64,000 nt of DNA from Nitrospirota bacterium. GTDB lineage: Bacteria > Nitrospirota > Thermodesulfovibrionia > Thermodesulfovibrionales > UBA6898. The first letter of the stretch is position 1, and every line of letters begins with the position of its first letter. Made by a program: the position numbers and the translations under genes. The notes beneath the pieces were generated by a model, which worked only from the letters and a program-made list of their open reading frames with translations, did no database searches and was not told the origin of the DNA. The stretch is from NCBI GenBank assembly GCA_003252075.1, contig QKDO01000078.1:1-64000 (forward strand). The letters run 5' to 3'. Below are positions 1 through 64,000 of this stretch, in pieces.

Positions 1-518
1 TGCTTGAGGACATGCATGCCGCGAGGAAGAGGGGGGCTGATATCCTTGCTGTTGTTCTGGGATACGGAAGTTCCTTTGATCGATCCGGGGGAGAAGGCGA
101 TGGATTGCTCAGGGCTGTCACTGCTGCCATGGCTGACGCAGGATGTGCTCTCGATGAAATAGACTACATTTCATCTTGCGCAAACTCATCACGAGAGCTT
201 GACCTGACAGAAACAAAGGTCATCAAGCGCGTCTTTCAAGAGGAAAGCAGAAAGATACCGGTCAGTTCCATCAAATCCATGATCGGCGAGAGTTTTTCTG
301 CTTCGGGAAGTATGTCGCTTGCCTCCGCAGTCGGCGCGATTAAGGATGGCATTATTCCCCCCACAGTCAATTATCAGGTAAAAGACCCTGAATGCGATCT
401 CGATTATGTCGTAAACAAAGCGAGGGAAAAACATATACGGAAAGTCCTGGTAACAGCGTCCGATCCTTACGGACAGAATTCTGCGGTCATTCTCGGGCAA
501 TATGAGGAGGGGAAATAA
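1..518 (+). CDS. Ketosynthase-like chain-length factor (KS-beta), 5'-truncated
   Basis: This is the C-terminal part of a FabF-family condensing enzyme; the reading frame is already open at the window edge (in frame from base 3), so the N-terminal half and the cysteine region are missing. Aligned by eye with the ketosynthase two genes downstream, the segment that should read AHGTGT reads SCANSS, and the GH of the second catalytic motif reads GE. Both catalytic histidines are therefore replaced. That is the hallmark of a chain-length factor, which pairs with an active KS-alpha in type II polyketide and aryl-polyene systems. The stop overlaps the fabZ start (TAATG). The function is inferred from family knowledge; a decayed FabF is less likely because the frame is intact and the operon is tight. 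Confidence 0.8.
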   Translation, partial: LEDMHAARKRGADILAVVLGYGSSFDRSGGEGDGLLRAVTAAMADAGCALDEIDYISSCANSSRELDLTETKVIKRVFQEESRKIPVSSIKSMIGESFSASGSMSLASAVGAIKDGIIPPTVNYQVKDPECDLDYVVNKAREKHIRKVLVTASDPYGQNSAVILGQYEEGK

Positions 519-958
519 TGCTTCTTGATTTTGAATCCATAAAGAAATTTCTGCCTCAGCGGTTTCCGTTCATCATGCTCGACAGGGTTACAGAGCTAGA
601 GCCCGGCAAGAGGGCTGTGGGGATCAAGAATATCTCGGGGAATGATATCTTTTTCCTCGGCCATTTCCCCGAGAAGGCAATAATGCCGGGCGCGGCCATC
701 ATTGAGGCGATGGCCCAGACGGCAATCATCCTCTTTGCAACAGCCCGGGATGAACAGCAGGAAGGGAAAAAACCTCTTTACTATTTTGGTTCAGTCAAGG
801 CCCGCTTCCTCCATCCTGTAGTTCCGGGAGACCAGTTGATAATAACGGTTGAAAATGTCCGGTCACTGCCGCAAGGTGCATATGTTAAGGCAGAAGCAAC
901 GGTCGGTGAAACAAAAGTCTCAGAGGCCGACCTGGTGTTCAGCATACAGCATGAGTAA
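518..958 (+). CDS. fabZ: 3-hydroxyacyl-ACP dehydratase, FabZ type
   Basis: A 146-residue hot-dog-fold dehydratase of normal FabZ length, which removes water from 3-hydroxyacyl-ACP during fatty acid or polyketide chain elongation in the cytoplasm. The catalytic His (H49, in GHFPEK) and Glu (E63, in IIEAMAQ) are visible at the usual spacing. The ATG overlaps the stop of the upstream KS-beta gene, and the stop overlaps the next ketosynthase start, which suggests translational coupling. In this context it more likely serves the dedicated KS-alpha/KS-beta/ACP system than housekeeping fatty acid synthesis, although that is inference. Confidence 0.93.
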   Translation: MLLDFESIKKFLPQRFPFIMLDRVTELEPGKRAVGIKNISGNDIFFLGHFPEKAIMPGAAIIEAMAQTAIILFATARDEQQEGKKPLYYFGSVKARFLHPVVPGDQLIITVENVRSLPQGAYVKAEATVGETKVSEADLVFSIQHE

Positions 959-2159
959 GCGAGTCGTCATTACCGGCCTCGGCGTCATTTCATCGCTAGG
1001 GATGGGCTGGAAGGAGTTTTGGCAAAACCTCCTGAACGGCATGTCAGGTATCAGCCCGGTAACCTCGTTAGATACATCTGATCAATTCACCCATAACGGC
1101 GGTGAGGCAAAGAAATTCAGACCTGAGGAACACTTTACCGAGCACGAGATGCGGAGCATGAACAGGGCTACCCAGATGGCACTGGTCGCTGCGAGAATGG
1201 CTGTGCAGGATGCAGGGGTTTCTGCAGGCCTTCTGAAAAAAGAAATGACCGGCATTTCCTTCGGAACGAACCTTGGCGCAGTCCAGGCCATAGAAGATAT
1301 CAATGAGTTGATGGTCATAAGGAATGCAACACCTGATCGCGAGCTGCTCATCCAGGCGGCCACACATGCAATGTCATCTGCAATCGCTGGCGAGTTCGGT
1401 CTTCCCGGAGGCGCCATGATCTTCTCCACTGCCTGTTCAGCCGGCAATTATGCCATTGGGTATGGATTTGACCAGATCAGACTGGGCAGGTTTGATCTGG
1501 TTGTAGCAGGTGCCTCCGATGCTTTTTCAAAGGTAGCCTTTACCGGCTTTAACCAATTCAAGGCCGTTGCTCCGGAAAAATGCCAGCCCTTTGACAGACA
1601 GAGGAAAGGAATGATGGTGGCAGAGGCCGCGGGGTGCCTGATAATGGAGTCCCTCGACCATGCTCTTGAGCGTGAGGCAAATGTCTATGGCGAGGTCCTT
1701 GGATACGGCCTGAGCTGCGACGCCTTCCATATGACGTCATCAACAGTTGAAGGCATCGCCCGTTGCATGAAAAAAGCGCTTCGGGAAGCAGGCATTTCAA
1801 CAGGCGACGTCGATTACATCAGTGCACACGGTACGGGGACGCCGACAAACGACCGCAACGAGTGCGCTGCCCTGCGCGAGGTGTTTGGCGAGCGATCTGC
1901 AGTGATTCCGACAAGTTCAATAAAATCAATGCTCGGCCATGCCATGGGTGCAGCATCTGCGTTGGAGGCCATTGCTTGCGCTCTTGTTGTCAGGGATGAT
2001 ATCATTCCACCGACGATAAATTATGAAACGCCTGACCCTGACTGCAGCATTGATTGTGTACCGAACATTGCCCGGAAAGTTGCAGTTCGTATTGCCATGA
2101 ATAATTCTTATGCATTCGGCGGCAATAATGCCTGTCTGATCGTCAAGAAATACGTGTAG
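951..2159 (+). CDS. Beta-ketoacyl-ACP synthase (FabF family, KS-alpha)
   Basis: A 402-residue condensing enzyme with the complete Cys-His-His site: C162 in STACSAGN, H293 in AHGTGT and H330 in LGHAMG. It extends an acyl chain on ACP by decarboxylative condensation with malonyl-ACP. I chose the ATG at 951 because the protein then begins MSKRVVITGLG, the usual start of the family; the frame is open further upstream, but that stretch overlaps fabZ and has no family similarity. It overlaps fabZ by 8 bases. The pairing with a histidine-less homologue upstream suggests it is the active half of a KS-alpha/KS-beta heterodimer rather than the housekeeping FabF. Confidence 0.92.
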   Translation: MSKRVVITGLGVISSLGMGWKEFWQNLLNGMSGISPVTSLDTSDQFTHNGGEAKKFRPEEHFTEHEMRSMNRATQMALVAARMAVQDAGVSAGLLKKEMTGISFGTNLGAVQAIEDINELMVIRNATPDRELLIQAATHAMSSAIAGEFGLPGGAMIFSTACSAGNYAIGYGFDQIRLGRFDLVVAGASDAFSKVAFTGFNQFKAVAPEKCQPFDRQRKGMMVAEAAGCLIMESLDHALEREANVYGEVLGYGLSCDAFHMTSSTVEGIARCMKKALREAGISTGDVDYISAHGTGTPTNDRNECAALREVFGERSAVIPTSSIKSMLGHAMGAASALEAIACALVVRDDIIPPTINYETPDPDCSIDCVPNIARKVAVRIAMNNSYAFGGNNACLIVKKYV

Positions 2160-2185
2160 TAATTAAGAAACAGAGGGAGAAGTAC

Positions 2186-2428
2186 GTGTCGGAAAATGTG
2201 GAACAAGGGATTATTGCGATAATATCTGAGATATCGGGATATGAGCCGGAAGAGATCACGCCGGACAAGAATTTTTTTGACGACCTTGAGATCGATTCAA
2301 TCAAGGCCATAGAGATTACGGTAGCGATCGAGAAGAAGTTCAAGATATCAGTTCGCGATGAAGATGTCCCCAATATAACTACGGTCCGTCAGGCCGTGGA
2401 CCTGGTAACTCAACTCCAGAATCCATGA
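2186..2428 (+). CDS. Acyl carrier protein
   Basis: An 80-residue acyl carrier protein. The phosphopantetheine attachment serine is S38 in the motif EIDSIKAIE, with the usual acidic helix before it. The start is GTG, preceded by an AGGGAGA Shine-Dalgarno-like run. It lies 26 bases after the KS-alpha gene and closes the visible operon. It probably carries the chain built by the KS-alpha/KS-beta pair and dehydrated by the FabZ homologue. The central motif is DSIK rather than the DSLD of housekeeping AcpP, consistent with a specialised carrier. Confidence 0.92.
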   Translation: MSENVEQGIIAIISEISGYEPEEITPDKNFFDDLEIDSIKAIEITVAIEKKFKISVRDEDVPNITTVRQAVDLVTQLQNP

Positions 2429-2472
2429 GATGAAGGCTTGCAAGTGGTTAAGGATAGATTTGATGCAACAAG

Positions 2473-2792
2473 AATCACATACATCTTTTATGTTCGGTTC
2501 ATCTGAAGATAGCGATTAGCCATGTAGTAGGGATATGCAAGAGGAGCACGGTGAAGGAGATATTTCAGAGGGTGCTGGCAGTGAAAGAGGAAGTGTGGAG
2601 TCGGAGTTTTGGACAGACGAATATTACGTAGGGAAAGTTGGGGAAACCGCAAGAGGATCTTGGGCAGTTAGAACTATTCAAACTATTCAAATAGATAGAT
2701 GCCTCGAGAACTCTGCTTCGGGGTTGTTCATTCATAAGGTGACAGCATATGGTGGACAAGTTTGTTACACCAAATTGCAAATGCCGACCTAA
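2473..2792 (+). pseudogene. Decayed IS200/IS605 family TnpA transposase fragment
   Basis: Two overlapping frames together read like the C-terminal half of a Y1 HUH transposase. In the frame beginning at 2473 the sequence gives NHIHLL (the HUH metal motif region), then ISHVVGICK and VKEIFQRV; after about base 2610 the similarity moves to another frame with FWTDEYYVGKVGE, a typical IS200 signature. The change of frame, the missing N-terminus and lack of a clear terminal hairpin pair show that it is dead. It fills most of the gap between the ACP gene and the next kinase gene; nothing else is recognisable in that gap apart from the promoter before 2948. Confidence 0.72.
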
Positions 2793-2909
2793 AAAGACCG
2801 TTAATTATTAAAGGAATATCTTTTACCGATCATTGGACAGGGCAGGGAGTGGGGATTCACAGTGTCTTTTACTCATGCGATGCCATAGCACGCCGCTCGG
2901 TGAAGACAT

Positions 2910-2938
2910 TTGCGCAACAATAAAATCTATTTTATAAT
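2910..2938 (+). promoter_or_regulatory. Sigma-70-type promoter for the hybrid histidine kinase
   Basis: TTGCGC at 2910-2915 and a perfect TATAAT at 2933-2938 are separated by 17 bases. The expected transcription start would be about base 2945, only a few bases before the ATG at 2948, and no Shine-Dalgarno sequence is visible. The mRNA may therefore be leaderless. Confidence 0.6.
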
Positions 2939-2947
2939 TAACCGGGT

Positions 2948-5104
2948 ATGAATAAAAACGATTATATCAAAAGCGAACTTCTCAAAATGATGAGTTACTG
3001 GGGGAACGTAGCGTCGGCAGCGGGCATAGTTGTTACCCTCAGCCTGAGCGCACTGGATTATCTAGTAGCGCCTGAACGCTTTCATCAGTTTTTTATATAT
3101 AGAATCATTTGTGCTTCAATCATTGCTTTTCTTCTTCTGTTGCAAATATATAACAACAAGAAGAATCTCTTTTTTCAATACACCATTTTCAGTCTTGTAA
3201 CTATTACGGTATCTGCTATGGTAAGTGCTATGATTATGTCCTTCGGAGGTCATCAGTCGATTTATTATGCAGGTTATTTCATCATTTTTATCTATTCGCT
3301 CGGTTTCGTACCTTTCTTTTCTCTGATGCGAACGGTGATTTTTGCGTTGTTGGTCTATAGCATCTATTTTGTCCCTATTCTTCTCTTTGATAATATAACC
3401 AATGTTCGGTTGTTTATTAATAATAATGTTTTTCTCTTAGCGACAGCAGTTACTTCAGTTCTTTGGAGACATTATAATGACAAGCTGATGCAGAGAAATC
3501 TTTCCCTTGAATACGATCTCTCGCAGGAGAAAGAGCAGTTGAAAATGTATTCTACCCAGCTTGAGGATTTGGTCGAGCAGCGCACGAAAGAGTTGGCAGT
3601 CTCGGAGCAGAAGTACCGCGGACTCTTTGACAATGCGAGTGACGGCGTTGCCGTCTACGACAGCAACGGTATTATCGTCAATGTGAACCGGAAATTCTGC
3701 GAAATGCATGGGTTCCCCATGGAATCGCTTATCGGGACGAATATCAGGGTGCTGGATGCCGATAAAAGTGAACCGGAGAAGCAGGGCCGCATCAGGAGAC
3801 TCCTGGACGGGGAGTCCGTGATCTATGAAGCAAAGCATTACCGCAAGGACGGAGAGACTATCCTGCTCGAAATCAGTGCCAAGGGCCTTCATATTGACGG
3901 AACTGATTATATTCAGGCTTTTCACCGTGATATCTCAGACAAAAAACGGCTGCAGGAGCAGCTTTTCCAGTCACAGAAGATGGAGTCCATCGGTATGCTT
4001 GCCGGAGGACTGGCGCATGACTTCAACAACATCCTCTCTGCAATCGTCGGTCACATAGAACTGCTGACCGATAATGACCGGCTTGATGCCGATGCGAGGA
4101 GACACCTTAACGTCATAGAGTCATCAGCGCGAAGGGCCGGCCAGATGATTGCCAAGCTCCTCAAGTTCGCTCGGAAAGGTTCGCTTGATTTCCAGCCGAT
4201 TGATCTGAATTCTGTGGTGCGCGATACCGCGGAGCTCATGAGCAAGAGCCTGTCTCATAGAAACGTTGAGGCACGACTTGAGCTTGATGATACTATACCG
4301 CATCTTGTCGGCGATGCCAACCAGATGGAACAGGTGATCATGAACCTGATGGTAAATGCAGCGGATGCCATGCCTGAGGGTGGTACGGTCCAAGTGAAAA
4401 CTGCAGCTAAAACGTTCGGGCGCGAGGCTTCGCAGATACATCCGCTCCTTGCGATAGGACCCTACGTGATCCTCAGTGTCACTGATTCGGGTACCGGTAT
4501 CGCTGCCGCTATTCAAAATAAGATCTTCGATCCTTTTTTTACGACAAAAGAACAGGGAAAAGGAACCGGACTCGGGCTTGCGATGGTTTACGGTATTGTC
4601 AAAGACCATAAGGGGGCGGTCACGGTAGCCAGCCAGGTGGGGAAGTGGACCACGTTCCAGGTCTATATTCCTTCTGTCCCGGGATGGCAACCTGTGCAAC
4701 CTGCCTTGCCGGCAAGTCCGCAGCCGTCGACAGGAACAGTGCTTATCGTCGAAGATGAGAGCGACACGCTGAAATTTGTTAGCGATACCGTCCAGTCGTT
4801 CGGCTATTCGGTAATATCCGAAGGAGATGCTGTCCGTGCGCTTCAGCTATTCAAGGAACGGTCCGACGAGATAGCGCTGGTGATCTCCGATATCTTCATG
4901 CCGGTGATAGACGGCAGGGACCTGATCAAGAACTTCAAAGCGATCAAGCCTTCAGTGAAGGTGATCGTTATGTCCGGATACCAGATGGAGGATTTTGTGC
5001 GGCAGGACATTCTTCTTGATGACTTTCTCCGCAAGCCCTTTGACGGCATAGATCTTATCAGAAAAGTAAACAAGCTGGTACGGCCGAAGTCGCTCCTCTC
5101 TTGA
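2948..5104 (+). CDS. Membrane hybrid sensor histidine kinase (PAS-HisKA-HATPase-REC)
   Basis: A 718-residue inner-membrane kinase. The first about 180 residues form a hydrophobic multi-pass region (about six segments), followed by a short coiled coil, a PAS domain (roughly 220-340), a HisKA domain with phospho-acceptor H357 in GGLAHDFNN, a HATPase domain with DSGTGI and GTGLGLA motifs, and a C-terminal receiver domain with phospho-acceptor D648 in ISDIFMP. No output domain follows, so phosphate is probably passed to a separate protein or the receiver tunes the kinase. It stands alone between an IS remnant and a convergent ATPase gene, so its partner cannot be named. The signal sensed is unknown. 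Confidence 0.9.
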   Translation: MNKNDYIKSELLKMMSYWGNVASAAGIVVTLSLSALDYLVAPERFHQFFIYRIICASIIAFLLLLQIYNNKKNLFFQYTIFSLVTITVSAMVSAMIMSFGGHQSIYYAGYFIIFIYSLGFVPFFSLMRTVIFALLVYSIYFVPILLFDNITNVRLFINNNVFLLATAVTSVLWRHYNDKLMQRNLSLEYDLSQEKEQLKMYSTQLEDLVEQRTKELAVSEQKYRGLFDNASDGVAVYDSNGIIVNVNRKFCEMHGFPMESLIGTNIRVLDADKSEPEKQGRIRRLLDGESVIYEAKHYRKDGETILLEISAKGLHIDGTDYIQAFHRDISDKKRLQEQLFQSQKMESIGMLAGGLAHDFNNILSAIVGHIELLTDNDRLDADARRHLNVIESSARRAGQMIAKLLKFARKGSLDFQPIDLNSVVRDTAELMSKSLSHRNVEARLELDDTIPHLVGDANQMEQVIMNLMVNAADAMPEGGTVQVKTAAKTFGREASQIHPLLAIGPYVILSVTDSGTGIAAAIQNKIFDPFFTTKEQGKGTGLGLAMVYGIVKDHKGAVTVASQVGKWTTFQVYIPSVPGWQPVQPALPASPQPSTGTVLIVEDESDTLKFVSDTVQSFGYSVISEGDAVRALQLFKERSDEIALVISDIFMPVIDGRDLIKNFKAIKPSVKVIVMSGYQMEDFVRQDILLDDFLRKPFDGIDLIRKVNKLVRPKSLLS

Positions 5105-5194
5105 GTTCTTCGACTGATACGTTCGTCTGCAGGAGTGGGGCAAAAGGCTCGGAGCGTGCGATATCCTGCGGTGAAGCCGGGACGAACAGCCGCC

Positions 5195-7876
5195 TTATAT
5201 CGAGCGGACGACCGCTTTCCTCGCTTCCTCAGCACAGAAAAGGAAAAGAGCAAACGGAGCGAGCACCAGCCATATGCCGGGCGCAATCGCATAGGTAGAG
5301 AATATCCTGTTTCCCCATGGATGATAGACGATAAAAAGCTGAAGCAGCACCTCAACGGCAATGCCGATGAATATGAGCCTGTTCGAGAATAGACCGATGC
5401 GGAAGGCAGACTCACGGAACGACCTGCAGGCAAAGATGTTCGCTGTCTGGGTTATGATGATAGCGGTCAGGCAGGACGTTGTTGCCTGCAGGTAGAGCAC
5501 GCTGTTTGCCGGCATTTCGCTTCCCCACTGCCACCCGCCGGTGGAGAGCACATAAAAAAATCCGAACATCGCTGCGGCAGCCTCGATCGGGCCGAGGAAG
5601 AGATATGCGCGGCCCAGGAGACCGAAGTTCAGCAGCCGTTCATCCGGCTTTCTGGGCGGCTGCTTCATGAGGTCTGGTGTCGGTTTTTCCGCTCCGAGTG
5701 CCAGTGCCGGGAGCATGTCCGTGCCGAGGTCAACAGCGAGTATCTGCATTACTGTGAGCGGAAGAGGGATCTTCAGCAGGGCATAAGCGATGTAGGGAAC
5801 GATCTCCGGAATATTGGAAGAAAAGATATAACTGATGAACTTCCGGATGTTCTCGTAGACAGCCCTGCCCTCCTCGACAGCGTTCACAATCGTGGCAAAA
5901 TTGTCATCAAGGAGAATCACGTCCGCGGCCTCTTTGGCAACATCCGTGCCGGAAATCCCCATGGCAATGCCGATATCGGCCTTTTTCAATGCCGGAGCAT
6001 CGTTGACGCCGTCACCGGTTACGGCGACCCGTTCACTGTTCTCCTGCAGAGCACTGACCACCCGCATCTTATGCTTGGGAGTCATGCGCGCGAAGATTAC
6101 CTCCCTGCCGGCAAGCTGCTTCTTCAGCTCCCTGTCCGAGAGCATGTTGAACTCATGACCCTCGATGACAATGGGATCTCCCTGTATCAGCCCGATCTCA
6201 CGTGCTATAGCTACGGCCGTCCTGCTCCCGTCGCCCGTAATCATGACCACCTTAATGCCGGCATCGTGGCATTTGCGTATGGCTTCCGGGACCTCCGGCC
6301 GGGGAGGATCTTCCATCCCGATAAGGCCGGCAAAGACAAGGTCGTTCTCCAGCGATACCCCCACTGATGCGCGGGAGCTTTGCTTGTTTGGTTCGATCAG
6401 GGAAGCCGGATCATAGCGCACTGCCGTTTTATAGGCGAAGGCCAGCACGCGAAGTCCCGCATCCATGAGATGATGACAGGCTTGCGTCGCCTGCAGCCTG
6501 AACGTATCATCTATCTCCTGCTCAACGCCATGGGTAAGATACCTGCTGCACAGCGGCATGACGTTTTCCATGGCGCCTTTGGTAAAGAGGACGAGGTCAC
6601 CCTGAAACCGGTGAATGGTCGTCATGCGTTTTCGGTCAGGGCTAAAGGGTATCTCAGCAATGAACGCTGCATCAAGATCTCCGATATTCTTCCGGGCGAG
6701 TTCCAGAAGCGCAGTTTCCGTGGGATCTCCCGTATAGCGGCCTTCGCTGTATCTGGCATGAGTGCAGAACAGGGCGGTCTGCATAAGCAAATCGCCTTTT
6801 GAAGCATGGAAATCACGGGCGTCCGTTATTCGCCCGTCAGACCATATCTTTTGTGCGGTCATGCTGTTCCGGGTGAGTGTCCCGGTCTTGTCCGTGCAGA
6901 TGACAGATACGGCGCCAAGGGTTTCAACCGATGTGAGTGACTTGATCAGAGCCTTTCGTTTTGCCATTCTCTGACTTCCCATAGCCAGGGACAGGGTAAC
7001 CGTGGGAAGCAGCCCTTCAGGGACATTTGCGATAATGATGCCTATGGCAAAGATGAAATTTCCCCAAAATTCCCTGCCGATGAGGTGTCCTATCATAAAG
7101 AATGCAACACCCATGGCTGTTGCAAGGACAGCAATAAGCCGCGTTACCTTTACAATCTCTTTCTGGAGCGGACTGAGACCCGATTCAACAGCGCTGGTAA
7201 GGTGCGCTATGCGCCCGAATTCCGTGCTCATCCCTGTCGCAAAAACAAGGGCCCTGCCTGAGCCGCTCAGAACGGTCGTACCCGCAAAGACAATGTTTGC
7301 ACTCCCAAGAAGTTCGCCCTGAGCAGGACCGGCTTCCCTGAGCAGAGCTTCCGATTCGCCGGTAAGAGCGGCATTGTTGATCTTCAGGAAATGCGTCTCT
7401 GTGACCCGGGCATCGGCGGGTATCCGTTCTCCTTCGGCAAGAAGGATGATATCGCCGGGTACGAGTTCCAGCGCGGGGATCTTCGCTTCACGGCCTTCCC
7501 TCATTACCGTAACATTGAAAGGCAGAAGTTTCTTAAGCTCTGCGAAAGCCTTCTCAGCCCGATATTCCTGAAAGAACGTAAAGACCGCATTGATAACGAT
7601 GACACCGATGATCGCAAAACCGAGCGTTAACATGCCCTCGCCCGGGTGGAGATAGGCTGAAAGGAATGAAAGACCTGCGCCGACCCATAAAAGCAGCGCA
7701 AGGAAATGGGTGAACTGCTTCAGAAACCGAACTGCAAAGTTTGGCCGGTACGTTTCTCTGATCTCATTGAAACCGTTTTCCCCCAGTCTCTTTGCAGCCT
7801 CGGCTTGGGTAAGGCCGTTTTCCGAACTGCTCAGCGCCCGCAGAGCATCATCGCGGGAAAGACTGTTAATCTTCAT
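5195..7876 (-). CDS. P-type cation-transporting ATPase (P2 type)
   Basis: An 893-residue P-type ATPase of the P2 group, pumping a cation across the inner membrane using ATP. An N-terminal cation-ATPase domain is followed by the actuator motif TGES (172-175), the ion-binding helix motif VPEGLL (285-290), the phosphorylation motif DKTGTLT with D329, and the hinge motif GDGVNDAP, with about four membrane segments at the C-terminus. The VPEGLLPTV stretch resembles Na+/K+- and Ca2+-type pumps rather than heavy-metal pumps, because no metal-binding CPx motif is present. The ion is not decidable from sequence alone. Its start overlaps the end of the universal stress protein gene upstream, so the two are probably co-transcribed. 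Confidence 0.93.
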   Translation of the reverse strand: MKINSLSRDDALRALSSSENGLTQAEAAKRLGENGFNEIRETYRPNFAVRFLKQFTHFLALLLWVGAGLSFLSAYLHPGEGMLTLGFAIIGVIVINAVFTFFQEYRAEKAFAELKKLLPFNVTVMREGREAKIPALELVPGDIILLAEGERIPADARVTETHFLKINNAALTGESEALLREAGPAQGELLGSANIVFAGTTVLSGSGRALVFATGMSTEFGRIAHLTSAVESGLSPLQKEIVKVTRLIAVLATAMGVAFFMIGHLIGREFWGNFIFAIGIIIANVPEGLLPTVTLSLAMGSQRMAKRKALIKSLTSVETLGAVSVICTDKTGTLTRNSMTAQKIWSDGRITDARDFHASKGDLLMQTALFCTHARYSEGRYTGDPTETALLELARKNIGDLDAAFIAEIPFSPDRKRMTTIHRFQGDLVLFTKGAMENVMPLCSRYLTHGVEQEIDDTFRLQATQACHHLMDAGLRVLAFAYKTAVRYDPASLIEPNKQSSRASVGVSLENDLVFAGLIGMEDPPRPEVPEAIRKCHDAGIKVVMITGDGSRTAVAIAREIGLIQGDPIVIEGHEFNMLSDRELKKQLAGREVIFARMTPKHKMRVVSALQENSERVAVTGDGVNDAPALKKADIGIAMGISGTDVAKEAADVILLDDNFATIVNAVEEGRAVYENIRKFISYIFSSNIPEIVPYIAYALLKIPLPLTVMQILAVDLGTDMLPALALGAEKPTPDLMKQPPRKPDERLLNFGLLGRAYLFLGPIEAAAAMFGFFYVLSTGGWQWGSEMPANSVLYLQATTSCLTAIIITQTANIFACRSFRESAFRIGLFSNRLIFIGIAVEVLLQLFIVYHPWGNRIFSTYAIAPGIWLVLAPFALFLFCAEEARKAVVRSI

Positions 7877-8705
7877 GTCGCGGTGTCAACAGGAGAAGAT
7901 CGCAAGGCGTTTCCCTGAGGACATATTCAACGGGGTTCCCCCGCAGAAGTGAGGAAAACAGGTTTCTCTTGCTCGCCCCCATGATGATGAGGTCATGTCG
8001 CTTTGCAAAGGCCTCAATGGTTATGCTCTTTCCGGTTCCTCCCGGCATGAGCTTGCTTTCATGCTCGACCCCCTGTTTTTCGAGTTGCGCCATGAACCGG
8101 GTGATGTCCTGCGGCAGCAGCTGTTCCCTATCCTGAGGAGGAAGATGTATCTCTCCCTGGAAGAAACGCGTTACTTTTTTCGGGGCGTGAAAGATGAAGA
8201 CCTTTGACCCGAAGGTGCGCGCCATGGTTGCGGTGAAATAGGCATATTCTGATACATGGCTGATCCTTGCCTTGAGCGGAACGAGGATCTTCTTGGGGTG
8301 CACTCTTCCTGAATGGACGATCCGTACCAGTGCGACAGAGCACGGAAGTTTCAGGGAGAGGCTTCGCGCGGTTGTGCCCGTGAAGAAACGTTTTTCAATG
8401 TCCTCGCGGCGCGTCGAGACAACGGCAAGTCCGATCCCTTCATGCCTGACGACCCTGCCGATCCTGGTGACGGGATCACCTATTTCGGCTATGCACTCTG
8501 CCCGGACACGCATCTCCAGCGCCTCATGGAACAGCCGCTTCATGGCGTCCTCTGCAGCCCGGCGGTCCCCCTGGGACATGTCTTTCTGCGCGACGAAACA
8601 GATGTAGAGCTTTGCGGCGAGATGTTTGGCGAGCGCAAGTGCATATCTGGCCGCGATCTCAGAATTCAGGTGCCCGTTTACCGCTGCAAGGATTTTTTTA
8701 TACAT
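7866..8705 (-). CDS. Tandem-domain universal stress protein (UspA family)
   Basis: A 279-residue protein made of two UspA folds: the first begins with KKILAAVNGH and the second with KKILVPLKAR near residue 138. The C-terminal domain ends with a degenerate form of the nucleotide-binding glycine motif (GASKRN followed by RGNPVEYVL). Such cytoplasmic proteins bind nucleotides and modulate stress responses or transporters. The stop codon lies inside the first codons of the P-type ATPase gene (11-base overlap), so a role in regulating that pump is a reasonable inference. The family assignment is firm, the partner is not. Confidence 0.87.
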   Translation of the reverse strand: MYKKILAAVNGHLNSEIAARYALALAKHLAAKLYICFVAQKDMSQGDRRAAEDAMKRLFHEALEMRVRAECIAEIGDPVTRIGRVVRHEGIGLAVVSTRREDIEKRFFTGTTARSLSLKLPCSVALVRIVHSGRVHPKKILVPLKARISHVSEYAYFTATMARTFGSKVFIFHAPKKVTRFFQGEIHLPPQDREQLLPQDITRFMAQLEKQGVEHESKLMPGGTGKSITIEAFAKRHDLIIMGASKRNLFSSLLRGNPVEYVLRETPCDLLLLTPRHED

Positions 8706-8832
8706 GGATAAGCTCAGAATAGCACCTTATCGAAGGCAAGGCAATTGCTTGATATCAATGCATGGTGGGGTTGCGCGGTTATGCAGTATAATGAGGTGAT
8801 GAAAAGCAGAGCATTGCGCGTAAGGAGAGGTT

Positions 8833-9531
8833 ATGCCGCCGGTCTTCGTTGTTGAGGATGACAGAAAAATCGCCAAGGTGGTAAAGGTCTATCTCGAAGA
8901 GGCAGGGTACCGGGTCATGCACTTTGATAAGGGCGGGGATGCGGTTGCCGCTGTTATGAAGGAGCGTCCGCTCCTTGTTATTCTGGACCTGATGCTTCCC
9001 GATACCACAGGCGAAGAGGTCTGTCAGGAGATCAAGGAGTCCGCTGATATCCCGATCATCATGCTCACTTCGAAGTCATCCGAAGAAGAGCGTGTGGCAG
9101 GCTTTGCTCTCGGCGCGGACGATTATGTGGTCAAGCCATTCAGCCCCCGTGAGCTGGTTTATCGGGTGAAAGCTCTCCTGAAAAGGGTGCAGAAGGCCGA
9201 TCTGGGATCAGCGGTGCCCATGAGCTTCAACGAGGGGGCACTGGTTGTCGACGGCCATAGCTACCGGGTGATGAAACATGGCCATTCCGTCGATATAACG
9301 CCGACGGAATTCAAGGTGCTTTTCAGCCTGGCGTCGGCTCCCGGCAGGGTAATGACACGTGAGGAACTGGTCGACCGTGCGCTCGGGTATCAATTCGAAG
9401 GATATGAGCGGAGCATCGATGCCCATATCAAGAACATCAGGCACAAGATCGAGGATGACCCCAAGAACCCGGCGCTGATCCTTACCATTTACGGCGTAGG
9501 GTATCGATTCTCCGGGAAGAAGGATGCTTAA
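8833..9531 (+). CDS. OmpR-family response regulator
   Basis: A 232-residue two-domain response regulator. The receiver has the acidic pair EDD near the N-terminus, the phospho-acceptor D52 in VILDLMLPD and the conserved KPF lysine near residue 103. The C-terminal half is an OmpR/PhoB winged-helix DNA-binding domain ending in the usual GVGYRF motif. A good Shine-Dalgarno (AAGGAGAGG) precedes the ATG. The gene overlaps the following kinase gene by 8 bases and the two form a two-component system. The regulated genes are not evident; the divergently oriented stress protein and ATPase genes next door are candidates. Confidence 0.95.
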   Translation: MPPVFVVEDDRKIAKVVKVYLEEAGYRVMHFDKGGDAVAAVMKERPLLVILDLMLPDTTGEEVCQEIKESADIPIIMLTSKSSEEERVAGFALGADDYVVKPFSPRELVYRVKALLKRVQKADLGSAVPMSFNEGALVVDGHSYRVMKHGHSVDITPTEFKVLFSLASAPGRVMTREELVDRALGYQFEGYERSIDAHIKNIRHKIEDDPKNPALILTIYGVGYRFSGKKDA

Positions 9532-10870
9532 GCGGCTATGGTTCAGGGTCTTGCTTATCCTGCTTTCTGTCTCGGCCATTGCACTCTCTTCTGCCTTTGT
9601 GGTACGGGAGCTTATGGTAAGAGATTTCAGGGGCTTCCTGGAGGGTCAGGTTGAGGACCGGGCCTCGTGGATAACCACCTCGCTCGAAAGCACATATGAG
9701 AAATACGGTGTATGGGCAAATCCCGAGATCATCGAAAATACGGTATGGGCACTGATGCTTGGATTCGAAATGAGGCTCAGCGATACGCACGGCTCGTTCG
9801 TCATAGATACGGAAGGTGCCGTCAATACGCTGACTCCACTGGTAAGGAAGAGAATCGTGGCGATCTCAGCGCTAAGGTATAGGAATGACTCTGCCGACTT
9901 TCAGCCCTATGCGCTTTTCCTCGGAGGGAAAGAAATCGGGAGGGTCGATCTCAGATTCATGAGTAGCCAGAAGGAACTCTTTTTTATCCGGAGATCGAAC
10001 AGGTTGCTCCTCTTCTCTCTTCTCGGGATGGGAGGACTTACCGTGTTGCTCAGCATTATCATCTCAAAAAGGCTGACGAACCCAGTCGAGGAACTCACCC
10101 GGGCGGTCACCGGTATATCGGAAGGCGACTTCAGCAAAAGGGTCACGATATCGGGCGGCGACGAGATAGGCCGGCTCTCTGCAGCGTTCAACCGGATGGC
10201 GCATGCACTTGAGCTTCAGGAATCGCTGAGAAAAAAAATGACATCAAACATTGCGCATGAGCTCAGGACTCCGGTGAGCGCTATCCGGGGAGAGCTTGAA
10301 GGCATGATGGATGGTCTCATCCCTCTCGACCAGGAGCATATCCAGTCACTTCATGCCGAGATCGGCAGGTTCAAGACCATTATTGAGGGTCTTGAGGAGC
10401 TCTCCCTGGCAGAGGCGAGCAGCCTCGACCTTGCAAAGCAGGTGATCGGACTCCGGCAGTTCCTCATGAATATTACCTCACGATACGGGAAGATGTTCAT
10501 GGACAAGGGTGTCAGTCTTGATCTCGAATGCGACGAAAAGATCACCCTGCACGCTGACCCTGACCGGTTGAGTCAGGTCGTGATAAACCTGCTGAACAAC
10601 GCACTCAAGGCTACAGATGACGGCGGCAGGGTCGCCGTGAGGGTACGGGAGTCCGCAGGCAGCATTGTCCTGGAGGTGGCTGATACCGGCCAGGGAATAC
10701 GGCCCAAAGACCTGCCGTTTATCTTCGAGCGCTTCTTCAAGACGGGCAGGGGTGGCCTTGGCCTCGGTCTCGCCATCACCAGAGAATTGGTCCTTGCCCA
10801 TGGCGGTACTATCACAGTACACAGCGAACCCGGCAAAGGGGCTTCTTTCGTGATCACCCTGCCGAAATAG
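9524..10870 (+). CDS. Sensor histidine kinase with HAMP domain
   Basis: A 448-residue membrane kinase paired with the response regulator it overlaps. There is an N-terminal membrane helix (about 4-27), a periplasmic sensor region of about 125 residues without a recognisable domain, a second helix near 155-175, a HAMP linker, a HisKA domain with phospho-acceptor H245 in IAHELRTP, and a HATPase domain with N, G1 (DTGQGI) and G2 (GGLGLGLA) boxes. It senses an unknown periplasmic or membrane cue and phosphorylates the OmpR-type regulator. Confidence 0.94.
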   Translation: MLKRLWFRVLLILLSVSAIALSSAFVVRELMVRDFRGFLEGQVEDRASWITTSLESTYEKYGVWANPEIIENTVWALMLGFEMRLSDTHGSFVIDTEGAVNTLTPLVRKRIVAISALRYRNDSADFQPYALFLGGKEIGRVDLRFMSSQKELFFIRRSNRLLLFSLLGMGGLTVLLSIIISKRLTNPVEELTRAVTGISEGDFSKRVTISGGDEIGRLSAAFNRMAHALELQESLRKKMTSNIAHELRTPVSAIRGELEGMMDGLIPLDQEHIQSLHAEIGRFKTIIEGLEELSLAEASSLDLAKQVIGLRQFLMNITSRYGKMFMDKGVSLDLECDEKITLHADPDRLSQVVINLLNNALKATDDGGRVAVRVRESAGSIVLEVADTGQGIRPKDLPFIFERFFKTGRGGLGLGLAITRELVLAHGGTITVHSEPGKGASFVITLPK

Positions 10871-11013
10871 CGACTATATACATCTTCATTCTTCATAATT
10901 CTTCACACTTCTTTCTCTGCTGATTCACAATTACTGTGCTATGCTATAGCCAGCTAGAAAGAGAAATAAGAATGGTTGTTTCAACCAAATCAACAATTAA
11001 GGAGGAAGTGAAG

Positions 11014-11331
11014 ATGAAGAAGACCGTACTGGCAGTGGTAGTTCTGGTGATCGTGGCATTCGTAGGCAGCGCTCTGGCGGTGCCTCCCGGAAAGACGGTA
11101 GATTTCTCGGGTGGCAGCGCAGGCAAAGTCGTGTTTGACGGCAAGGCTCATGCAGACAAAGGTCTGAAATGCAATGACTGTCATACCAAGATCTTCCAGA
11201 TGAAAAAGGGCACAGCAAAGATCACCATGGCAGAATTGAATGCCGGCAAGCTCTGCGGCGAGTGCCATAACGGCACCAAGGCATTCAAGACCAGCGACGC
11301 TGCAAACTGTGCTAAGTGCCATAAGAAGTAA
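11014..11331 (+). CDS. Periplasmic triheme c7-type cytochrome
   Basis: A 105-residue secreted cytochrome. The start at 11014 is supported by the AGGAGG Shine-Dalgarno at 11000-11005; the protein then begins with a classical signal peptide (MKKTVLAVVV up to the ALA cleavage site near residue 22). Three haem-binding motifs follow: CNDCH, CGECH and CAKCH, with KIFQMKKG between the first two, matching the triheme c7 domain known from Geobacter-type periplasmic cytochromes (PpcA-like in role, though this variant has its own motif spacing). It probably shuttles electrons across the periplasm. A strong terminator follows immediately, so it is a single-gene transcript. Confidence 0.9.
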   Translation: MKKTVLAVVVLVIVAFVGSALAVPPGKTVDFSGGSAGKVVFDGKAHADKGLKCNDCHTKIFQMKKGTAKITMAELNAGKLCGECHNGTKAFKTSDAANCAKCHKK

Positions 11332-11352
11332 ACAGATAACAGGTGCAGAGAG

Positions 11353-11381
11353 GGGCGGTCCTTATGACCGCCCTTTTTTTT
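11353..11381 (+). terminator. Rho-independent terminator after the triheme cytochrome
   Basis: A perfect 8-bp stem (GGGCGGTC at 11353-11360, GACCGCCC at 11366-11373) with a 5-base loop is followed by eight T residues. It ends the cytochrome transcript 20 bases after its stop codon. Confidence 0.92.
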
Positions 11382-11422
11382 ATCGGAAAAAGGCTTTGAC
11401 CTTACCCTATGCCGGCTCTATA

Positions 11423-11785
11423 ATGTCTTTAGTGAAAAAACATGCGGAAAAGATACCGGAAGTCAGAAAACTGTGCCTCTCCATTGTGACGTGTGCTCTG
11501 CTATCCGGGCTGCACTTCCTTCCGTCCTTGACCGTGCCGGCGCTTGCTGCTGACAGCCAGCCGCAGAAAGGCGCCGAGGGCTATTACGGCGAGAAACAGA
11601 AAATAACGACCCCTGCAGAGGCGCGGAAAACATTAATAAAGTATTTTGCCGATAAGGACCTGATCATCGGTGAGGTGGTTGAGAAGGAGTTCTATTTTGA
11701 AGCAGATATTATGGACAGGAATAAAGCGGTTATCGACAAGGTGATCGTTGACAAACGCACCGGCAGGATACGGTCCATCTATTAG
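11423..11785 (+). CDS. Small secreted protein of unknown function
   Basis: About 120 residues from the ATG at 11423. A long basic N-region is followed by a hydrophobic stretch and an ALAAD-type cleavage site near residue 44, so the mature protein is about 75 residues in the periplasm. The mature part ends with a regular beta-rich pattern (EADIMDRN, then KVIVDKRTGRIRSIY), reminiscent of PepSY-like small periplasmic domains. I do not recognise a named family. I used the internal ATG because the longer frame runs back through the terminator and the cytochrome gene. No clear Shine-Dalgarno is seen. It could work with the neighbouring cytochrome, but nothing proves this. Confidence 0.62.
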   Translation: MSLVKKHAEKIPEVRKLCLSIVTCALLSGLHFLPSLTVPALAADSQPQKGAEGYYGEKQKITTPAEARKTLIKYFADKDLIIGEVVEKEFYFEADIMDRNKAVIDKVIVDKRTGRIRSIY

Positions 11786-11834
11786 GTTTTCTCCATGCTG
11801 AGACTGCGGGGCCAAAGCGGCGGTCCGGCATGGA

Positions 11835-12692
11835 TTAACGAATTTTTTTGGTCAGCGTACGCTTGGTTTTCAGTGCAGCAAGTTGCTCCCGGACAGCGAC
11901 ATCCCACCCTTCTGGCCCGATACCGTCTGCTTTGATGAGGTTTGGCATCTTTATGGCGGATTCATAGCTCCCGTCATGCTTCCTGACAAGGATCGGGAGA
12001 TCAACGCGCTGAAGCATTGGTTTGTCATTGGGACTGTCGCCGATGGCGATTGTGACGATACCGGTATCCTGAAACTTCCTGGCATACAGATCTATCAGAA
12101 TGGAGACTGCTATGCCTTTATTGCTGTTGCCGAGGATGTGATAGAACCTCCCCTGGGTGAACTTGAACCCTTTTTCATGGATCGCCCGGAGAAGCCCGGG
12201 CAGCCGGTAGACAGGACCGGTGTGAAGAAATGGTTCGTCAAAATCGCGCTGTTTGGCCATCCTGGCCTCAACCGGCTTCATATGGGTGGTATCCACGAGT
12301 TCGTCAACGCTCATGTCTCCGAATCCACGGACCTGAAACCCTTCATTTTTCAGCTCCTCCAGAGCGCTCCTGAGGTCTTCATAGCGGGCACCGAGCCTGA
12401 TGACATGATAGCTCTTTCCCGCTATGATCTTGTAACGGTGGTTTGAGATATCAAAGGGAAAATACCCTTTCGGTATAAAGATCCCTCCACCATTTTCGGA
12501 AATGAACGGATGATGGTTGTCGAGTTTCTTGCGGTAATATTCGATTTCCTTGCGGGTTTTGCTGGAGCATATGACGAGCGGGATGCCCCTTTCCTTCAGC
12601 ATTTGCAAGGCAGGCACGGCCTTTTCGAATGAGTATCCATGGTAATCAAGCAGCGTGCCGTCAAGGTCTGTGAATATGACAGGAGTTTCCAT
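11835..12692 (-). CDS. Mannosyl-3-phosphoglycerate phosphatase-like HAD hydrolase
   Basis: A 285-residue Cof-type HAD phosphatase. Motif I is TDLDGTLLD with nucleophile D9 and acid/base D11; motif II is the SSKT threonine/serine region; motif IV is AIGDSPND. The combination of SENGGGIF with these motifs is characteristic of the mannosyl- or glucosyl-3-phosphoglycerate phosphatase group, which releases the compatible solutes mannosylglycerate or glucosylglycerate. The matching synthase is not in the window, so substrate assignment rests on family resemblance. The gene is transcribed alone and convergent with the small secreted protein gene. Confidence 0.82.
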   Translation of the reverse strand: METPVIFTDLDGTLLDYHGYSFEKAVPALQMLKERGIPLVICSSKTRKEIEYYRKKLDNHHPFISENGGGIFIPKGYFPFDISNHRYKIIAGKSYHVIRLGARYEDLRSALEELKNEGFQVRGFGDMSVDELVDTTHMKPVEARMAKQRDFDEPFLHTGPVYRLPGLLRAIHEKGFKFTQGRFYHILGNSNKGIAVSILIDLYARKFQDTGIVTIAIGDSPNDKPMLQRVDLPILVRKHDGSYESAIKMPNLIKADGIGPEGWDVAVREQLAALKTKRTLTKKIR

Positions 12693-13162
12693 CGTGTTCT
12701 ACCTTACCATATTGCTGATCAGAATGAAAAATACCCGGTGCAATTGTCAGCTGATCAAAACGGCAATACGCGACGACATGAGATCTTCATGATGCGACTG
12801 CAGGCAGGACAGTCGCTTCACAGGAGAAAAGAGCCGGTGAAATACCCGATATGCGGCCATTTATTCAACAGCCCTACCCGGCTGCCAGAGTATTTGCTGC
12901 AATCAGGCCGGGTTGAGAGAACGTATCGGATTGTTAATTTCATCAGCGAGCTACTCACATAAATTGTGAGTTAAATGATAGCCGTTTTACAAAGAGCTTC
13001 ACAGGAATCTGAATGATCAAACGCGTCACCCCGCTGGCATGGAGGATTTCCAACTCCCGTCTGCGTTCGGTTAAAACTCCGTAAAGCCCGGTATACATTC
13101 CTTTGACAGAGAAGTAAAAACCTGAGATAATACATCCCAAAAAGGCATAACGCGCAACGATC
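12693..13162. other. 470-base intergenic region with one promoter
   Basis: This divergent region lies between the HAD phosphatase (leftward) and the GGDEF protein (rightward). No open frame with family similarity, RNA gene or repeat array is recognisable. The only clear element is the sigma-70-type promoter at 13103-13131, annotated separately. Confidence 0.5.
13103..13131 (+). promoter_or_regulatory. Consensus sigma-70 promoter for the diguanylate cyclase gene
   Basis: A perfect TTGACA at 13103-13108 and GATAAT at 13126-13131 (5 of 6 matches) are separated by exactly 17 bases. Transcription would start near 13138, giving a leader of about 25 bases before the ATG at 13163. Confidence 0.8.
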
Positions 13163-14557
13163 ATGAAAAAAAAGACACTGTTGATTTATGTAAAAAGCAA
13201 GCCTGCTACGGCTTTTCTGAAAAAATATTTCAGGAGTTCCGATACCTATCGTCCGGTCTTCTGCAGTACCACCGCTTCGCCGCACAGTTTACCTGCAAGA
13301 GACGGTGTCAGTGCCGTGGTCGCCGAGATATCGCTTCTGCCCTCGCTACCCCTGTCTGAAGGCAATATCCCGTGCATCGGCATGATAAGCAGCGACAGGA
13401 AAAAGGGCATTGAAGCATCTGCCGCATATACCGTTGACGGATATATCACGAGACCTTTCCTCAGGGAAGATCTGGATTTCATGCTCAGTTCGGTTATACG
13501 GCAGAGCGAGCTGATGCGGGCGAGGAAAAAGGAGATACGAGACCTTCGGACGATTCATGAGCTTGCGCAGAGGATCTCTTCAACCCTTGACCCCAAGCAG
13601 ATTCTCTTCATGATCGTAAAAAGAATATCAGACCTCATGCCGGTAACACGATGCTCCATCATTCGGGTAGACTGGCTCCACAAAATCGCCTACGTAGTAG
13701 CAAGCTTCGAAACACCGAACATCAGCATGATCAAGCTGAGCCTAAAAAAATACCCTGAGATCGTCGAGGCACTTCTCAGAAAAAAACCGGTCGTGGTCAG
13801 TGATATCAGCACGAACCCCATTATGAAATCCGTCCGGGATCTTGTCTCCCGGCTCGGAATCCGCTCTATCCTCGTCATGCCGATCATCTTTGAGAAAAAG
13901 GTCATTGGCACGTTGTTCCTGCGGACATCGCGGAAGCGCCACATGTTCAGAAGGGACGAGATTCGGCTTCTGCAGGGGATCGCCGGCGTTTCGGCAAACA
14001 CGCTCTATAATGCCTTTCTTTTCGCACAGGTCGAAGATGAAAGGACGCGCCTCGAAAAGCTTGCCATCACCGACTATCTTACGGGCATCTATAACGTTCG
14101 TTACTTTCATCACAGGATCATCGAGGAGTTCACCAGGGCCGAACGTCACAAGATGCCGATCAGTTGTCTCATGATTGATATCGATCACTTCAAGAAAATC
14201 AACGACACGTATGGACATAAGACCGGTGACCTTGTACTCAAAGAGTTCGCTCAGCGCCTCAGGCAACTGACGCGTAAAAGCGATGTGCTGGCACGCTATG
14301 GCGGGGAGGAATTTATTATCATGCTTCCCCAGACCACAACACAGGGAGCTATCGCGGAAGCCGAGCGGATCCGGAAGGCCATTACATCCCACAAGTTTAA
14401 GGGGTTGAAAAGCAGGACGAACCTGACCGTAAGCATAGGCATTGCAGTCTTCCCGAATGCACGGATCAAGACCTATGACGAGCTGATTTCTGCCGCAGAC
14501 GACTCCCTTTATGAGGCGAAAAAAAGTGGTCGTGACCGTGTCGTCATCTTTACATAA
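13163..14557 (+). CDS. GAF-GGDEF diguanylate cyclase with degenerate receiver
   Basis: A 464-residue cytoplasmic signalling protein. Residues 1-120 look like a receiver fold without a convincing phospho-acceptor aspartate; a short coiled coil and a GAF domain (about 135-285) follow; the C-terminal GGDEF domain (about 300-464) carries the active-site motif GGEEF at 380-384 and an intact inhibitory I-site RKSD at 371-374. It therefore probably makes cyclic di-GMP from GTP with product feedback. It is expressed from its own promoter. The GAF ligand is unknown. The intact A- and I-sites make an inactive cyclase unlikely. Confidence 0.92.
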   Translation: MKKKTLLIYVKSKPATAFLKKYFRSSDTYRPVFCSTTASPHSLPARDGVSAVVAEISLLPSLPLSEGNIPCIGMISSDRKKGIEASAAYTVDGYITRPFLREDLDFMLSSVIRQSELMRARKKEIRDLRTIHELAQRISSTLDPKQILFMIVKRISDLMPVTRCSIIRVDWLHKIAYVVASFETPNISMIKLSLKKYPEIVEALLRKKPVVVSDISTNPIMKSVRDLVSRLGIRSILVMPIIFEKKVIGTLFLRTSRKRHMFRRDEIRLLQGIAGVSANTLYNAFLFAQVEDERTRLEKLAITDYLTGIYNVRYFHHRIIEEFTRAERHKMPISCLMIDIDHFKKINDTYGHKTGDLVLKEFAQRLRQLTRKSDVLARYGGEEFIIMLPQTTTQGAIAEAERIRKAITSHKFKGLKSRTNLTVSIGIAVFPNARIKTYDELISAADDSLYEAKKSGRDRVVIFT

Positions 14558-14599
14558 CTTCGCAGATCTCATATTCCTGGGGGAGTTCCGGCATACTAC

Positions 14600-17221
14600 G
14601 TGGATATCATAACCTCTCATCTCAACGCCGATTTTGACTCCCTCGCATCCATGATAGCGGCAAAGAAGCTATATCCTGATGCATCGATTGTCTTCGCCGG
14701 CTCCCAGGAACGGAAGGTCCGCGATTTTATCGAGGTCTTCAACCCTCTTGAGATATTACGGATCAAGGACATCAAGCGCGCTCAGGTAAATAAGCTCATC
14801 ATTGTAGATACGAAACAGCCGGACAGGATAGGCACCCTTGCCGAACTTCTCAAGGACCGGGATATCGAGGTCCATATCTATGATCATCATCCCTTTGAGG
14901 AGGGTGATATCCGCGGTAATTACGAAAGGGCCGATATGGTCGGTGCAACGGCAACGATCCTGACCGAGGTGCTCAGGGAAAAGAAGCTCCATCCTACGCC
15001 GATGGAAGCAACTATCCTTGCACTCGGCATCTATGAGGAAACCGGATGCCTTCTGTTCCCTTCTACAACAGAACGGGACCTGCTCGCGGTTTCCTACCTG
15101 CTCAGAAGAGGGGCAAACCTCAATATTGTCTCCGAGTATGTGAAGATAGACCTCCGGAAAGAGGAGCTTGAACTCCTGAGCGAGCTGCTGGGCACCTCGC
15201 AGGAATTGACCGTCAAAGGAATACGGGTCATTCTTGCCAAGGCCTCCCGTGAATCGTATATCGGGGATGCAGCCATCCTTGCGCATAAGATCATGGACAT
15301 TGAAGACATAGATGCCGTGATTCTTATCCTCGGCATGGAAGGCAAGACCGTTCTGGTTGCCAGGAGCAGGGTTCAGGAACTTGATGTGTCCTTGCTCCTC
15401 CGTGAATTTGGGGGAGGAGGCCATCATGCCGCGGCAGCAGCAACGGTGAAAGAAGATTCACCCGATCTTATCGCTGACCGGATCGCAAGCATGCTGCCTG
15501 AGCATGTGCGGCCCGGGAAGATTGCCGCAGATATCATGACGCAGCCGGTCATCTCCATATCGTGGGACAGCCCGATCTCTGAGGCTGAAAGCATGATGAC
15601 AAAATACGGGGTCAATGTGCTTCCGGTCCTCAGAAACAGTACCTACGAAGGCCTGATATCAAGGGAGACCGTTGAAAAAGCCCTCTTTCACGGATTCAGA
15701 GAGAACCCCGTCACTGACTTCTGTTCTACAGAAAAACTCACGGTGACAGCAGATACCCCGATCCGGGACATTGAGACCATGATGATCGAACAGAACCAGA
15801 AGTTCATGCCGGTTCTTGCGGGAGACAGGATCATCGGGGCCATAACCAGAACGGACCTTCTCCGGATACTGTATGAAGAATTCCTGAAGAAACGCCGCAT
15901 TGGCAGAGAAGAGACGACCGAACCTCACTTTACGAGCCGTAACCTCTCCGGGTGGCTCAGGGACAGGTTCCCGGAAGATGTCCATGCCGTGCTGAAGCTC
16001 TCGGGAGAGATCGCTGAGAACCTGGGGTACGGCGCGTATCTTGTCGGCGGCTCGGTAAGGGACCTGCTGATGGGAGAACAGAACCTTGATATCGATATAG
16101 TGATCGAAGGTGACGGAATTGCATTTGCACAGGCCCTGTCACGCCGGATCGCCGCAAAAGTCAAGGCTCACCATACCTTCGGAACAGCCCAGATCTTCCT
16201 GAAGACGCTGCGCCTGGATGTAGCGACTGCGCGCACGGAATATTACGAGTCTCCTGCCGCGCTGCCCAAAGTTGAAACCTCATCTATAAAGAAGGACCTT
16301 TACCGGCGGGACTTCACGATCAACAGCCTTGCCATACGGCTTAATCCTCATGATTTCGGTCTCCTGATGGACTTCTTCGGCGGCCAGAGGGACATAAAGG
16401 AAAAGACCATACGTGTCCTTCATAATCTCAGTTTCGTCGAGGATCCGACGCGTGCGTTTCGTGCCATACGCTTCTCCGAGCGGTTCGGTTTCAGGCTGAG
16501 CAAGCATACGGCCTCCCTCATGAAATCGGCGATCGAGATGGGACTGTTCGACCGCCTCTCCGGTTCCCGTTTATATGACGAGCTCCTGCTGGCATTCCAT
16601 GAGACCAATCCCGTGCTTACCCTGCAGAAGCTCTCTGATTACGGACTGCTGAAGGTGATCCACCCCGCAATTACGTTCGACGAGGACCTGGAGCATGCCC
16701 TCACCTCCATGGGAGAAACGCTCGCGTGGTATGACCTTCTTTTTCTCGATGAGAAGGTCGACAAGGGAATCCTGTATCTCATGGCACTGCTCTCGCTCCT
16801 CACCGACCCTGACCGCGGCGAGGCGCTTCTCCGTCTCGCCGTTCCTCCAAAAGCGCGGGAGCTCATACAGAGCGGCATTTCAGAAGCGGTAATGATCCTT
16901 GCAAAACTCCCGGCAAAGGATCCTGCGGCCCTGTACCACCTCCTTGCAGACAGGGAGACCGAGGCACTCATTTTTGCCATGTCAGCAGCCAAAGATGTCC
17001 GCAAGAAGAAAGACATCTCGCTCTATCTGGTAGAGTTGAGAAAAATACGACCTGTCCTGAAGGGAAATGACATAAAGATTCTGGGAATACCGCAGGGACC
17101 TCTCTATTCCAAGATCCTCAACGAGCTCAGGGACGCCCGCCTGATGGGAAAGGTTGTTACGAAAGAAGACGAAATATCCTTCATCAGAAAGCGTTATCCG
17201 TTCAGCCCTGGTTCTGCCTAA
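14600..17221 (+). CDS. DHH-CBS-tRNA nucleotidyltransferase fusion protein
   Basis: An 873-residue three-part protein starting at GTG. Residues 1-310 form a DHH/DHHA1 phosphoesterase (SHLNADFDSLAS, then DHHPFEEGD and GGGGHHAAAAA). Residues 315-430 form a pair of CBS domains. Residues 455-870 form a class II polynucleotide/tRNA nucleotidyltransferase with the GGSVRD motif near 481, the metal-binding DIDI soon after, RRDFTINSLAI and DPTRAFRAIRF. The same architecture occurs in the long CC-adding enzyme of Aquifex and in many Desulfobacterota, so it may add CC or CCA to tRNA 3' ends. The role of the DHH part is unproven; its stop overlaps the convergent marC-like gene by 4 bases. Confidence 0.93.
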   Translation: MDIITSHLNADFDSLASMIAAKKLYPDASIVFAGSQERKVRDFIEVFNPLEILRIKDIKRAQVNKLIIVDTKQPDRIGTLAELLKDRDIEVHIYDHHPFEEGDIRGNYERADMVGATATILTEVLREKKLHPTPMEATILALGIYEETGCLLFPSTTERDLLAVSYLLRRGANLNIVSEYVKIDLRKEELELLSELLGTSQELTVKGIRVILAKASRESYIGDAAILAHKIMDIEDIDAVILILGMEGKTVLVARSRVQELDVSLLLREFGGGGHHAAAAATVKEDSPDLIADRIASMLPEHVRPGKIAADIMTQPVISISWDSPISEAESMMTKYGVNVLPVLRNSTYEGLISRETVEKALFHGFRENPVTDFCSTEKLTVTADTPIRDIETMMIEQNQKFMPVLAGDRIIGAITRTDLLRILYEEFLKKRRIGREETTEPHFTSRNLSGWLRDRFPEDVHAVLKLSGEIAENLGYGAYLVGGSVRDLLMGEQNLDIDIVIEGDGIAFAQALSRRIAAKVKAHHTFGTAQIFLKTLRLDVATARTEYYESPAALPKVETSSIKKDLYRRDFTINSLAIRLNPHDFGLLMDFFGGQRDIKEKTIRVLHNLSFVEDPTRAFRAIRFSERFGFRLSKHTASLMKSAIEMGLFDRLSGSRLYDELLLAFHETNPVLTLQKLSDYGLLKVIHPAITFDEDLEHALTSMGETLAWYDLLFLDEKVDKGILYLMALLSLLTDPDRGEALLRLAVPPKARELIQSGISEAVMILAKLPAKDPAALYHLLADRETEALIFAMSAAKDVRKKKDISLYLVELRKIRPVLKGNDIKILGIPQGPLYSKILNELRDARLMGKVVTKEDEISFIRKRYPFSPGSA

Positions 17222-17817
17222 GGCGTTCCTCGCCCAGCGATATTCTGCATGCCGATCCTGATCATCATCACGGCTATGGATGCCAGGAGAAGAGCCATCA
17301 CCTTGGATAGCGCGATAATGCCGCCCTCGCCCAGGACTGCAACGACTGCAGCGCTCTTACGAAGCACGATCCATACGATCATCAGGTTCATGAGGAAAGA
17401 AACAACCGTAACCGCAACACCGTAATGGTCGACAAGCACGATAAGCGTCGTGAGTACGGCGGGACCGACGATCAGGGGTACACCGAGCGGAACAATGCCA
17501 AGATTTCCAGCAGCCTTCCGGGGAATTTCGTCGCGCCGTATAAGGTCCAGTATGGCAAAAACGAGCAGGACAAGCCCGCCGGCGATCTTGAAGTCATCGT
17601 TGGTAATCCCGAGGATGCGGAAGATGACCTCGCCCATCGCGATAAAGACAATGCCCACGAGCAGTGCAGTTATGACCGACTCCCGCACAGCCCTTTTCTG
17701 CCCCTCAACGGAATACCCTTGCGTCAGCGAAAGGAATATCGGGAGTACCGCGACAATATCCATAGCGACAAACAGCGGGATAAAGGTATGGGGAAGGTAC
17801 CTCAAGAGGTTCTGCAT
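17218..17817 (-). CDS. MarC-family integral membrane protein
   Basis: A 199-residue inner-membrane protein with about six hydrophobic segments. The N-terminal pattern FVAMDIVAVLPIFLSLT and the central VPLGVPLIVGPAVLTTLI stretch are typical of the MarC/UPF0056 family. The molecular function of this family is not established; early links to antibiotic resistance were not confirmed. The gene is convergent with the nucleotidyltransferase fusion (4-base overlap of stops) and divergent from the small gene at 17918, sharing with it a short intergenic region that contains an inverted repeat. Confidence 0.9.
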   Translation of the reverse strand: MQNLLRYLPHTFIPLFVAMDIVAVLPIFLSLTQGYSVEGQKRAVRESVITALLVGIVFIAMGEVIFRILGITNDDFKIAGGLVLLVFAILDLIRRDEIPRKAAGNLGIVPLGVPLIVGPAVLTTLIVLVDHYGVAVTVVSFLMNLMIVWIVLRKSAAVVAVLGEGGIIALSKVMALLLASIAVMMIRIGMQNIAGRGTP

Positions 17818-17844
17818 ACTCCATTATAGGAACTTTCTCCCTGG

Positions 17845-17884
17845 CCGTCAAAAAATTGACGGTGCAGTGAAAATCTGATAGTCT
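17845..17884 (+). promoter_or_regulatory. Inverted repeat and putative promoter between divergent genes
   Basis: A perfect 7-bp inverted repeat (CCGTCAA at 17845-17851, TTGACGG at 17856-17862) with an AAAA spacer sits in the divergent region. Its right half doubles as a -35 element: TTGACG at 17856-17861, a 17-base spacer and TAGTCT at 17879-17884, pointing towards the gene at 17918. A repressor binding the repeat would occlude this promoter; this is inference from layout. Confidence 0.45.
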
Positions 17885-17917
17885 TAATACGGCAGCCTTA
17901 CTTCCGGAGATACAACA

Positions 17918-18163
17918 TTGGATGAGCCACTAGAAAAACTCAGAGAGCTTGCAGTGTCCCGAGGGAACAAATATGTCAAGGGGCCTTCGACCATCCAGGA
18001 ACTCCCGGACAAGCTTGCTGAACTCGGGGTCCTGCTGATCGAAAAGTCAAGATCGGTGGAAGCCTTACGTGGTGAAACCCTGAAGCTTGAGCTTATCGAG
18101 ATTCAGAACAAGGTCGACGACCTCCGGAAGGCGCTTTTTGCCAACAAGCTTCTTGCAAAGTAG
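17918..18163 (+). CDS. Small alpha-helical protein of unknown function
   Basis: 81 residues, starting at TTG with a CGGAG Shine-Dalgarno-like sequence about 8 bases upstream. The composition is charged and helical, with long heptad-like stretches ([15 protein letters not shown] and [15 protein letters not shown]), suggesting a short coiled coil. There is no signal peptide or membrane segment, so it should be cytoplasmic. I do not recognise a family. It precedes the YyaL-type gene by 38 bases on the same strand and may share its transcript. Confidence 0.68.
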
Positions 18164-18201
18164 CACAAAAGCCGGCATCCCGTCATCGCACGACCATTGT
18201 C

Positions 18202-20331
18202 ATGACAAACATACCGCAATCTCAGTCATCTCCTTCTGCCAATCGGCCGAATAGGCTCGCCGGCGAAAAAAGTCCCTATCTGCTTCAGCATGCCCATAAT
18301 CCTGTTGACTGGTACCCGTGGGAAAAGGAAGCCTTTGAGCGGGCTGCCCGAGAGGACAAACCGGTCTTTCTCTCCGTAGGATACTCAACCTGCCACTGGT
18401 GCCATGTAATGGAGAAAGAATCGTTCGAGAACGATGATGTCGCCGCACTCATGAACCGGTTCTTCATTTCCGTAAAAGTCGACCGCGAAGAAAGACCGGA
18501 CGTAGACGGGATCTATATGACCGTCTGCCAGATGCTGACCGGCAGTGGAGGATGGCCACTGACCATCATCATGACCCCTGACAAAAAACCGTTCTTTGCA
18601 GGCACCTACTTTCCCCGCGAGAGCCGCTTCGGCAGGATAGGCATGCTTGATTTACTGCCCCGCGTGCAGAAGATGTGGGAACATGACAGGGAGAAGATCT
18701 TGAAACTGTCTGGCGAGATCACCGAGCAGCTCAGGCAGGAGGACGAACCACAACAGAGCGAGCCGGTCGCATCCGTTCTCCATGAGGCATTCGCTCAGCT
18801 TACCCAGCTTTTCGATAAGGACAACGGCGGGTTCAGTTCAGCGCCCAAGTTCCCGACCGCACATATACTGCTTTTTCTGCTCCGCTACGGGAAACGCACC
18901 GGCAACCGGGATGCGCTGACTATGGCCACCAGGACGCTCGATGCCATGAGAGACGGGGGCATTTATGATCACGCGGGATTCGGCTTTCACCGGTACGCGA
19001 CAGACGCTCGCTGGCACGTTCCCCATTTTGAAAAAATGCTTTATGACCAGGCAATGCTCTGCCTGGCATACACAGAGGCATTTCAGGCGACGGGTGATCA
19101 GAGCTACCGGAAAACCGCCGAGGAAATCATTGCCTATGTGCTCCGCGACATGACCTCTCCCGAGGGCGCTTTTTTCTCAGCTGAGGACGCGGACAGCGAA
19201 GGAGAAGAGGGGAAGTTCTATGTCTGGGCATATGATGAAATCATCGGGACGCTCGACCGTGCCGATCAGGAGCTTATTTGCAGCGTTTTCGACATACGCA
19301 AGCAGGGCAATTTTGCCGATCCCGTTTCTGGAGAGCAGGCCGGGACGAATATTCTCCACCGACAGACACCGCTCCATGCCATCGCGGCAGCGCACAGACT
19401 TTCCTTGCAGCAGGCTGAGGCAAGGATCGAAAAAGCACGTGCAGGGCTCTTTGCCATCCGCAAGAAACGCACACATCCGCACAAGGATGACAAGATCCTG
19501 ACCGACTGGAACGGCCTTATGATAACCGCGCTGGCAAAGGCAGCACAGGCATTCCAGCGGCAGGACTATGCTGCTGCTGCAGTCCGTGCGGCAGACTTCC
19601 TCCTGACGCGTCTGCGCAAGCCTGACGGCTCACTCCTTCACCGCTACCGGCAGAATGATGCATCGCTGCCGGCACATATCGATGATTATGCGTTCCTCAT
19701 CTCAGGCCTGATCGGACTATACGAAACGACCTTCGACCCGCAGCATCTGCGCGCGGCTCTTTCCCTTAACTCCATCGTAATCCGGCATTTTTGGGATAAG
19801 GATTCAGGCGGCTTTTACTTTACGGCAGACAACGGTGAGGACCTTCTTGTCCGGAAAAAAGAGGTATATGACAGCGCCATCCCCTCAGGGAACTCAGTTG
19901 CCCTCATGAACCTGCTCCGCCTGGCAAGGATGACCGGGAATACCGGCCTCGAAGAGATGGCTGCACGCTCTGCACGGTCCTTCTTCTCTTCCGTCAGACA
20001 GGCGCCGTCTGCACATGCCTACTTTCTCTGCGCCCTTGACTACAGTTTTGGCCCCTCGCACGAGGTCGTCATTGCGGGCATCCCTGAGGCTGCAGATACC
20101 CGGAAAATGCTCCAGATCCTTCAGACAACATTCCTCCCCCACGTCTCTGTCCTGTTCCTGCCGCACGAGGATAGTACCGCTGAAATCATGCATATAGCCA
20201 AGTTTACCAGGCAGCATACGGCTATCAAGGGCCGGGCAACAGCCTACGTCTGCAGGGACTATCACTGTCTGCCTCCGACAACAGACCCTGAAGCCATGCT
20301 TGCCATGCTTCAGGCGGACAGAAAGCCCTGA
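18202..20331 (+). CDS. YyaL/SPATA20-type thioredoxin-domain protein (DUF255)
   Basis: A 709-residue protein with an N-terminal thioredoxin-like domain and a C-terminal alpha/alpha barrel of the six-hairpin glycosidase-like kind. The diagnostic start [17 protein letters not shown] is followed by the redox-type motif CHWCH at C64-H68 and by the conserved DREERPDVD and GGWPL motifs; residues [22 protein letters not shown]-like blocks appear in the barrel. The family is widespread (YyaL in Bacillus, SPATA20 in animals), and its substrate remains unclear. It has no signal peptide. A DsbD-like redox gene follows 9 bases downstream, so a shared thiol-redox role is a plausible inference. Confidence 0.94.
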
Positions 20332-20340
20332 GGGAAAAGG

Positions 20341-21621
20341 ATGTCATCGGCGTATTGCAAACTGCTTGTCTGTATTCTTCTGCTGATCATGGCCCTTGCC
20401 GCAGGTGCCGGTGAGGCACGCGCGGCTGACCGCGCGCAAGGCAGCACAGTCAGCGTTAAGCTTTACTTTTTCTGGGGAAACGGCTGTCCGCACTGCGAAA
20501 AAGAGAAAGAGTTTCTCTCCGAGCTGAGAGGCCGATATGCCGGGCTGGTGGTCGAATCATACGAGGTCTGGCAGAACCGTACAAATGCCGGCTTTTTCGG
20601 GCAGATGACAGCACGTGCGGGCATCAAGTCCTCCGGTGTTCCTGTCACGTTCATCGGCAATAAGGTCTTCGTCGGCTTTTCTGAACGGGAAAGAACGGCG
20701 ATCAGCGCAGCGGTCAACGCCTGTCTTCTGCAGCCCTGCATTGACCCCATAGAATGGCTTGACCGTCCCCTTGTTCAGGATGAGCAGAAGTCCATGGACC
20801 TGCCGCTGATCGGAACGGTCGATCCGGCCCTGGTCTCGCTGCCGATGATCACGGTAGTCCTTGGCGGATTGGACAGCTTCAACCCCTGCGCCTTCTTTGT
20901 TCTCTTCTTTCTGCTGAGCCTCCTGGTCCATGCACGCTCACGCCCCCGGATGCTGCTCATCGGAGGAACCTTTGTTTTCTTCTCCGGATGCCTCTATTTT
21001 CTTTTTATGGCTGCCTGGCTCAACCTCTTCCTGCTGGCCGGAACTCTCAGGACGATCACCATAGCTGCCGGTTCTGTCGCTCTTGTTGTCTCGTTCATCA
21101 ACATCAAGGATTTCTTCCTGTTCGGAAAAGGGATTTCCCTGTCCATACCGGAAAACGCAAAACCCCGGCTCTACGAGAGGATGAGGAGGCTTGTCACGTC
21201 CGCATCTCTCGTATCCGTGCTTGCCGGGACTGTTGTCCTCGCCGTAGCAGCCAATACCTACGAACTCCTCTGCACTGCAGGGTTCCCGATGGTCTTCACC
21301 AGGATATTGACGCTTCATCGTCTCCCTGCCCCGACCTATTATCTCTACCTCGTCCTCTACAACGTCGTATATGTCATTCCACTTGCCGCAATCGTCATCA
21401 TGTTCACGGTCACGCTCGGCGCACGTAAGCTGACCACGTGGGAAGGTCGAAAGCTGAAGCTGGTCTCGGGCATCATGATGTTGCTCCTCGGTTTGGCGCT
21501 GCTGGTGCGGCCGGCAATACTGAACAACATCTTTGCTGCAGCAGGCATGCTTGCCGCTGCCCTGATCATGTCGTGGGGAATTATCTCCTTCTTCGGACGG
21601 ACAGTCGCTTCTGATGCGTAG
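20341..21621 (+). CDS. Membrane thiol-redox protein (thioredoxin-like plus DsbD-type membrane domain)
   Basis: A 426-residue protein. A signal peptide (about 1-28, ending GEARAAD) leads a periplasmic thioredoxin-like domain with the active-site motif CPHC at C49-C52. From about residue 165 there are six or so membrane segments of the CcdA/DsbD kind; the first contains FNPCAFFVLFF, and a second conserved cysteine appears in ELLCTAGFP, matching the cysteine pair that carries electrons across the membrane. The order of domains (Trx-like first, membrane domain second) differs from DsbD. It probably delivers reductant to the periplasm, for instance for c-type cytochrome maturation, which fits the cytochrome-rich window. 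Confidence 0.87.
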   Translation: MSSAYCKLLVCILLLIMALAAGAGEARAADRAQGSTVSVKLYFFWGNGCPHCEKEKEFLSELRGRYAGLVVESYEVWQNRTNAGFFGQMTARAGIKSSGVPVTFIGNKVFVGFSERERTAISAAVNACLLQPCIDPIEWLDRPLVQDEQKSMDLPLIGTVDPALVSLPMITVVLGGLDSFNPCAFFVLFFLLSLLVHARSRPRMLLIGGTFVFFSGCLYFLFMAAWLNLFLLAGTLRTITIAAGSVALVVSFINIKDFFLFGKGISLSIPENAKPRLYERMRRLVTSASLVSVLAGTVVLAVAANTYELLCTAGFPMVFTRILTLHRLPAPTYYLYLVLYNVVYVIPLAAIVIMFTVTLGARKLTTWEGRKLKLVSGIMMLLLGLALLVRPAILNNIFAAAGMLAAALIMSWGIISFFGRTVASDA

Positions 21622-21655
21622 TCCTTTATGAAGTCTGCCGGGCATGGGCATATGC

Positions 21656-21661
21656 TATAAT
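21656..21661 (+). promoter_or_regulatory. Candidate extended -10 element
   Basis: ATGCTATAAT at 21652-21661 contains a perfect TATAAT with an upstream TG, the form of an extended -10 promoter. No good -35 sequence lies 17 bases further up. It would drive the broken small gene at 21671 and possibly the cyclase operon starting at 21982. Confidence 0.4.
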
Positions 21662-21670
21662 GAGAGACCC

Positions 21671-21978
21671 ATGGGACAGGACCCGGCTGATCTGACAGGA
21701 AGCATTCGCAGGATACTGGTAACAACGGCTGCGGTCGTTCGGGCACCAATCATTCTCGAACTGCTCCGGACAGTCAGCAGTTTCCTGAAAAACAGAATTT
21801 CGTCCTTGCGCCATTTCCTGCCATCGGCATCATTGTCGGGTTCAGGGGTCTCCTCCTGCTAGAGGCACAGACGTCGTTCGTGCAGGTCGTCCTGAGTACC
21901 GGTATCGTCATAATCCTGACAGTCACCTGTTACCTGTTGGTAACGGCTCAAAGACTGAGCAGTAACATGCTTCCGTAA
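21671..21978 (+). pseudogene. Possible frameshifted small membrane protein
   Basis: From ATG 21671 the frame reads MGQDPADLTGSIRRILV and on to an IILELL stretch near base 21765; from about there a second frame (open to the stop at 21976-21978) reads PEKQNFVLAPFPAIGIIVGF and then a second hydrophobic helix VLSTGIVIILTVTCYLLV. Joining the two frames gives one protein of about 100 residues with two membrane helices. A single indel near 21765 would explain it. The family is not recognised and the two halves may be unrelated, so this is a weak call. The region otherwise holds no gene between the DsbD-like protein and the cyclase. Confidence 0.33.
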
Positions 21979-21981
21979 TTC

Positions 21982-24081
21982 ATGTCTGCCAGCCCATGCA
22001 GAAAGGTCGCCCTGCTCTCTGTTTTGGCATTCGGTATCTCTGCCCTGCTCTTCCTCTCCGGCCTCCTGGATACTTTTGAGCTCAAGGCATATGATTATAT
22101 GTCACGTCACCTCAATCCCCGATCTGCATCCGACCAAGTCGTTATCGTTGCTATCGACCAGAAAAGCATCTCGGCGCTCGCCGGCCAGGGCATCTCCTGG
22201 CCATGGCCCCGTCAGGTCTATGCTCCGCTGCTCGAACATCTCTCCGAAGCAGACGCGGTATTCATGGACCTTCTTTTCACCGAAGATTCCTCGTACGGCG
22301 TGGCGGATGACACTGTTTTCGCGGAAGCGATGCAGAAAGCCGGCAATGTCTATCTGCCGCTGTTGCTGACCGATACAAGGGAGGCGCTCAGCAGCCATGA
22401 TGCTGAGCTTGCGCAGGAGATCAGCATGGACGGACCGATCGCCTCCGGGATTTCGTCCCGGTCACTTATCGCTCCGCTCGAACGGTTCAGCTCCGTTTCC
22501 GCCGGTCTGGGCAATGTAATGATAAGGCCGGACGAAGATGGCATCTACAGAAGGACACCCCTCTTCTTTCAGGCAGCTGAATATACGATACCCCACTTTG
22601 TCCTTCCCTATCTTCTCGGAAAGAAACTCGTTACGGTGCACGATAACAGGGCATACACCTCCGGAAGGGAAATTCCTCTTTCCGAGGGCATGATGCTCCT
22701 GAGGTATTCTCGCGATGCATATCCGTTCCGAACAATCTCTGCCGCTGATATTATCCAGTCACATCTTGAAAGCATTTCCGGCAAGGAACCTTCGCTGGCG
22801 AAAGAGAGCTTCCGAGGAAAGGCCATCTTCGTTGGGCTCACGGCGCCCGGACTATACGATCTGAAGCCGACTGCCGTAACCCCGGTATCCACAGGCGTAC
22901 ATATCCATGCAACGACTCTTGATAATCTCATCAGGCAGAATTACCTGACTCAACTCAGCGTCTATCCCGTTATCCTCTTCATGTTCGCCATCTCCGTTAC
23001 GGTCGTCTCCTCAGTGCTCCGGTATCATTCCCTGGCCACCAGTACTGCCGTCTTCTCGACAGCGGTTCTGACGGCTCTTGCTGCGCCCGCCCTGATGTTT
23101 TCGTATGGTCTTTACCTGAGGGTGATCCCCGCTCTTATTACCGCTGTACTGAGCTTTGCAATTGCCGCGGCTTACAGCTATGCCGTAGAAGGAAAGCAGC
23201 GAAGGTTCATAAAGAGAACCTTTGATCAATATATGGACAGGACCCTTGTTGAACATGTTCTGGAAAACCCCGAACTCATTCGGCCCGGCGGCCGGAAAAA
23301 ACGCGTGACCGTTTTTTTTGCCGACATAGCTGGATTCACCACGCTTGCAGAACAACTCCCGCCCGAGGAGGCAGCCCTGATCCTGCACGCCATCTTCAAC
23401 GCATTCACGGAGGTGATCATACGAAACAGAGGGGTCATAGACAAATATATCGGCGACTGCGTCATGGCCTTCTGGGGCGCTCCGCTCAGTTATGGTCAGG
23501 ACGAGTCTTCAGCCTGCCGCGCAGCGATCGAATGCATGGAGGCGCTGCAGGACCTCAACGTTTCGTTCGCTGCTCGGGGTCTTCCCCCCGTCTCGATGAG
23601 AATAGGCATCCATACGGGTGAGGCGCTCGTCGGCAACCTCGGCAGTGATCGTCTCTTCGACTACACGGTGGTGGGGGATACGGTCAACCTTGCCTCCCGG
23701 CTTGAGTCGGTCAACAAGGTCTTCGGAACGAGGATCATCATGAGCAGGGAGACCTTTGCGGGCACTGCCGATCTCTTCCTTGCCAGGGAGTTGGGAAGGA
23801 TCGAAGTAAAGGGAAGATCATCTGCAGCAGCGATATATGAACTGATCGGCTTTCGTAAGAGTGCAGCGGAGAAGACCAGGGATATGGTGTCTCTCTTCCA
23901 GAACGGCCTGGAGCTGTTCAGACGGGGAGAATGGCAGCAGGCAGGTGAAATATTCAGCCGTGTGCTCGGCTATATTCCTGAGGACGGACCTTCCGCATTC
24001 TATCTGCAACGGTGCGCGCCTCCTGCCGGGACAGCATCGTTGACAGGATGCTCCGATATCATTACAATGACTGAAAAATGA
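21982..24081 (+). CDS. CHASE2-domain adenylate/guanylate cyclase
   Basis: A 699-residue membrane class III nucleotidyl cyclase. One N-terminal membrane helix (about 8-30) is followed by a periplasmic CHASE2 sensor domain (about 35-310), three closely spaced membrane helices (about 325-400) and a cytoplasmic cyclase domain (about 430-620). The metal-binding aspartates are visible in FFADIAGFT and YIGDCVMAFWG, and GDTVNLASRLE is the usual downstream motif. A short C-terminal extension resembles a TPR-like helix pair. It makes cAMP or cGMP in response to an unknown periplasmic signal. Its stop overlaps the start of the SH3 gene (ATGA), so translation is coupled. Confidence 0.94.
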   Translation: MSASPCRKVALLSVLAFGISALLFLSGLLDTFELKAYDYMSRHLNPRSASDQVVIVAIDQKSISALAGQGISWPWPRQVYAPLLEHLSEADAVFMDLLFTEDSSYGVADDTVFAEAMQKAGNVYLPLLLTDTREALSSHDAELAQEISMDGPIASGISSRSLIAPLERFSSVSAGLGNVMIRPDEDGIYRRTPLFFQAAEYTIPHFVLPYLLGKKLVTVHDNRAYTSGREIPLSEGMMLLRYSRDAYPFRTISAADIIQSHLESISGKEPSLAKESFRGKAIFVGLTAPGLYDLKPTAVTPVSTGVHIHATTLDNLIRQNYLTQLSVYPVILFMFAISVTVVSSVLRYHSLATSTAVFSTAVLTALAAPALMFSYGLYLRVIPALITAVLSFAIAAAYSYAVEGKQRRFIKRTFDQYMDRTLVEHVLENPELIRPGGRKKRVTVFFADIAGFTTLAEQLPPEEAALILHAIFNAFTEVIIRNRGVIDKYIGDCVMAFWGAPLSYGQDESSACRAAIECMEALQDLNVSFAARGLPPVSMRIGIHTGEALVGNLGSDRLFDYTVVGDTVNLASRLESVNKVFGTRIIMSRETFAGTADLFLARELGRIEVKGRSSAAAIYELIGFRKSAAEKTRDMVSLFQNGLELFRRGEWQQAGEIFSRVLGYIPEDGPSAFYLQRCAPPAGTASLTGCSDIITMTEK

Positions 24082-24542
24082 ACCGGAACCGTCTCATGTC
24101 TGCATCCCTTCTTCTTCTTGCCATGTCCGCAATGGTCTCAGCTGAGACGGTGACCGTTATCACTCGGGAGAACACCGTACGCGAGGTCTGCCGCTTTCTC
24201 GCTCCTGCGAAGGCCAAGGTCCAGTTCGGGGACCAGCTTGAGGTAACCGCCAAAGAAGGGGATTGGTTCAGGGTAAATTTCAGAAATGCGAAAGGGTGTA
24301 TCCACAAGAATGCAGTAAGAGAAACAACGGCAGCCCTTACCGATGTATCGGGAAAGGGTTATAGTACCACCAGTGACGAAGTAGCACTTGCGGGAAAAGG
24401 CTTCAACCCGGAGGTCGAAAAGTCCTATAGGGCAAAACATCCGGAACTCGACTATCATGCTGTCGAGAGCATAGAAGCATACCAGGTATCTGATGAATCG
24501 CTGAAGGCCTTTATCACGGCAGGAGGACTGAATCAGCCATGA
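24078..24542 (+). CDS. Secreted bacterial SH3-domain protein
   Basis: A 154-residue exported protein. A signal peptide (about 1-22, ending in VSAE) precedes a bacterial SH3-like fold, seen as ENTVREVCRFLAPAKAKV, then GDQLEVTAKEGDWFRVNF and GCIHKNAV. Such domains usually bind peptidoglycan or proteins in the periplasm. The C-terminal 55 residues have no recognisable domain. It overlaps both neighbours by 4 bases (ATGA), placing it in a tight operon with the cyclase and the M48 peptidase, and it may target the peptidase or sense the cell wall. Confidence 0.87.
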   Translation: MNRNRLMSASLLLLAMSAMVSAETVTVITRENTVREVCRFLAPAKAKVQFGDQLEVTAKEGDWFRVNFRNAKGCIHKNAVRETTAALTDVSGKGYSTTSDEVALAGKGFNPEVEKSYRAKHPELDYHAVESIEAYQVSDESLKAFITAGGLNQP

Positions 24543-25405
24543 TCAGGAAAACACTCGTCCCGGCAGTGCTCCTGCTCTTGCTAACCAGCTCTGCCCCTGC
24601 AGGGCTCCTTGATAATATCCAGAAAGGTTTTGATATGCTCTCCACCTCATCAGACGCCACGCAAAAGGCTGCACGCTCCATAACCGATGAGGAAGAATAC
24701 TTTCTGGGCCGCGCTGTGGCAGCCCGCATTCTTGAGACCTACCCGCTCCTGAAAGATCCGAAACTGACCGAATATGTGAACTCCATAGGTGCGCTGCTGG
24801 CCCTGCATTCTGAAAAGCCCTATACCTACGGAGGTTACCACTTCGCCGTACTCGACACAGACGAGATGAACGCCTTTGCCTGTCCCGGCGGAACGATCTT
24901 CATCACACAGGGCATGCTGAAGGCCGTCACGAATGAAGACGAACTTGCCGCTGTCCTTGCCCACGAAATCGCACACGTCAACCACCGGGACGGCATCGCT
25001 TCGATCAAGAAATCGCGCTGGACAGAGGCAGTAACCATCATCGGCTCGAGGGCTGCCCAGAACTACGGACCGCAGGAACTGTCACACCTCACGGGTATCT
25101 TCGAAGGTTCCATCGATGATATTGTCAAGACCCTTGTCGTAAAGGGTTACGGCAAGTCAATGGAATACGGCGCTGACAAAACCGCTGTCGCTTATCTCGT
25201 CAGTGCCGGATACGAGCCGGGGGCACTGAAGGATTTTCTCGACAGGATGGTCACCCGCGGTACGGCATCAGAAGGCGGCATCTTGAAAACGCATCCCGGG
25301 ACAACGGACAGGATCGATAACCTCAGGGCTGAAATACCGAAAGAGACCGTGAATCCTTCACTCGTCAGCAAGAGAACCAACCGTTTTACCGCTGCAGGCA
25401 ACTGA
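24539..25405 (+). CDS. Periplasmic M48-family metallopeptidase
   Basis: A 288-residue zinc peptidase with an N-terminal signal peptide (about 1-21, ending APAG). The zinc motif HEIAH lies at 142-146, and the third ligand glutamate is in SMEYGADK about 60 residues later, as in the LoiP/BepA and Oma1-like M48 group. Unlike HtpX it has no clear multi-pass membrane region, so it acts as a soluble or lipid-associated periplasmic protease, typically in outer-membrane protein quality control. It has no lipobox cysteine. It is translationally coupled to the SH3 protein gene and ends the operon before a 547-base gap. Confidence 0.92.
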   Translation: MIRKTLVPAVLLLLLTSSAPAGLLDNIQKGFDMLSTSSDATQKAARSITDEEEYFLGRAVAARILETYPLLKDPKLTEYVNSIGALLALHSEKPYTYGGYHFAVLDTDEMNAFACPGGTIFITQGMLKAVTNEDELAAVLAHEIAHVNHRDGIASIKKSRWTEAVTIIGSRAAQNYGPQELSHLTGIFEGSIDDIVKTLVVKGYGKSMEYGADKTAVAYLVSAGYEPGALKDFLDRMVTRGTASEGGILKTHPGTTDRIDNLRAEIPKETVNPSLVSKRTNRFTAAGN

Positions 25406-25952
25406 CCCGAAAGAATGCCGGACGGTCGAAAGACCTGTCGGTCAGCGTCGAGGCTATCGACAGCCGGCAATGGTTTCTCTTCAGCAGGCTCAAGATCATT
25501 GGTCAGGGGAAATGTAAGGGAGTCGTTACAGGGTAATCTCATTTGGTGAAGCCTGCGCTGCATCACATTTCAGAGCTGAAAAAGCACGCATGCAGCACCA
25601 CGCCCGCCCTGAATACCATGAGCATAAGCTGCAGCATGCCAGGAATCTCAACAGCCTCGCTGGTCTAAAAAATGAGCTCAAGAGACCGTCTCTTCCCATG
25701 TGATCTCTGTAAGGACCGCGCAAGTCTTTGTCTCCTGCATGTTCACGCCTATTCTGCATACCGACAAGAAACCCGGGAGATCTCTGATGTGAGGAACAGA
25801 GTTCGGGTCCGGCATAGGAGCACGAGACGCCAAACTCTTTGCCCCCATGCCTGCACACAGCGGTTTTATGCTACAATTTCAATATCTTATGCCCGGGAGC
25901 TACTGTACGGAACCCATGCGCAACAGGCCATGACGCTAAACGGACGTCGAAC
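25406..25952 (+). other. 547-base gap without a convincing gene
   Basis: Between the M48 and M56 peptidase genes I see no RNA gene, repeat array or protein with family similarity. A few open frames exist on both strands, the longest about 110 codons on the minus strand, but their composition is not protein-like. A TACAAT hexamer near 25870 might be a -10 element for the M56 gene, without a good -35. Confidence 0.45.
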
Positions 25953-26939
25953 ATGATCATGCGATTCCTCTCTTCGTATCCCGGCATGTATATAACGCAG
26001 TCTGTCCTGCATTCCTTTGTTGCGCTCATCATCGTTGAGCTCTCTTTTTTCGCATGGGACATACGGGACCACAGCGCGAAATTCCGCTATCGCCTGTTGA
26101 CTCTTACGCTCCCTGTCTTCATGTTCCCTCTCTACCAGGTCATTACCCCCCAGCGGAGCGCGTGGTATTTCAGGCTCAATACCGCGTTATTCGACAGTCA
26201 GCGGTGGCTGGATCTGAATCCGCTCGGAATCTTTCCGCTGGCAGCGGTTTTCCTGACGCTCCTCATTGCGGTAACCGCTGTTTTTGTCGTTCAGGAGGTC
26301 CTCCCGATCTTCCGGGAACGTTCCTCGCGCAGTGATCCGGGAACCTGCGAGGGGACACGCGATACCCTGGATGCCATGCTGGACAGCATCAGCAGCGAGA
26401 TGCCTATAGCCAAGCCTTCGATCTGCATTATTGATGAACCACTTCCGATCCTGGTAACGCAGGGATTCAAGGACCACATGATCATTGTTTCCAGCCATCT
26501 GATAGAAGTTCTTGACGAGGACCAGCTCAAAGGAGCGCTCACCCATGAAGCGGTACATATCATGAGGGACAGCAATACCAAGACCCAGCTCATCTATCTC
26601 TTGCGAATACTGATGTTCTATAATCCGGTAAGCCTGGTAGAGTTCAGGAGGGTCGTTCATGACGATGAATTCATCTGCGATGCGATTACGGTCTCGATCA
26701 CAAAGAACCCTGCAGCGCTTATTGCCGCAATATCGTCCTTCTATTACCACCCCGATCAGGGACCGCAGGGCTTGTACCAGATGAAAGAACGGATCGAAAG
26801 CCACAGCCATAACCTCCTGCTGGACGAAAGGATACAGCGGCTCCGTGAGACCGGCCTTGAAGTTCAGGAGCACTTCGCCTGGGCTCCGTTCATGCTTACG
26901 GCCTCCGTCATCCTCGTGATGGGATATCTTGTGGTATGA
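25953..26939 (+). CDS. Membrane M56-family (BlaR1-like) metallopeptidase
   Basis: About 328 residues from the ATG at 25953 (another ATG lies 6 bases later). Hydrophobic segments near 10-30, 45-65 and 95-120 are followed by a cytoplasmic-type peptidase domain with the zinc motif HEAVH at 198-202 and the downstream glutamate in DDEFICDAI, as in the BlaR1/MecR1 and HtpX-like M56 family. One more membrane helix closes the protein. There is no penicillin-binding sensor domain. Such proteases usually release a regulator in response to an external signal. The gene is followed directly by a small exported protein that may be its partner. Confidence 0.85.
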   Translation: MIMRFLSSYPGMYITQSVLHSFVALIIVELSFFAWDIRDHSAKFRYRLLTLTLPVFMFPLYQVITPQRSAWYFRLNTALFDSQRWLDLNPLGIFPLAAVFLTLLIAVTAVFVVQEVLPIFRERSSRSDPGTCEGTRDTLDAMLDSISSEMPIAKPSICIIDEPLPILVTQGFKDHMIIVSSHLIEVLDEDQLKGALTHEAVHIMRDSNTKTQLIYLLRILMFYNPVSLVEFRRVVHDDEFICDAITVSITKNPAALIAAISSFYYHPDQGPQGLYQMKERIESHSHNLLLDERIQRLRETGLEVQEHFAWAPFMLTASVILVMGYLVV

Positions 26940-26946
26940 GATAAAA

Positions 26947-27495
26947 ATGAAGAAACGCTCATTCGGGATAAAGCTGTCCCTCTTCGTGATCACCATAGTA
27001 CTGGTCACCGCCATTCTGACCCTACTCAACTGGCTTCCCTCACTGGTCCAAAAGCGGACCATGAAGAGATTCAATTCTATAGATATTGCGCAGAAAGAAC
27101 TCCGCTTACATCGTCTGTTTCTGCCGACTTACATCCCCGAGGACCTGCACCTTGTCTGGCCGCCCGATGAAATATACGCTCAGGAGGTCCCTTTCAGTGC
27201 GTTCATCATGCATCTGCGGTACAGGGACAGCCGCGATATCGGTCTTGTCATCCAGCAGACAGATGCGAATGCACCCTATCAGATCGAACCCCTCATTAAG
27301 GTCAAAACAAAGACTGAAGGCAGCCAGATATTTATTAAGGACAGGAAGGCTTTACTTGTCCCGGCCAGCTGCGATGAAAATACGCCGTGCAATGAGGTTT
27401 CCTGGAATGAGGATGGCACGATCATTACCCTTATCTGCAAGTGTTCAGCTCAGGAAATTGTGAAAATTGCATCGAGTACGCTCCCGGGACCGTAA
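26947..27495 (+). CDS. Membrane-anchored protein with DUF4367-like C-terminal region
   Basis: About 182 residues from the ATG at 26947; an in-frame ATG at 26929 overlaps the upstream stop, so a coupled start there is possible. One N-terminal membrane helix (about 8-30) anchors a periplasmic domain. The phrase LFLPTYIPEDL and the end of the protein (EVSWNEDGTIITLI, then EIVKIASSTL) resemble the DUF4367-type domain found in anti-sigma-factor-like and M56-linked proteins. The resemblance is by eye only. Its position suggests that it senses or is cut by the M56 peptidase. Confidence 0.68.
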   Translation: MKKRSFGIKLSLFVITIVLVTAILTLLNWLPSLVQKRTMKRFNSIDIAQKELRLHRLFLPTYIPEDLHLVWPPDEIYAQEVPFSAFIMHLRYRDSRDIGLVIQQTDANAPYQIEPLIKVKTKTEGSQIFIKDRKALLVPASCDENTPCNEVSWNEDGTIITLICKCSAQEIVKIASSTLPGP

Positions 27496-27506
27496 CACAG
27501 TCCTCT

Positions 27507-27533
27507 GCCGGTCTAATCAGCCCGGTTTTTCTT
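27507..27533 (+). terminator. Weak terminator candidate
   Basis: A short CCGG/CCGG stem (27508-27511 with 27522-27525) is followed by TTTTTCTTT. The stem is only 4-5 bp, so termination here is uncertain; it would separate the M56 operon from the cytochrome leader. Confidence 0.3.
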
Positions 27534-27597
27534 TATTTACTGGAGGCTTCCTGATACACTAAGATAAATTTTCCGGGGAAATAGGTACTTTTCCCAA

Positions 27598-27657
27598 TTA
27601 CGCATTCCGGCTTACCCTGTTATGCTAAGACCGGAATCAAAAAGCCGTACTGCGTAA
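27598..27657 (+). ncRNA. Nested hairpin element in the cytochrome leader
   Basis: TTACGCA (27598-27604) pairs perfectly with TGCGTAA (27651-27657). Inside, TTCCGGCTTA (27605-27614) pairs with TAAG-A-CCGGAA (27626-27636), a 10-bp stem with one bulged A. The remaining 14 bases on the 3' side contain AAGCCG, which can instead pair with CGGCTT (27608-27613), so two mutually exclusive folds exist. A ribosome site for the small frame at 27675 follows within 10 bases. This is what a regulatory RNA switch looks like, but the ligand and class are unknown. Confidence 0.5.
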
Positions 27658-27674
27658 ATAAAGGAGGAGGGGCA

Positions 27675-27785
27675 ATGGTACGCATAGGACACGGGGAGGG
27701 AGAAAAGGATGGGGAAGGAATATTGCGGAAATTTCTCCACCGGATACACTGTCTTGCCGAATGCAGAGGGAAGACTCCCCGGTAA
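27675..27785 (+). CDS. Possible 36-residue leader peptide
   Basis: ATG at 27675 is preceded by a very strong Shine-Dalgarno (AAGGAGGAGGGG) 3-5 bases upstream and lies 18 bases after the nested hairpin. The frame gives a charged peptide of 36 residues beginning MVRIGHGEGEKDG and containing two cysteines (HCLAEC). No family is recognised. It could be a translated leader peptide for the cytochrome operon or an accidental frame behind a purine-rich run. Confidence 0.35.
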   Translation: MVRIGHGEGEKDGEGILRKFLHRIHCLAECRGKTPR

Positions 27786-28061
27786 TGAAACCACCGCATC
27801 CTACAAGGCAAACCCCGCACGCATCCCGGCAACCGGACAAGTGCTGCGTTTTACCTGCACAGCTTTCCTGCCGATCATCGGTATCGCCACGATCATGAAA
27901 TTTGCTCTTTCTAACCTCTTTGGTACGATCACGGGTGGCAACATGCAACCGGCTACCGACGAAGACATGCCTTGCCGGCAGGCTGCGTGCGAAGAAAGAG
28001 GCAAGAGAAGAGGGACCGCCCTCAGGGAACAAACTGCAGAAATAATACGGAATAAATGCTT

Positions 28062-28095
28062 AGCGGGCAGCCAGCCGAAGGAAGGCCCGCTTTCT
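28062..28095 (+). terminator. Stem-loop just before the cytochrome ribosome site
   Basis: AGCGGGC (28062-28068) pairs perfectly with GCCCGCT (28085-28091) around a 16-base loop, followed by TTTCT. The GGGGGGA ribosome site begins 8 bases later. With a poor T-tract it may work as an attenuator or simply protect the 5' end of a processed mRNA. Confidence 0.45.
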
Positions 28096-28107
28096 ATAGG
28101 GGGGAAT

Positions 28108-29499
28108 ATGACTGTTCGGAAATCGCACCTGTTTATGTTAGCCGTTCTTGTGGTCTTGCTAACGTTCTCTTTCTCTGAGGCAAAGCTGTCAGACATGGAC
28201 GAGGCCTGTCTCGGCTGTCACCAGATGGACCAAACCTTGAAGTTCGGCAACGGAGAGACCCTTTCCCTGAAGGTAAATCCTGCCGAAGTGGAGAAGTCGG
28301 TCCACAGGATCATCGGATGCTCCACCTGCCATGGCTTCACATCAGACAACCATCCGCAGAGATCGTATAAGAGCAGAAAGGAATTCACTTCGCTGAGTGC
28401 CAGAAAATGCCGGCAGTGCCATGATACCAAGGAAAACACTATCCACGAAAAGCTCATCAGGGAGTCTGCGACAAACACCACGTGCACCGACTGCCATGGT
28501 GCACACGCCGTAAAACGGGTGCGTGAGCTCTCAAAAGGGAACCAGTACTGCCTGACCTGCCATAATAAGGAACTCGAGGTCCATTACAAGGACGGGCATA
28601 AGGAAATGGCCATAGTCGACGAGGCAGTCCTAAACAAATCCGTCCACAAGAACCTGAGCTGCGTGGACTGTCACGTGATGGTATCCGCAGAAGAGCATCC
28701 GGTCAGGCGGTTCCAGAACAAGCGGGATTTCTCCATCGTGATGGCAGAAAACTGCAGGAGATGCCATTTTGACAAATACAGCAGGACCCTTGAGGGGATG
28801 CATTTCAAGCAACTGATCGAGGGCAATGCCAACGCCCCTATCTGTTCGGACTGCCACGGGACACATGCGATTGCCTCCGCTCGCAAGGACAAGCTTGCAA
28901 ATGCACAGAAGTGTGAAAAGTGCCACAGAGACGTCTATGCGATCTATGCGAAGAGCGTCCATGGCGCCGCACTGATCAAGGAGAACATTGAGGATGTCCC
29001 GATCTGTTCGGACTGCCACAAGGCGCACGACAATGCCGGCCCGCATACCGCGAACTTCAGGATCTCCGTGCCCCAGATCTGCGCAAGCTGTCATGCCAAT
29101 AAGGAAGTCATGCAGAAATACGGGTTGTCAACAAAAGTCATTGACACCTATCTCCAGGATTTCCATGGCGTTACCATGAAATTCTACCGGCAGTACGGCC
29201 AAACAGAGAAAAAGATTGCAGTATGTATTGACTGCCATGGGGTCCACGATATTGCACGGGTCAAGAACCAGAATGCCGCTGTCGTCAAGCAGCACCTGCT
29301 GAAACGCTGCCAGAAATGCCATGCAGATGCCACGGCGAACTTCCCTGACAGCTGGGTATCTCACTATGAGCCCAACATCAAGAAGGCTCCCATGGTCTAT
29401 CTGGTCGATCTTGGCTACAAGATATTCATACCCTTCATGATCATCGGCCTGCTGCTGCAGATCATACTTCATCTCTGGCGATATGCCGTGAACAGATAA
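28108..29499 (+). CDS. Membrane-anchored 13-haem c-type cytochrome
   Basis: 463 residues from the ATG at 28108, chosen because it follows a GGGGGGA ribosome site and starts a clear signal peptide or anchor (hydrophobic 8-24, ending FSEAK). I count thirteen CxxCH haem motifs, from CLGCH near residue 34 to CQKCH near residue 408. A single hydrophobic helix near the C-terminus (IFIPFMIIGLLLQIILHLW) anchors the periplasmic haem domain. The next gene encodes a b-type cytochrome, so the pair probably oxidises menaquinol and passes electrons into the periplasm. Geobacter CbcL is a known fused analogue; here the two parts are separate proteins. Confidence 0.92.
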   Translation: MTVRKSHLFMLAVLVVLLTFSFSEAKLSDMDEACLGCHQMDQTLKFGNGETLSLKVNPAEVEKSVHRIIGCSTCHGFTSDNHPQRSYKSRKEFTSLSARKCRQCHDTKENTIHEKLIRESATNTTCTDCHGAHAVKRVRELSKGNQYCLTCHNKELEVHYKDGHKEMAIVDEAVLNKSVHKNLSCVDCHVMVSAEEHPVRRFQNKRDFSIVMAENCRRCHFDKYSRTLEGMHFKQLIEGNANAPICSDCHGTHAIASARKDKLANAQKCEKCHRDVYAIYAKSVHGAALIKENIEDVPICSDCHKAHDNAGPHTANFRISVPQICASCHANKEVMQKYGLSTKVIDTYLQDFHGVTMKFYRQYGQTEKKIAVCIDCHGVHDIARVKNQNAAVVKQHLLKRCQKCHADATANFPDSWVSHYEPNIKKAPMVYLVDLGYKIFIPFMIIGLLLQIILHLWRYAVNR

Positions 29500-29515
29500 C
29501 CATAAGGAGGCATAC

Positions 29516-30256
29516 ATGTATACAGCGAACAGGGAATATATCAAAAGGTTCGGACCAGCCAGGATCATCGAGCATTGGCTGAACGCCGGTACGTTCGTCC
29601 TGCTGGTGGTCACGGGGCTCGCCCAGAAGTTCTACGATTATGAAATTTCGCAGTGGGTTATTATGACATTCGGCGGGATCGATACCACGCGGCTCGTGCA
29701 CCGGTACAGCGGCATTGCGTTGGCGATCCTTACGGTCCAGCATATCCTGGTAGCTTCATTCGGCATACTCTTCAGAAAATGGCAGCCCAGCATGATCATC
29801 CATCTGAAGGACTTCCGGGACGCCATCGACAACATCCGCTACTACCTCGGCCTTTCTGAATATCCGGCACGATGTGACCGCTACGACTACAAGCAAAAAT
29901 TCGAATACTGGGGCGTTGTTGTCGGCGGTATTCTCATGGCAGCAACCGGGCTTGCGCTCTGGTTCCCGACTATGGTCACGCGGCTGCTGCCGGGGCAGTT
30001 CATCCCGACAGCCAAGGCCCTGCATACCAATGAGGCGCTGCTGGCGTTCCTGGTGATTGTAACCTGGCACATCTACAATGCCATCTTCAGCCCTGAGGTG
30101 CTGCCCCTGGACACGGTCATTTTCACCGGCAAGATCACGCAGGAAAGAATGATTCACGAACACCCGCTGGAATATGAACGCATGTTCGGGGTCAAGCTTC
30201 CGCAGCATCACGATGAAGATGAGGAAGCCGGAAACGCCAGTTCTACAACTTCTTGA
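29516..30256 (+). CDS. Di-haem b-type cytochrome, quinol-oxidising membrane subunit
   Basis: A 246-residue membrane protein of the formate dehydrogenase gamma/HydB cytochrome b family, with four main hydrophobic segments. Candidate haem-ligand histidines lie in RIIEHWLNAG, LVHRYSG, LTVQHILVA and VTWHIYNA, at the ends of helices as in this family. An AAGGAGG ribosome site precedes the ATG, 16 bases after the 13-haem cytochrome stop. It should take electrons from membrane quinol and give them to that cytochrome. No hydrogenase or formate dehydrogenase subunit is next to it. Confidence 0.9.
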   Translation: MYTANREYIKRFGPARIIEHWLNAGTFVLLVVTGLAQKFYDYEISQWVIMTFGGIDTTRLVHRYSGIALAILTVQHILVASFGILFRKWQPSMIIHLKDFRDAIDNIRYYLGLSEYPARCDRYDYKQKFEYWGVVVGGILMAATGLALWFPTMVTRLLPGQFIPTAKALHTNEALLAFLVIVTWHIYNAIFSPEVLPLDTVIFTGKITQERMIHEHPLEYERMFGVKLPQHHDEDEEAGNASSTTS

Positions 30257-30304
30257 CAGCATGGAGGATTTCACCTATGGTTATAAAGAAACGCTGGGAC
30301 AGGA

Positions 30305-32143
30305 ATGCAAAAAAAGATAATTATTTCGATACTTTTTACGGTCATCGTCATATCGGTGAGTCTGGGCATCATCAGCTATATTGCTGTCCGGGAAAGCATA
30401 GATCATGCACTCCAGCACAAACTGCAGCTGTCCGCCATTGTCGCAAAGAACATCGACATTCTCCTGAGCAGCAGCCTCCAGCGTTTATATGACATATCTC
30501 TTGCCGGAACCATCTCTCTTGCGGACCGCAACTGGAAGCATGAGTTTGCCGCACTCAAGAAGGCATATGACTACTCGATTTTTTCCAACGGAATCTTCAT
30601 TCTCGACCTTGAAGGCAATGTCGTCTATTCCTACCCCCCTCAGCCGCTAAGTAAGGATAACCTGTTCGAACTCCCCCGGTTACGATTGGCCTTGAGTGAG
30701 GGCAGACCGTTCATTTCCGATATTTACACGTTGAAACGGTCAAACAAGAAGACCATCTATATCATCGTTCCATTGAAGAACAAATACGGCGTCATCGAAG
30801 GTGCAGTCGGCGGAGAGATCGACCCCTCGGCCCTCAGCTTCAACGAGATAATCCGCTCGTTTCCCGTCGAAGCGCACGCCTATATGGAGATCGTAGACAG
30901 CAAAGGGATCGTTGTCGCCTCGACCGATGCCAAGCGCATGTTCAAAGACCAGTCAGAAGGACATACCCAGTTTCTCGGAAAGCTGATCACCGACAAAAAG
31001 GCCACCATTACGAAATGCCACCGGTGCCACACCGATGCATTCTCGGCCAGCGGAAAGATCAACCGCTCTGTTGACATTATGGCATATGCGCCGCTCGAAA
31101 CAGCCGCCTGGGGTGTCTCGGTCATCCAGCCGGAAAGCGATATCGTGGCCCCTATCCAGCGTATGGAACGCTCGTTCCTTATTGTGAGCGTTATTTCCAT
31201 CGCGCTTGCGCTTATCATTTCGGTCGGCATGAGCAGGAGTATTGTCCGTCCGGTCCATGACCTGATCGATTCGACCGTGAAGATTGCCGAAGGTGACATG
31301 TCGAAAGCGGTTGCCTTCGGGGGGACAGATGAGATCGGCATGCTGAGCAGCAGTTTCGAGGTGATGCGGGTAAAGCTCGCGGACTCGCTCGAAGAGCTGC
31401 ACAAGCACAACATCGAGCTGGAGAGGAAAGTTGCTGTCCGAACACAGCAGATCAGCGACAACCGGGAAAAGATCAAGGAACTGCTGAAAAAGGTCATCAC
31501 ATCGCAGGAAGAAGAGCGCAAAAGGATCGCCCGTGAATTTCATGACGTGATCATGCAGGACCTGGCAGCGAGTCTTATTCAGATCGACCTCTGCAGGCAG
31601 TACCCCCAGAACATTACAACCGAAAAGATCGATGATATAAAGAAGATCATCGAAAAGAACATCGATGACGTATACCAGATAATCAAGAATCTCCGTCCGA
31701 CCATTCTCGATGATCTTGGTTTCGAAGCCGCGGTCCGCTGGCTTCTTGACCATAACCTTGAGGCCAAAGGCATCAACTGTTTTGTAACCATCAAGAACAA
31801 AGTCGACAAGCTCAATGTTGACCCTCAGGTCGAGATAGAGCTGTTCAGGATCATCCAGGAAGCCATTATCAACATAGCGAAACACGCCCGGGCTGAAAAC
31901 GTCTTTGTCGTTATGGAGAGCAAGGACAATAATTTCTTTGTGGATATCGAAGACGATGGCCTGGGATTCGACACCGCATCCGTTTTCGAGGACCGCGACT
32001 CAACAAGGGGACTCGGTCTCATGGGAATGAAAGAACGAGCCGCATTCCTGAACTGGGATCTTAAGATATATTCTGCTCCCGGAGAGGGTACCCGGGTCAG
32101 CCTGAAAGTCACGCCCGAACATGAGGTGAATGACCATGTCTAA
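30305..32143 (+). CDS. NarX/NreB-type sensor kinase with a c-type haem motif in its sensor domain
   Basis: A 612-residue membrane kinase. Helix 1 (about 5-27) and helix 2 (about 290-312) enclose a large Cache-like periplasmic domain, which carries a haem-binding motif CHRCH at C238-H242. A HAMP linker, a coiled coil, a HisKA_3 domain (H413 in AREFHDV) and a HATPase domain (GLGLMGMKER) follow. A covalently bound haem would let it sense redox state or a gas ligand. It follows the cytochrome genes closely and overlaps the NarL-type regulator gene. The ATG has only a weak ribosome site (CAGGA); a better one (GGAGG) serves an overlapping out-of-frame ATG at 30277. Confidence 0.9.
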   Translation: MQKKIIISILFTVIVISVSLGIISYIAVRESIDHALQHKLQLSAIVAKNIDILLSSSLQRLYDISLAGTISLADRNWKHEFAALKKAYDYSIFSNGIFILDLEGNVVYSYPPQPLSKDNLFELPRLRLALSEGRPFISDIYTLKRSNKKTIYIIVPLKNKYGVIEGAVGGEIDPSALSFNEIIRSFPVEAHAYMEIVDSKGIVVASTDAKRMFKDQSEGHTQFLGKLITDKKATITKCHRCHTDAFSASGKINRSVDIMAYAPLETAAWGVSVIQPESDIVAPIQRMERSFLIVSVISIALALIISVGMSRSIVRPVHDLIDSTVKIAEGDMSKAVAFGGTDEIGMLSSSFEVMRVKLADSLEELHKHNIELERKVAVRTQQISDNREKIKELLKKVITSQEEERKRIAREFHDVIMQDLAASLIQIDLCRQYPQNITTEKIDDIKKIIEKNIDDVYQIIKNLRPTILDDLGFEAAVRWLLDHNLEAKGINCFVTIKNKVDKLNVDPQVEIELFRIIQEAIINIAKHARAENVFVVMESKDNNFFVDIEDDGLGFDTASVFEDRDSTRGLGLMGMKERAAFLNWDLKIYSAPGEGTRVSLKVTPEHEVNDHV

Positions 32144-32792
32144 AATTCGTGTGCTGGTTGCTGATGACCACTCCCTGGTAAGAGAAGGCATTTCTGCCTT
32201 TCTCAAATTCTCCGAGGACATCGAAGTCGTGGCTGAAGCTGCAGACGGGATAGAGGCCATAGAAAAGACGAAAAAGCATCGTCCGGATATCGTTCTTCTA
32301 GATATTTCCATGCCCCGGCTGGGCGGATATGAAGCTGCACTGGAGATCAAGAAGTTCGATCCGGGAATAAAGATCCTTGTCCTTACACAGTATGACGACA
32401 AGGAGTATATAACGCGCTTTCTCAAGGCAGGAGCATCGGGCTACCTGCTGAAGCGGGCTGTTGGAAGCGATCTCGTCACCGCGATCCGCGCGGTAAAAGG
32501 CGGAGAAACCTACCTCTACCCTGCCATTGCAACAAAGGTCGTGGACAGTCTGCTCGGCAAAGGGGACATGGGACAGGAAGGCTCTTATGAAAACCTTACG
32601 GACAGGGAGAAGCAGCTCCTGAAACTGATCGCCGAAGGCCATACCCACAAAGAGATTGGCGACATGCTGAACATCAGCGCCAAGACCGTCATCGTGCATC
32701 AGACGAACATCCTCGAAAAGCTCGGCCTCAGCAACCGCTCAGAACTCATCAAGTATGCAATATCCCACGGGGTTATCAAGATAGACGGTTAG
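32130..32792 (+). CDS. NarL/FixJ-family response regulator
   Basis: A 220-residue response regulator (a second in-frame ATG lies at 32136). The receiver domain has the acidic pair ADDH and phospho-acceptor D58 in VLLDISMP; the C-terminal domain is a LuxR-type helix-turn-helix beginning LTDREKQLLKLIAEG and containing KEIGDMLNISAKTV. It overlaps the haem-motif kinase gene by 14 bases and is clearly its partner. The two probably control the cytochrome operon they belong to, in the way NarXL-type systems control respiratory genes; the binding sites are not identified. Confidence 0.95.
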   Translation: MTMSKIRVLVADDHSLVREGISAFLKFSEDIEVVAEAADGIEAIEKTKKHRPDIVLLDISMPRLGGYEAALEIKKFDPGIKILVLTQYDDKEYITRFLKAGASGYLLKRAVGSDLVTAIRAVKGGETYLYPAIATKVVDSLLGKGDMGQEGSYENLTDREKQLLKLIAEGHTHKEIGDMLNISAKTVIVHQTNILEKLGLSNRSELIKYAISHGVIKIDG

Positions 32793-32847
32793 GTGCGCAG
32801 GGCATCTGCGCGGTGCAGAGGCAGTCAGGGCGGACAGAGAAACACAG

Positions 32848-32870
32848 AAAATCACTAACCCTTTGATTTT
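32848..32870 (-). terminator. Weak stem-loop after the tRNA pair
   Basis: AAAATCA (32848-32854) pairs with TGATTTT (32864-32870) around a 9-base loop, immediately downstream of tRNA-Glu on the minus strand and downstream of the response regulator on the plus strand. The stem is AT-rich and lacks a separate T-tract, so it is only a candidate terminator. Confidence 0.3.
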
Positions 32871-32872
32871 AT

Positions 32873-32948
32873 TGGCGGTCCCAACGGGAATCGAACCCGT
32901 GTTTTAGCCTTGAGAGGGCCACGTCCTAGGCCGCTAGACGATGGGACC
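32873..32948 (-). tRNA. tRNA-Glu (anticodon CTC)
   Basis: On the minus strand the 76 bases fold as a cloverleaf: acceptor GGTCCCA with TGGGACC, D-arm with AGCGGCCTAGG, anticodon stem TGGCC/GGCTA with loop CTCTCAA (anticodon CTC), and T-arm ACGGG/CCCGT with GTTCGATT. The 3' CCA is encoded. It starts 3 bases after the end of tRNA-Gln. Confidence 0.94.
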
Positions 32949-32951
32949 GAA

Positions 32952-33025
32952 TGGCTGGGGAGAGAGGATTCGAACCCCTATAAGCAGATCCAGAGTCTAC
33001 CGTCCTGCCATTGGACGACTCCCCA
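32952..33025 (-). tRNA. tRNA-Gln (anticodon CTG)
   Basis: On the minus strand 74 bases form a cloverleaf: acceptor TGGGGAG with CTCCCCA, a D-arm with CCAATGGCAGG, anticodon stem GTAGA/TCTGC with loop CTCTGGA (anticodon CTG), and a T-arm with GGTTCGAATCC. The 3' CCA is encoded. It lies upstream of tRNA-Glu in the same transcript. Confidence 0.94.
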
Positions 33026-33098
33026 AACAAGGTAATTTTATAGCATAAATTCGTTTTTTTTGTAAATGCTGGATGACCTAACCATTGAAATAAAAAGA

Positions 33099-33569
33099 TT
33101 ATTTCAGCTTGTCTTTATGCGGTTCGAAAAGCGTCTTCACCTCATCCATGAGTTCGTTAATGTCCTTGAACTTCCGGTAAACCGAGGCAAATCTCACATA
33201 GGCGACCTTGTCGAGGTCCTTCAGCTCTGCCATGATCTGTTCGCCGATCCATGAGCTTTCGACCTCTTTTACGCCGAGCCCGACCAGGTTCTTCTCTATC
33301 GTATCGACGATCCGTTCTATCCGCTCCGTCTCAATCGGCCGCTTCTTGCAGGCGATGAGAAGGCCGCTCCTGATCTTTTCAGTATGAAAGGGCTCCCGGC
33401 GACCGTCCTTTTTGATCACCATCGGCACGAGTTCTTCGACCCGTTCGTAGGATGTGAACCGCTTGCCGCACTTCAGGCATTCCCGCCGACGGCGTATGGC
33501 ATCGCCTTCCCTGCTCGCACGCGAATCAATGACCTTGTCTTCCTGGTTCTGGCAGAACGGGCATTTCAT
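33099..33569 (-). CDS. nrdR: Ribonucleotide reductase regulator NrdR
   Basis: A 156-residue NrdR of normal length. The N-terminal zinc ribbon has C3, C6, C31 and C34 (CPFC and CLKC), and the rest is an ATP-cone domain (VIKKDGRREPFHTEKIRSGL). NrdR binds paired NrdR boxes upstream of ribonucleotide reductase genes and represses them when dATP or ATP occupies the cone. It is the third gene of the minus-strand run rpiB-glyA-nrdR, a neighbourhood common in Desulfobacterota and relatives. No ribonucleotide reductase gene lies in the window. Confidence 0.97.
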   Translation of the reverse strand: MKCPFCQNQEDKVIDSRASREGDAIRRRRECLKCGKRFTSYERVEELVPMVIKKDGRREPFHTEKIRSGLLIACKKRPIETERIERIVDTIEKNLVGLGVKEVESSWIGEQIMAELKDLDKVAYVRFASVYRKFKDINELMDEVKTLFEPHKDKLK

Positions 33570-33635
33570 GTCATATCGGACGTCACGAGGTCAATGCTGC
33601 ACAGGGAGATCCCCAAGACGGTCGTCCCCCTGCGT

Positions 33636-34874
33636 TTAACGGTAAATGGGGAAACGATCGCAGAGCTCCCGCACGCGTCCGGCAAACTGCCGGATCTTCT
33701 CTGGTTCCCTGTTGTTGCTGATCACAGCATCGATGATCTCGGCGATCTCCTTCATCTCGGCGGTTCCCATGCCGCGGGTCGTGATGCTCGGGGTACCGAG
33801 CCTGATGCCGCTGGTAACGGCAGGGGACCGCGTGTCATAGGGGATAGAGTTCTTGTTCACCGTAACGCCGGCCTTGTCGAGGGCGGTCTCCGCATCCTTG
33901 CCCGTGCAGTCCTTGTTCGTCAGGTCAATGAGCATGAGGTGGTTGTCCGTGCCGCCGGATATGATTTTGAATTCTTTTTCCATGAGCTCTTCCGCAAGGG
34001 TCTTTGCGTTGTCAACGACATTCTTCTGGTATGTCCTGAATCCGTCGCTCATCGCTTCCCTGAGTGCTACAGCCTTTGCCGCGATGACGTGCACCAGGGG
34101 TCCGCCCTGGATGCCTGGGAATATCATCTTGTCGACCGCCCTGGCGTGTTCTGCCCTGCACATGATCATGCCGCCGCGCGGCCCCCTGAGCGTCTTGTGC
34201 GTCGTCGTGGTCACAAAGTCGGCATGCGGCATGGGTGAAGGATGCACCCCTGCGGCGATCAGACCGGCGATATGCGCGATGTCGGCCATGAGGTAGGAGC
34301 CTGCTTCCTTTGCGATATCGGCGAATATCCCAAAGTCAAACTGCCGAGAGTATGCGCTGGCGCCGACGATGATGAGCTTCGGCCGGTGCTGCTTTGCAAG
34401 CCTCCTCACCTCTTCGTGGTCGATGACTCCTTCCTTGTTGACGCCGTAGGAAACGCTCTTATACAGCATCCCGGAGAAGCTCACGGAAGCCCCGTGGGAA
34501 AGGTGCCCCCCGTGGCTGAGGCTCATGCCGAGGATCGTGTCACCCGGCTTCAGTACTGCGAAGAAGACCGCCATGTTCGCCTGGGACCCGGAATGGGGCT
34601 GCACGTTCACATGTTCGGCCCCGAATATGGCCTTCGCCCTCTCGATGGCAAGGTTCTCGACGATGTCAGCATATTCGCAGCCGCCGTAATAGCGCCGCGA
34701 CGGATAGCCCTCGGCATACTTATTCGTGAAGATCGAACCCTGCGCTTCGAGGACCGCCCGGCTCGCGTAGTTCTCGGAAGCGATGAGGACTATCTTTTCA
34801 TGCTCCCTGTCCTTTTCCCTGCTGATCGCGTCAAATACTTCGGGGTCGGCGGTTCTCAGGCTTTCAGTTTCCAT
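33636..34874 (-). CDS. glyA: Serine hydroxymethyltransferase
   Basis: A 412-residue PLP enzyme that interconverts serine and glycine while charging tetrahydrofolate with a one-carbon unit. The PLP-binding lysine is in [15 protein letters not shown], and conserved blocks [22 protein letters not shown] and the C-terminal [10 protein letters not shown] are present. The length is normal for the bacterial enzyme. The start overlaps the end of rpiB by 11 bases, so the two are translationally linked. Confidence 0.98.
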
Positions 34875-35322
34875 TGCCGTTTACGGTGTCCTCTATTTTC
34901 TTGATCTTCTGCAGCCTTCTCATATGCCGGTCGCCTTCGAAGGCGGTCTCGAGCCATGTCCTGACGATCTCCGCCGCAAGGTCCCTGCCGATGATCCTGC
35001 CGCCGAGCACCAGCACATTGGCGTCATTATGGAGACGGCTCATCTTCGCGCTGAAGAGGTCGTTGCAGAGCGCGGCCCTGACGTTCGGGAACTTGTTTGC
35101 GACCATGGACATGCCGATGCCCGTGCCGCAGATCAGGATGCCGCGGTCGACCTCGCCCGCTGCAACCTTGCGGGAGACCTTCTCGCCGAAATCGGGATAG
35201 TCAACAGACGCGGCAGTATTCGTGCCGCAGTCGACGACTTCGTGATCCGTCCCTTTCAGAAGCGCAAGCACATCCTCCTTGAGCCCGAAACCTGCGTGAT
35301 CTGAACCGATCGCTATTTTCAT
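34864..35322 (-). CDS. rpiB: Ribose-5-phosphate isomerase B
   Basis: A 152-residue RpiB/LacAB-type sugar-phosphate isomerase, which interconverts ribose-5-phosphate and ribulose-5-phosphate. Family motifs [26 protein letters not shown] and the catalytic-cysteine loop [11 protein letters not shown] are present, followed by the [12 protein letters not shown] motif. It is the first gene of the minus-strand operon with glyA and nrdR. Its promoter lies so close to the ATG that the mRNA may be leaderless; no Shine-Dalgarno is seen. Confidence 0.96.
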
Positions 35323-35330
35323 GAACTGTT

Positions 35331-35359
35331 ATATTATCCGAATGAGAATTTCAAGTCAA
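35331..35359 (-). promoter_or_regulatory. Sigma-70-type promoter for rpiB-glyA-nrdR
   Basis: On the minus strand TTGACT (35359-35354) and TAATAT (35336-35331) are separated by 17 bases. The predicted start of transcription is near 35324, about two bases before the ATG at 35322, implying a leaderless transcript. Confidence 0.55.
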
Positions 35360-35455
35360 TAACGCCAAAACAGGCGATGGCGGCCCGTTTCGCCGGCACA
35401 CAATTTGGCTTTTTTCAGGTAAAATAGTTGCAAATCCGCTTCATCAGGAAGGTGC

Positions 35456-37078
35456 ATGAAACCGAAAAAAGAGGCCTTTATCTCCGAGGATGCCAAAAAG
35501 GTCGTCAAGAAGGAGATGGCACAGATGAAGAAGGCGGTAACGGTAGTTGCCGTAATGTCCGCAGAGCAGAACAAGCCGTTCAACGAGTTCTGCAGGAAGC
35601 TCCTGACCGAACTTTCCACCCTCTCGGATAAGATCAAGCCGGTATTCGAGGCGCCGGGCAGCGCTGCGGCCAGGAAATACGGCATTACCAGGACTCCCAC
35701 CCTCCTCGTTGAACCGGACCGCTACGCCATCAGGTTCACCGGTGCGCCTGCGGGCGAAGAGGCTCGCACCTTCCTGCTTGCGGTCCTGATGGCCTCCACG
35801 GGAAATACGGTACTGTCGGAATTGTCCCGGGAACGCCTCTCCGCGTTGAAGGACAAACGAAACGTCAAGGTCTTCGTGAGCCCAACCTGTCCCTACTGCC
35901 CGCAGCAGGCGCTGCTCGCCGTTTGCGCGGCGATCGAGAAGAAAGACCTTATCAGCACCGAGATCATAGAGATCCATGAAAACAAGGACCTTGCGAAACA
36001 GTACAACGCTTTCTCCGTTCCCCAGGTCTTTATCGACGACAGCCTTGTCGGCCTCGGCCTGCAGCCGGAAGAAGTTTTCATCGAGGAGATCCTGACAGCC
36101 GCGCCGGTCAAGGCCACGGCGTACACGGGGACCGGTTCGACCGAAATGGACCTGGTGGTCGTCGGAGCCGGACCCGCAGGCCTCACCGCAGCCATCTATG
36201 CCGAGCGCAGCGGCATGAAGACCGTCGTGATCGAAAAAGGCAATATCGGCGGACAGGTGGCGATAACGCCGGTGGTCGAGAACTATCCTGGCTTCACCCG
36301 GATCGGTGGCAAGACCCTGATGGACATGATGGCGCAGCAGGCGATCCAGTACACAGAGATCCATGAGGGCGAAGAGGTCCTCGATCTGGAAAAGAAGGAT
36401 GATCTCTTCACGGTCAGGACGAGCAGGGCATCCTACACGGCAAAGGCCCTGCTGCTGACGACCGGGGCGCAGAGCAGGAAGCTCGGCGTGCCGGGAGAGA
36501 CAGAGTTTCAGGGCAAGGGCGTCAGCTACTGCGCGTCCTGCGACGGATACTTTTTCAAGGACGGCAAGAAGGTGATCGTGGTCGGCGGCGGCAACACTGC
36601 TGCTACCGAGGCGCTGTACCTCAAGAACATCGGCGTCGATGTGACGATCGTGCACCGGAGGGATACCCTGAGGGCAGAGCTTTTTCTTCAGAAGAGCCTT
36701 GCTGAGCAGCATATCCCGATTCTCTGGAATGCCGAGGTGAAAGAGATCAGGGGAGGGAAGTTCGTGACCGGAGTGGTCCTTGAAAATGTCGCAGACCAGA
36801 CAACGAGCACCCTGACGGTCGACGGCGTCTTTGTTGCCATCGGGTATGTACCGAGCAACGAGCTTGCCGTGAAGCTGGGTGTGGCGACCGACGATGAAGG
36901 ATATATCAGGGTAGATAAGGGCCACCGCACCAACGTAACGGGCGTGTATGCCGCAGGGGACATCACCGGGGGATTTAAGCAGATCGTCACCGCTGTTGGA
37001 CAGGGGTCCCTCGCGGCGACGACCATATTCGAGGATATAGCAAACCCCTACTGGAAAACGGGAACTGCGGCATCGTGA
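35456..37078 (+). CDS. Thioredoxin reductase fused to an N-terminal disulfide-reductase-like domain (AhpF-like)
   Basis: A 540-residue flavoprotein. Residues about 25-225 form a double thioredoxin fold of the PDO/AhpF-N type with the redox motif CPYC at C145-C148 and the cis-proline motif SVPQVF. Residues about 230-540 form an FAD/NAD(P)H-dependent thioredoxin reductase with the FAD motif GAGPAGLTAAIYAER, the redox pair CASC at C359-C362, the NAD(P)H motif GGGNTAATEA and the C-terminal GVYAAGDIT. It resembles AhpF, which reduces the peroxidase AhpC, but no ahpC is adjacent. It may reduce its own N-terminal domain and then proteins or peroxidases. It stands alone before the type II secretion genes. 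Confidence 0.92.
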   Translation: MKPKKEAFISEDAKKVVKKEMAQMKKAVTVVAVMSAEQNKPFNEFCRKLLTELSTLSDKIKPVFEAPGSAAARKYGITRTPTLLVEPDRYAIRFTGAPAGEEARTFLLAVLMASTGNTVLSELSRERLSALKDKRNVKVFVSPTCPYCPQQALLAVCAAIEKKDLISTEIIEIHENKDLAKQYNAFSVPQVFIDDSLVGLGLQPEEVFIEEILTAAPVKATAYTGTGSTEMDLVVVGAGPAGLTAAIYAERSGMKTVVIEKGNIGGQVAITPVVENYPGFTRIGGKTLMDMMAQQAIQYTEIHEGEEVLDLEKKDDLFTVRTSRASYTAKALLLTTGAQSRKLGVPGETEFQGKGVSYCASCDGYFFKDGKKVIVVGGGNTAATEALYLKNIGVDVTIVHRRDTLRAELFLQKSLAEQHIPILWNAEVKEIRGGKFVTGVVLENVADQTTSTLTVDGVFVAIGYVPSNELAVKLGVATDDEGYIRVDKGHRTNVTGVYAAGDITGGFKQIVTAVGQGSLAATTIFEDIANPYWKTGTAAS

Positions 37079-37103
37079 CTGCATCTTAATTGCTGAGATA
37101 CTT

Positions 37104-37109
37104 TATAAT
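37104..37109 (+). promoter_or_regulatory. Candidate -10 element for the type II secretion operon
   Basis: A perfect TATAAT lies 30 bases before the gspE ATG. The sequence 17 bases upstream (GCATCT) is a poor -35, so an activator or another sigma factor may be needed. Confidence 0.4.
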
Positions 37110-37138
37110 GAATTTATGAGACGATTTCAGGCAAGGCC

Positions 37139-38659
37139 ATGACAAGAGAACCCGAGAGACTGACAGAAGACACCCTGCCCAAGATGCCGCTTATCATCGA
37201 CGGCATCTCATCCCGCTTTATCCGCGAACACCGGCTCATACCCTTTGAACAGAAAAACCATGTCCTGAAGGTGGCAGCGCCCGATTCCGTCAGCAACATG
37301 GCGATCGACGCGCTCAGGGTGGCTACCGCATCAGAGGTGCTCCTGTATGCAGCCGACGACAAACTGATCGATGACTACATTGCCCGCTTCTACGGCCAGG
37401 AATCGCAGAACATCAATAAGATCATTGAAGACATCGGCGACAAGGGCATCGAATACCTTACGGGCGAAGAGGAAGATATCGGTCACCTCCGCGATCTTGC
37501 TTCCGAGGCGCCGATCATCAAGCTCGTCAATCTGCTTATTTCCCGCGCAGTCGAAGGAAGGGCGAGCGACATCCATATCGAACCATACCAGGATGAGCTG
37601 AAGATTCGGTACCGCATTGACGGCGTCCTGCATGACGCAGAGTCCACACCGAAGAGGCTCCAGGCCGCGATCGTGTCCCGGATCAAGATCATGGCCAAGC
37701 TGAACATCGCGGAGCGGCGGCTCCCCCAGGACGGTCGTATCAGACTTCGCGTCGGCGAGCAGGAGATCGACCTCCGGGTGTCGACCATCCCCGTGCTGTT
37801 CGGGGAAAGCGTCGTCATGCGAATACTGCGCAAGGAAGGCATCACTATTGACCTTGACCTCCTCGGCTTCCCGCCGGATGTGCTCCGGGACTTTAACAGG
37901 CTCATCACCAAGCCCAACGGCATTATCCTGGTCACGGGCCCGACCGGCAGCGGTAAGACCACGACACTCTACGGAGCACTTGACAAGATCAATACACCCG
38001 ACAAGAAGATCATCACGGTCGAGGACCCGATCGAATATCAGCTCAAGGGCGTCAACCAGATCCAGGTCAAGCCGCAGATCGGCCTGCACTTTGCGAGCAC
38101 CCTCAGGCATATCGTCCGCCAGGACCCTGACATCATCATGATCGGTGAGATCCGCGACCTCGAGACGGCCGAGATCGCTATCCAGTCGGCCCTCACCGGC
38201 CATCTTGTCTTCTCGACCCTTCATACCAACGACGCGCCGAGCGCCATCACGAGGCTTCTCGAGATGGGCGTTGAGAATTTCCTGCTTTCATCAACCATAC
38301 GGGGCGTGCTCGCCCAGAGACTCGTGCGGATCATATGTCCGTCCTGCAAGGCCGAAACCCCGGCACCTGACAGGGAAGAGTTCGCCCTGCTCGGCTTGCC
38401 GCATGACATACGACTGTATGCGGGCAAAGGCTGCGAGAAGTGCGCACAAACGGGGTACTACGGCCGGAGCGGCATCTACGAGCTCATGACCGTCGATGAC
38501 GACATCCGTAAGCTTATCCTCAAGAGCGCCGATGCCAGACAGCTCAGGGAGTCTGCGATCAGCCGCGGCATGAGGACCCTGCTCAGGGATGGCGCAGAGA
38601 AGGTGAAGAGTGGCGTCACGACACTGAGCGAGATACTCAGGGTCACCCAGGAGGCATAA
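37139..38659 (+). CDS. gspE: Type II secretion ATPase GspE
   Basis: A 506-residue secretion ATPase that powers pseudopilus assembly from the cytoplasmic side of the inner membrane. An N-terminal GspE/PilB domain (about 15-85) precedes the ATPase core with Walker A GPTGSGKTT (K273), the Asp box, a Walker B (DIIMIGEIRD), the His box and a zinc-binding region with CPSC and CEKC near 395-440. The closely spaced gspF follows with no gap. The length matches GspE rather than the longer PilB. Confidence 0.96.
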   Translation: MTREPERLTEDTLPKMPLIIDGISSRFIREHRLIPFEQKNHVLKVAAPDSVSNMAIDALRVATASEVLLYAADDKLIDDYIARFYGQESQNINKIIEDIGDKGIEYLTGEEEDIGHLRDLASEAPIIKLVNLLISRAVEGRASDIHIEPYQDELKIRYRIDGVLHDAESTPKRLQAAIVSRIKIMAKLNIAERRLPQDGRIRLRVGEQEIDLRVSTIPVLFGESVVMRILRKEGITIDLDLLGFPPDVLRDFNRLITKPNGIILVTGPTGSGKTTTLYGALDKINTPDKKIITVEDPIEYQLKGVNQIQVKPQIGLHFASTLRHIVRQDPDIIMIGEIRDLETAEIAIQSALTGHLVFSTLHTNDAPSAITRLLEMGVENFLLSSTIRGVLAQRLVRIICPSCKAETPAPDREEFALLGLPHDIRLYAGKGCEKCAQTGYYGRSGIYELMTVDDDIRKLILKSADARQLRESAISRGMRTLLRDGAEKVKSGVTTLSEILRVTQEA

Positions 38660-39865
38660 ATGCCTGTCTTTACCTACCGGGCGACGACATTCGAAGGCGC
38701 CATCGTCGAAGGGGTCATCGACGCCCCGGATGCACAAGCGGCAACGGAAAGGCTGAAAAACTCCGGCGTTATCCCCCTGAAGGTCAGTTCAGCAGAGCAG
38801 GCAAAGAAGAAACCCTTTCATATCTCTCTGCGCATCGGTGGGCAGAAGGACCAGGTCCTGACCTTTACCACGGAACTTTCCTCGCTTCTCGGCGCAGGGC
38901 TTCCGCTCGACCGGAGCCTGAATATCCTTGGTGAGATCTCGGCTGACCGGGAAATGAAGGGGGTCATCAGCGAGATACTCAGCTCAATCCGGGAAGGGGG
39001 CTCCTTCTCCGATGCCCTCCAGAAGCATCCTTCGATGTTTTCCACCATCTACGTCAACATGGTGCGCGCCGGCGAGGCAGGCGGTGTGATTGATGCCGTA
39101 CTCGACCAGCTGAATGAGTTCCTTGAGTCGGCAAAGGAACTGAAGGAGAGCGTTGTTTCCGCAATGATCTACCCGTCGATCCTGGTGCTGACCGGAGGCA
39201 TCTCGATCATCGTTCTCATGACCTATATCCTCCCGCGCTTCAGCGTCATCTTTGATGAACTCGGGGGCTCGCTCCCGGTGGCGACGAAACTGCTGCTTGC
39301 GCTCAGCTCATTCCTGTCATCCTTCTGGTGGATCTTCCTTCTTGCTGTTGCAGGGCTGGCCATCGGACTCCGGGCATTCATCAACACCGAGAAAGGCAGA
39401 TATGCCCGTGACCGGCTCCTGCTCCGGCTGACCGGTGAGCTCATTCGGAATCTTGAGACAGCCCGTTTTACGCGTACCCTCGGCACGCTCATCAAGAGCG
39501 GGGTCCCGATGCTCCAGGCCCTTGTCAACGCCAAAGACGTGATCAGCAACCGTGTCATCGCTCAGTCCATCGATGCGGTCATGAAAGGTGCACGGGAAGG
39601 CAGGGGCATTGCCGCACCCCTCGCACAGACGAAAGGATTCCCGCAGCTGGCGCTTTCGATGATCAAGGTGGGCGAAGAGACCGGTCAGCTCGACGTCATG
39701 CTCCTGAAGGTCGCCCAGACCTACGAGAAGTCCCTCAGGACTGAGATACGGCGCTTTATGGGCATCCTTGAACCTGCCATGATCCTGATCATGGGTGCGG
39801 TGATCGGTTTTATCGTCATATCCATGCTCATGGCGATTTTCAGCATCACCGAACTCCCGTTCTGA
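38660..39865 (+). CDS. gspF: Type II secretion inner-membrane platform protein GspF
   Basis: A 401-residue polytopic protein with two repeated T2SSF domains (about 65-190 and 268-390), each followed by hydrophobic helices; GspF forms the inner-membrane platform around the pseudopilus. The two repeats are recognisable by FTTELSSLLGAGLPL and FTRTLGTLIKSGVPM. It starts directly after the gspE stop codon. Family and role are firm from motif and position. Confidence 0.96.
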   Translation: MPVFTYRATTFEGAIVEGVIDAPDAQAATERLKNSGVIPLKVSSAEQAKKKPFHISLRIGGQKDQVLTFTTELSSLLGAGLPLDRSLNILGEISADREMKGVISEILSSIREGGSFSDALQKHPSMFSTIYVNMVRAGEAGGVIDAVLDQLNEFLESAKELKESVVSAMIYPSILVLTGGISIIVLMTYILPRFSVIFDELGGSLPVATKLLLALSSFLSSFWWIFLLAVAGLAIGLRAFINTEKGRYARDRLLLRLTGELIRNLETARFTRTLGTLIKSGVPMLQALVNAKDVISNRVIAQSIDAVMKGAREGRGIAAPLAQTKGFPQLALSMIKVGEETGQLDVMLLKVAQTYEKSLRTEIRRFMGILEPAMILIMGAVIGFIVISMLMAIFSITELPF

Positions 39866-39872
39866 CCGCGCG

Positions 39873-40337
39873 ATGAGAAACCAGATGATGGAGAAGGATG
39901 CAGGCTTCACCCTCCTGGAGCTCATCGTCGTGCTCCTCCTTATTTCCCTGATCGCCAGTTTCTCGGTTGTGCTCTTTACCGGCACCCTCTCCTCGGGAAA
40001 GCTCGATGCAACCGCCCGTTCGCTCGTTGCCGCGATGAAACATGCGCGCGGGCAGTCTGCCATGAGCGGCGAGCCGCGTGCAGTATTCATAGACCTCGAC
40101 GCGGGGTTGTACGGTATTGAGGGGTCGGACGGCAGGCCTTTCCCCAAGAGCATCACCGTATCCTTCGCTGACCCGCTTACCGGCACGCAGAAGAGCGGGA
40201 AGCATCTCATCGCATACGACCCCGTCGGCGGCATCCGGGGAGGGGCGGTACTGCTCGCGACGCCGAAGAGATCCATTATCGTACGTCCTGACCCTATCGT
40301 CGCCGCCGCGAGTGAAAGGGTGGAGAAAGCCCCGTGA
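39873..40337 (+). CDS. gspH: Type II secretion minor pseudopilin GspH
   Basis: A 154-residue prepilin-like protein with the type III leader ending G-FTLLELIVVLL, cut by the prepilin peptidase before the phenylalanine and carrying the conserved Glu at position +5. The globular part resembles GspH/FimT rather than GspG: it lacks the calcium-site and DPWG motif that end the major pseudopilin. It overlaps gspI by 4 bases. Classification as GspH rather than GspG is by motif and by the following I-J-K order. Confidence 0.82.
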   Translation: MRNQMMEKDAGFTLLELIVVLLLISLIASFSVVLFTGTLSSGKLDATARSLVAAMKHARGQSAMSGEPRAVFIDLDAGLYGIEGSDGRPFPKSITVSFADPLTGTQKSGKHLIAYDPVGGIRGGAVLLATPKRSIIVRPDPIVAAASERVEKAP

Positions 40338-40717
40338 GGAAGCAGAGAGGTTTTACGCTCCTCGAAGTCCTTGCCGCCGTGGCGATACTCGGCATGGCAC
40401 TGGCCGTGATCATGCAGCTCTTCTCGGCCAACCTGCACGGCATTGCCGCATCAGACGATTACCTAGCGGCGTCGATGGCTGCAGAGGCAAAGATGCGTGA
40501 AATAATCGATAACGGCGACTACCGTGAAAGGGCCTGGTCGGAGACGACCGCCGAAGGCTACCACGTGGACATTTCGGTCAGGTCCGCGCTTGAGGAACGC
40601 ACCGAATCGCTTCCCGTGCAGCTTCATGAGATCACCCTCTCGCTCCGTTTTGTAAGCGGCGCAAAAGAGCGGACCATCTCCCTCAGGACCCTCAAGACGG
40701 CAGCAAGGACCATATGA
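40334..40717 (+). CDS. gspI: Type II secretion minor pseudopilin GspI
   Basis: A 127-residue pseudopilin with leader KQRGFTLLEVLAAVAILGMAL and the GspI-like early MQLFSANLHG. GspI forms the tip complex of the pseudopilus with GspJ and GspK. It overlaps both neighbours by 4 bases. The start at GTG (40334) gives a short basic leader as expected. Confidence 0.85.
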   Translation: MRKQRGFTLLEVLAAVAILGMALAVIMQLFSANLHGIAASDDYLAASMAAEAKMREIIDNGDYRERAWSETTAEGYHVDISVRSALEERTESLPVQLHEITLSLRFVSGAKERTISLRTLKTAARTI

Positions 40718-41355
40718 ACGTGCGCAGCGGCCAGAAGGGGTTTACTCTCCTTGAACTGCTTGTCTCCATCACCATGATCGGCCTTATCGTGCTGATCGTC
40801 AGCAGTGCGATGCGCCTGTCATACCGTTCGGTATCCTCCGGGGAAAAAAGCATCGAACAGCTTGAGCGATTACGGGTAGCCGCAGGTATGATCGCTGCAC
40901 AGGTGCAATCAAGTTTCCCGCTGACCCTCGACAAGGATACGGAACCGAAAAACTCCCTCTCCGGCCAGAGCGACGAACTGAACCTCGCGACAAACTACTC
41001 CCTGTGGAAAGGCCAGGCCGGTTATGTACTTGCCACCTACCGCATCACCCCGGGATCCGACGGCAAACAGGTCCTGAGCATCTCCGAACATACCGTGGGC
41101 CTGGAGGATACCCAACAGGCTGATCTCCTGACCGGCTGCGAAGAGATGCGCTTCTCCTATTACGCAAAAGACACGGCAGAAAGCGAAGGCGCATGGAACG
41201 ATGCGTGGGTCGATGAGAGCCTGCTCCCGGAGAAGATCAGGCTCGCGATGAAAAAGAGCGGCAGGGACATCAGCATAACCATACCGCTCAGGGTACGGGG
41301 AGCTGACGACTGGACAACATTCCTCGATACCGTACCGACGATGGGTCAGCAATGA
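40714..41355 (+). CDS. gspJ: Type II secretion minor pseudopilin GspJ
   Basis: A 213-residue pseudopilin with leader QKGFTLLELLVSITMIGLI, longer than GspH/I as is usual for GspJ. It is part of the tip complex I-J-K. Its stop overlaps the gspK start by 4 bases. The globular region has no special feature by eye, so the name rests mainly on length and gene order. Confidence 0.85.
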   Translation: MNVRSGQKGFTLLELLVSITMIGLIVLIVSSAMRLSYRSVSSGEKSIEQLERLRVAAGMIAAQVQSSFPLTLDKDTEPKNSLSGQSDELNLATNYSLWKGQAGYVLATYRITPGSDGKQVLSISEHTVGLEDTQQADLLTGCEEMRFSYYAKDTAESEGAWNDAWVDESLLPEKIRLAMKKSGRDISITIPLRVRGADDWTTFLDTVPTMGQQ

Positions 41356-42326
41356 GCGTTCCTGACCGTTCAGTGGGAGGGCGCGGAATCGCGCTGCTCA
41401 TGGTACTCTGGGTGATCACCATACTGATGGTCATCGTGTTCTCCTTCTCTGCCCTTGCACGCACCGAGACCAACGCCGCCCTCGGCTTCAAAGAAATGCT
41501 CGAAAAGAGGAACCTTGCCGAAGCGGCAGTCGAGCGCGCCATCATGGAGATCATCTACCGGAAGCTGAAACCAAAAGACGTGACTACTGAGGTATGGCGT
41601 ATGGACGGCACCCGTTACCGTATAGCCATCGGCGACGGGCATGCGTCGATAGGAATCACCGACGAATCAGGCAAGCTCGACATCAACATGCTTACCGATG
41701 CATCTGGTATACTATTAAAAAATCTTTTGGTCCTGCGGGGCGTAACAGAGGAACAGGCTTATACGATCGTCGATTCCCTGCTCGACTGGAAGGACAGCGG
41801 CGACAGCGATGCCCACAGGCTGCATGGAGCGGAGACGGATTACTATATGACCCTTCCGCTGCCCTATGCTGCAAAGAACGCGAACTTCGACACCGTGGAG
41901 GAACTCTTGCTGGTGAAAGGGATGACGTCTGATATACTGTTCGGCGACGGCAAACAAAAAGGCATCGAAAACCTTCTCACCGTGCATGCGAAGACCAACA
42001 ATATCAACATCAATGCGGCGCCCCGGGATCTGCTTGCCGCACTGCCAGGCATGAGCCCAGAGCTCGCAGATGCTGTTGTCGCGGAACGCCAGAGCCGGGA
42101 CACGCTGCTGACGGCAGCAGACCTGCCGGTGCTGTTCGGAGAGGCCTACGCGACGGCGGCACCCTATCTTTCGATGGGTGAATCCGATACCTTCACGATC
42201 GAATCTTCCGGCTATAAGGACAGGGAACAGGCGGCATACAGCATACGGGCAACCGTCGTGTTCTCGCCGGACATGGGCCGCTACCGGTATGTCTATTACA
42301 AGAACCCTGTTACGGTAGTACCATGA
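41352..42326 (+). CDS. gspK: Type II secretion minor pseudopilin GspK
   Basis: A 324-residue pseudopilin of the large GspK kind. The leader is G-IALLMVLWVITILMVIV with a conserved pattern of GspK (no strict FTLLE), and the globular part contains two helix-hairpin-helix-like segments, seen as LGRGVTEE-type and ININAAPRDLLAALPG motifs. GspK caps the pseudopilus tip. It overlaps gspJ and gspL by 4 bases each. Confidence 0.92.
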   Translation: MSVPDRSVGGRGIALLMVLWVITILMVIVFSFSALARTETNAALGFKEMLEKRNLAEAAVERAIMEIIYRKLKPKDVTTEVWRMDGTRYRIAIGDGHASIGITDESGKLDINMLTDASGILLKNLLVLRGVTEEQAYTIVDSLLDWKDSGDSDAHRLHGAETDYYMTLPLPYAAKNANFDTVEELLLVKGMTSDILFGDGKQKGIENLLTVHAKTNNININAAPRDLLAALPGMSPELADAVVAERQSRDTLLTAADLPVLFGEAYATAAPYLSMGESDTFTIESSGYKDREQAAYSIRATVVFSPDMGRYRYVYYKNPVTVVP

Positions 42327-43867
42327 CGACAGGAACGATCGTTGCAAAAAGTGCCTCCGCAGCGCGCACCCTGCACAGCAGGTTTGGGTCGTTCGCGTCC
42401 GCTGCCGCAAGGATCCTCTTCTTTAGCCTGGCTGACGACCGCGTTTCCTTCCGAAAAGGGTGCTGCATAGCGATCGAAAAAGGGAGCATAGCGGTCGCTT
42501 CCGGCAAGCGCTTCCTTTCGCGTGTCTCCATAAAGGCCGGAAAACATTTCCGCTTCGATACCGCGGCATATCCTGATCCGGAGGCCTGCGCCTCCTCGGT
42601 TTCCCTGGCTGCTGCAGAGTTTCCGATGAAAAGGGCTGAGGTGGTCCTTTCTATCCCGAAGGCATGGACCATCGTCACCACAGCCGAATTTCCTGCAACG
42701 ATCAAGGAAAACATCGGTGAAGCGATGCGTCATGAGCTTGACCGTCTCACGCCGTTCAGCCACGATGAAGCACTGTACGATTTCCGGGTCCTCCGTGAAT
42801 CAGAGGGAAAGCTTTCGGTGCTCCTCATTGCGGCAAAAGCATCGGTGGTTATGCCCTATATCGATGCCCTGAAGAACCAGGGAATCGCCGTATCCCGTGT
42901 CACCAGCCATATCACTTCGCTCGGTGCATTCTCCGGATTCGGCAGCGGCCTGCGGGACTTTGTCATGCTGAGGGACCGGGAAGATGCCTATGAGGGCGGT
43001 CTGTTCCTTGACGGCACCGTGCAGAACGTCTTCACGGTCTTGAAGTCTGAACTTTCTGCGGAGCAGGCGCAGGCAGCGCTTTTTCAGGAACTCGATCTCG
43101 TTGCGTCGTCGCTGCAGGAGCATAAAAAGAAGCCTCGGATCGTTCTTTCATCGGAATCCTCCGGGACGTCGGTCAGGGATCTGCTCATGCAGAAGACCGG
43201 CATGCCGGTCACTCCCGCAGAGGAAATTTTGCGCAAAGGCGCGGTACCCCGGCTGGACACCGCCACGATGCTGTCATCTCAGAGTGGACTGATCGAGCTT
43301 CTCTGGCCGAAGGCACAGGGCCTTGACCTCTTTTCGCGCGGTCGTAGGCAGCAGAGGCGGCAGCCGCTGCTCCTTACCGGACTCCTTTCGTGTGCGCTGA
43401 TCGCTGCGGGGCTGGTCCTCCTCTATGCACCGCTTGAGCGGGAAAAAGGACGGTCAGCGGAAATCGACCGGATGATCGCCTCGAAAAAGGAAGACGTGCG
43501 GAAGGTTGAAGATCTCAAGAAGCAGGTCGAGTCGCTTGCCAACGAGATCAGCACCATACAGTCCTTTCGCAGGAAAAAGCCGCTGACCGTGAATCTTCTC
43601 CGGGAAGTTACGAACGTGCTGCCGAACAACGCATGGCTTACCCGCCTCAGAATCTCCGAGACCCAGGTCGATATCGAAGGCTTCGCAGGTTCTGCCACGG
43701 AGCTGATCCCGAAAATCGAGGCGTCAAAGAGCCTGAGCAAGGCTGAGCTTGCTTCTCCAACCTACCGGGACCCGCGCACAAATCTGGACCGTTTCATCAT
43801 CAAGGCTGAAATAGAGGGCGTAAAGAAGGACGAAAATGCCGGAGGTACCGGACATGAAAAAAAGTAA
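42323..43867 (+). CDS. gspL: Type II secretion protein GspL (PilM/PilN-like)
   Basis: A 514-residue protein with an N-terminal actin-like PilM/GspL cytoplasmic domain (about 20-340), a single membrane helix (about 352-372, LLLTGLLSCALIAAGLVLLY) and a periplasmic PilN-like coiled-coil and ferredoxin-fold region. GspL links GspE to GspM and the platform. It overlaps gspK by 4 bases and its end overlaps the annotated region upstream of gspM. This architecture, a PilM-PilN fusion, is normal for GspL. Confidence 0.88.
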   Translation: MTTGTIVAKSASAARTLHSRFGSFASAAARILFFSLADDRVSFRKGCCIAIEKGSIAVASGKRFLSRVSIKAGKHFRFDTAAYPDPEACASSVSLAAAEFPMKRAEVVLSIPKAWTIVTTAEFPATIKENIGEAMRHELDRLTPFSHDEALYDFRVLRESEGKLSVLLIAAKASVVMPYIDALKNQGIAVSRVTSHITSLGAFSGFGSGLRDFVMLRDREDAYEGGLFLDGTVQNVFTVLKSELSAEQAQAALFQELDLVASSLQEHKKKPRIVLSSESSGTSVRDLLMQKTGMPVTPAEEILRKGAVPRLDTATMLSSQSGLIELLWPKAQGLDLFSRGRRQQRRQPLLLTGLLSCALIAAGLVLLYAPLEREKGRSAEIDRMIASKKEDVRKVEDLKKQVESLANEISTIQSFRRKKPLTVNLLREVTNVLPNNAWLTRLRISETQVDIEGFAGSATELIPKIEASKSLSKAELASPTYRDPRTNLDRFIIKAEIEGVKKDENAGGTGHEKK

Positions 43868-44402
43868 GCTGCTTCTCATCGCAATTCCGGTGATTGTCGT
43901 TCTTGCCTGCCTCCTCACGTATCAGCGGTATACTGCCGTACGGCAGGACCTTGCTGTGGTCAGAGAAGAGGAGGAGCTGAAAGAGAAGGCCATCAGAAAG
44001 TATCTCGCGCTCATCGCAGAGCGTCCCGAGCTCGAGAAAAAAGCCGCGGAATTGAAAGAGCTGCGCAAGGCCAACGATACGAATCTTATGGACGGCCAGA
44101 CCCTTGCGATCGTGGCGGCATCCCTCCAGGACATGATCAGGACCATCGTGACCAGCCATGGCGGCACCATCTCCAGCGAGCGCGCAGGCAAGACCGAAGA
44201 ACGGGAAGCGTTCAGCGTGATCAATGTGACGATCGATACAGTTCTGCCGGATGCACGGTCTCTCGCAGATGTCCTGTACGCGATCGAAACCCGCACTCCC
44301 TATCTCATTGTGCGGGACCTTGACGTGCGGATCCGGAACATGCGGGCGCCGAAGGAACTATCGGTAAAGCTGGACATTGCAGCACTGTCGTCGACGAAAT
44401 GA
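43854..44402 (+). CDS. gspM: Type II secretion protein GspM (PilO-like)
   Basis: About 182 residues from the ATG at 43854, preceded by GGAGG at 43841-43845; an in-frame ATG at 43836 is less likely because it lacks a ribosome site. A short cytoplasmic start, one membrane helix (about 5-22) and a coiled coil followed by a ferredoxin-like fold are typical of GspM/PilO. It partners GspL in the inner-membrane platform. The gene overlaps gspL by 14 bases. Confidence 0.82.
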   Translation: MKKSKLLLIAIPVIVVLACLLTYQRYTAVRQDLAVVREEEELKEKAIRKYLALIAERPELEKKAAELKELRKANDTNLMDGQTLAIVAASLQDMIRTIVTSHGGTISSERAGKTEEREAFSVINVTIDTVLPDARSLADVLYAIETRTPYLIVRDLDVRIRNMRAPKELSVKLDIAALSSTK

Positions 44403-44454
44403 TATACAGGACAGGACATCAGCATCGGGAAAAGGCGGGAGGATCGCGGAGAAC

Positions 44455-45141
44455 ATGATCCGGTATATCCTGAAGAGCATGAACACGCTTAACCTGCTCC
44501 TTGCCGCAGCGCTGCTGCTTATGGCGGGTTACGTCCTTCTTCCGCTCAGCAGGGACAGGGGCACGGTCAGGGTCAGCGCGCCGCAGGTGAAGCCCGCAGC
44601 GAAGCAGGCTGAGAACCTGCAAGCCCCGGAAGAGCAGTCAATCGCTGCTGTAGATTATATCGTAATCTCTGACCGGAACCTCTTTCATCCTGACCGCGTC
44701 ATCCCCATCGAGAAGAAGGAGGACAAGCCACTCCCTAAGCCTGATTTTGTTCTCTATGGCACGCTGATCGACGGAGAGACAAAGCTGGCATTCATGGACG
44801 ATCTCAAGTCACCTTATACCACGCCGGGCCGAGGCAAACGGCAGCGGGTGATCGCGCAGGGAGGTAACCTGAGCGGCTATGTCCTGAGAGAAGTGCATGA
44901 GGACAGGGTCGTCATGGTGCGGGGCGAAGAAAAGATACCGGTCATCCTGGATGACACGCAGCACAAGAGAACGGTTCCGGCAGAGACCACCGTGCCAGTT
45001 GCTGCGGAAAAACAGCAGCCGGCACCGGCGGCTCAGGCACAAGCATCCTCAGCAGCACCGCTTGCTCAGCAACCGATGCAGACCTATCGCCAAACCCAGC
45101 CACAAAGGGTCAGAAGAAACATCCGCGCTATCAAGCAATAG
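44455..45141 (+). CDS. gspC: Type II secretion protein GspC-like (HR domain)
   Basis: About 228 residues from the ATG at 44455, chosen since it starts the membrane anchor (about 10-30). A periplasmic homology region follows, with ISDRNLFHPDR and then LYGTLIDGETKLAFMDD, matching the HR domain by which GspC binds GspD. The C-terminal about 60 residues are rich in Ala, Gln and Pro and probably disordered; there is no PDZ domain. It closes the plus-strand secretion operon. A GspN-type or PulC-type name is equally defensible; the fold assignment is by eye. Confidence 0.75.
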   Translation: MIRYILKSMNTLNLLLAAALLLMAGYVLLPLSRDRGTVRVSAPQVKPAAKQAENLQAPEEQSIAAVDYIVISDRNLFHPDRVIPIEKKEDKPLPKPDFVLYGTLIDGETKLAFMDDLKSPYTTPGRGKRQRVIAQGGNLSGYVLREVHEDRVVMVRGEEKIPVILDDTQHKRTVPAETTVPVAAEKQQPAPAAQAQASSAAPLAQQPMQTYRQTQPQRVRRNIRAIKQ

Positions 45142-45151
45142 GCCACCACGA

Positions 45152-45370
45152 TCATTCTATGACAGGGTTTTCTATGGTCAGGTCGCCTGTCACTCCCGTG
45201 ACCTTGTCTCCCCGCGTGACGCACTTTGCAGGATTGTCGAAGATGATGAAGTAGTTCTTGTCAGAAAAGGGCTTCATTGTCTGGCGGAGCGCACCAATCT
45301 TCTGCGTCTCCGGAACGAAGAATTTCGTGCCTGCTTTCTGGTCTATGAGATTGGCTTTTGCCGGTGCCAC
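45152..45370 (-). CDS. Small hypothetical protein, possibly truncated
   Basis: 72 residues from GTG 45370. It contains LIDQKAGTKFFVPETQ, KNYFIIFDNPAKC and GDKVTGVTGDLTIENPVIE, a beta-rich pattern like a small OB-type domain. No signal peptide is visible, no ribosome site precedes the GTG, and the frame is open for 12 further codons upstream to a TAG, so the N-terminus may be lost or misplaced. It lies 64 bases after the membrane protein gene on the same strand and is convergent with the secretion operon. I do not recognise a family. Confidence 0.5.
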   Translation of the reverse strand: MAPAKANLIDQKAGTKFFVPETQKIGALRQTMKPFSDKNYFIIFDNPAKCVTRGDKVTGVTGDLTIENPVIE

Positions 45371-45434
45371 TTCAGCAATGAATACTTCACACTATTTCGT
45401 ATTCCGGCCTGAAGCTAGGGGTTCTCTGGTCTCT

Positions 45435-46427
45435 TTACAAAATAAAATCTGTAAAGATCATGTAATAGAGAGACGTGAAGGTGAACGCTGCTGTGCTGAA
45501 GACCGCAAAAAGGGCGAGTTTTTTCTGTAATGCAGGAATAATAACGGCGAGGCTTGGTATTTTCCTGAACGGTTGGAGCATGCCGGCGCCGATGCCGGCA
45601 ACAGCCCCGCCAAGCAGCGTAGCATACAGAAGATAGCCGATGAAATGGTACTCCCGCTTCAGGATGCAGAAGGGGCAGTGGTGCGTCGGAATCTCGTAGA
45701 TATAGAGTGAGATGAAGAGCATCAGCGAAAGCGCAGATACAGCGAAGCAAATAAGGCTTGATGCGGAAAAGAGATAGGCTCCCTTTCCGCTGACGTATAG
45801 ATAGATACCGGTTGCAGCAACGCATGCCGCTGAAGCGAAAAACAGGATCCGCACCGGATTGACCGGTAAGCTGAGGAAGGTCTGGACTGTGCCCTTGCCC
45901 TCTGTGCTGAAGAGGCTTCCACAGCAGGATGTTATGACATCCGCCCGGAGACTGAAGAAATAGACAGCCTGGATCACTGCCTCGGCCAGCACAAAAGGCA
46001 TTATTACGAGGAGGAGGAGGTATTTCTTCCTGATAAGCGGATAATCATGGGAACGGTTGTCCGTGAAGTTCATGATCAGCCAGAGGCCGGCAAAGAGGAA
46101 ATTGATGATCTTCAGGATAAAGACCGGATAGCCGTAACTGTTGACTGCCAAGGTTCCGGCGGCGCACATGGCGCCGGTGAACATAGTGCAGAGGCTGTCG
46201 GCTGTATGAATGAAGAGGAAGAGTGAGACAATCTGAAACGCAAAGGCATAGGCCATGACCGTCGAAATGAGATAGGTCTTCTTCTCAAGTCCAAGCTGCA
46301 GTTCACTCCCGGAAGAAAGGTCCCATCTCCTGATGATCTGAAGGCCGAACCAGGATGCACCGACGATCATGAGGCCCGTAACCGAGGAGCCGGCGACCAG
46401 CGCGAGAATTGCGGGGTGGAGGATCAT
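45435..46427 (-). CDS. Polytopic membrane protein of unknown function with CxxC motif
   Basis: A 330-residue protein with about nine or ten hydrophobic segments spread over its length, so it is embedded in the inner membrane. Two cysteine features stand out: SCCGSLF near residue 168 and HHCPFCILKREYHF near residue 252, between helices. Such a CxxC next to two histidines suggests thiol redox chemistry or metal/haem binding. I do not recognise the family. It is transcribed with an FtsX-type ABC transporter (46612-48531), from whose ATPase gene it is separated by an octamer-repeat element. Confidence 0.75.
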   Translation of the reverse strand: MILHPAILALVAGSSVTGLMIVGASWFGLQIIRRWDLSSGSELQLGLEKKTYLISTVMAYAFAFQIVSLFLFIHTADSLCTMFTGAMCAAGTLAVNSYGYPVFILKIINFLFAGLWLIMNFTDNRSHDYPLIRKKYLLLLVIMPFVLAEAVIQAVYFFSLRADVITSCCGSLFSTEGKGTVQTFLSLPVNPVRILFFASAACVAATGIYLYVSGKGAYLFSASSLICFAVSALSLMLFISLYIYEIPTHHCPFCILKREYHFIGYLLYATLLGGAVAGIGAGMLQPFRKIPSLAVIIPALQKKLALFAVFSTAAFTFTSLYYMIFTDFIL

Positions 46428-46440
46428 GTCAGCAAAGAAG

Positions 46441-46614
46441 AAGCATCAACGCGTGCATGCGTCAACGCGTGCAGGCGCGGAGGCGTAAAGACGTGCGCGT
46501 GCATGAAAGGCATAGCGCAATCACCGGCATGCTGTTCTCTCTTATTATGCATAACATCCATCTACGCCCTCACCCATAAACGATTTGACGCATATACGAT
46601 TGCACGTCTCTTCA
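46441..46614. repeat. Octamer-phase inverted repeat element, copy A
   Basis: Left arm: a GC dinucleotide recurs at exactly 46443, 46451, 46459, 46467, 46475 and 46483, in octamers such as ACGCGTGC and ATGCGTCA. Right arm: pyrimidine-CG phase at 46565, 46581, 46589, 46597 and 46605, with CC at 46573 and CA at 46613, in octamers such as TACGCCCT and GACGCATA. ATGCGTCA (46457-46464) is the exact complement of TGACGCAT (46586-46593). The right arm touches the end of the ABC ATPase gene. About 42 bases separate the arms. Confidence 0.78.
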
Positions 46615-47283
46615 CGACACGATCTTCCCGTCGCGCATCTCCACCGTCCTGTCAACAAGGGCAGATGCATAGACAATCGGGTCATGGCTCGCGATGATAA
46701 TGGTCCTTCCTTCCCGGTGCAGCCTGTCCATGATCTCCATGAACTCCTGCGAGAGCTTTGTGTCAAGGTGTGCAGTCGGTTCGTCCGCAATAATGACCGA
46801 TGGATCATTGATTAGGGCGCGCGCAATAGCCACCCGCTGTGCCTCCCCGCCTGACAGAAACTGCACCCTCTCGTTCGTCTTCGCGGAAATATTGAACAGA
46901 TCCAGAAGCCCCTTCGCCCGCTGTTTGAGCAGGCCATACTTCTCACCGTTGGGGTAGGCCGGCAGCATCACGTTTTCGATCGCTGTGATGCCGCGGATGA
47001 GGTTGAACTGCTGGAAGATGAACCCGAAAGTCTGCCTCCTGATCTCGGTCAGAAACCGCTCGGGAAGGCTCGTGATCTCGCGCTCCCCCAATCGGATTCT
47101 TCCGGAGGTCGGACGCGCCATACAGCCGATGATGCTCAGGAGCGTGGTTTTGCCTGACCCACTCGGCCCCTTGAGCACCGTGACCTTTCCGTCTTCTATG
47201 GTGAGACTCGCGTCGAGGACCGCGACCTGCTCGTTCGGCCGCCCCTGATAAAAAACCTTGCGGATGTTTTCCAGTGTTATCAT
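46612..47283 (-). CDS. ABC transporter ATP-binding protein (LolD/MacB type)
   Basis: A 223-residue ABC ATPase with Walker A GPSGSGKTT (near residue 37), the signature FLSGGEAQRVAIARAL, Walker B VIIADEPTAHLD and the H-loop IIASHD. The short form without other domains and the partner permease of the FtsX kind place it in the LolD/MacB/FtsE group, which couples ATP to mechanical work on lipoproteins or export rather than to classical import. Its gene follows the permease gene on the minus strand with a 114-base gap. Confidence 0.92.
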   Translation of the reverse strand: MITLENIRKVFYQGRPNEQVAVLDASLTIEDGKVTVLKGPSGSGKTTLLSIIGCMARPTSGRIRLGEREITSLPERFLTEIRRQTFGFIFQQFNLIRGITAIENVMLPAYPNGEKYGLLKQRAKGLLDLFNISAKTNERVQFLSGGEAQRVAIARALINDPSVIIADEPTAHLDTKLSQEFMEIMDRLHREGRTIIIASHDPIVYASALVDRTVEMRDGKIVS

Positions 47284-47397
47284 ATCAATGTCCCTGTTTG
47301 AATGCCGTTCCTGTGTCGGTGACGGTGTATTTTTTGCATGTCAATTACCACAATATCAATATATTGCACTGTTCCATACTGATCGCAATCGCTGTCT

Positions 47398-48531
47398 TCA
47401 TGTTCTCATCACTGCATCAGGGTCAACGGTTGCCGCGCGCCATGACGGTATGACCGTCGCGGTAGTATAGGGTACCACCGTAAGGAATAACAACGTCGCG
47501 ATCTGGTAGAAGTTGATGAACGGGACCACCCGGAATTCCGGGTAGAGTACGGCCCAGCCTTTCATCACCGGCTCAAAAAGCGGGGCAGAGCTGACAAAGA
47601 CATGAATATAGGCCAGGATGAGACCGGATGTAAAGGACGTAAAAGATATTGCCATTCCCTCCCAGAACTTCATGAGGATGACATCCGACGTCTCCCACCC
47701 CGTTGCCTTGAGGATACCGATCTCACGCTTCTCCTCAGCGCTCAGGCCGGAAGCCTTGTCCCATGCGAAGATGACAAAGGCCAGCAATGCTCCGGAGAAA
47801 ATGACGAGCATGATCCCGCTCCTCCAGTCGAAGATGGCGTCATAGGTCCTGACGATCTCTTCCCTGACGATCGGCCGTGTGTCCGGCAGCTCTTTCCGTA
47901 TCTTGGCAGCTACCGTGAGCACCTCCTGCGGGTTGGCAACAGTCACGGCAAGATCAGTGACCCGGTCCTGCGGTATGCTGAAGAGGGTCCGGAAGTCAGC
48001 TTCTCCCATCATAATCAAGTCAGAGGAGATCAGTTCAGACTCCGACGGCAGGATTTCCTTAACCCGGTAACTCACCAGTTTGCCGTCACTCCCGAAGAAT
48101 GGCATGATATTGCCTTCAGAGGTCACGCCCGCGCGTGCCACCCCCTCCCCGATGGCAATGTCTCCCTCCCCGTATCTGAAGTCATCCGGCACCAGCAAGG
48201 TATAGTTCGCTCTAAACAGAGGGTCGTAATAGTATCCCCAGAGTCTCGGCCTGACCTCTCCTACTCCGGTGATATGACTCACCACCGTAGCATAGGATAC
48301 CGGCATAAGGTCATGCCTCCCTGCCACCATCCTCTGGAGCACGATCTCCGGAGCCTCCCGGAGTATGATGTCCGCCTCCCGTTTCAGCGCATGCGTGAAG
48401 AGCATGACTGAAGCAAGGACAAAGACGACCGCGGTATAGACAATGATCAGCGCCGCATTCTTGCCTTTTCTCCTCAGGAGCGACGAGAGCGTGAAGTCGA
48501 TCACATTCCGCTGTTTGTCTATCCAGGCCAT
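47398..48531 (-). CDS. ABC transporter permease, FtsX/MacB family
   Basis: A 377-residue membrane protein with an N-terminal helix (about 25-47), a periplasmic domain of about 190 residues (MacB-PCD-like), and three C-terminal helices (about 245-270, 297-320, 345-370) with EKREIGILKATGWETSDV between them, the coupling-helix motif of FtsX-type permeases. With the ATPase next to it, it forms a type VII ABC transporter. Substrate unknown. Confidence 0.9.
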   Translation of the reverse strand: MAWIDKQRNVIDFTLSSLLRRKGKNAALIIVYTAVVFVLASVMLFTHALKREADIILREAPEIVLQRMVAGRHDLMPVSYATVVSHITGVGEVRPRLWGYYYDPLFRANYTLLVPDDFRYGEGDIAIGEGVARAGVTSEGNIMPFFGSDGKLVSYRVKEILPSESELISSDLIMMGEADFRTLFSIPQDRVTDLAVTVANPQEVLTVAAKIRKELPDTRPIVREEIVRTYDAIFDWRSGIMLVIFSGALLAFVIFAWDKASGLSAEEKREIGILKATGWETSDVILMKFWEGMAISFTSFTSGLILAYIHVFVSSAPLFEPVMKGWAVLYPEFRVVPFINFYQIATLLFLTVVPYTTATVIPSWRAATVDPDAVMRT

Positions 48532-48605
48532 GTCAGTTCACAGCTCGCGGTACAAGGGCAATGCCTCTGTCCGTCCCGGTTTTCTTGCCATTCACCACTC
48601 CCTGA

Positions 48606-48905
48606 TCACCTGCCGATTTTTCTCACGGTCGCGGGCACCGGCACGAGCGAACCCGACGGAAAATGTTCGAACGAAAACGGGTAGTCCTGGAATGCCGTAT
48701 TGAGATCGGCCATGGAAGGATTGCGCGTGTAACGCGCCTCGGTAAAGAGACTGAGATCAGTCAGCCGGTACTGCCGCGCCAGCGCCGCATTCCGTTGAAG
48801 CCATGCTGCAGCAGCCTGCCGCGCTATTGCGGCATGCACTGCGAGTCCGGCCAAGGCAGCCAGGCTAAGCACAAGATATGCGAGATAGAGTGTCGATCTT
48901 CTCAT
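48606..48905 (-). CDS. Small single-pass membrane protein
   Basis: 99 residues from the ATG at 48905. A membrane helix (about 7-28, LYLAYLVLSLAALAGLAVHAA) is followed by a charged 70-residue periplasmic part with several conserved-looking aromatic residues (NPSMADLNTAFQDYPFSFEHFP). No named family is recognised. It is the first gene of the minus-strand ABC cassette, 74 bases before the permease gene, so it is probably a component or substrate of that transporter. The longer frame to 48941 runs into the repeat element and is less likely. Confidence 0.62.
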   Translation of the reverse strand: MRRSTLYLAYLVLSLAALAGLAVHAAIARQAAAAWLQRNAALARQYRLTDLSLFTEARYTRNPSMADLNTAFQDYPFSFEHFPSGSLVPVPATVRKIGR

Positions 48906-48927
48906 GCCGTCCGCAGGCAGTACGGAA

Positions 48928-49095
48928 AAGCGTGCATGCACATATGCACGACCAATCCACCTGCCGCCCGCTTTTCCGTTTCACCGACCACGTTGATACA
49001 CCCTGCTTTTCACGCTCCGTATGTCATGTTCTGTTCATTATATCTTAGAGAACCTTTGCGTGTTCACATTTCTTCGCGTTCATGCAAATGCGCTC
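48928..49095. repeat. Octamer-phase inverted repeat element, copy B
   Basis: Left arm: AAGCGTGC, ATGCACAT and ATGCACGA occupy 48928-48951 as three perfectly phased octamers. Middle: CG steps at 48969, 48977 and 48985. Right arm: pyrimidine-purine steps at 49059 (CG), 49067 (CA), 49075 (CG), 49083 (TG) and 49091 (CG) are exactly 8 bases apart. The right arm runs up to the last codon of the subtilisin-like protease gene. It is less regular than copies A and C. Confidence 0.65.
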
Positions 49096-51216
49096 TTACG
49101 GTATCTTCCGGAAATTCTGTCGCCTGACATTTTCACCGCTTACGGTCACAGCCCTGCTGCCCGGATCAAAGGTCTTGCCTGCCTTGCTCGGGGTCACCGC
49201 ATAGGCCCCGTCAGGCAGATTGCCGAAGAGGAAGCGGCCGTTGCTGTCCGTTTTTTTCGTCTTCGCGGCATCGCCGCTCAATGTTACGGTCACCCCAGCC
49301 ATGGGTGCCCCTGAGGGATTGCGCACATAGCCGATTATGGCGTGCGTGATTGCGGTGAAACCTTTTCCTTTCTTGTCAGCGCCGTTCAGGGTTATGCTCC
49401 GGGCCGAGGGCCTAAAGGCATACCCCGTCTTCGACGGCATCACTGTATAGGTGCCGTTGCCGAGTAGCGGAAAAACGTACTTGCCCTTGCCGTCTGTCAT
49501 GGCAATGGCAGACCCGTCACCGCCGAGCGTTACCATGACATCCGGGACAGCCCTGCCCGAGGCAGTGCGCACCTTGCCCGCGACCGCATAGACATTCGCC
49601 GTAATTCTTTTCACCTGAACGCTCGAACTGGTCACGGACAACGTCCTGACCGCAGGCGTGAAGGTGATTGCTGCCAGAGACGGGGTAATGTCATAGGAGC
49701 CGCTGCTAATGTCGACAAAGTTGTATGCGCCGTTGGCATCCGTAACCGTCGTCGCCGTGGCAGCCCCGCTCAGGGTAATGGTCACCCCCTCCACCGGAAC
49801 GCCGCGCGGCGATACGACCCTGCCGGATAGGGAGAAGGTGACATTGATCGCTGCGATCAGGTCTATCCTGGGCTTTGTAATGTTGTTCCGCGCGTCGAGA
49901 ACCGGCTTGCCCGTGGACGTCATCCGGGTAACGGTTTCGTCAGCGCTCTCCGCAGGGAATGCGCTCTTCAGCACAGCGATCGCCCCCGCAATGTGCGGTG
50001 CTGCCTGTGACGTGCCGGCCGCTGTTATACCTGCGGCGTTGATCATTGCGCCAGGGGCCAGAATGGTGAGGAAGCTTGCGCTGTTTGAGAAACAGGCAAC
50101 CTTGTCAGCGGCAGTAACCGTGTCCGTACACCGGACAGAAGGCCAGGATATGCCACCAACATTTGCGTCATACACGGCGCCTACAGAAACGCCATCCGGG
50201 ACGCATGCCGGATCTGATATGCCGTTGCTATACCCATCATTTCCTGAGGCTATTGCCGAAAGAATGCCCGCGTCCTTTGCGCTGGTCACGAGCGAGCTGA
50301 GGAAAGCGCCCGGACAGACGCTTGTATGCTTAGCGTCCTGAACTCCGAGGCTCAGATTGATGTCAACAATGTTATAAGTTGCTTTATTGGCAATCACCCA
50401 ATTAATCGCCTTCGCGATGACCGAAAAGCTTGCCCCGCTGCCATCAAAGACATCGAGCCCGAGGATCTTCGTGTCAGGCGCAACGCCGGCGACAATGCCC
50501 GAGACATTCGTGCCATGTCCGTTATTGTCAAGGGATCCATCATCAGCCGCGAAATCATGGACACAGGCGACCCTGCATCCTGACGGGGCCGGCGGAAGCG
50601 ATAAACAGTCCGCAGGCTGAAAGATATTGCAGTCGCCAAAAGCGGCACGGGTGTAATCGATACCCGTATCCAGGACCGCAACAGCAGTTCCGGCGCCGGT
50701 ATATCCTGCGGCCGCAACAGCAGGCTGCCCGATGAGCGGCAGGCTCTCGTTGAGGAAAAGCGAATACTTCCGGTTTTCGAAGATACCCACAACCTCCGGC
50801 TGAGCAGCCAGCCTCTCCAGCGCCTTTCGGGACTTCACTTTCAGGAAGATCACCGGCAGGTGGTCATAGTCCTCAATCATCTCGGCGTCATCGGTCGTCA
50901 GTACATTCAGGGCCTCCTGCTTCTTATTCCTGAAGATACGGGACTTTTCCCTGAGAATATCTGGCGTATCATGGTCTGCCCCGGAAAAAGCGCGGAGGGA
51001 AAGGGCTCGCTGCACTGCTTCGCTCTGGTCAAAGACAACGATGAGGTCCTGCGGTTCTCCGCGGACGGCCTTCTCCATGACCTCTGCATGACGCACCTTC
51101 TCCTGCCCGGGGAACGGCCCCCCGGACGCGGCAGCCGCTATCAACAGATGCAGGAAAAGGCCGGCGAACCAGACGATGAAGAAGGGCCGCAAGCTGTATT
51201 TTCTGGCAGAATGCAT
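49096..51216 (-). CDS. Secreted subtilisin-like serine protease (S8) with beta-domain repeats
   Basis: 706 residues from the ATG at 51216, which follows an AGGAG ribosome site and opens a signal peptide (about 12-31). A propeptide-like region (about 55-150) precedes the S8 catalytic domain, with D183 (LDTGID), H234 (NNGHGT), oxyanion N326 (SGNDG) and S403 (GTSQAAPH). From about residue 475 there are three carboxypeptidase regulatory-like beta domains (GRVVSPRGVPVEGVTITL, GKVRTASGRAVPDVMVTL, GYVRNPSGAPMAGVTVTL). Lying between the gspE-C operon and gspD, it is a plausible substrate of the type II secretion system. Confidence 0.94.
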   Translation of the reverse strand: MHSARKYSLRPFFIVWFAGLFLHLLIAAAASGGPFPGQEKVRHAEVMEKAVRGEPQDLIVVFDQSEAVQRALSLRAFSGADHDTPDILREKSRIFRNKKQEALNVLTTDDAEMIEDYDHLPVIFLKVKSRKALERLAAQPEVVGIFENRKYSLFLNESLPLIGQPAVAAAGYTGAGTAVAVLDTGIDYTRAAFGDCNIFQPADCLSLPPAPSGCRVACVHDFAADDGSLDNNGHGTNVSGIVAGVAPDTKILGLDVFDGSGASFSVIAKAINWVIANKATYNIVDINLSLGVQDAKHTSVCPGAFLSSLVTSAKDAGILSAIASGNDGYSNGISDPACVPDGVSVGAVYDANVGGISWPSVRCTDTVTAADKVACFSNSASFLTILAPGAMINAAGITAAGTSQAAPHIAGAIAVLKSAFPAESADETVTRMTSTGKPVLDARNNITKPRIDLIAAINVTFSLSGRVVSPRGVPVEGVTITLSGAATATTVTDANGAYNFVDISSGSYDITPSLAAITFTPAVRTLSVTSSSVQVKRITANVYAVAGKVRTASGRAVPDVMVTLGGDGSAIAMTDGKGKYVFPLLGNGTYTVMPSKTGYAFRPSARSITLNGADKKGKGFTAITHAIIGYVRNPSGAPMAGVTVTLSGDAAKTKKTDSNGRFLFGNLPDGAYAVTPSKAGKTFDPGSRAVTVSGENVRRQNFRKIP

Positions 51217-51445
51217 AGTCCTGGCTCCTGATGGCCTTGCCGAATCGAACGGATGAACAATCCAAAATGACAGTAACATTAATGAATTATATTAGTTATT
51301 ATTATATCACAAAGGACCGTGGGCACGGTATGAGAGGAGAAGCCAATACAATACAGCGGTCAGGGAAGAAGAATAAATACGGAATATATATGTGGAGCGG
51401 GCAGAGGCCGGGAATGCCTACCAGCGCACGGCGATAACGCATCCA

Positions 51446-53506
51446 TTACTGCGTTCCCGGGCTGTCAAGCCTCTGCTGGAGGTCCGTATCCATGCCCTTA
51501 TACTTGTTCACATAGTCGTTCGTCAACCCTGCTGCGTCATCCTGCGTCCGTATGACCCGCGGGGTGAGCAGGATAACCAGCTCGGTCCTGCTGTCGAGAT
51601 CTGACCAGTTGCCGAAGAGCCAGCCGATGAGCGGTATTCTGCTCAGGAACGGTATGCCCGACTTGCCCTTCGTAATGTCGTCCCTGATTAAGCCGCCGAT
51701 GATGATCGTCTGACCGTTCTGGGCAACAAGGTTCGTAGACGCCTCGGTCTTGTTCAGCGTCGGCGCCTCGTCGGTGCCGATAGTAACGGGAGCGCCGAGC
51801 GAGGAAACCTCCTGCGTGATCTCCATCGAGACAAGGCCGCTGTCATTCACCTGGGGCTTCACCTTGAGGATAATGCCGATGTCCTTATACTGTACCGTAC
51901 GCTGAATATCCGTTGTTCCGGTCACGTTCGTCGATGATGTTACCAGCGGCACCTGTTGGCCGACCTGTATCCGTGCCTCACGATTATCGGTCACAAGGAT
52001 ATGCGGCGCTGCAAGGACCTTTGCCCTCGACTCTGTAGCCAGGGCTTCGAGTCGTGCCCTGACAATGCCGGATGCATCAGTCGCAACGAATGAGAAGCCG
52101 GAGCTTGAAAGGCCTGTTGCATCGGCGGGAGGGGCATTCGATCCCATCGAGCCCGACAGGTTGAAATCATTGTTGAAGGGATGGAGGCTGAAATTCAGGT
52201 CCGTCTTCAAGGACCAAGCAAGTCCCATGGTGAGATTGTCCGTGAGCGTTACCTGGGCAATAAGGCCTTCGATCACCACCTGCCGCGGCAGGGTATCGAT
52301 TTTTTTGATCGTCTCTTCTATCAGTTCGTAATCACCGCGGGTTGAGAGGATGATTACGGTATTCGCAATCTCATCAGCGAATATCCGGGTAACGTCAGAA
52401 ACAAGCGAATCACCCGTCGGCACCCCTGCAATCTCGGGCGCAGCCTGGGGCTGCGGGGGCTGGGCCGGCTGACCCGGCGCCGGCGCCGCCGGTTTGGTCC
52501 CCGCTGCTGGACGCACTGACCCGGAAGACTTGCCCCCGAGGAATATCTGGTTCAGGATATTGACCACATCCTTTGCCTTGCTGTTCTGCACTGAATAGAC
52601 ATAGACCTGGGGCCGTATCCTCCTGAGCTGTTCGCTGTCAAAGAGCTCGATAAATCCCAAAAGGCGCTTCACATTCGATGCTGTGTCGATAATGACGATA
52701 TGGTTGCTTTTTGGCGCATCGATGATCTGCGCACTCGCCGACAGGAAAGGCGTCAGCACCTTCACGACGTCCGTGGAAGTCACATACCGTATCGGCACCA
52801 CCTGGATAACTGCCTTTCCGGTCAGCTGGATCTGGCTGGGGTCACGGCCCACTTCCATGCGCGCAGGCTCCCGCGAGATGTCAACCAATGGGATGATGCG
52901 GTAGAGCCCCGCATCCTCGACCACCGCAATGCCGTTCATGCGCAGGATGACCTCCATGAGCGGCAGTATGTTGTCCCGCGGTATTGGCGCAACAGACCGG
53001 TAGGTCACGCGCCCCTTCACCTGAGGGTCGATCACGTAGTTTACCTTGAGGATATCTCCGAAAATGGTCTGGACAACAGAAAAGACATCAGCATCGTCGA
53101 AGTTGAAACTTACATCTGGGGACCTTGGTTTTGCCGTGGGCCTGGCGTACGGAGCCGCTGCCGGTCTGCCCGGCTGCTGTGTTGCGGGTTGATCCGGTTG
53201 TGCCGCAGGCGGGATACCTGCTGCATGCGGTGCTTCAGGAGGTGTCTGCGTGGCTGGCGCTGCATTTTCCGGCTGGGCCGCCGGCTGCACAGGCTGTGCC
53301 GGCTCGGCTGCAGCCGGCAGCGGCGGCTGAGTGGGTACGGCCTCTTCCCCGGTCTGCGCCGGAGACTCCTCTCCCTCTGCGGTTTCGTCCACTGTCGCGG
53401 CATGCACCAGCAATGATGCGGGCATGGCAAGCAGGAACAGGACAACGATCAGAGAAATCTGCCGCAGCCAGGAAAATATTTTTTCTTTTCTATAGATACC
53501 TGTCAT
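51446..53506 (-). CDS. gspD: Type II secretion outer-membrane secretin GspD
   Basis: A 686-residue secretin. A signal peptide (about 14-36) is followed by a 100-residue Pro/Ala/Gln-rich linker, an N0 domain (SFNFDDADVFSVVQTIFG), N1-N3 domains and the C-terminal secretin domain with VPLVTSS, the VPFL-type gate region (IPFLSRIPLIGWLFG) and LVILLTPRVI. It forms the outer-membrane pore for the pseudopilus-driven export. It is on the strand opposite to gspE-C and about 6 kb away. The long Pro-rich linker before N0 is unusual for GspD. No pilotin or GspG gene is seen nearby. Confidence 0.93.
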   Translation of the reverse strand: MTGIYRKEKIFSWLRQISLIVVLFLLAMPASLLVHAATVDETAEGEESPAQTGEEAVPTQPPLPAAAEPAQPVQPAAQPENAAPATQTPPEAPHAAGIPPAAQPDQPATQQPGRPAAAPYARPTAKPRSPDVSFNFDDADVFSVVQTIFGDILKVNYVIDPQVKGRVTYRSVAPIPRDNILPLMEVILRMNGIAVVEDAGLYRIIPLVDISREPARMEVGRDPSQIQLTGKAVIQVVPIRYVTSTDVVKVLTPFLSASAQIIDAPKSNHIVIIDTASNVKRLLGFIELFDSEQLRRIRPQVYVYSVQNSKAKDVVNILNQIFLGGKSSGSVRPAAGTKPAAPAPGQPAQPPQPQAAPEIAGVPTGDSLVSDVTRIFADEIANTVIILSTRGDYELIEETIKKIDTLPRQVVIEGLIAQVTLTDNLTMGLAWSLKTDLNFSLHPFNNDFNLSGSMGSNAPPADATGLSSSGFSFVATDASGIVRARLEALATESRAKVLAAPHILVTDNREARIQVGQQVPLVTSSTNVTGTTDIQRTVQYKDIGIILKVKPQVNDSGLVSMEITQEVSSLGAPVTIGTDEAPTLNKTEASTNLVAQNGQTIIIGGLIRDDITKGKSGIPFLSRIPLIGWLFGNWSDLDSRTELVILLTPRVIRTQDDAAGLTNDYVNKYKGMDTDLQQRLDSPGTQ

Positions 53507-53845
53507 ATGGTCAAATAATCACTGTTTCACTATAAATTACCTATCAGGATGAGTCAACAATTTTTCTCAGCCCGTACAGCAAAAAGAGATGGTATGGCTG
53601 TTCTCCCTGCGAGTCCCGACCCCTCCCTTTCTTCCCATCCTTGTAATTCTCCTTCCTCTGCATCTGTCTTAGCATGCCGTTCTCCACGCTCTCGTCCATT
53701 CCTGCCGCAGCCAGGAGGCGGATGGGGGAAATAGGATAACCGCCTGATAAATAAGCAACCTCCTTGACAAATCCTCCACCCCTGTAGTTAAATGAACCGT
53801 TCAGCAAATTGACGTAAACCTATTGATAAAAAGGGGTACGAGCAG
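53507..53845. other. 339-base region without a recognisable gene
   Basis: Between gspD (leftward) and the broken small gene (rightward) I see no RNA gene, array or family-like protein. An open frame of 87 codons on the minus strand has no ribosome site and an unnatural composition. Both flanking genes must have promoters here, but no convincing -35/-10 pair stands out. Confidence 0.45.
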
Positions 53846-54207
53846 ATGAAATGACTCACGAAGGTCATCTCCGCTACCTTGGCCATGCTCTTCTTGCTTG
53901 CCAGCATGTCCGGGGTGTCTGCTCAGAGCATAGACGCGCTGGGTGATAGAAGAGCAGCGGCAAGGTCTTCATCGCTGCTGACGGCATCCGGTTCTATAAG
54001 ACACAGGATGTGGCCCAGGGTGATGACAGCGGGAAAACGGCAGCCGGAGCTTATTGGCTCAACGGCGACAGGGCTATCGCGTATGGGATACTTGGAGGCG
54101 TGGGAGTCACGACCGGAACTGCCTTTGCAGTGGGAAGCCACTGGAACGGCACCGGGGAAGGTCCCCTTGCAAGCCCATCGGGTTTCTCGGTCATTACAAA
54201 TAAATAA
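53846..54207 (+). pseudogene. Broken gene for a small secreted protein
   Basis: ATG 53846 follows AGGGG and is followed by AAA and then TGA (53852-53854). Ignoring that stop, the frame continues LTKVISATLAMLFLLASMSG with an AQ cleavage site, a perfect signal peptide. Around 53950 the similarity moves to another frame, which reads GKVFIAADGIRFYKTQDVAQ, then YWLNGDRAIAYGILGGVG and ends SVITNK at 54207. One nonsense codon and one frameshift therefore break a protein of about 120 residues. Its place next to the Wza gene suggests a role in exopolysaccharide or surface biology. The family is not recognised. Confidence 0.62.
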
Positions 54208-54239
54208 CACGTTCTCCGGAAAAGAAACTGCTATCTCCT

Positions 54240-55259
54240 ATGCATAGGCGAATTCTCAAGCTTTTTGCCACATGTCTTGTCCTGCTTGCTTCAGCATGCG
54301 GCGGCAGCGCTCCGGTAAAGGAACCGGCTGCAGCTGACCCTGCTGCGACCCTGGAGAACAGGAGGAAGGCCGAGAGGATGAACGAGGCACTCATGATGGG
54401 GGCTGCTTCGCAGCAGCCTCCTTTGGAAAACGCCTACCTGATCGGTCCCGATGACGTTCTTGAGATCGAGGCCTACAACGTCGAGGAGTGCAAAAAAACC
54501 GTGCGGGTGAACTCCCACGGCGACATCGCCCTTCCCCTTGTCGGCATTATCAATGTCAAAGGCCTAACCACGGCAGAGGTCGAAGCCCTCATCGCCAAGA
54601 AGCTCGACCGTTACGTTGAGGAGACCGTCGTCACGGTCTTCGTGAAAGAATACAAGAGCCAGCGCATCTCCGTGATCGGCGCCGTGAAAAATCCGCAGGT
54701 CTTCGCGGTCACAGGGCAACGATACCTGCTGGACATGCTGATGATGTCGGGCGGCCTCGATGCCGGGGCAGGCAACATCTGTTATATTGTCAGGCCTGTG
54801 CTCGCAACCACGTCATCCAACAGGTCAGAGACCATCGTCGTGGACCTTGACGAGCTCATCCTGCAGGGAAACCTCTCGCTGAACTTCCCGGTCTTCGCCG
54901 GCGATATCGTGAATGTCCCGCGGGGCGCCATCTTCTTCGTCGACGGCGAAGTGAGGACGCCCGGCGTTTACACCATGAAGGGAAAGACATCGCTCATCCA
55001 GGCCCTCACCATGGCGCAGGGCATCGGAGAGAACGCATCGCTCGACGAAGTGCGCATCCTGCGCGACAACGGGAAGGGCGAACGGGATACCATAACAGCC
55101 GACTACGAAGAGATCCGGAACGGCGAAAAGCCTGATATCATGATAGCGGAAAATGATATAGTCATCGTACCGAAGAGCGGGGCAAAGGCCTTTTTCAATG
55201 GCTTCGTGCGGACCCTCCGCGGGGCCGTGAGCTTCGGCGGCGCAAGCGTGGGTTTCTGA
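54240..55259 (+). CDS. Polysaccharide export lipoprotein (Wza family)
   Basis: A 339-residue outer-membrane polysaccharide export protein. It begins with a lipoprotein signal peptide whose lipobox is LASAC (Cys20), followed by a Poly_export domain (about 65-150, YLIGPDDVLEIEAYNVEE) and two SLBB-type repeats (VIGAVKNPQVFAV and FVDGEVRTPGVYTM). It forms the outer part of the export channel that works with the Wzc-type kinase encoded 3 bases downstream. No GumB- or exosortase-specific features are visible. Confidence 0.94.
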   Translation: MHRRILKLFATCLVLLASACGGSAPVKEPAAADPAATLENRRKAERMNEALMMGAASQQPPLENAYLIGPDDVLEIEAYNVEECKKTVRVNSHGDIALPLVGIINVKGLTTAEVEALIAKKLDRYVEETVVTVFVKEYKSQRISVIGAVKNPQVFAVTGQRYLLDMLMMSGGLDAGAGNICYIVRPVLATTSSNRSETIVVDLDELILQGNLSLNFPVFAGDIVNVPRGAIFFVDGEVRTPGVYTMKGKTSLIQALTMAQGIGENASLDEVRILRDNGKGERDTITADYEEIRNGEKPDIMIAENDIVIVPKSGAKAFFNGFVRTLRGAVSFGGASVGF

Positions 55260-55262
55260 CCA

Positions 55263-57566
55263 ATGGCTGAAGACAACGTTACTACCCCGGAAGAAAACAG
55301 GAACAGGGAACTCGACAAACCGAGGGAATATCCTCTGGGACCGGCCGCTTATTATCCTGCGCCCGAGGATGAGATCCATCTCAGGGACTATCTCCAGATC
55401 ATCCTGCGGCGGAAATGGATCGTCATAACCGTTCTGGTCACGGTGCTGACCACGGTCACGATCGGAACCTTCATGATGAAACCCCAGTACCGGGCAACCA
55501 CGATGATCAAGATAGAGATGGATAAGGTGAACATCCTTTCCTTCAACGATGTCTACCAGGCCCAGATGACGAGCGAGGACTCTTTCCAACAGACCCAGTT
55601 CAAGGTCCTGAAATCGCGGAATCTGGCAAAACGGGTAATCCGGAAGATGAAGCTCGACGCAAGCCCTGAGTTTTCCGGTCAAAAGCGGGAAGCCAGGCAG
55701 GCCGCCTTTCTCAAGAAACCAGATGCCGTGGACGAAGGCATCGATTCCTCGCTCGTCGACGGCTTTATCGGCCGCGTCGAAGTAACGCCCCAACCGAGAT
55801 CCAGTCTCGTCAACGTCAGCTTCACCTCCTATGACCCGGATATGGCGGCAAATGTGGTCAATGCATTGGCCAAATCCTACATCGACCTGAACATCGAGTC
55901 TAAATACGAGGCCACGCAGCAGGCCCGCGAATGGCTCGAGAGACAGCTTGAGGCGATGAAGGCAAAGGTCGAGCAGGCAGAGGAGAAGCTCAACCAGTAC
56001 GCGGGCAAGAACGAGATCATCTTCCTCGAGACAAAGGTGGACGATGACGGCAAGGGCGGATCAGAGAACCTCGTCACCAAGAAGCTCGCTTCGCTTTCGA
56101 CCGAGCTCATCGCAGCCACTTCCGAGCGCATCCAGAAAGAGGCCCTGTATAACGAGCTCAAGGCAGGCGATGCAGAGTCGAGTTCCCTCGTGATGAACAG
56201 CCCGCTCATGCAGACATTGCGGAAGGATGCCGCAGCACTCGAATCCGAATACAACCAGAACCTCAAGATCTATAAGCCGGACTACCCGAAGATGGTGAAG
56301 CTCAAGGAGCTGATCGACCAGATAAACAAACGCATGGCGACGGAGGCGAAAAAGATCGTCAACAGTACCCGCAAGGATTTTGAGGCTGCCGTAAAGAAAG
56401 AGGGCTATCTCAAGGCAGCCTTTGACAAGCAGAAGCAGGAAGCGCTTGAACTCAACAACCGCGCTGTCCAGTACCTGATCCTGAAGCGCGAGGCGGACAC
56501 GAACAAGGAGCTCTATAACGGCCTGCTCCAGCGACTCAAGGAGACCGGCATCTCGGCAACCCTCAACTCAAGCAACATCCAGATCCTCGACAAGGCCGAA
56601 GTACCGAAGGGGCCGTTCAAGCCCAACCGGAAGCGCAACATCCTGCTTGCGCTGATCGTCGGGCTGTTCGGCGGCGTTGGCCTGGCCTTCTTCACCGAAT
56701 ATATCGACAACACCATCAAGACCCCTGAGGACATCGAAAAAAGGATGTTCATGCCCTCCCTCGGCATCGTGCCCCTGTATGCCGCTGCCCCGGCGGCCAA
56801 GGCCGCCCGAGACCGGAAGAAGAATGGACCCCGGAAGGCAATTGCCCGGCCCGCGGGCAGACTGTTCCCGGTGGAGTACATCAGCCATCTGGACAGCAAG
56901 AGCCAGTTGAGCGAGGCCTATTCGTCGATCCGCACGTTCCTCCTCTTTTCTTCCGCAGGCAAGCCTCCCAAGGTAATGATGGTCACCAGCCCCCGAAGGG
57001 AGGAAGGGAAAACAACCACGTCCATCAATACGGCGGTCAGCCTCACGAAATCCGATGCAAAGGCCGTGCTGATCGACGCGGATATGAGAAGGCCGCGCCT
57101 GCACAAGATCTTCAAGGTGAGTAACGGAAACGGGCTTTCGTCGTTCCTGTCGGGCAATATTGAGTTCGACGACGACCTGATCAAACATACCGACATTCCA
57201 AACCTTGACGTGATAACATCCGGCCCGCTTCCGCCCAACCCGGCAGAGCTGCTGAGCTCCTACCGCCTGCGGGAACTGATAGACGTGCTCTACCCGCTGT
57301 ACAGCTTCATCATCATCGACACGCCTCCCCTGCTCGGTCTTGCCGATGCGGCGATAGCGAGCACCCTTACTGACGGCGTCATCCTTGTCGTCAAGTCAGG
57401 CTCGACGCCCAGGGATGCTGCGGTCCAGGCAAAGAAGGTCCTTGAGAGCGTCAATGCAAAGGTCCTCGGCGTGGTGCTCAACGCCATAAACGAAAACAAC
57501 CTCCGGTACGGCTACTCCTCCTACTACCAGTATTACTATCAGAACTACACCAGCGATGAAAAATGA
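55263..57566 (+). CDS. Polysaccharide co-polymerase / tyrosine autokinase (Wzc family)
   Basis: A 767-residue bacterial tyrosine kinase. A Wzz domain with its first membrane helix (about 55-75) and a long periplasmic coiled coil (about 210-440) leads to a second helix (about 460-480). The cytoplasmic kinase domain has Walker A' SPRREEGKTTT (K583), the Walker A-like DADMRRPRLH and Walker B FIIIDTPP, and ends in a tyrosine cluster (YGYSSYYQYYYQNY). It controls polymer length and export by cycles of tyrosine phosphorylation, opposed by the PHP phosphatase encoded at 62609. The stop overlaps the next gene by 11 bases. Confidence 0.95.
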   Translation: MAEDNVTTPEENRNRELDKPREYPLGPAAYYPAPEDEIHLRDYLQIILRRKWIVITVLVTVLTTVTIGTFMMKPQYRATTMIKIEMDKVNILSFNDVYQAQMTSEDSFQQTQFKVLKSRNLAKRVIRKMKLDASPEFSGQKREARQAAFLKKPDAVDEGIDSSLVDGFIGRVEVTPQPRSSLVNVSFTSYDPDMAANVVNALAKSYIDLNIESKYEATQQAREWLERQLEAMKAKVEQAEEKLNQYAGKNEIIFLETKVDDDGKGGSENLVTKKLASLSTELIAATSERIQKEALYNELKAGDAESSSLVMNSPLMQTLRKDAAALESEYNQNLKIYKPDYPKMVKLKELIDQINKRMATEAKKIVNSTRKDFEAAVKKEGYLKAAFDKQKQEALELNNRAVQYLILKREADTNKELYNGLLQRLKETGISATLNSSNIQILDKAEVPKGPFKPNRKRNILLALIVGLFGGVGLAFFTEYIDNTIKTPEDIEKRMFMPSLGIVPLYAAAPAAKAARDRKKNGPRKAIARPAGRLFPVEYISHLDSKSQLSEAYSSIRTFLLFSSAGKPPKVMMVTSPRREEGKTTTSINTAVSLTKSDAKAVLIDADMRRPRLHKIFKVSNGNGLSSFLSGNIEFDDDLIKHTDIPNLDVITSGPLPPNPAELLSSYRLRELIDVLYPLYSFIIIDTPPLLGLADAAIASTLTDGVILVVKSGSTPRDAAVQAKKVLESVNAKVLGVVLNAINENNLRYGYSSYYQYYYQNYTSDEK

Positions 57567-58857
57567 GCTTCGGTGGCAGCGGGGTTCTGCGGTAAGCCTC
57601 GGCCTTTCTGTCATCGCTCTTCTCCTGTATCTCCTGCTCCTGATCCCTCTGGCGCAGCAGGCAGCCGGCTGGTATTTTTTCACCCGCGCCTCCGAACGCG
57701 GCCTGATTTCCGCCGCCCGCTATGACGGGCAGAACGAAATCTATCCCTATCTGCTCGGCAGGCTGTACCTGATGAACATCGAGGACCCCGCGCCCGAAAA
57801 GGCGATCGCCTATTACCGAAGGTCCATTGCGCTCAACCCGCTCCAGGCAGGCGCCTGGACAGAGCTCTCGCGGGCATATCACCTGAGTGGAAAGGACAGC
57901 GATGCAGAGCAGGCGCTCGAACGGGCCGTGACGCTGAGCCCCAATGATTCCGGTCTCATGTGGGACGCCGGCACGTTCTGGCTTATGAACGGCAACGTGG
58001 ACAAGGCCTTTGGCGCATTCAGGAAATACCTGCTCATCGAGCCGGACTTTCAGACCATGGTCTACGACCTTTCCTGGAAAGTCCAGCCGGACAATGCCTA
58101 TATTCTCAAGAACCTGGTGCCTGAAACCTACGATTACCAGTCAAAGTACCTTTCCTATCTCATCAGCGCGAAAAAGACCGACGAGGCGCAGGCCGTATGG
58201 AGGACCCTTGACCAGGGCAGCCTGCAGAAGGGGGACTTTGTCTCCTATGTCAATTTCCTCATAACCAACGGTCTGTATGATCAGGCTGAGGCGGTCTGGA
58301 AAGACATCACCGGGAAGATCGAAGGGATGGTAAAAGAAGACAGCGCGTCGCTTCTCTGGAACTCCGGGTTCGAGAATGAATTGCTGAACGGCGGTTTCGG
58401 CTGGAGGGTCAGGGAGACTGAAGGGGTCAAGGTCTTTTTGGACGAGTCTGTGCATATGGCCGACAGGCGCTCTCTTGGCGTGCTCTTTGACGGCAAACAC
58501 AACCCGGACATCGCTTTTGCCACCCAGATCGTCAGGGTGACCCCCGGCGCGGCCTATCTGCTCAGGGGGAGCATAAAGAGCGATGCGCTCACGACTACGA
58601 ACGGCATATTCCTGCAGGTTCTGGGACATGCCTGTACCGGCCTCGACGAGCGGTCGGAAGTGATAACCGGCACAACCTTCTGGAGAGAGGTAACGCTCGA
58701 CTTCGAGGTCCCGTCGTCCTGCAGCGCTGTCGTGGTCATGGCGCGGAGGGAGCGGTCGAGCAAACTGGACAATAAAATAGAAGGGACAGCATGGATAGAC
58801 GGTATGGCGCTGAAACAGCAGGCGCCCACACAGACGAACAGCTCAAAAAAGCATTAG
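57556..58857 (+). CDS. TPR-repeat membrane protein of the exopolysaccharide locus
   Basis: A 433-residue protein with an N-terminal membrane helix (about 12-35) and at least two tetratricopeptide repeats (about 60-150, for example AIAYYRRSIALNPLQAGAW and AEQALERAVTLSPNDSGL). The C-terminal 170 residues are beta-rich (LWNSGFENELLNGGFGWRV, then a jelly-roll-like stretch), like carbohydrate-binding-type folds. The protein probably sits in the inner membrane facing the periplasm, as a scaffold for the export machinery. It overlaps its upstream neighbour by 11 bases and its downstream neighbour by 67 bases. Confidence 0.82.
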   Translation: MKNELRWQRGSAVSLGLSVIALLLYLLLLIPLAQQAAGWYFFTRASERGLISAARYDGQNEIYPYLLGRLYLMNIEDPAPEKAIAYYRRSIALNPLQAGAWTELSRAYHLSGKDSDAEQALERAVTLSPNDSGLMWDAGTFWLMNGNVDKAFGAFRKYLLIEPDFQTMVYDLSWKVQPDNAYILKNLVPETYDYQSKYLSYLISAKKTDEAQAVWRTLDQGSLQKGDFVSYVNFLITNGLYDQAEAVWKDITGKIEGMVKEDSASLLWNSGFENELLNGGFGWRVRETEGVKVFLDESVHMADRRSLGVLFDGKHNPDIAFATQIVRVTPGAAYLLRGSIKSDALTTTNGIFLQVLGHACTGLDERSEVITGTTFWREVTLDFEVPSSCSAVVVMARRERSSKLDNKIEGTAWIDGMALKQQAPTQTNSSKKH

Positions 58858-60317
58858 CCGTCATCGGCCTTTCCTATAAGGGAGCAGCGCCGGAGGTGCT
58901 CTTTGCGCAGGCGATCCGCTGCTTCGAGGGGCTGATGGACATCTCCCGCGGCACTGATGCGGTCAGGGACTTCGCCCGGCGTAACGAACTTGACATCAAA
59001 TATCTGGTGGATGGCGCTAACTTTGTCATCTCGAAGATGCACTTCAACCCGGAGGAAAACTTCTACGTCACGCTCGGTCTTCCCATGAGCGCCGCCCCGG
59101 AGGAGATCAGGCAGCGCTGGAAAAGGCTCATGCTGCTGTACCATCCTGACATACAGACCGGGGACGAGGAATGGGTATCTGAACGGGCAAAAAAGGTCAA
59201 CGAGGCATACAGCACCCTGAAGGACGATACTAGACGTTCGGAGTATGACCGGAGACTGTCTGAAACGCAGCAGAACAGCCGCTACCCGTCCTACGCGCAA
59301 CATCAGAGGGAGGAACTTTACCGCGCCAAATCGTCGAGGCAGTTCCCGCCGCGCCGCAGGATGTCCTTTCAGGAATCATCGGTATGGGACCGGTTCGGGA
59401 AATACCTGCCAAAGGCCATGATCGGGATCTACGTTCTCGTGGCAGCAGCCTTCCTGCTGTACATCTACCAGCAAAACCGCTCATCAACACTTGAGTCTGA
59501 ACTCTTTGCCCGGAGACCGCTCCCTCAGCAGATGACAATGCCGGAGCAGGTGCCGCAGACAGAGCTCCCGATTCTTCCTGCCCTGGGGAAAAGTGCCGGA
59601 TCTGCAGCTCCGCGAGAGCAAAAGATGATGGTGTCTCCAGCCCTGCCCGTGAAAAGACCCGTTCCATCCGTTACAGCCGGAGGTGTTGGCCCGGACAGGA
59701 CAGCACCTTCCCAGAAGGAGGAAAAAAAACCCGATGCATCCGCGGCAACACCCGGGTACCGGACAGAGAACAGGGGAGCTACCCTTTCCGTGCTGTCTTC
59801 TTCCGTATTAGCTGCGGCTGTGCAGGAAAAGGGACCTGAGCCGCGACCTGCAGAACAGGGAGTCCCCGAACTGCAGAGATCTACCATCAAAAAGGAGCAG
59901 CCTTCTCCGGTGACAGCCGAGATCAGACCGGAACAGCTTTCGCAGCCGATGGAGGCGGGGATCACCCGGGAAGAGGTCAACGCATTCATGCAGCAGTACA
60001 TACGGGCCTACACGCAGAACGACCTTGAAGAGTTCATGGCCCTATTTTCGCCTGCAGCCGTAGAGAACAACACCATGGGTTATCAGGAGATCAGGATCGC
60101 ATACCAGGAGACCTTCAGGGAAAAAATCACTGACTACCGGATCCTGAACATGGACATCCGTGCCGACGGACAGAAGGCCACCGTCTCGGGCACGTATAGC
60201 ATGAACCGATATAGGTCACGTGAGGGCCGCTGGGTGAGGCATACCGGGAGGATCACCTGGAGACTCGCGCGTGAGAACAGTCATCTGAAGATCGTGAGCA
60301 CAAACTATGATAACTAG
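58791..60317 (+). CDS. Membrane DnaJ-domain protein with C-terminal NTF2-like domain
   Basis: A 508-residue protein. A cytoplasmic J domain lies at about 88-155 with the HPD tripeptide at 118-120 (LLYHPDIQ). A single membrane helix follows near 208-227, then about 160 residues of low-complexity Pro/Glu/Ser-rich linker and an NTF2/SnoaL-like domain in the last 120 residues (NAFMQQYIRAYTQNDLEEFMALF). The order implies that the J domain is cytoplasmic and the NTF2 domain periplasmic. The start at 58791 overlaps the TPR gene by 67 bases; a later start is not obvious. Function in the locus is unknown; recruiting DnaK to the export machine is a guess. Confidence 0.8.
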   Translation: MDRRYGAETAGAHTDEQLKKALAVIGLSYKGAAPEVLFAQAIRCFEGLMDISRGTDAVRDFARRNELDIKYLVDGANFVISKMHFNPEENFYVTLGLPMSAAPEEIRQRWKRLMLLYHPDIQTGDEEWVSERAKKVNEAYSTLKDDTRRSEYDRRLSETQQNSRYPSYAQHQREELYRAKSSRQFPPRRRMSFQESSVWDRFGKYLPKAMIGIYVLVAAAFLLYIYQQNRSSTLESELFARRPLPQQMTMPEQVPQTELPILPALGKSAGSAAPREQKMMVSPALPVKRPVPSVTAGGVGPDRTAPSQKEEKKPDASAATPGYRTENRGATLSVLSSSVLAAAVQEKGPEPRPAEQGVPELQRSTIKKEQPSPVTAEIRPEQLSQPMEAGITREEVNAFMQQYIRAYTQNDLEEFMALFSPAAVENNTMGYQEIRIAYQETFREKITDYRILNMDIRADGQKATVSGTYSMNRYRSREGRWVRHTGRITWRLARENSHLKIVSTNYDN

Positions 60318-61803
60318 CATCTTAGCGTTCATCATCATGGTGTCGGCGCTTCTGTTCGGCGCCGTCGAGATATGGTCATCGACAGCCGTGCTCGCCCTCG
60401 TGTACACCCTCGGCCTCATCTGGATCCTGAAGCGGGAATACGCTGCATACCGGACACCAGTCCATACAAAGCTCCTGATCGTCGCGGGTTTCGCCTTCAC
60501 GCTGTACGTCCTCCTGCAGACCATACCCTTCCCGCTAGTCGTGCTGAAATATCTGTCCCCCGGATCCTATCGGCTCAGGGAGTTTTACACTCCCGGGCCT
60601 GCAGGCCCGGGTGCAATCAGCCTTGTTCCCTACCGGAGCCTTCTGGAAGCGTTGAAGGTCGTTGCCTTCCTTACGGTATTTTCAGTAGCAGCTATCTATT
60701 TCATCAGCAGGGACAGGCTGAAGGACTTCGTTGTCGCACTCTCTCTCTTCGGCTTCTGTCTCGCCGTCTTCGCCATTGTACAGAAGGCCTCCTGGAACGG
60801 CAGGCTCTACTGGGTCAGGGAACTTACCATGGGCGGAAAACCCTTCGGCCCCTTTGTCAACCGGAACCACTTCGCCGGCTTCATCGGCATGATCATACCC
60901 CTGACCCTGGGGCACGCCATCACAAAGCACTCCCGTGAAAAGAAGATCCTCTACGGTTTTCTCGCGGTCATCATGTCGGTCGCGCTCTTCTTCTCCCTAT
61001 CCCGGGGCGGCATCGTCAGTTTTGTCTCGGGAATGGCGCTCTTCGGATTTCTCCTTTTCGCCAGCAGATACCAGCAGAAGAAGGTATGGATCATCGGCGT
61101 ATTCATCATCGCGGTCCTGACCTATCTCGCCTGGCTCGGCATGGACCCGATCATGCAGCGCTTCACCCAGGCGGACATCACGAAGGAACAACGGCTCATT
61201 GTCTGGTCGACAACGCTCACCGCAGCAAAGGACTTCTGGTTGACCGGTTCAGGGCTCGGGACATTCCTGCACATATTCCCGCTCTACGCCCCGGCATCGG
61301 TGCAGGGCGGCATCTACGACCACGCCCACAACGACTACCTCGAATTCCTGCTCGAGGCAGGACTTGGCGGCAGCATGCTCCTGGTCTGCTTCATTGCTCT
61401 TCTTCTCTGGTATGCCTTCAGAAGCACCTTCGAAGGCAGGTCCGGCATCATGCTGATGGCTGCCCTTTCATCGGCGATGAGCATGGCAGTGCACAGCATC
61501 TTTGACTTCAACCTCCACATCCTCTCGAACCTGCTCCTCTTCGGCACGGTGCTCGGCATGGTTGCAGCGCTCTCCGATGCAGTTGACCCGCATCCTCCCA
61601 CGGAAAACGTGCAGAAGTCCATGATCAGAGAAACCGGGGCCGGAGGCAGAGGTGCCGGGTCTTCTCAGAAAGACCTGCCGTTCAAAGGCGAAGGGTTCAG
61701 GGCAAAAGGCAGTCCAGAGTCAGCAGATGGTGCGCCGCGCGCAGGGGATGATACCGGGAAAGCGTCAGAGGAATGGGAAAAGGAAGGAGAAATAAATCGG
61801 TGA
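60307..61803 (+). CDS. O-antigen ligase/polymerase family protein (Wzy/WaaL type)
   Basis: A 498-residue inner-membrane protein with about ten to twelve helices. The Wzy_C-type region contains NRNHFAGFIGMIIPLTLG, SLSRGGIVSF and the periplasmic loop HAHNDYLEFLLEAGLGG, all typical of O-antigen polymerase/ligase proteins. The last 70 residues are charged and of low complexity. In this locus it probably polymerises or attaches the repeat units exported by the Wza/Wzc pair. It overlaps the J-domain gene by 11 bases and the next gene by one base. Confidence 0.9.
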   Translation: MITSILAFIIMVSALLFGAVEIWSSTAVLALVYTLGLIWILKREYAAYRTPVHTKLLIVAGFAFTLYVLLQTIPFPLVVLKYLSPGSYRLREFYTPGPAGPGAISLVPYRSLLEALKVVAFLTVFSVAAIYFISRDRLKDFVVALSLFGFCLAVFAIVQKASWNGRLYWVRELTMGGKPFGPFVNRNHFAGFIGMIIPLTLGHAITKHSREKKILYGFLAVIMSVALFFSLSRGGIVSFVSGMALFGFLLFASRYQQKKVWIIGVFIIAVLTYLAWLGMDPIMQRFTQADITKEQRLIVWSTTLTAAKDFWLTGSGLGTFLHIFPLYAPASVQGGIYDHAHNDYLEFLLEAGLGGSMLLVCFIALLLWYAFRSTFEGRSGIMLMAALSSAMSMAVHSIFDFNLHILSNLLLFGTVLGMVAALSDAVDPHPPTENVQKSMIRETGAGGRGAGSSQKDLPFKGEGFRAKGSPESADGAPRAGDDTGKASEEWEKEGEINR

Positions 61804-62363
61804 TGCGCTCACGCTTGACCGCGTTGATCCGCGCATGCCATCATCCGCGCGGGCAACTGCAAGCGGTTGCGTACGCTTTCTTGCTCTTGTATATTCTCTC
61901 ATGGTTTCTGCCGGCTTCCGAAGTTGCTGCCGATCCCGCAGTAAAAAGCCCTGGGACAAAGACCGTGGTCATCCGGAAGCAGATGGACGCTTCGCGCGGC
62001 ACGCCCGCCGGGAACGTCCGTGCCGTATTCACGGTCGAGGTTGCTGCGGACGATGCATTGCGGGAAAAAGGACTTTCCGGCAGGGACAGCCTTCTCCCTG
62101 ATTCGGCCATGCTCTTCGTCCTCGAACCGGGCAGGCCGGTCGCCTTCTGGATGAAAGATATGAAATTCCCGATTGACATCATTGTCTTCGATAAAGACAG
62201 GAAAGTCATCTCGGTCATGAAGAACCTGCAGCCCTGCATACAATGCACGATTTACAACGTTTCCATTCGCGCCGCCTATGCCCTCGAGATAAATGCAGGT
62301 CTGACAGAGAAGATCGGCATCTCCATAGGTGACCGCTTCTCTCTGGAAGAGAGAAAGCGTTGA
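61803..62363 (+). CDS. DUF192-family secreted protein
   Basis: About 186 residues from the ATG at 61803 (TGATG overlap with the previous stop). After an N-terminal hydrophobic segment (about 22-40) comes the DUF192 domain, marked by VEVAADDALREKGLSGR, MLFVLEPGRPVAFWMKDM and FPIDIIVFDKDRKV. The function of DUF192 is not established. The last codons (AGAAAGCGTTGA) already belong to the phased octamer repeat that follows, so the natural C-terminus may have been changed by the repeat. Confidence 0.85.
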   Translation: MRSRLTALIRACHHPRGQLQAVAYAFLLLYILSWFLPASEVAADPAVKSPGTKTVVIRKQMDASRGTPAGNVRAVFTVEVAADDALREKGLSGRDSLLPDSAMLFVLEPGRPVAFWMKDMKFPIDIIVFDKDRKVISVMKNLQPCIQCTIYNVSIRAAYALEINAGLTEKIGISIGDRFSLEERKR

Positions 62364-62596
62364 TGCGGTAGGGTCATCATGCGTACATGGGGGAATGCGT
62401 CAAAGCGGAGGGCGCGAAAGCGGAAAAGGAAGAAAGATAAAAGCGTTTATACGCGTATGCTATTATGCAATGAGATAAAAGAAATGACTTGCCCACATCA
62501 TATGCATAAGACTGATTATCGTCCCACGCTTCGCTGCTTCTTCGCTTTTCCGGTGATCTGCATCCGCACTTGTACGCATATTCGATTTCACGCAGT
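62354..62596. repeat. Octamer-phase inverted repeat element, copy C
   Basis: Left arm: G occurs at 62357, 62365, 62373, 62381, 62389, 62397 and 62405, five of these seven as GCG; after a one-base slip the phase continues at 62112-type spacing on 62112+300, that is 62412, 62420, 62428 and 62436. Right arm: pyrimidine-purine steps occur at nine consecutive 8-base intervals (62527, 62535, 62543, 62551, 62559, 62567, 62575, 62583, 62591), six as CG. ATGCGTACA (62379-62387) is the exact complement of TGTACGCAT (62571-62579). The left arm begins inside the end of the DUF192 gene. Confidence 0.82.
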
Positions 62597-62608
62597 TGGA
62601 GCCTGCTC

Positions 62609-63322
62609 ATGATCGACATCCACTGTCATATACTGCCGGAAATGGACGACGGCCCCGTGGAACTCGAAGCGACCATGAAGATGCTCAGCATGGCCGAAGA
62701 CGACGGCATCAGCCACATCATTGCAACTCCCCATTACCAGTGCCAGGATGTGCCCACGATGCAGGACATTGATGACCGTGTCTCCCTTGTCCGGGAAGAG
62801 ATGGATAAGAGTGGGTTGCGCATCGAGCTCCTGAGGGGAGCAGATGTCCGGCTAACCTATGAACTGCTCGATTGCATATCCCGGCATGCGCTCCCGACGC
62901 TAAACGGCTCTCGGTATTTCCTGCTCGAACTGCCTGACCTCCTGCCGCCGCATTTCGATGAGCTCATCTTCGAGGCAAGGTTGAAAGGATACGTACCGAT
63001 TGTCACCCATCCCGAGCGCAACTACACGCTGCTTGCATCGCCCCGGCGATCAGAGCTGCTCAGGGAATCGGGTGCCCTGCTCCAGATCACCGCCATGAGC
63101 ATAACCGGTGAATTTGGAAAACAGATAAAGAAATACGCGCTCCAGCTCCTCAAGATGGGCTGCGTCGATTTTGTCGCATCCGATGCTCACAGCACGAACC
63201 GCAGGGTGCCGGTCCTTTCGCGGGCCTACCGGGAAGTATTGGAATTGCTGAACAAGGAAGCGGCCGGGAAGATATTCATGGAAAATCCCGCGGCCGTTAT
63301 TGAAAACAGAGAGATACTATGA
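62609..63322 (+). CDS. PHP-type protein tyrosine phosphatase (CpsB/YwqE family)
   Basis: 237 residues from the ATG at 62609, preceded by GGAG and opening with MIDIHCHILPEMDDGP, the family start with metal ligands H5 and H7. Other metal-site motifs are IIATPHY, VTHPERN and ASDAHS. CpsB-type enzymes dephosphorylate the tyrosine cluster of the Wzc-type kinase and so control capsule or exopolysaccharide synthesis; the matching kinase is encoded at 55263. The frame is open further upstream, through the repeat, but that part has no similarity. Confidence 0.95.
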   Translation: MIDIHCHILPEMDDGPVELEATMKMLSMAEDDGISHIIATPHYQCQDVPTMQDIDDRVSLVREEMDKSGLRIELLRGADVRLTYELLDCISRHALPTLNGSRYFLLELPDLLPPHFDELIFEARLKGYVPIVTHPERNYTLLASPRRSELLRESGALLQITAMSITGEFGKQIKKYALQLLKMGCVDFVASDAHSTNRRVPVLSRAYREVLELLNKEAAGKIFMENPAAVIENREIL

Positions 63323-63330
63323 AAAGGCAT

Positions 63331-63470
63331 ATGCGCAGAAGTGTACATGCGATTATGCGAAAAGGAAAGAAGGAAGGGCAGTTGTATTCACGCTTTTACT
63401 CTTTTTCGCTTCTTGTACGCTTCTTCACGCTCACGCTTCCGCGCTCTTTCGCGTATGGGCATGTACGCGT
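63331..63470. repeat. Octamer-phase inverted repeat element, copy D
   Basis: Left arm: G occurs at 63333, 63341, 63349, 63357, 63365, 63373 and 63381, with GC at 63333, 63349 and 63357. Right arm: CG at 63391 and 63407 with CT at 63399 between, then CA at 63426 and CG at 63434, 63442, 63450 and 63466, again 8 apart with one gap. GTACATGC (63343-63350) is the exact complement of GCATGTAC (63459-63466). It fills the gap between the PHP phosphatase and the NusG-like gene. Confidence 0.74.
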
Positions 63471-63482
63471 ATATATTTTAGT

Positions 63483-63968
63483 ATGAACTGGTACGCTATC
63501 TACACCAAGCCCTCATGCGAGGACTCTACCGCTCTACACCTGAGGAACGCCGGCATTGAGGTCCTGAACCCGAAGATACGCATAAAGAAATACCTGCGCG
63601 GGAAATATCTTACAGTCGTAGAACCTCTCTTCAAGAATTACCTCTTCGCCTCCTTTGACAATGAACGGCACAACCAAATGATCCGGTTCACCCGCGGCGT
63701 GAAGTACATCGTTGGAAAAGAGAACCCAATCGTCGTGCCGGTCGAGATCATCCGTGCGATCAGCGAGCATATGGGTGAGGACAGCATCATCACCCCGGTC
63801 CCTGAACCGCTCAGCAAGGGCGACCGCGTGCTGGTCAAGGAAGGTCCCTTCGCAAATTTCTACGGCATTTTCGAGCGGGAGATACCGGGCAGGGACCGCA
63901 TCGTTATCCTGATCGAGGCCCTCAACTCCCGGCTCGAGATTGAGGATGTCTCGGTCAGAAAAGCCTGA
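63483..63968 (+). CDS. NusG-like transcription antiterminator (RfaH/UpxY type)
   Basis: 161 residues from the ATG at 63483. The NusG N-terminal domain (MNWYAIYTKPSCED, VEPLFKNYLFASFD, RFTRGVKYIVG) and a C-terminal KOW domain (KGDRVLVKEGPFANFYGIFE) are both present. Specialised NusG paralogues of this kind let RNA polymerase read through long surface-polysaccharide operons. Its position here suggests that it controls the rest of the exopolysaccharide locus beyond the window. The frame is open back to 63300, but that stretch is repeat sequence and PHP gene end. Confidence 0.93.
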   Translation: MNWYAIYTKPSCEDSTALHLRNAGIEVLNPKIRIKKYLRGKYLTVVEPLFKNYLFASFDNERHNQMIRFTRGVKYIVGKENPIVVPVEIIRAISEHMGEDSIITPVPEPLSKGDRVLVKEGPFANFYGIFEREIPGRDRIVILIEALNSRLEIEDVSVRKA

Positions 63969-64000
63969 ACGATTTTCCGCCTCTCCTCTTGGTGGTCCTT

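Follow-up and report, generated by a model that had tools for sequence, protein, structure and literature searches.

The spacer between a DUF192 gene and a CpsB/CapC gene in the window, a 64-kb stretch of a Nitrospirota genome (G000), is occupied by an array of degenerate octamers with two inverted arms (element C), and the window holds two further elements of this kind (A and D). We consider that element C probably belongs, as an old example, to a class of intergenic tandem arrays with a period of 7 to 8 bp that first expanded through step-wise duplication and later decayed at a near-neutral rate. An earlier note on this DNA had described a recurrent intergenic array of degenerate octamers with inverted arms; this description proved to be real, with three secure elements in the window.

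Gene boundaries were taken from open reading frames. The DUF192 gene upstream of element C occupies positions 61899 to 62363 on the plus strand (its start codon is uncertain, and the frame is open from 61773), and the CpsB/CapC gene, which lies at 62609 to 63322 on the plus strand between elements C and D, served as the synteny anchor. By phase, shuffle, and polarity tests, the left arm of element C (62354 to 62450, plus strand) consists of purine-rich degenerate octamers of about RRNGCGTA or GCGTRAAN, and the right arm (62520 to 62596, minus strand) consists of pyrimidine-rich octamers of the NTTYACGC type; the sequence between the arms (62451 to 62519) is without octamer phase. Two phased runs that had been claimed for this element were exact to the base: G recurs every 8 bases in the left arm, at 62357, 62365, and so on to 62405 (7 of 7 positions), and pyrimidine-purine steps recur every 8 bases in the right arm, from 62527 to 62591 (9 of 9). 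Both runs are rare in 2,000 dinucleotide-preserving shuffles of element C, with p = 0.0125 for the 7-step G run and p = 0.0005 for the 9-step pyrimidine-purine run, and the lag-8 maximum of the element was reached by 0 of 2,000 dinucleotide shuffles. Lag 7 was not raised, and the period is 8. The phase, which had been called strict, is so only inside the runs, since the register slips by a single base near ∼62412 and again near ∼62443.

When the 64 kb were scanned blind at lags 2 to 24, the three highest lag-8 scores came from the windows at 63347 (element D), 62394 (element C), and 46419 (element A), and the strongest lag-8 windows coincided exactly with three intergenic elements at 46.43 to 46.62, 62.35 to 62.60, and 63.32 to 63.48 kb. 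For both 46430 to 46625 and 63323 to 63478, none of 2,000 dinucleotide shuffles reached the lag-8 maximum. The left arm of element A lies at 46439 to 46502 on the plus strand (AACGCGTG CATGCGTC AACGCGTG CAGGCGCG GAGGCGTA) and its right arm at 46556 to 46625 on the minus strand; element D, located upstream of a NusG-family gene (63483 to 63968, plus strand), has its left arm at 63328 to 63380 on the plus strand and its right arm at 63386 to 63470 on the minus strand (TTCACGCT TTTACTCT TTTTCGCT ...). The unit consensus is roughly GCGTRAAN on the left arms, which are GCG-rich and 61 to 72% purine, and NTTYACGC on the right arms, which are the reverse (29 to 40% purine). Tandem Repeats Finder returned just one short 16-base unit, inside element A; elements C and D gave no call, as the units are too dissimilar. 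Of the four copies counted in the earlier note, three (A, C, and D) stand, and the fourth is not secure: a doubtful eroded copy before DUF192 (61795 to 61890, no strand assigned) is not significant by itself (p = 0.15 in the shuffle test), and a lone right-arm candidate at 49054 to 49101 (minus strand) is weak. At the junction before DUF192, clear octamers are found in the relatives MnB_6 and G002.

The G000 assembly comprises 2.86 Mb in 146 contigs, of which 409 kb were sampled in full, with pattern searches run over the whole genome. Six strong lag-8 regions were detected in the 409 kb, four of them in the window, compared with 0 to 1 strong regions at each of lags 5, 10, 11, 13, 17, 19, and 22. 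The pattern searches yielded further octamer copies after dinB (contig C29) and after a gene read as adenosylhomocysteinase-like (C19).

Among strict pairs, 9 paired arms were convergent (GCGTRAAN...NTTYACGC) and 0 divergent, although the loci were partly picked by unit pattern and some pairs are orthologous across species, so that 9:0 does not amount to nine fully independent events. Any inverted repeat will to some extent show the shared left/right polarity noted earlier; the non-trivial point is that all pairs are convergent and none is divergent. The arms are related to each other as arrays of a motif, and neither is a mirror copy of the other. Octamer order was mirrored between arms in 0 of 12 elements by matches and in 1 of 12 by duplex energy at p < 0.05, and with the left-arm units in random order the arms matched equally well in 12 of 12 and paired equally well in 11 of 12. 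What the arms have in common is thus a motif and its orientation; their sequences are not mirrored, and no specific pairing is maintained. A purine-strand rule over all 7/8-bp arrays was no more than a trend (odds ratio, 3 to 3.5; p about 0.05 to 0.06); for octamers alone, G-C skew gave an odds ratio of 8 (p = 0.04). We also considered all-frame stop codons, supplied by the TRA motif, as the purpose of the arrays. TRA is present in 45 of 62 unit consensuses versus 29.5 in shuffles, but AGC and CGC are enriched as well and gene orientation is inconsistent across families, and we rejected this idea.

As the earlier note had suggested they might be sought, octamer elements recur in related genomes. 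By CpsB protein identity, the nearest relatives are Nitrospiraceae bacterium UBA6898 (94%), UBA6905 (78%), and Nitrospirae MnB_6 (67%). Among 60 relatives, GCGTRAAN octamers are abundant in G001, G002, G005, G007, and G018, and GGGTGAAT-type octamers occur in some other families of the order. The strict octamer pattern is patchy, being found in 13 of 198 genomes of the phylum; in a genome of a distant family (G134), a plus and a minus match lie ∼115 bp apart in convergent order. With no unit assumed, lags 7 and 8 were in excess in the sampled sequence, whereas lags 5, 10, 11, 13, 17, and 19 were not. In all, 79 arrays were called, 51 heptamer and 28 octamer, with diverse units (TTCACGCT, ACCCATTT, AGCTTGCC, GTAATGG, TGAGCTA, GTAAGGG, GAACTTT, and others), and heptamer arrays are present elsewhere in the genus. 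Fresh arrays were found in G002, a member of the same genus, where TTCACGCT, ACCCATTT, and AGCTTGCC are each repeated 12 times at 90%, 92%, and 88 to 90% agreement, respectively. These arrays display higher-order duplication, and a 45-base block is duplicated in two adjacent G002 spacers and occurs nowhere else in G002 at comparable length. The GCG/ACGC columns of the unit are less variable than the others, even in fresh arrays. At one G002 locus (contig C16, 158000 to 177000), successive spacers carry a cluster of fresh octamer arrays with two or more unit types (TTCACGCT/ACCCATTT and AGCTTGCC). Dense heptamer arrays (TTTGAAC, GATGGCT, CCGTAAT, TGAGCTA), several of them with inverted arms and as many as 8 within 20 kb, were observed at loci in G050 and G058.

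Orthologous junctions differ in whether, and with what, they are filled. The DUF192-CpsB gap measures 245 bp with the array here and about 232 bp in UBA6898, and in G002 it measures 225 bp and is filled by a different octamer array; it is 61 bp in UBA6905, and the genes overlap or are separated by 0 to 55 bp in MnB_6, G004, G003, and G008. At the element A junction, G001 carries octamers of the same polarity that are not alignable with ours, in flanking DNA that is 81% identical, and at the dinB stop codon arrays begin in G000, G005, and G001, each with different units. Between G000 and UBA6898/G005, 29 of 516 sites had changed in the three elements versus 19 of 251 fourfold sites (p = 0.34), so that the elements diverge about as fast as fourfold sites and the selection for spacing raised in the earlier note is not borne out. 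The indels between these two genomes were of 15 bp and 1 bp, and no gain or loss of 8 bp was seen in the three best-aligned orthologous element pairs. Copying in increments of 8 bases, as had also been proposed, is plausible as an origin, given the fresh arrays in relatives, but was not caught as an 8-bp step in those pairs. Of two G005 sites compared into the G000 genome, one yielded no orthologue.

We propose that such arrays would start in spacers by step-wise duplication of a 7- to 8-base unit, through slipped-strand synthesis or unequal exchange of units, as the fresh arrays suggest; young arrays would also duplicate in larger multi-unit blocks, of the kind seen in relatives. Growth would then stop, and point substitutions accruing at a near-neutral rate would account for most of the decay, as the closest species pair indicates. 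The 8-base phase would outlive this drift, as substitutions leave the register unshifted: an old array can keep its phase because substitutions outnumber indels, and selection for spacing is not needed. Both arms carry one unit in convergent orientation, so placed that on either side the purine/G-rich strand leads away from the flanking gene and into the spacer, and the fixed polarity may reflect a strand-asymmetric origin, linked, for example, to transcription or replication. This account is supported by the specificity for lags 7 and 8, the fresh arrays, the near-empty spacers, the unalignable junctions of the same polarity, the rates, and the unmirrored order. Against the account stands the count of 9 convergent versus 0 divergent pairs, which a neutral origin does not itself predict; the less variable GCG/ACGC columns, the conservation of the element D left arm, and the lack of an observed 8-base gain or loss between close relatives also count against it. 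In our view, the complete element does not serve a conserved function in G000.

The octamers could instead be phased sites for a directionally loading DNA- or RNA-binding protein, with convergent arrays serving either gene side (for example, as a boundary, nucleoid, or termination site). This would account for a conserved core with variable positions, for the fixed convergent polarity, for the occupation of the same junctions by differing sequence in different species, and for the conserved element D left arm. We regard it as unlikely, however, as array-free spacers are frequent at a given junction within the genus, the elements diverge overall at a near-neutral rate, and the many unrelated units in one genome offer no single motif for one protein. 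Quite improbable, in our estimate, is a long imperfect RNA or cruciform hairpin formed by arm pairing, such as a bidirectional terminator or mRNA stabilizer. The arms are inverted, pairing of the consensus is possible, and 20-nt arms at 62379/62560 are 80% complementary, but RNA fold z-scores of the three elements against dinucleotide shuffles were ordinary (−0.54, −1.39, and −0.35), shuffling the left-arm octamer order left pairing equally good, many arrays have one arm only, and no Rfam family matched above its gathering score in 46300 to 64000. With fold energies ordinary and octamer order unmirrored, we rejected the hairpin; membership in a known RNA family was rejected for want of an Rfam match. 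G-quadruplex formation is impossible, as neither strand of the three elements carries a G3 or G2 quadruplex pattern.

Spread by transposition as a miniature mobile element (MITE- or REP/REPIN-like) with octamer-array ends was already disfavored and is the least probable of these alternatives. The elements are dispersed and intergenic, with inverted ends and fixed polarity, and orthologous sites are filled in some genomes and nearly empty in others, as a mobile element would leave them. Yet a DNA search of the whole G000 genome with the element returned only itself, with none of the several near-identical full-length copies expected of a MITE, and the copies have no common center or end sequence. 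A REP/REPIN system with its RAYT was rejected because arrays are abundant in G001, where no Y1 transposase match was found. No direct repeats of the CRISPR type (identical, at least 21 bases, with spacers) were found, which excludes a CRISPR. The view that the element is neither a microsatellite nor a CRISPR, nor a REP with an accompanying transposase, was thus upheld.

The decaying tandem array that we favor has several counterparts. In cyanobacteria, STRR sequences are tandem degenerate heptamers in intergenic DNA, with many unit families per genome. The arrays described here are alike in being tandem, degenerate, short, and intergenic with many families per genome, although STRR are heptamers and, to our knowledge, do not take the form of octamers with paired convergent arms. 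REP/BIME/REPIN sequences with RAYT (Y1) are also intergenic, dispersed, and inverted; here, in contrast, there is no REP hairpin, Y1 genes are not needed, and the arms are tandem octamers. TAACTGA direct repeats occur in Beggiatoaceae, Cyanobacteria, and Bacteroidetes (MacGregor 2015, PMC4679880) and are likewise short tandem units in intergenic DNA, frequently located immediately upstream of start codons, with a patchy taxonomic spread. In marine Beggiatoaceae, however, the unit is an exact heptamer in 2 to 6 copies, and related heptamers seldom repeat (PMC4679880), whereas our units are degenerate. The closest anatomy is that of the convergent degenerate heptamer repeats GGGAATC/(GGGANTN)n in Xanthomonas and GGGGA(C/T)T in Nostoc, for which Rehm et al. 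gave no established function and cited polymerase slippage as a hypothesis (PMC4692102). Like these, our elements comprise convergent arrays in one spacer and occupy the same junctions with different sequence in relatives (here, the dinB 3′ end and the element A junction), but the period is 8 and not 7, the unit is about GCGTRAAN, the host belongs to the Nitrospirota, G tracts capable of forming quadruplexes are lacking, and erosion in the own genome is much more advanced. We file the element beside the Xanthomonas-type repeats as an octamer, quadruplex-incapable variant and do not place it within the heptamer family. The earlier label of "undescribed" holds for the octamer form in Nitrospirota, of which we found no earlier description in the open-licence literature, but not for convergent degenerate arrays as such; as far as is known from that literature, the 8-bp form without quadruplex potential in Nitrospirota is new.

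Discussion of convergent heptamer arrays has so far centered mainly on G-quadruplex formation. That quadruplex-incapable octamers share this anatomy and polarity, at conserved junctions and with rapid turnover, points instead to a common process of origin, and one genus offers a natural series for its study, with fresh, old, and nearly empty spacers. A bolder proposal, to which we assign a low probability, is that 7- to 8-base units are laid down in fixed register and direction relative to both flanking genes by a sequence-tolerant process that operates in several bacterial phyla, with the octamers here as a second step size; if true, the direction rule would be independent of G-quadruplexes.

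The left arm of element D is 81% identical to its MnB_6/G001 orthologue, compared with ∼50% at fourfold sites (p = 2e-5). This segment (63323 to 63384 in the window) lies upstream of the NusG-family gene, which is next to CpsB and an O-antigen-ligase-like gene. Its position and conservation make a leader or promoter role possible, and the arm may have been co-opted there. Y1 transposase gene fragments with internal stop codons are present at 2461 to 2616 in the window and on contig C121 of G000 (64237 to 64473). In G018, contigs C65 and C357 bear nearly the same octamer-containing sequence near their ends, and C361 gives a similar pattern match, so that a longer repeat may span these three contigs.
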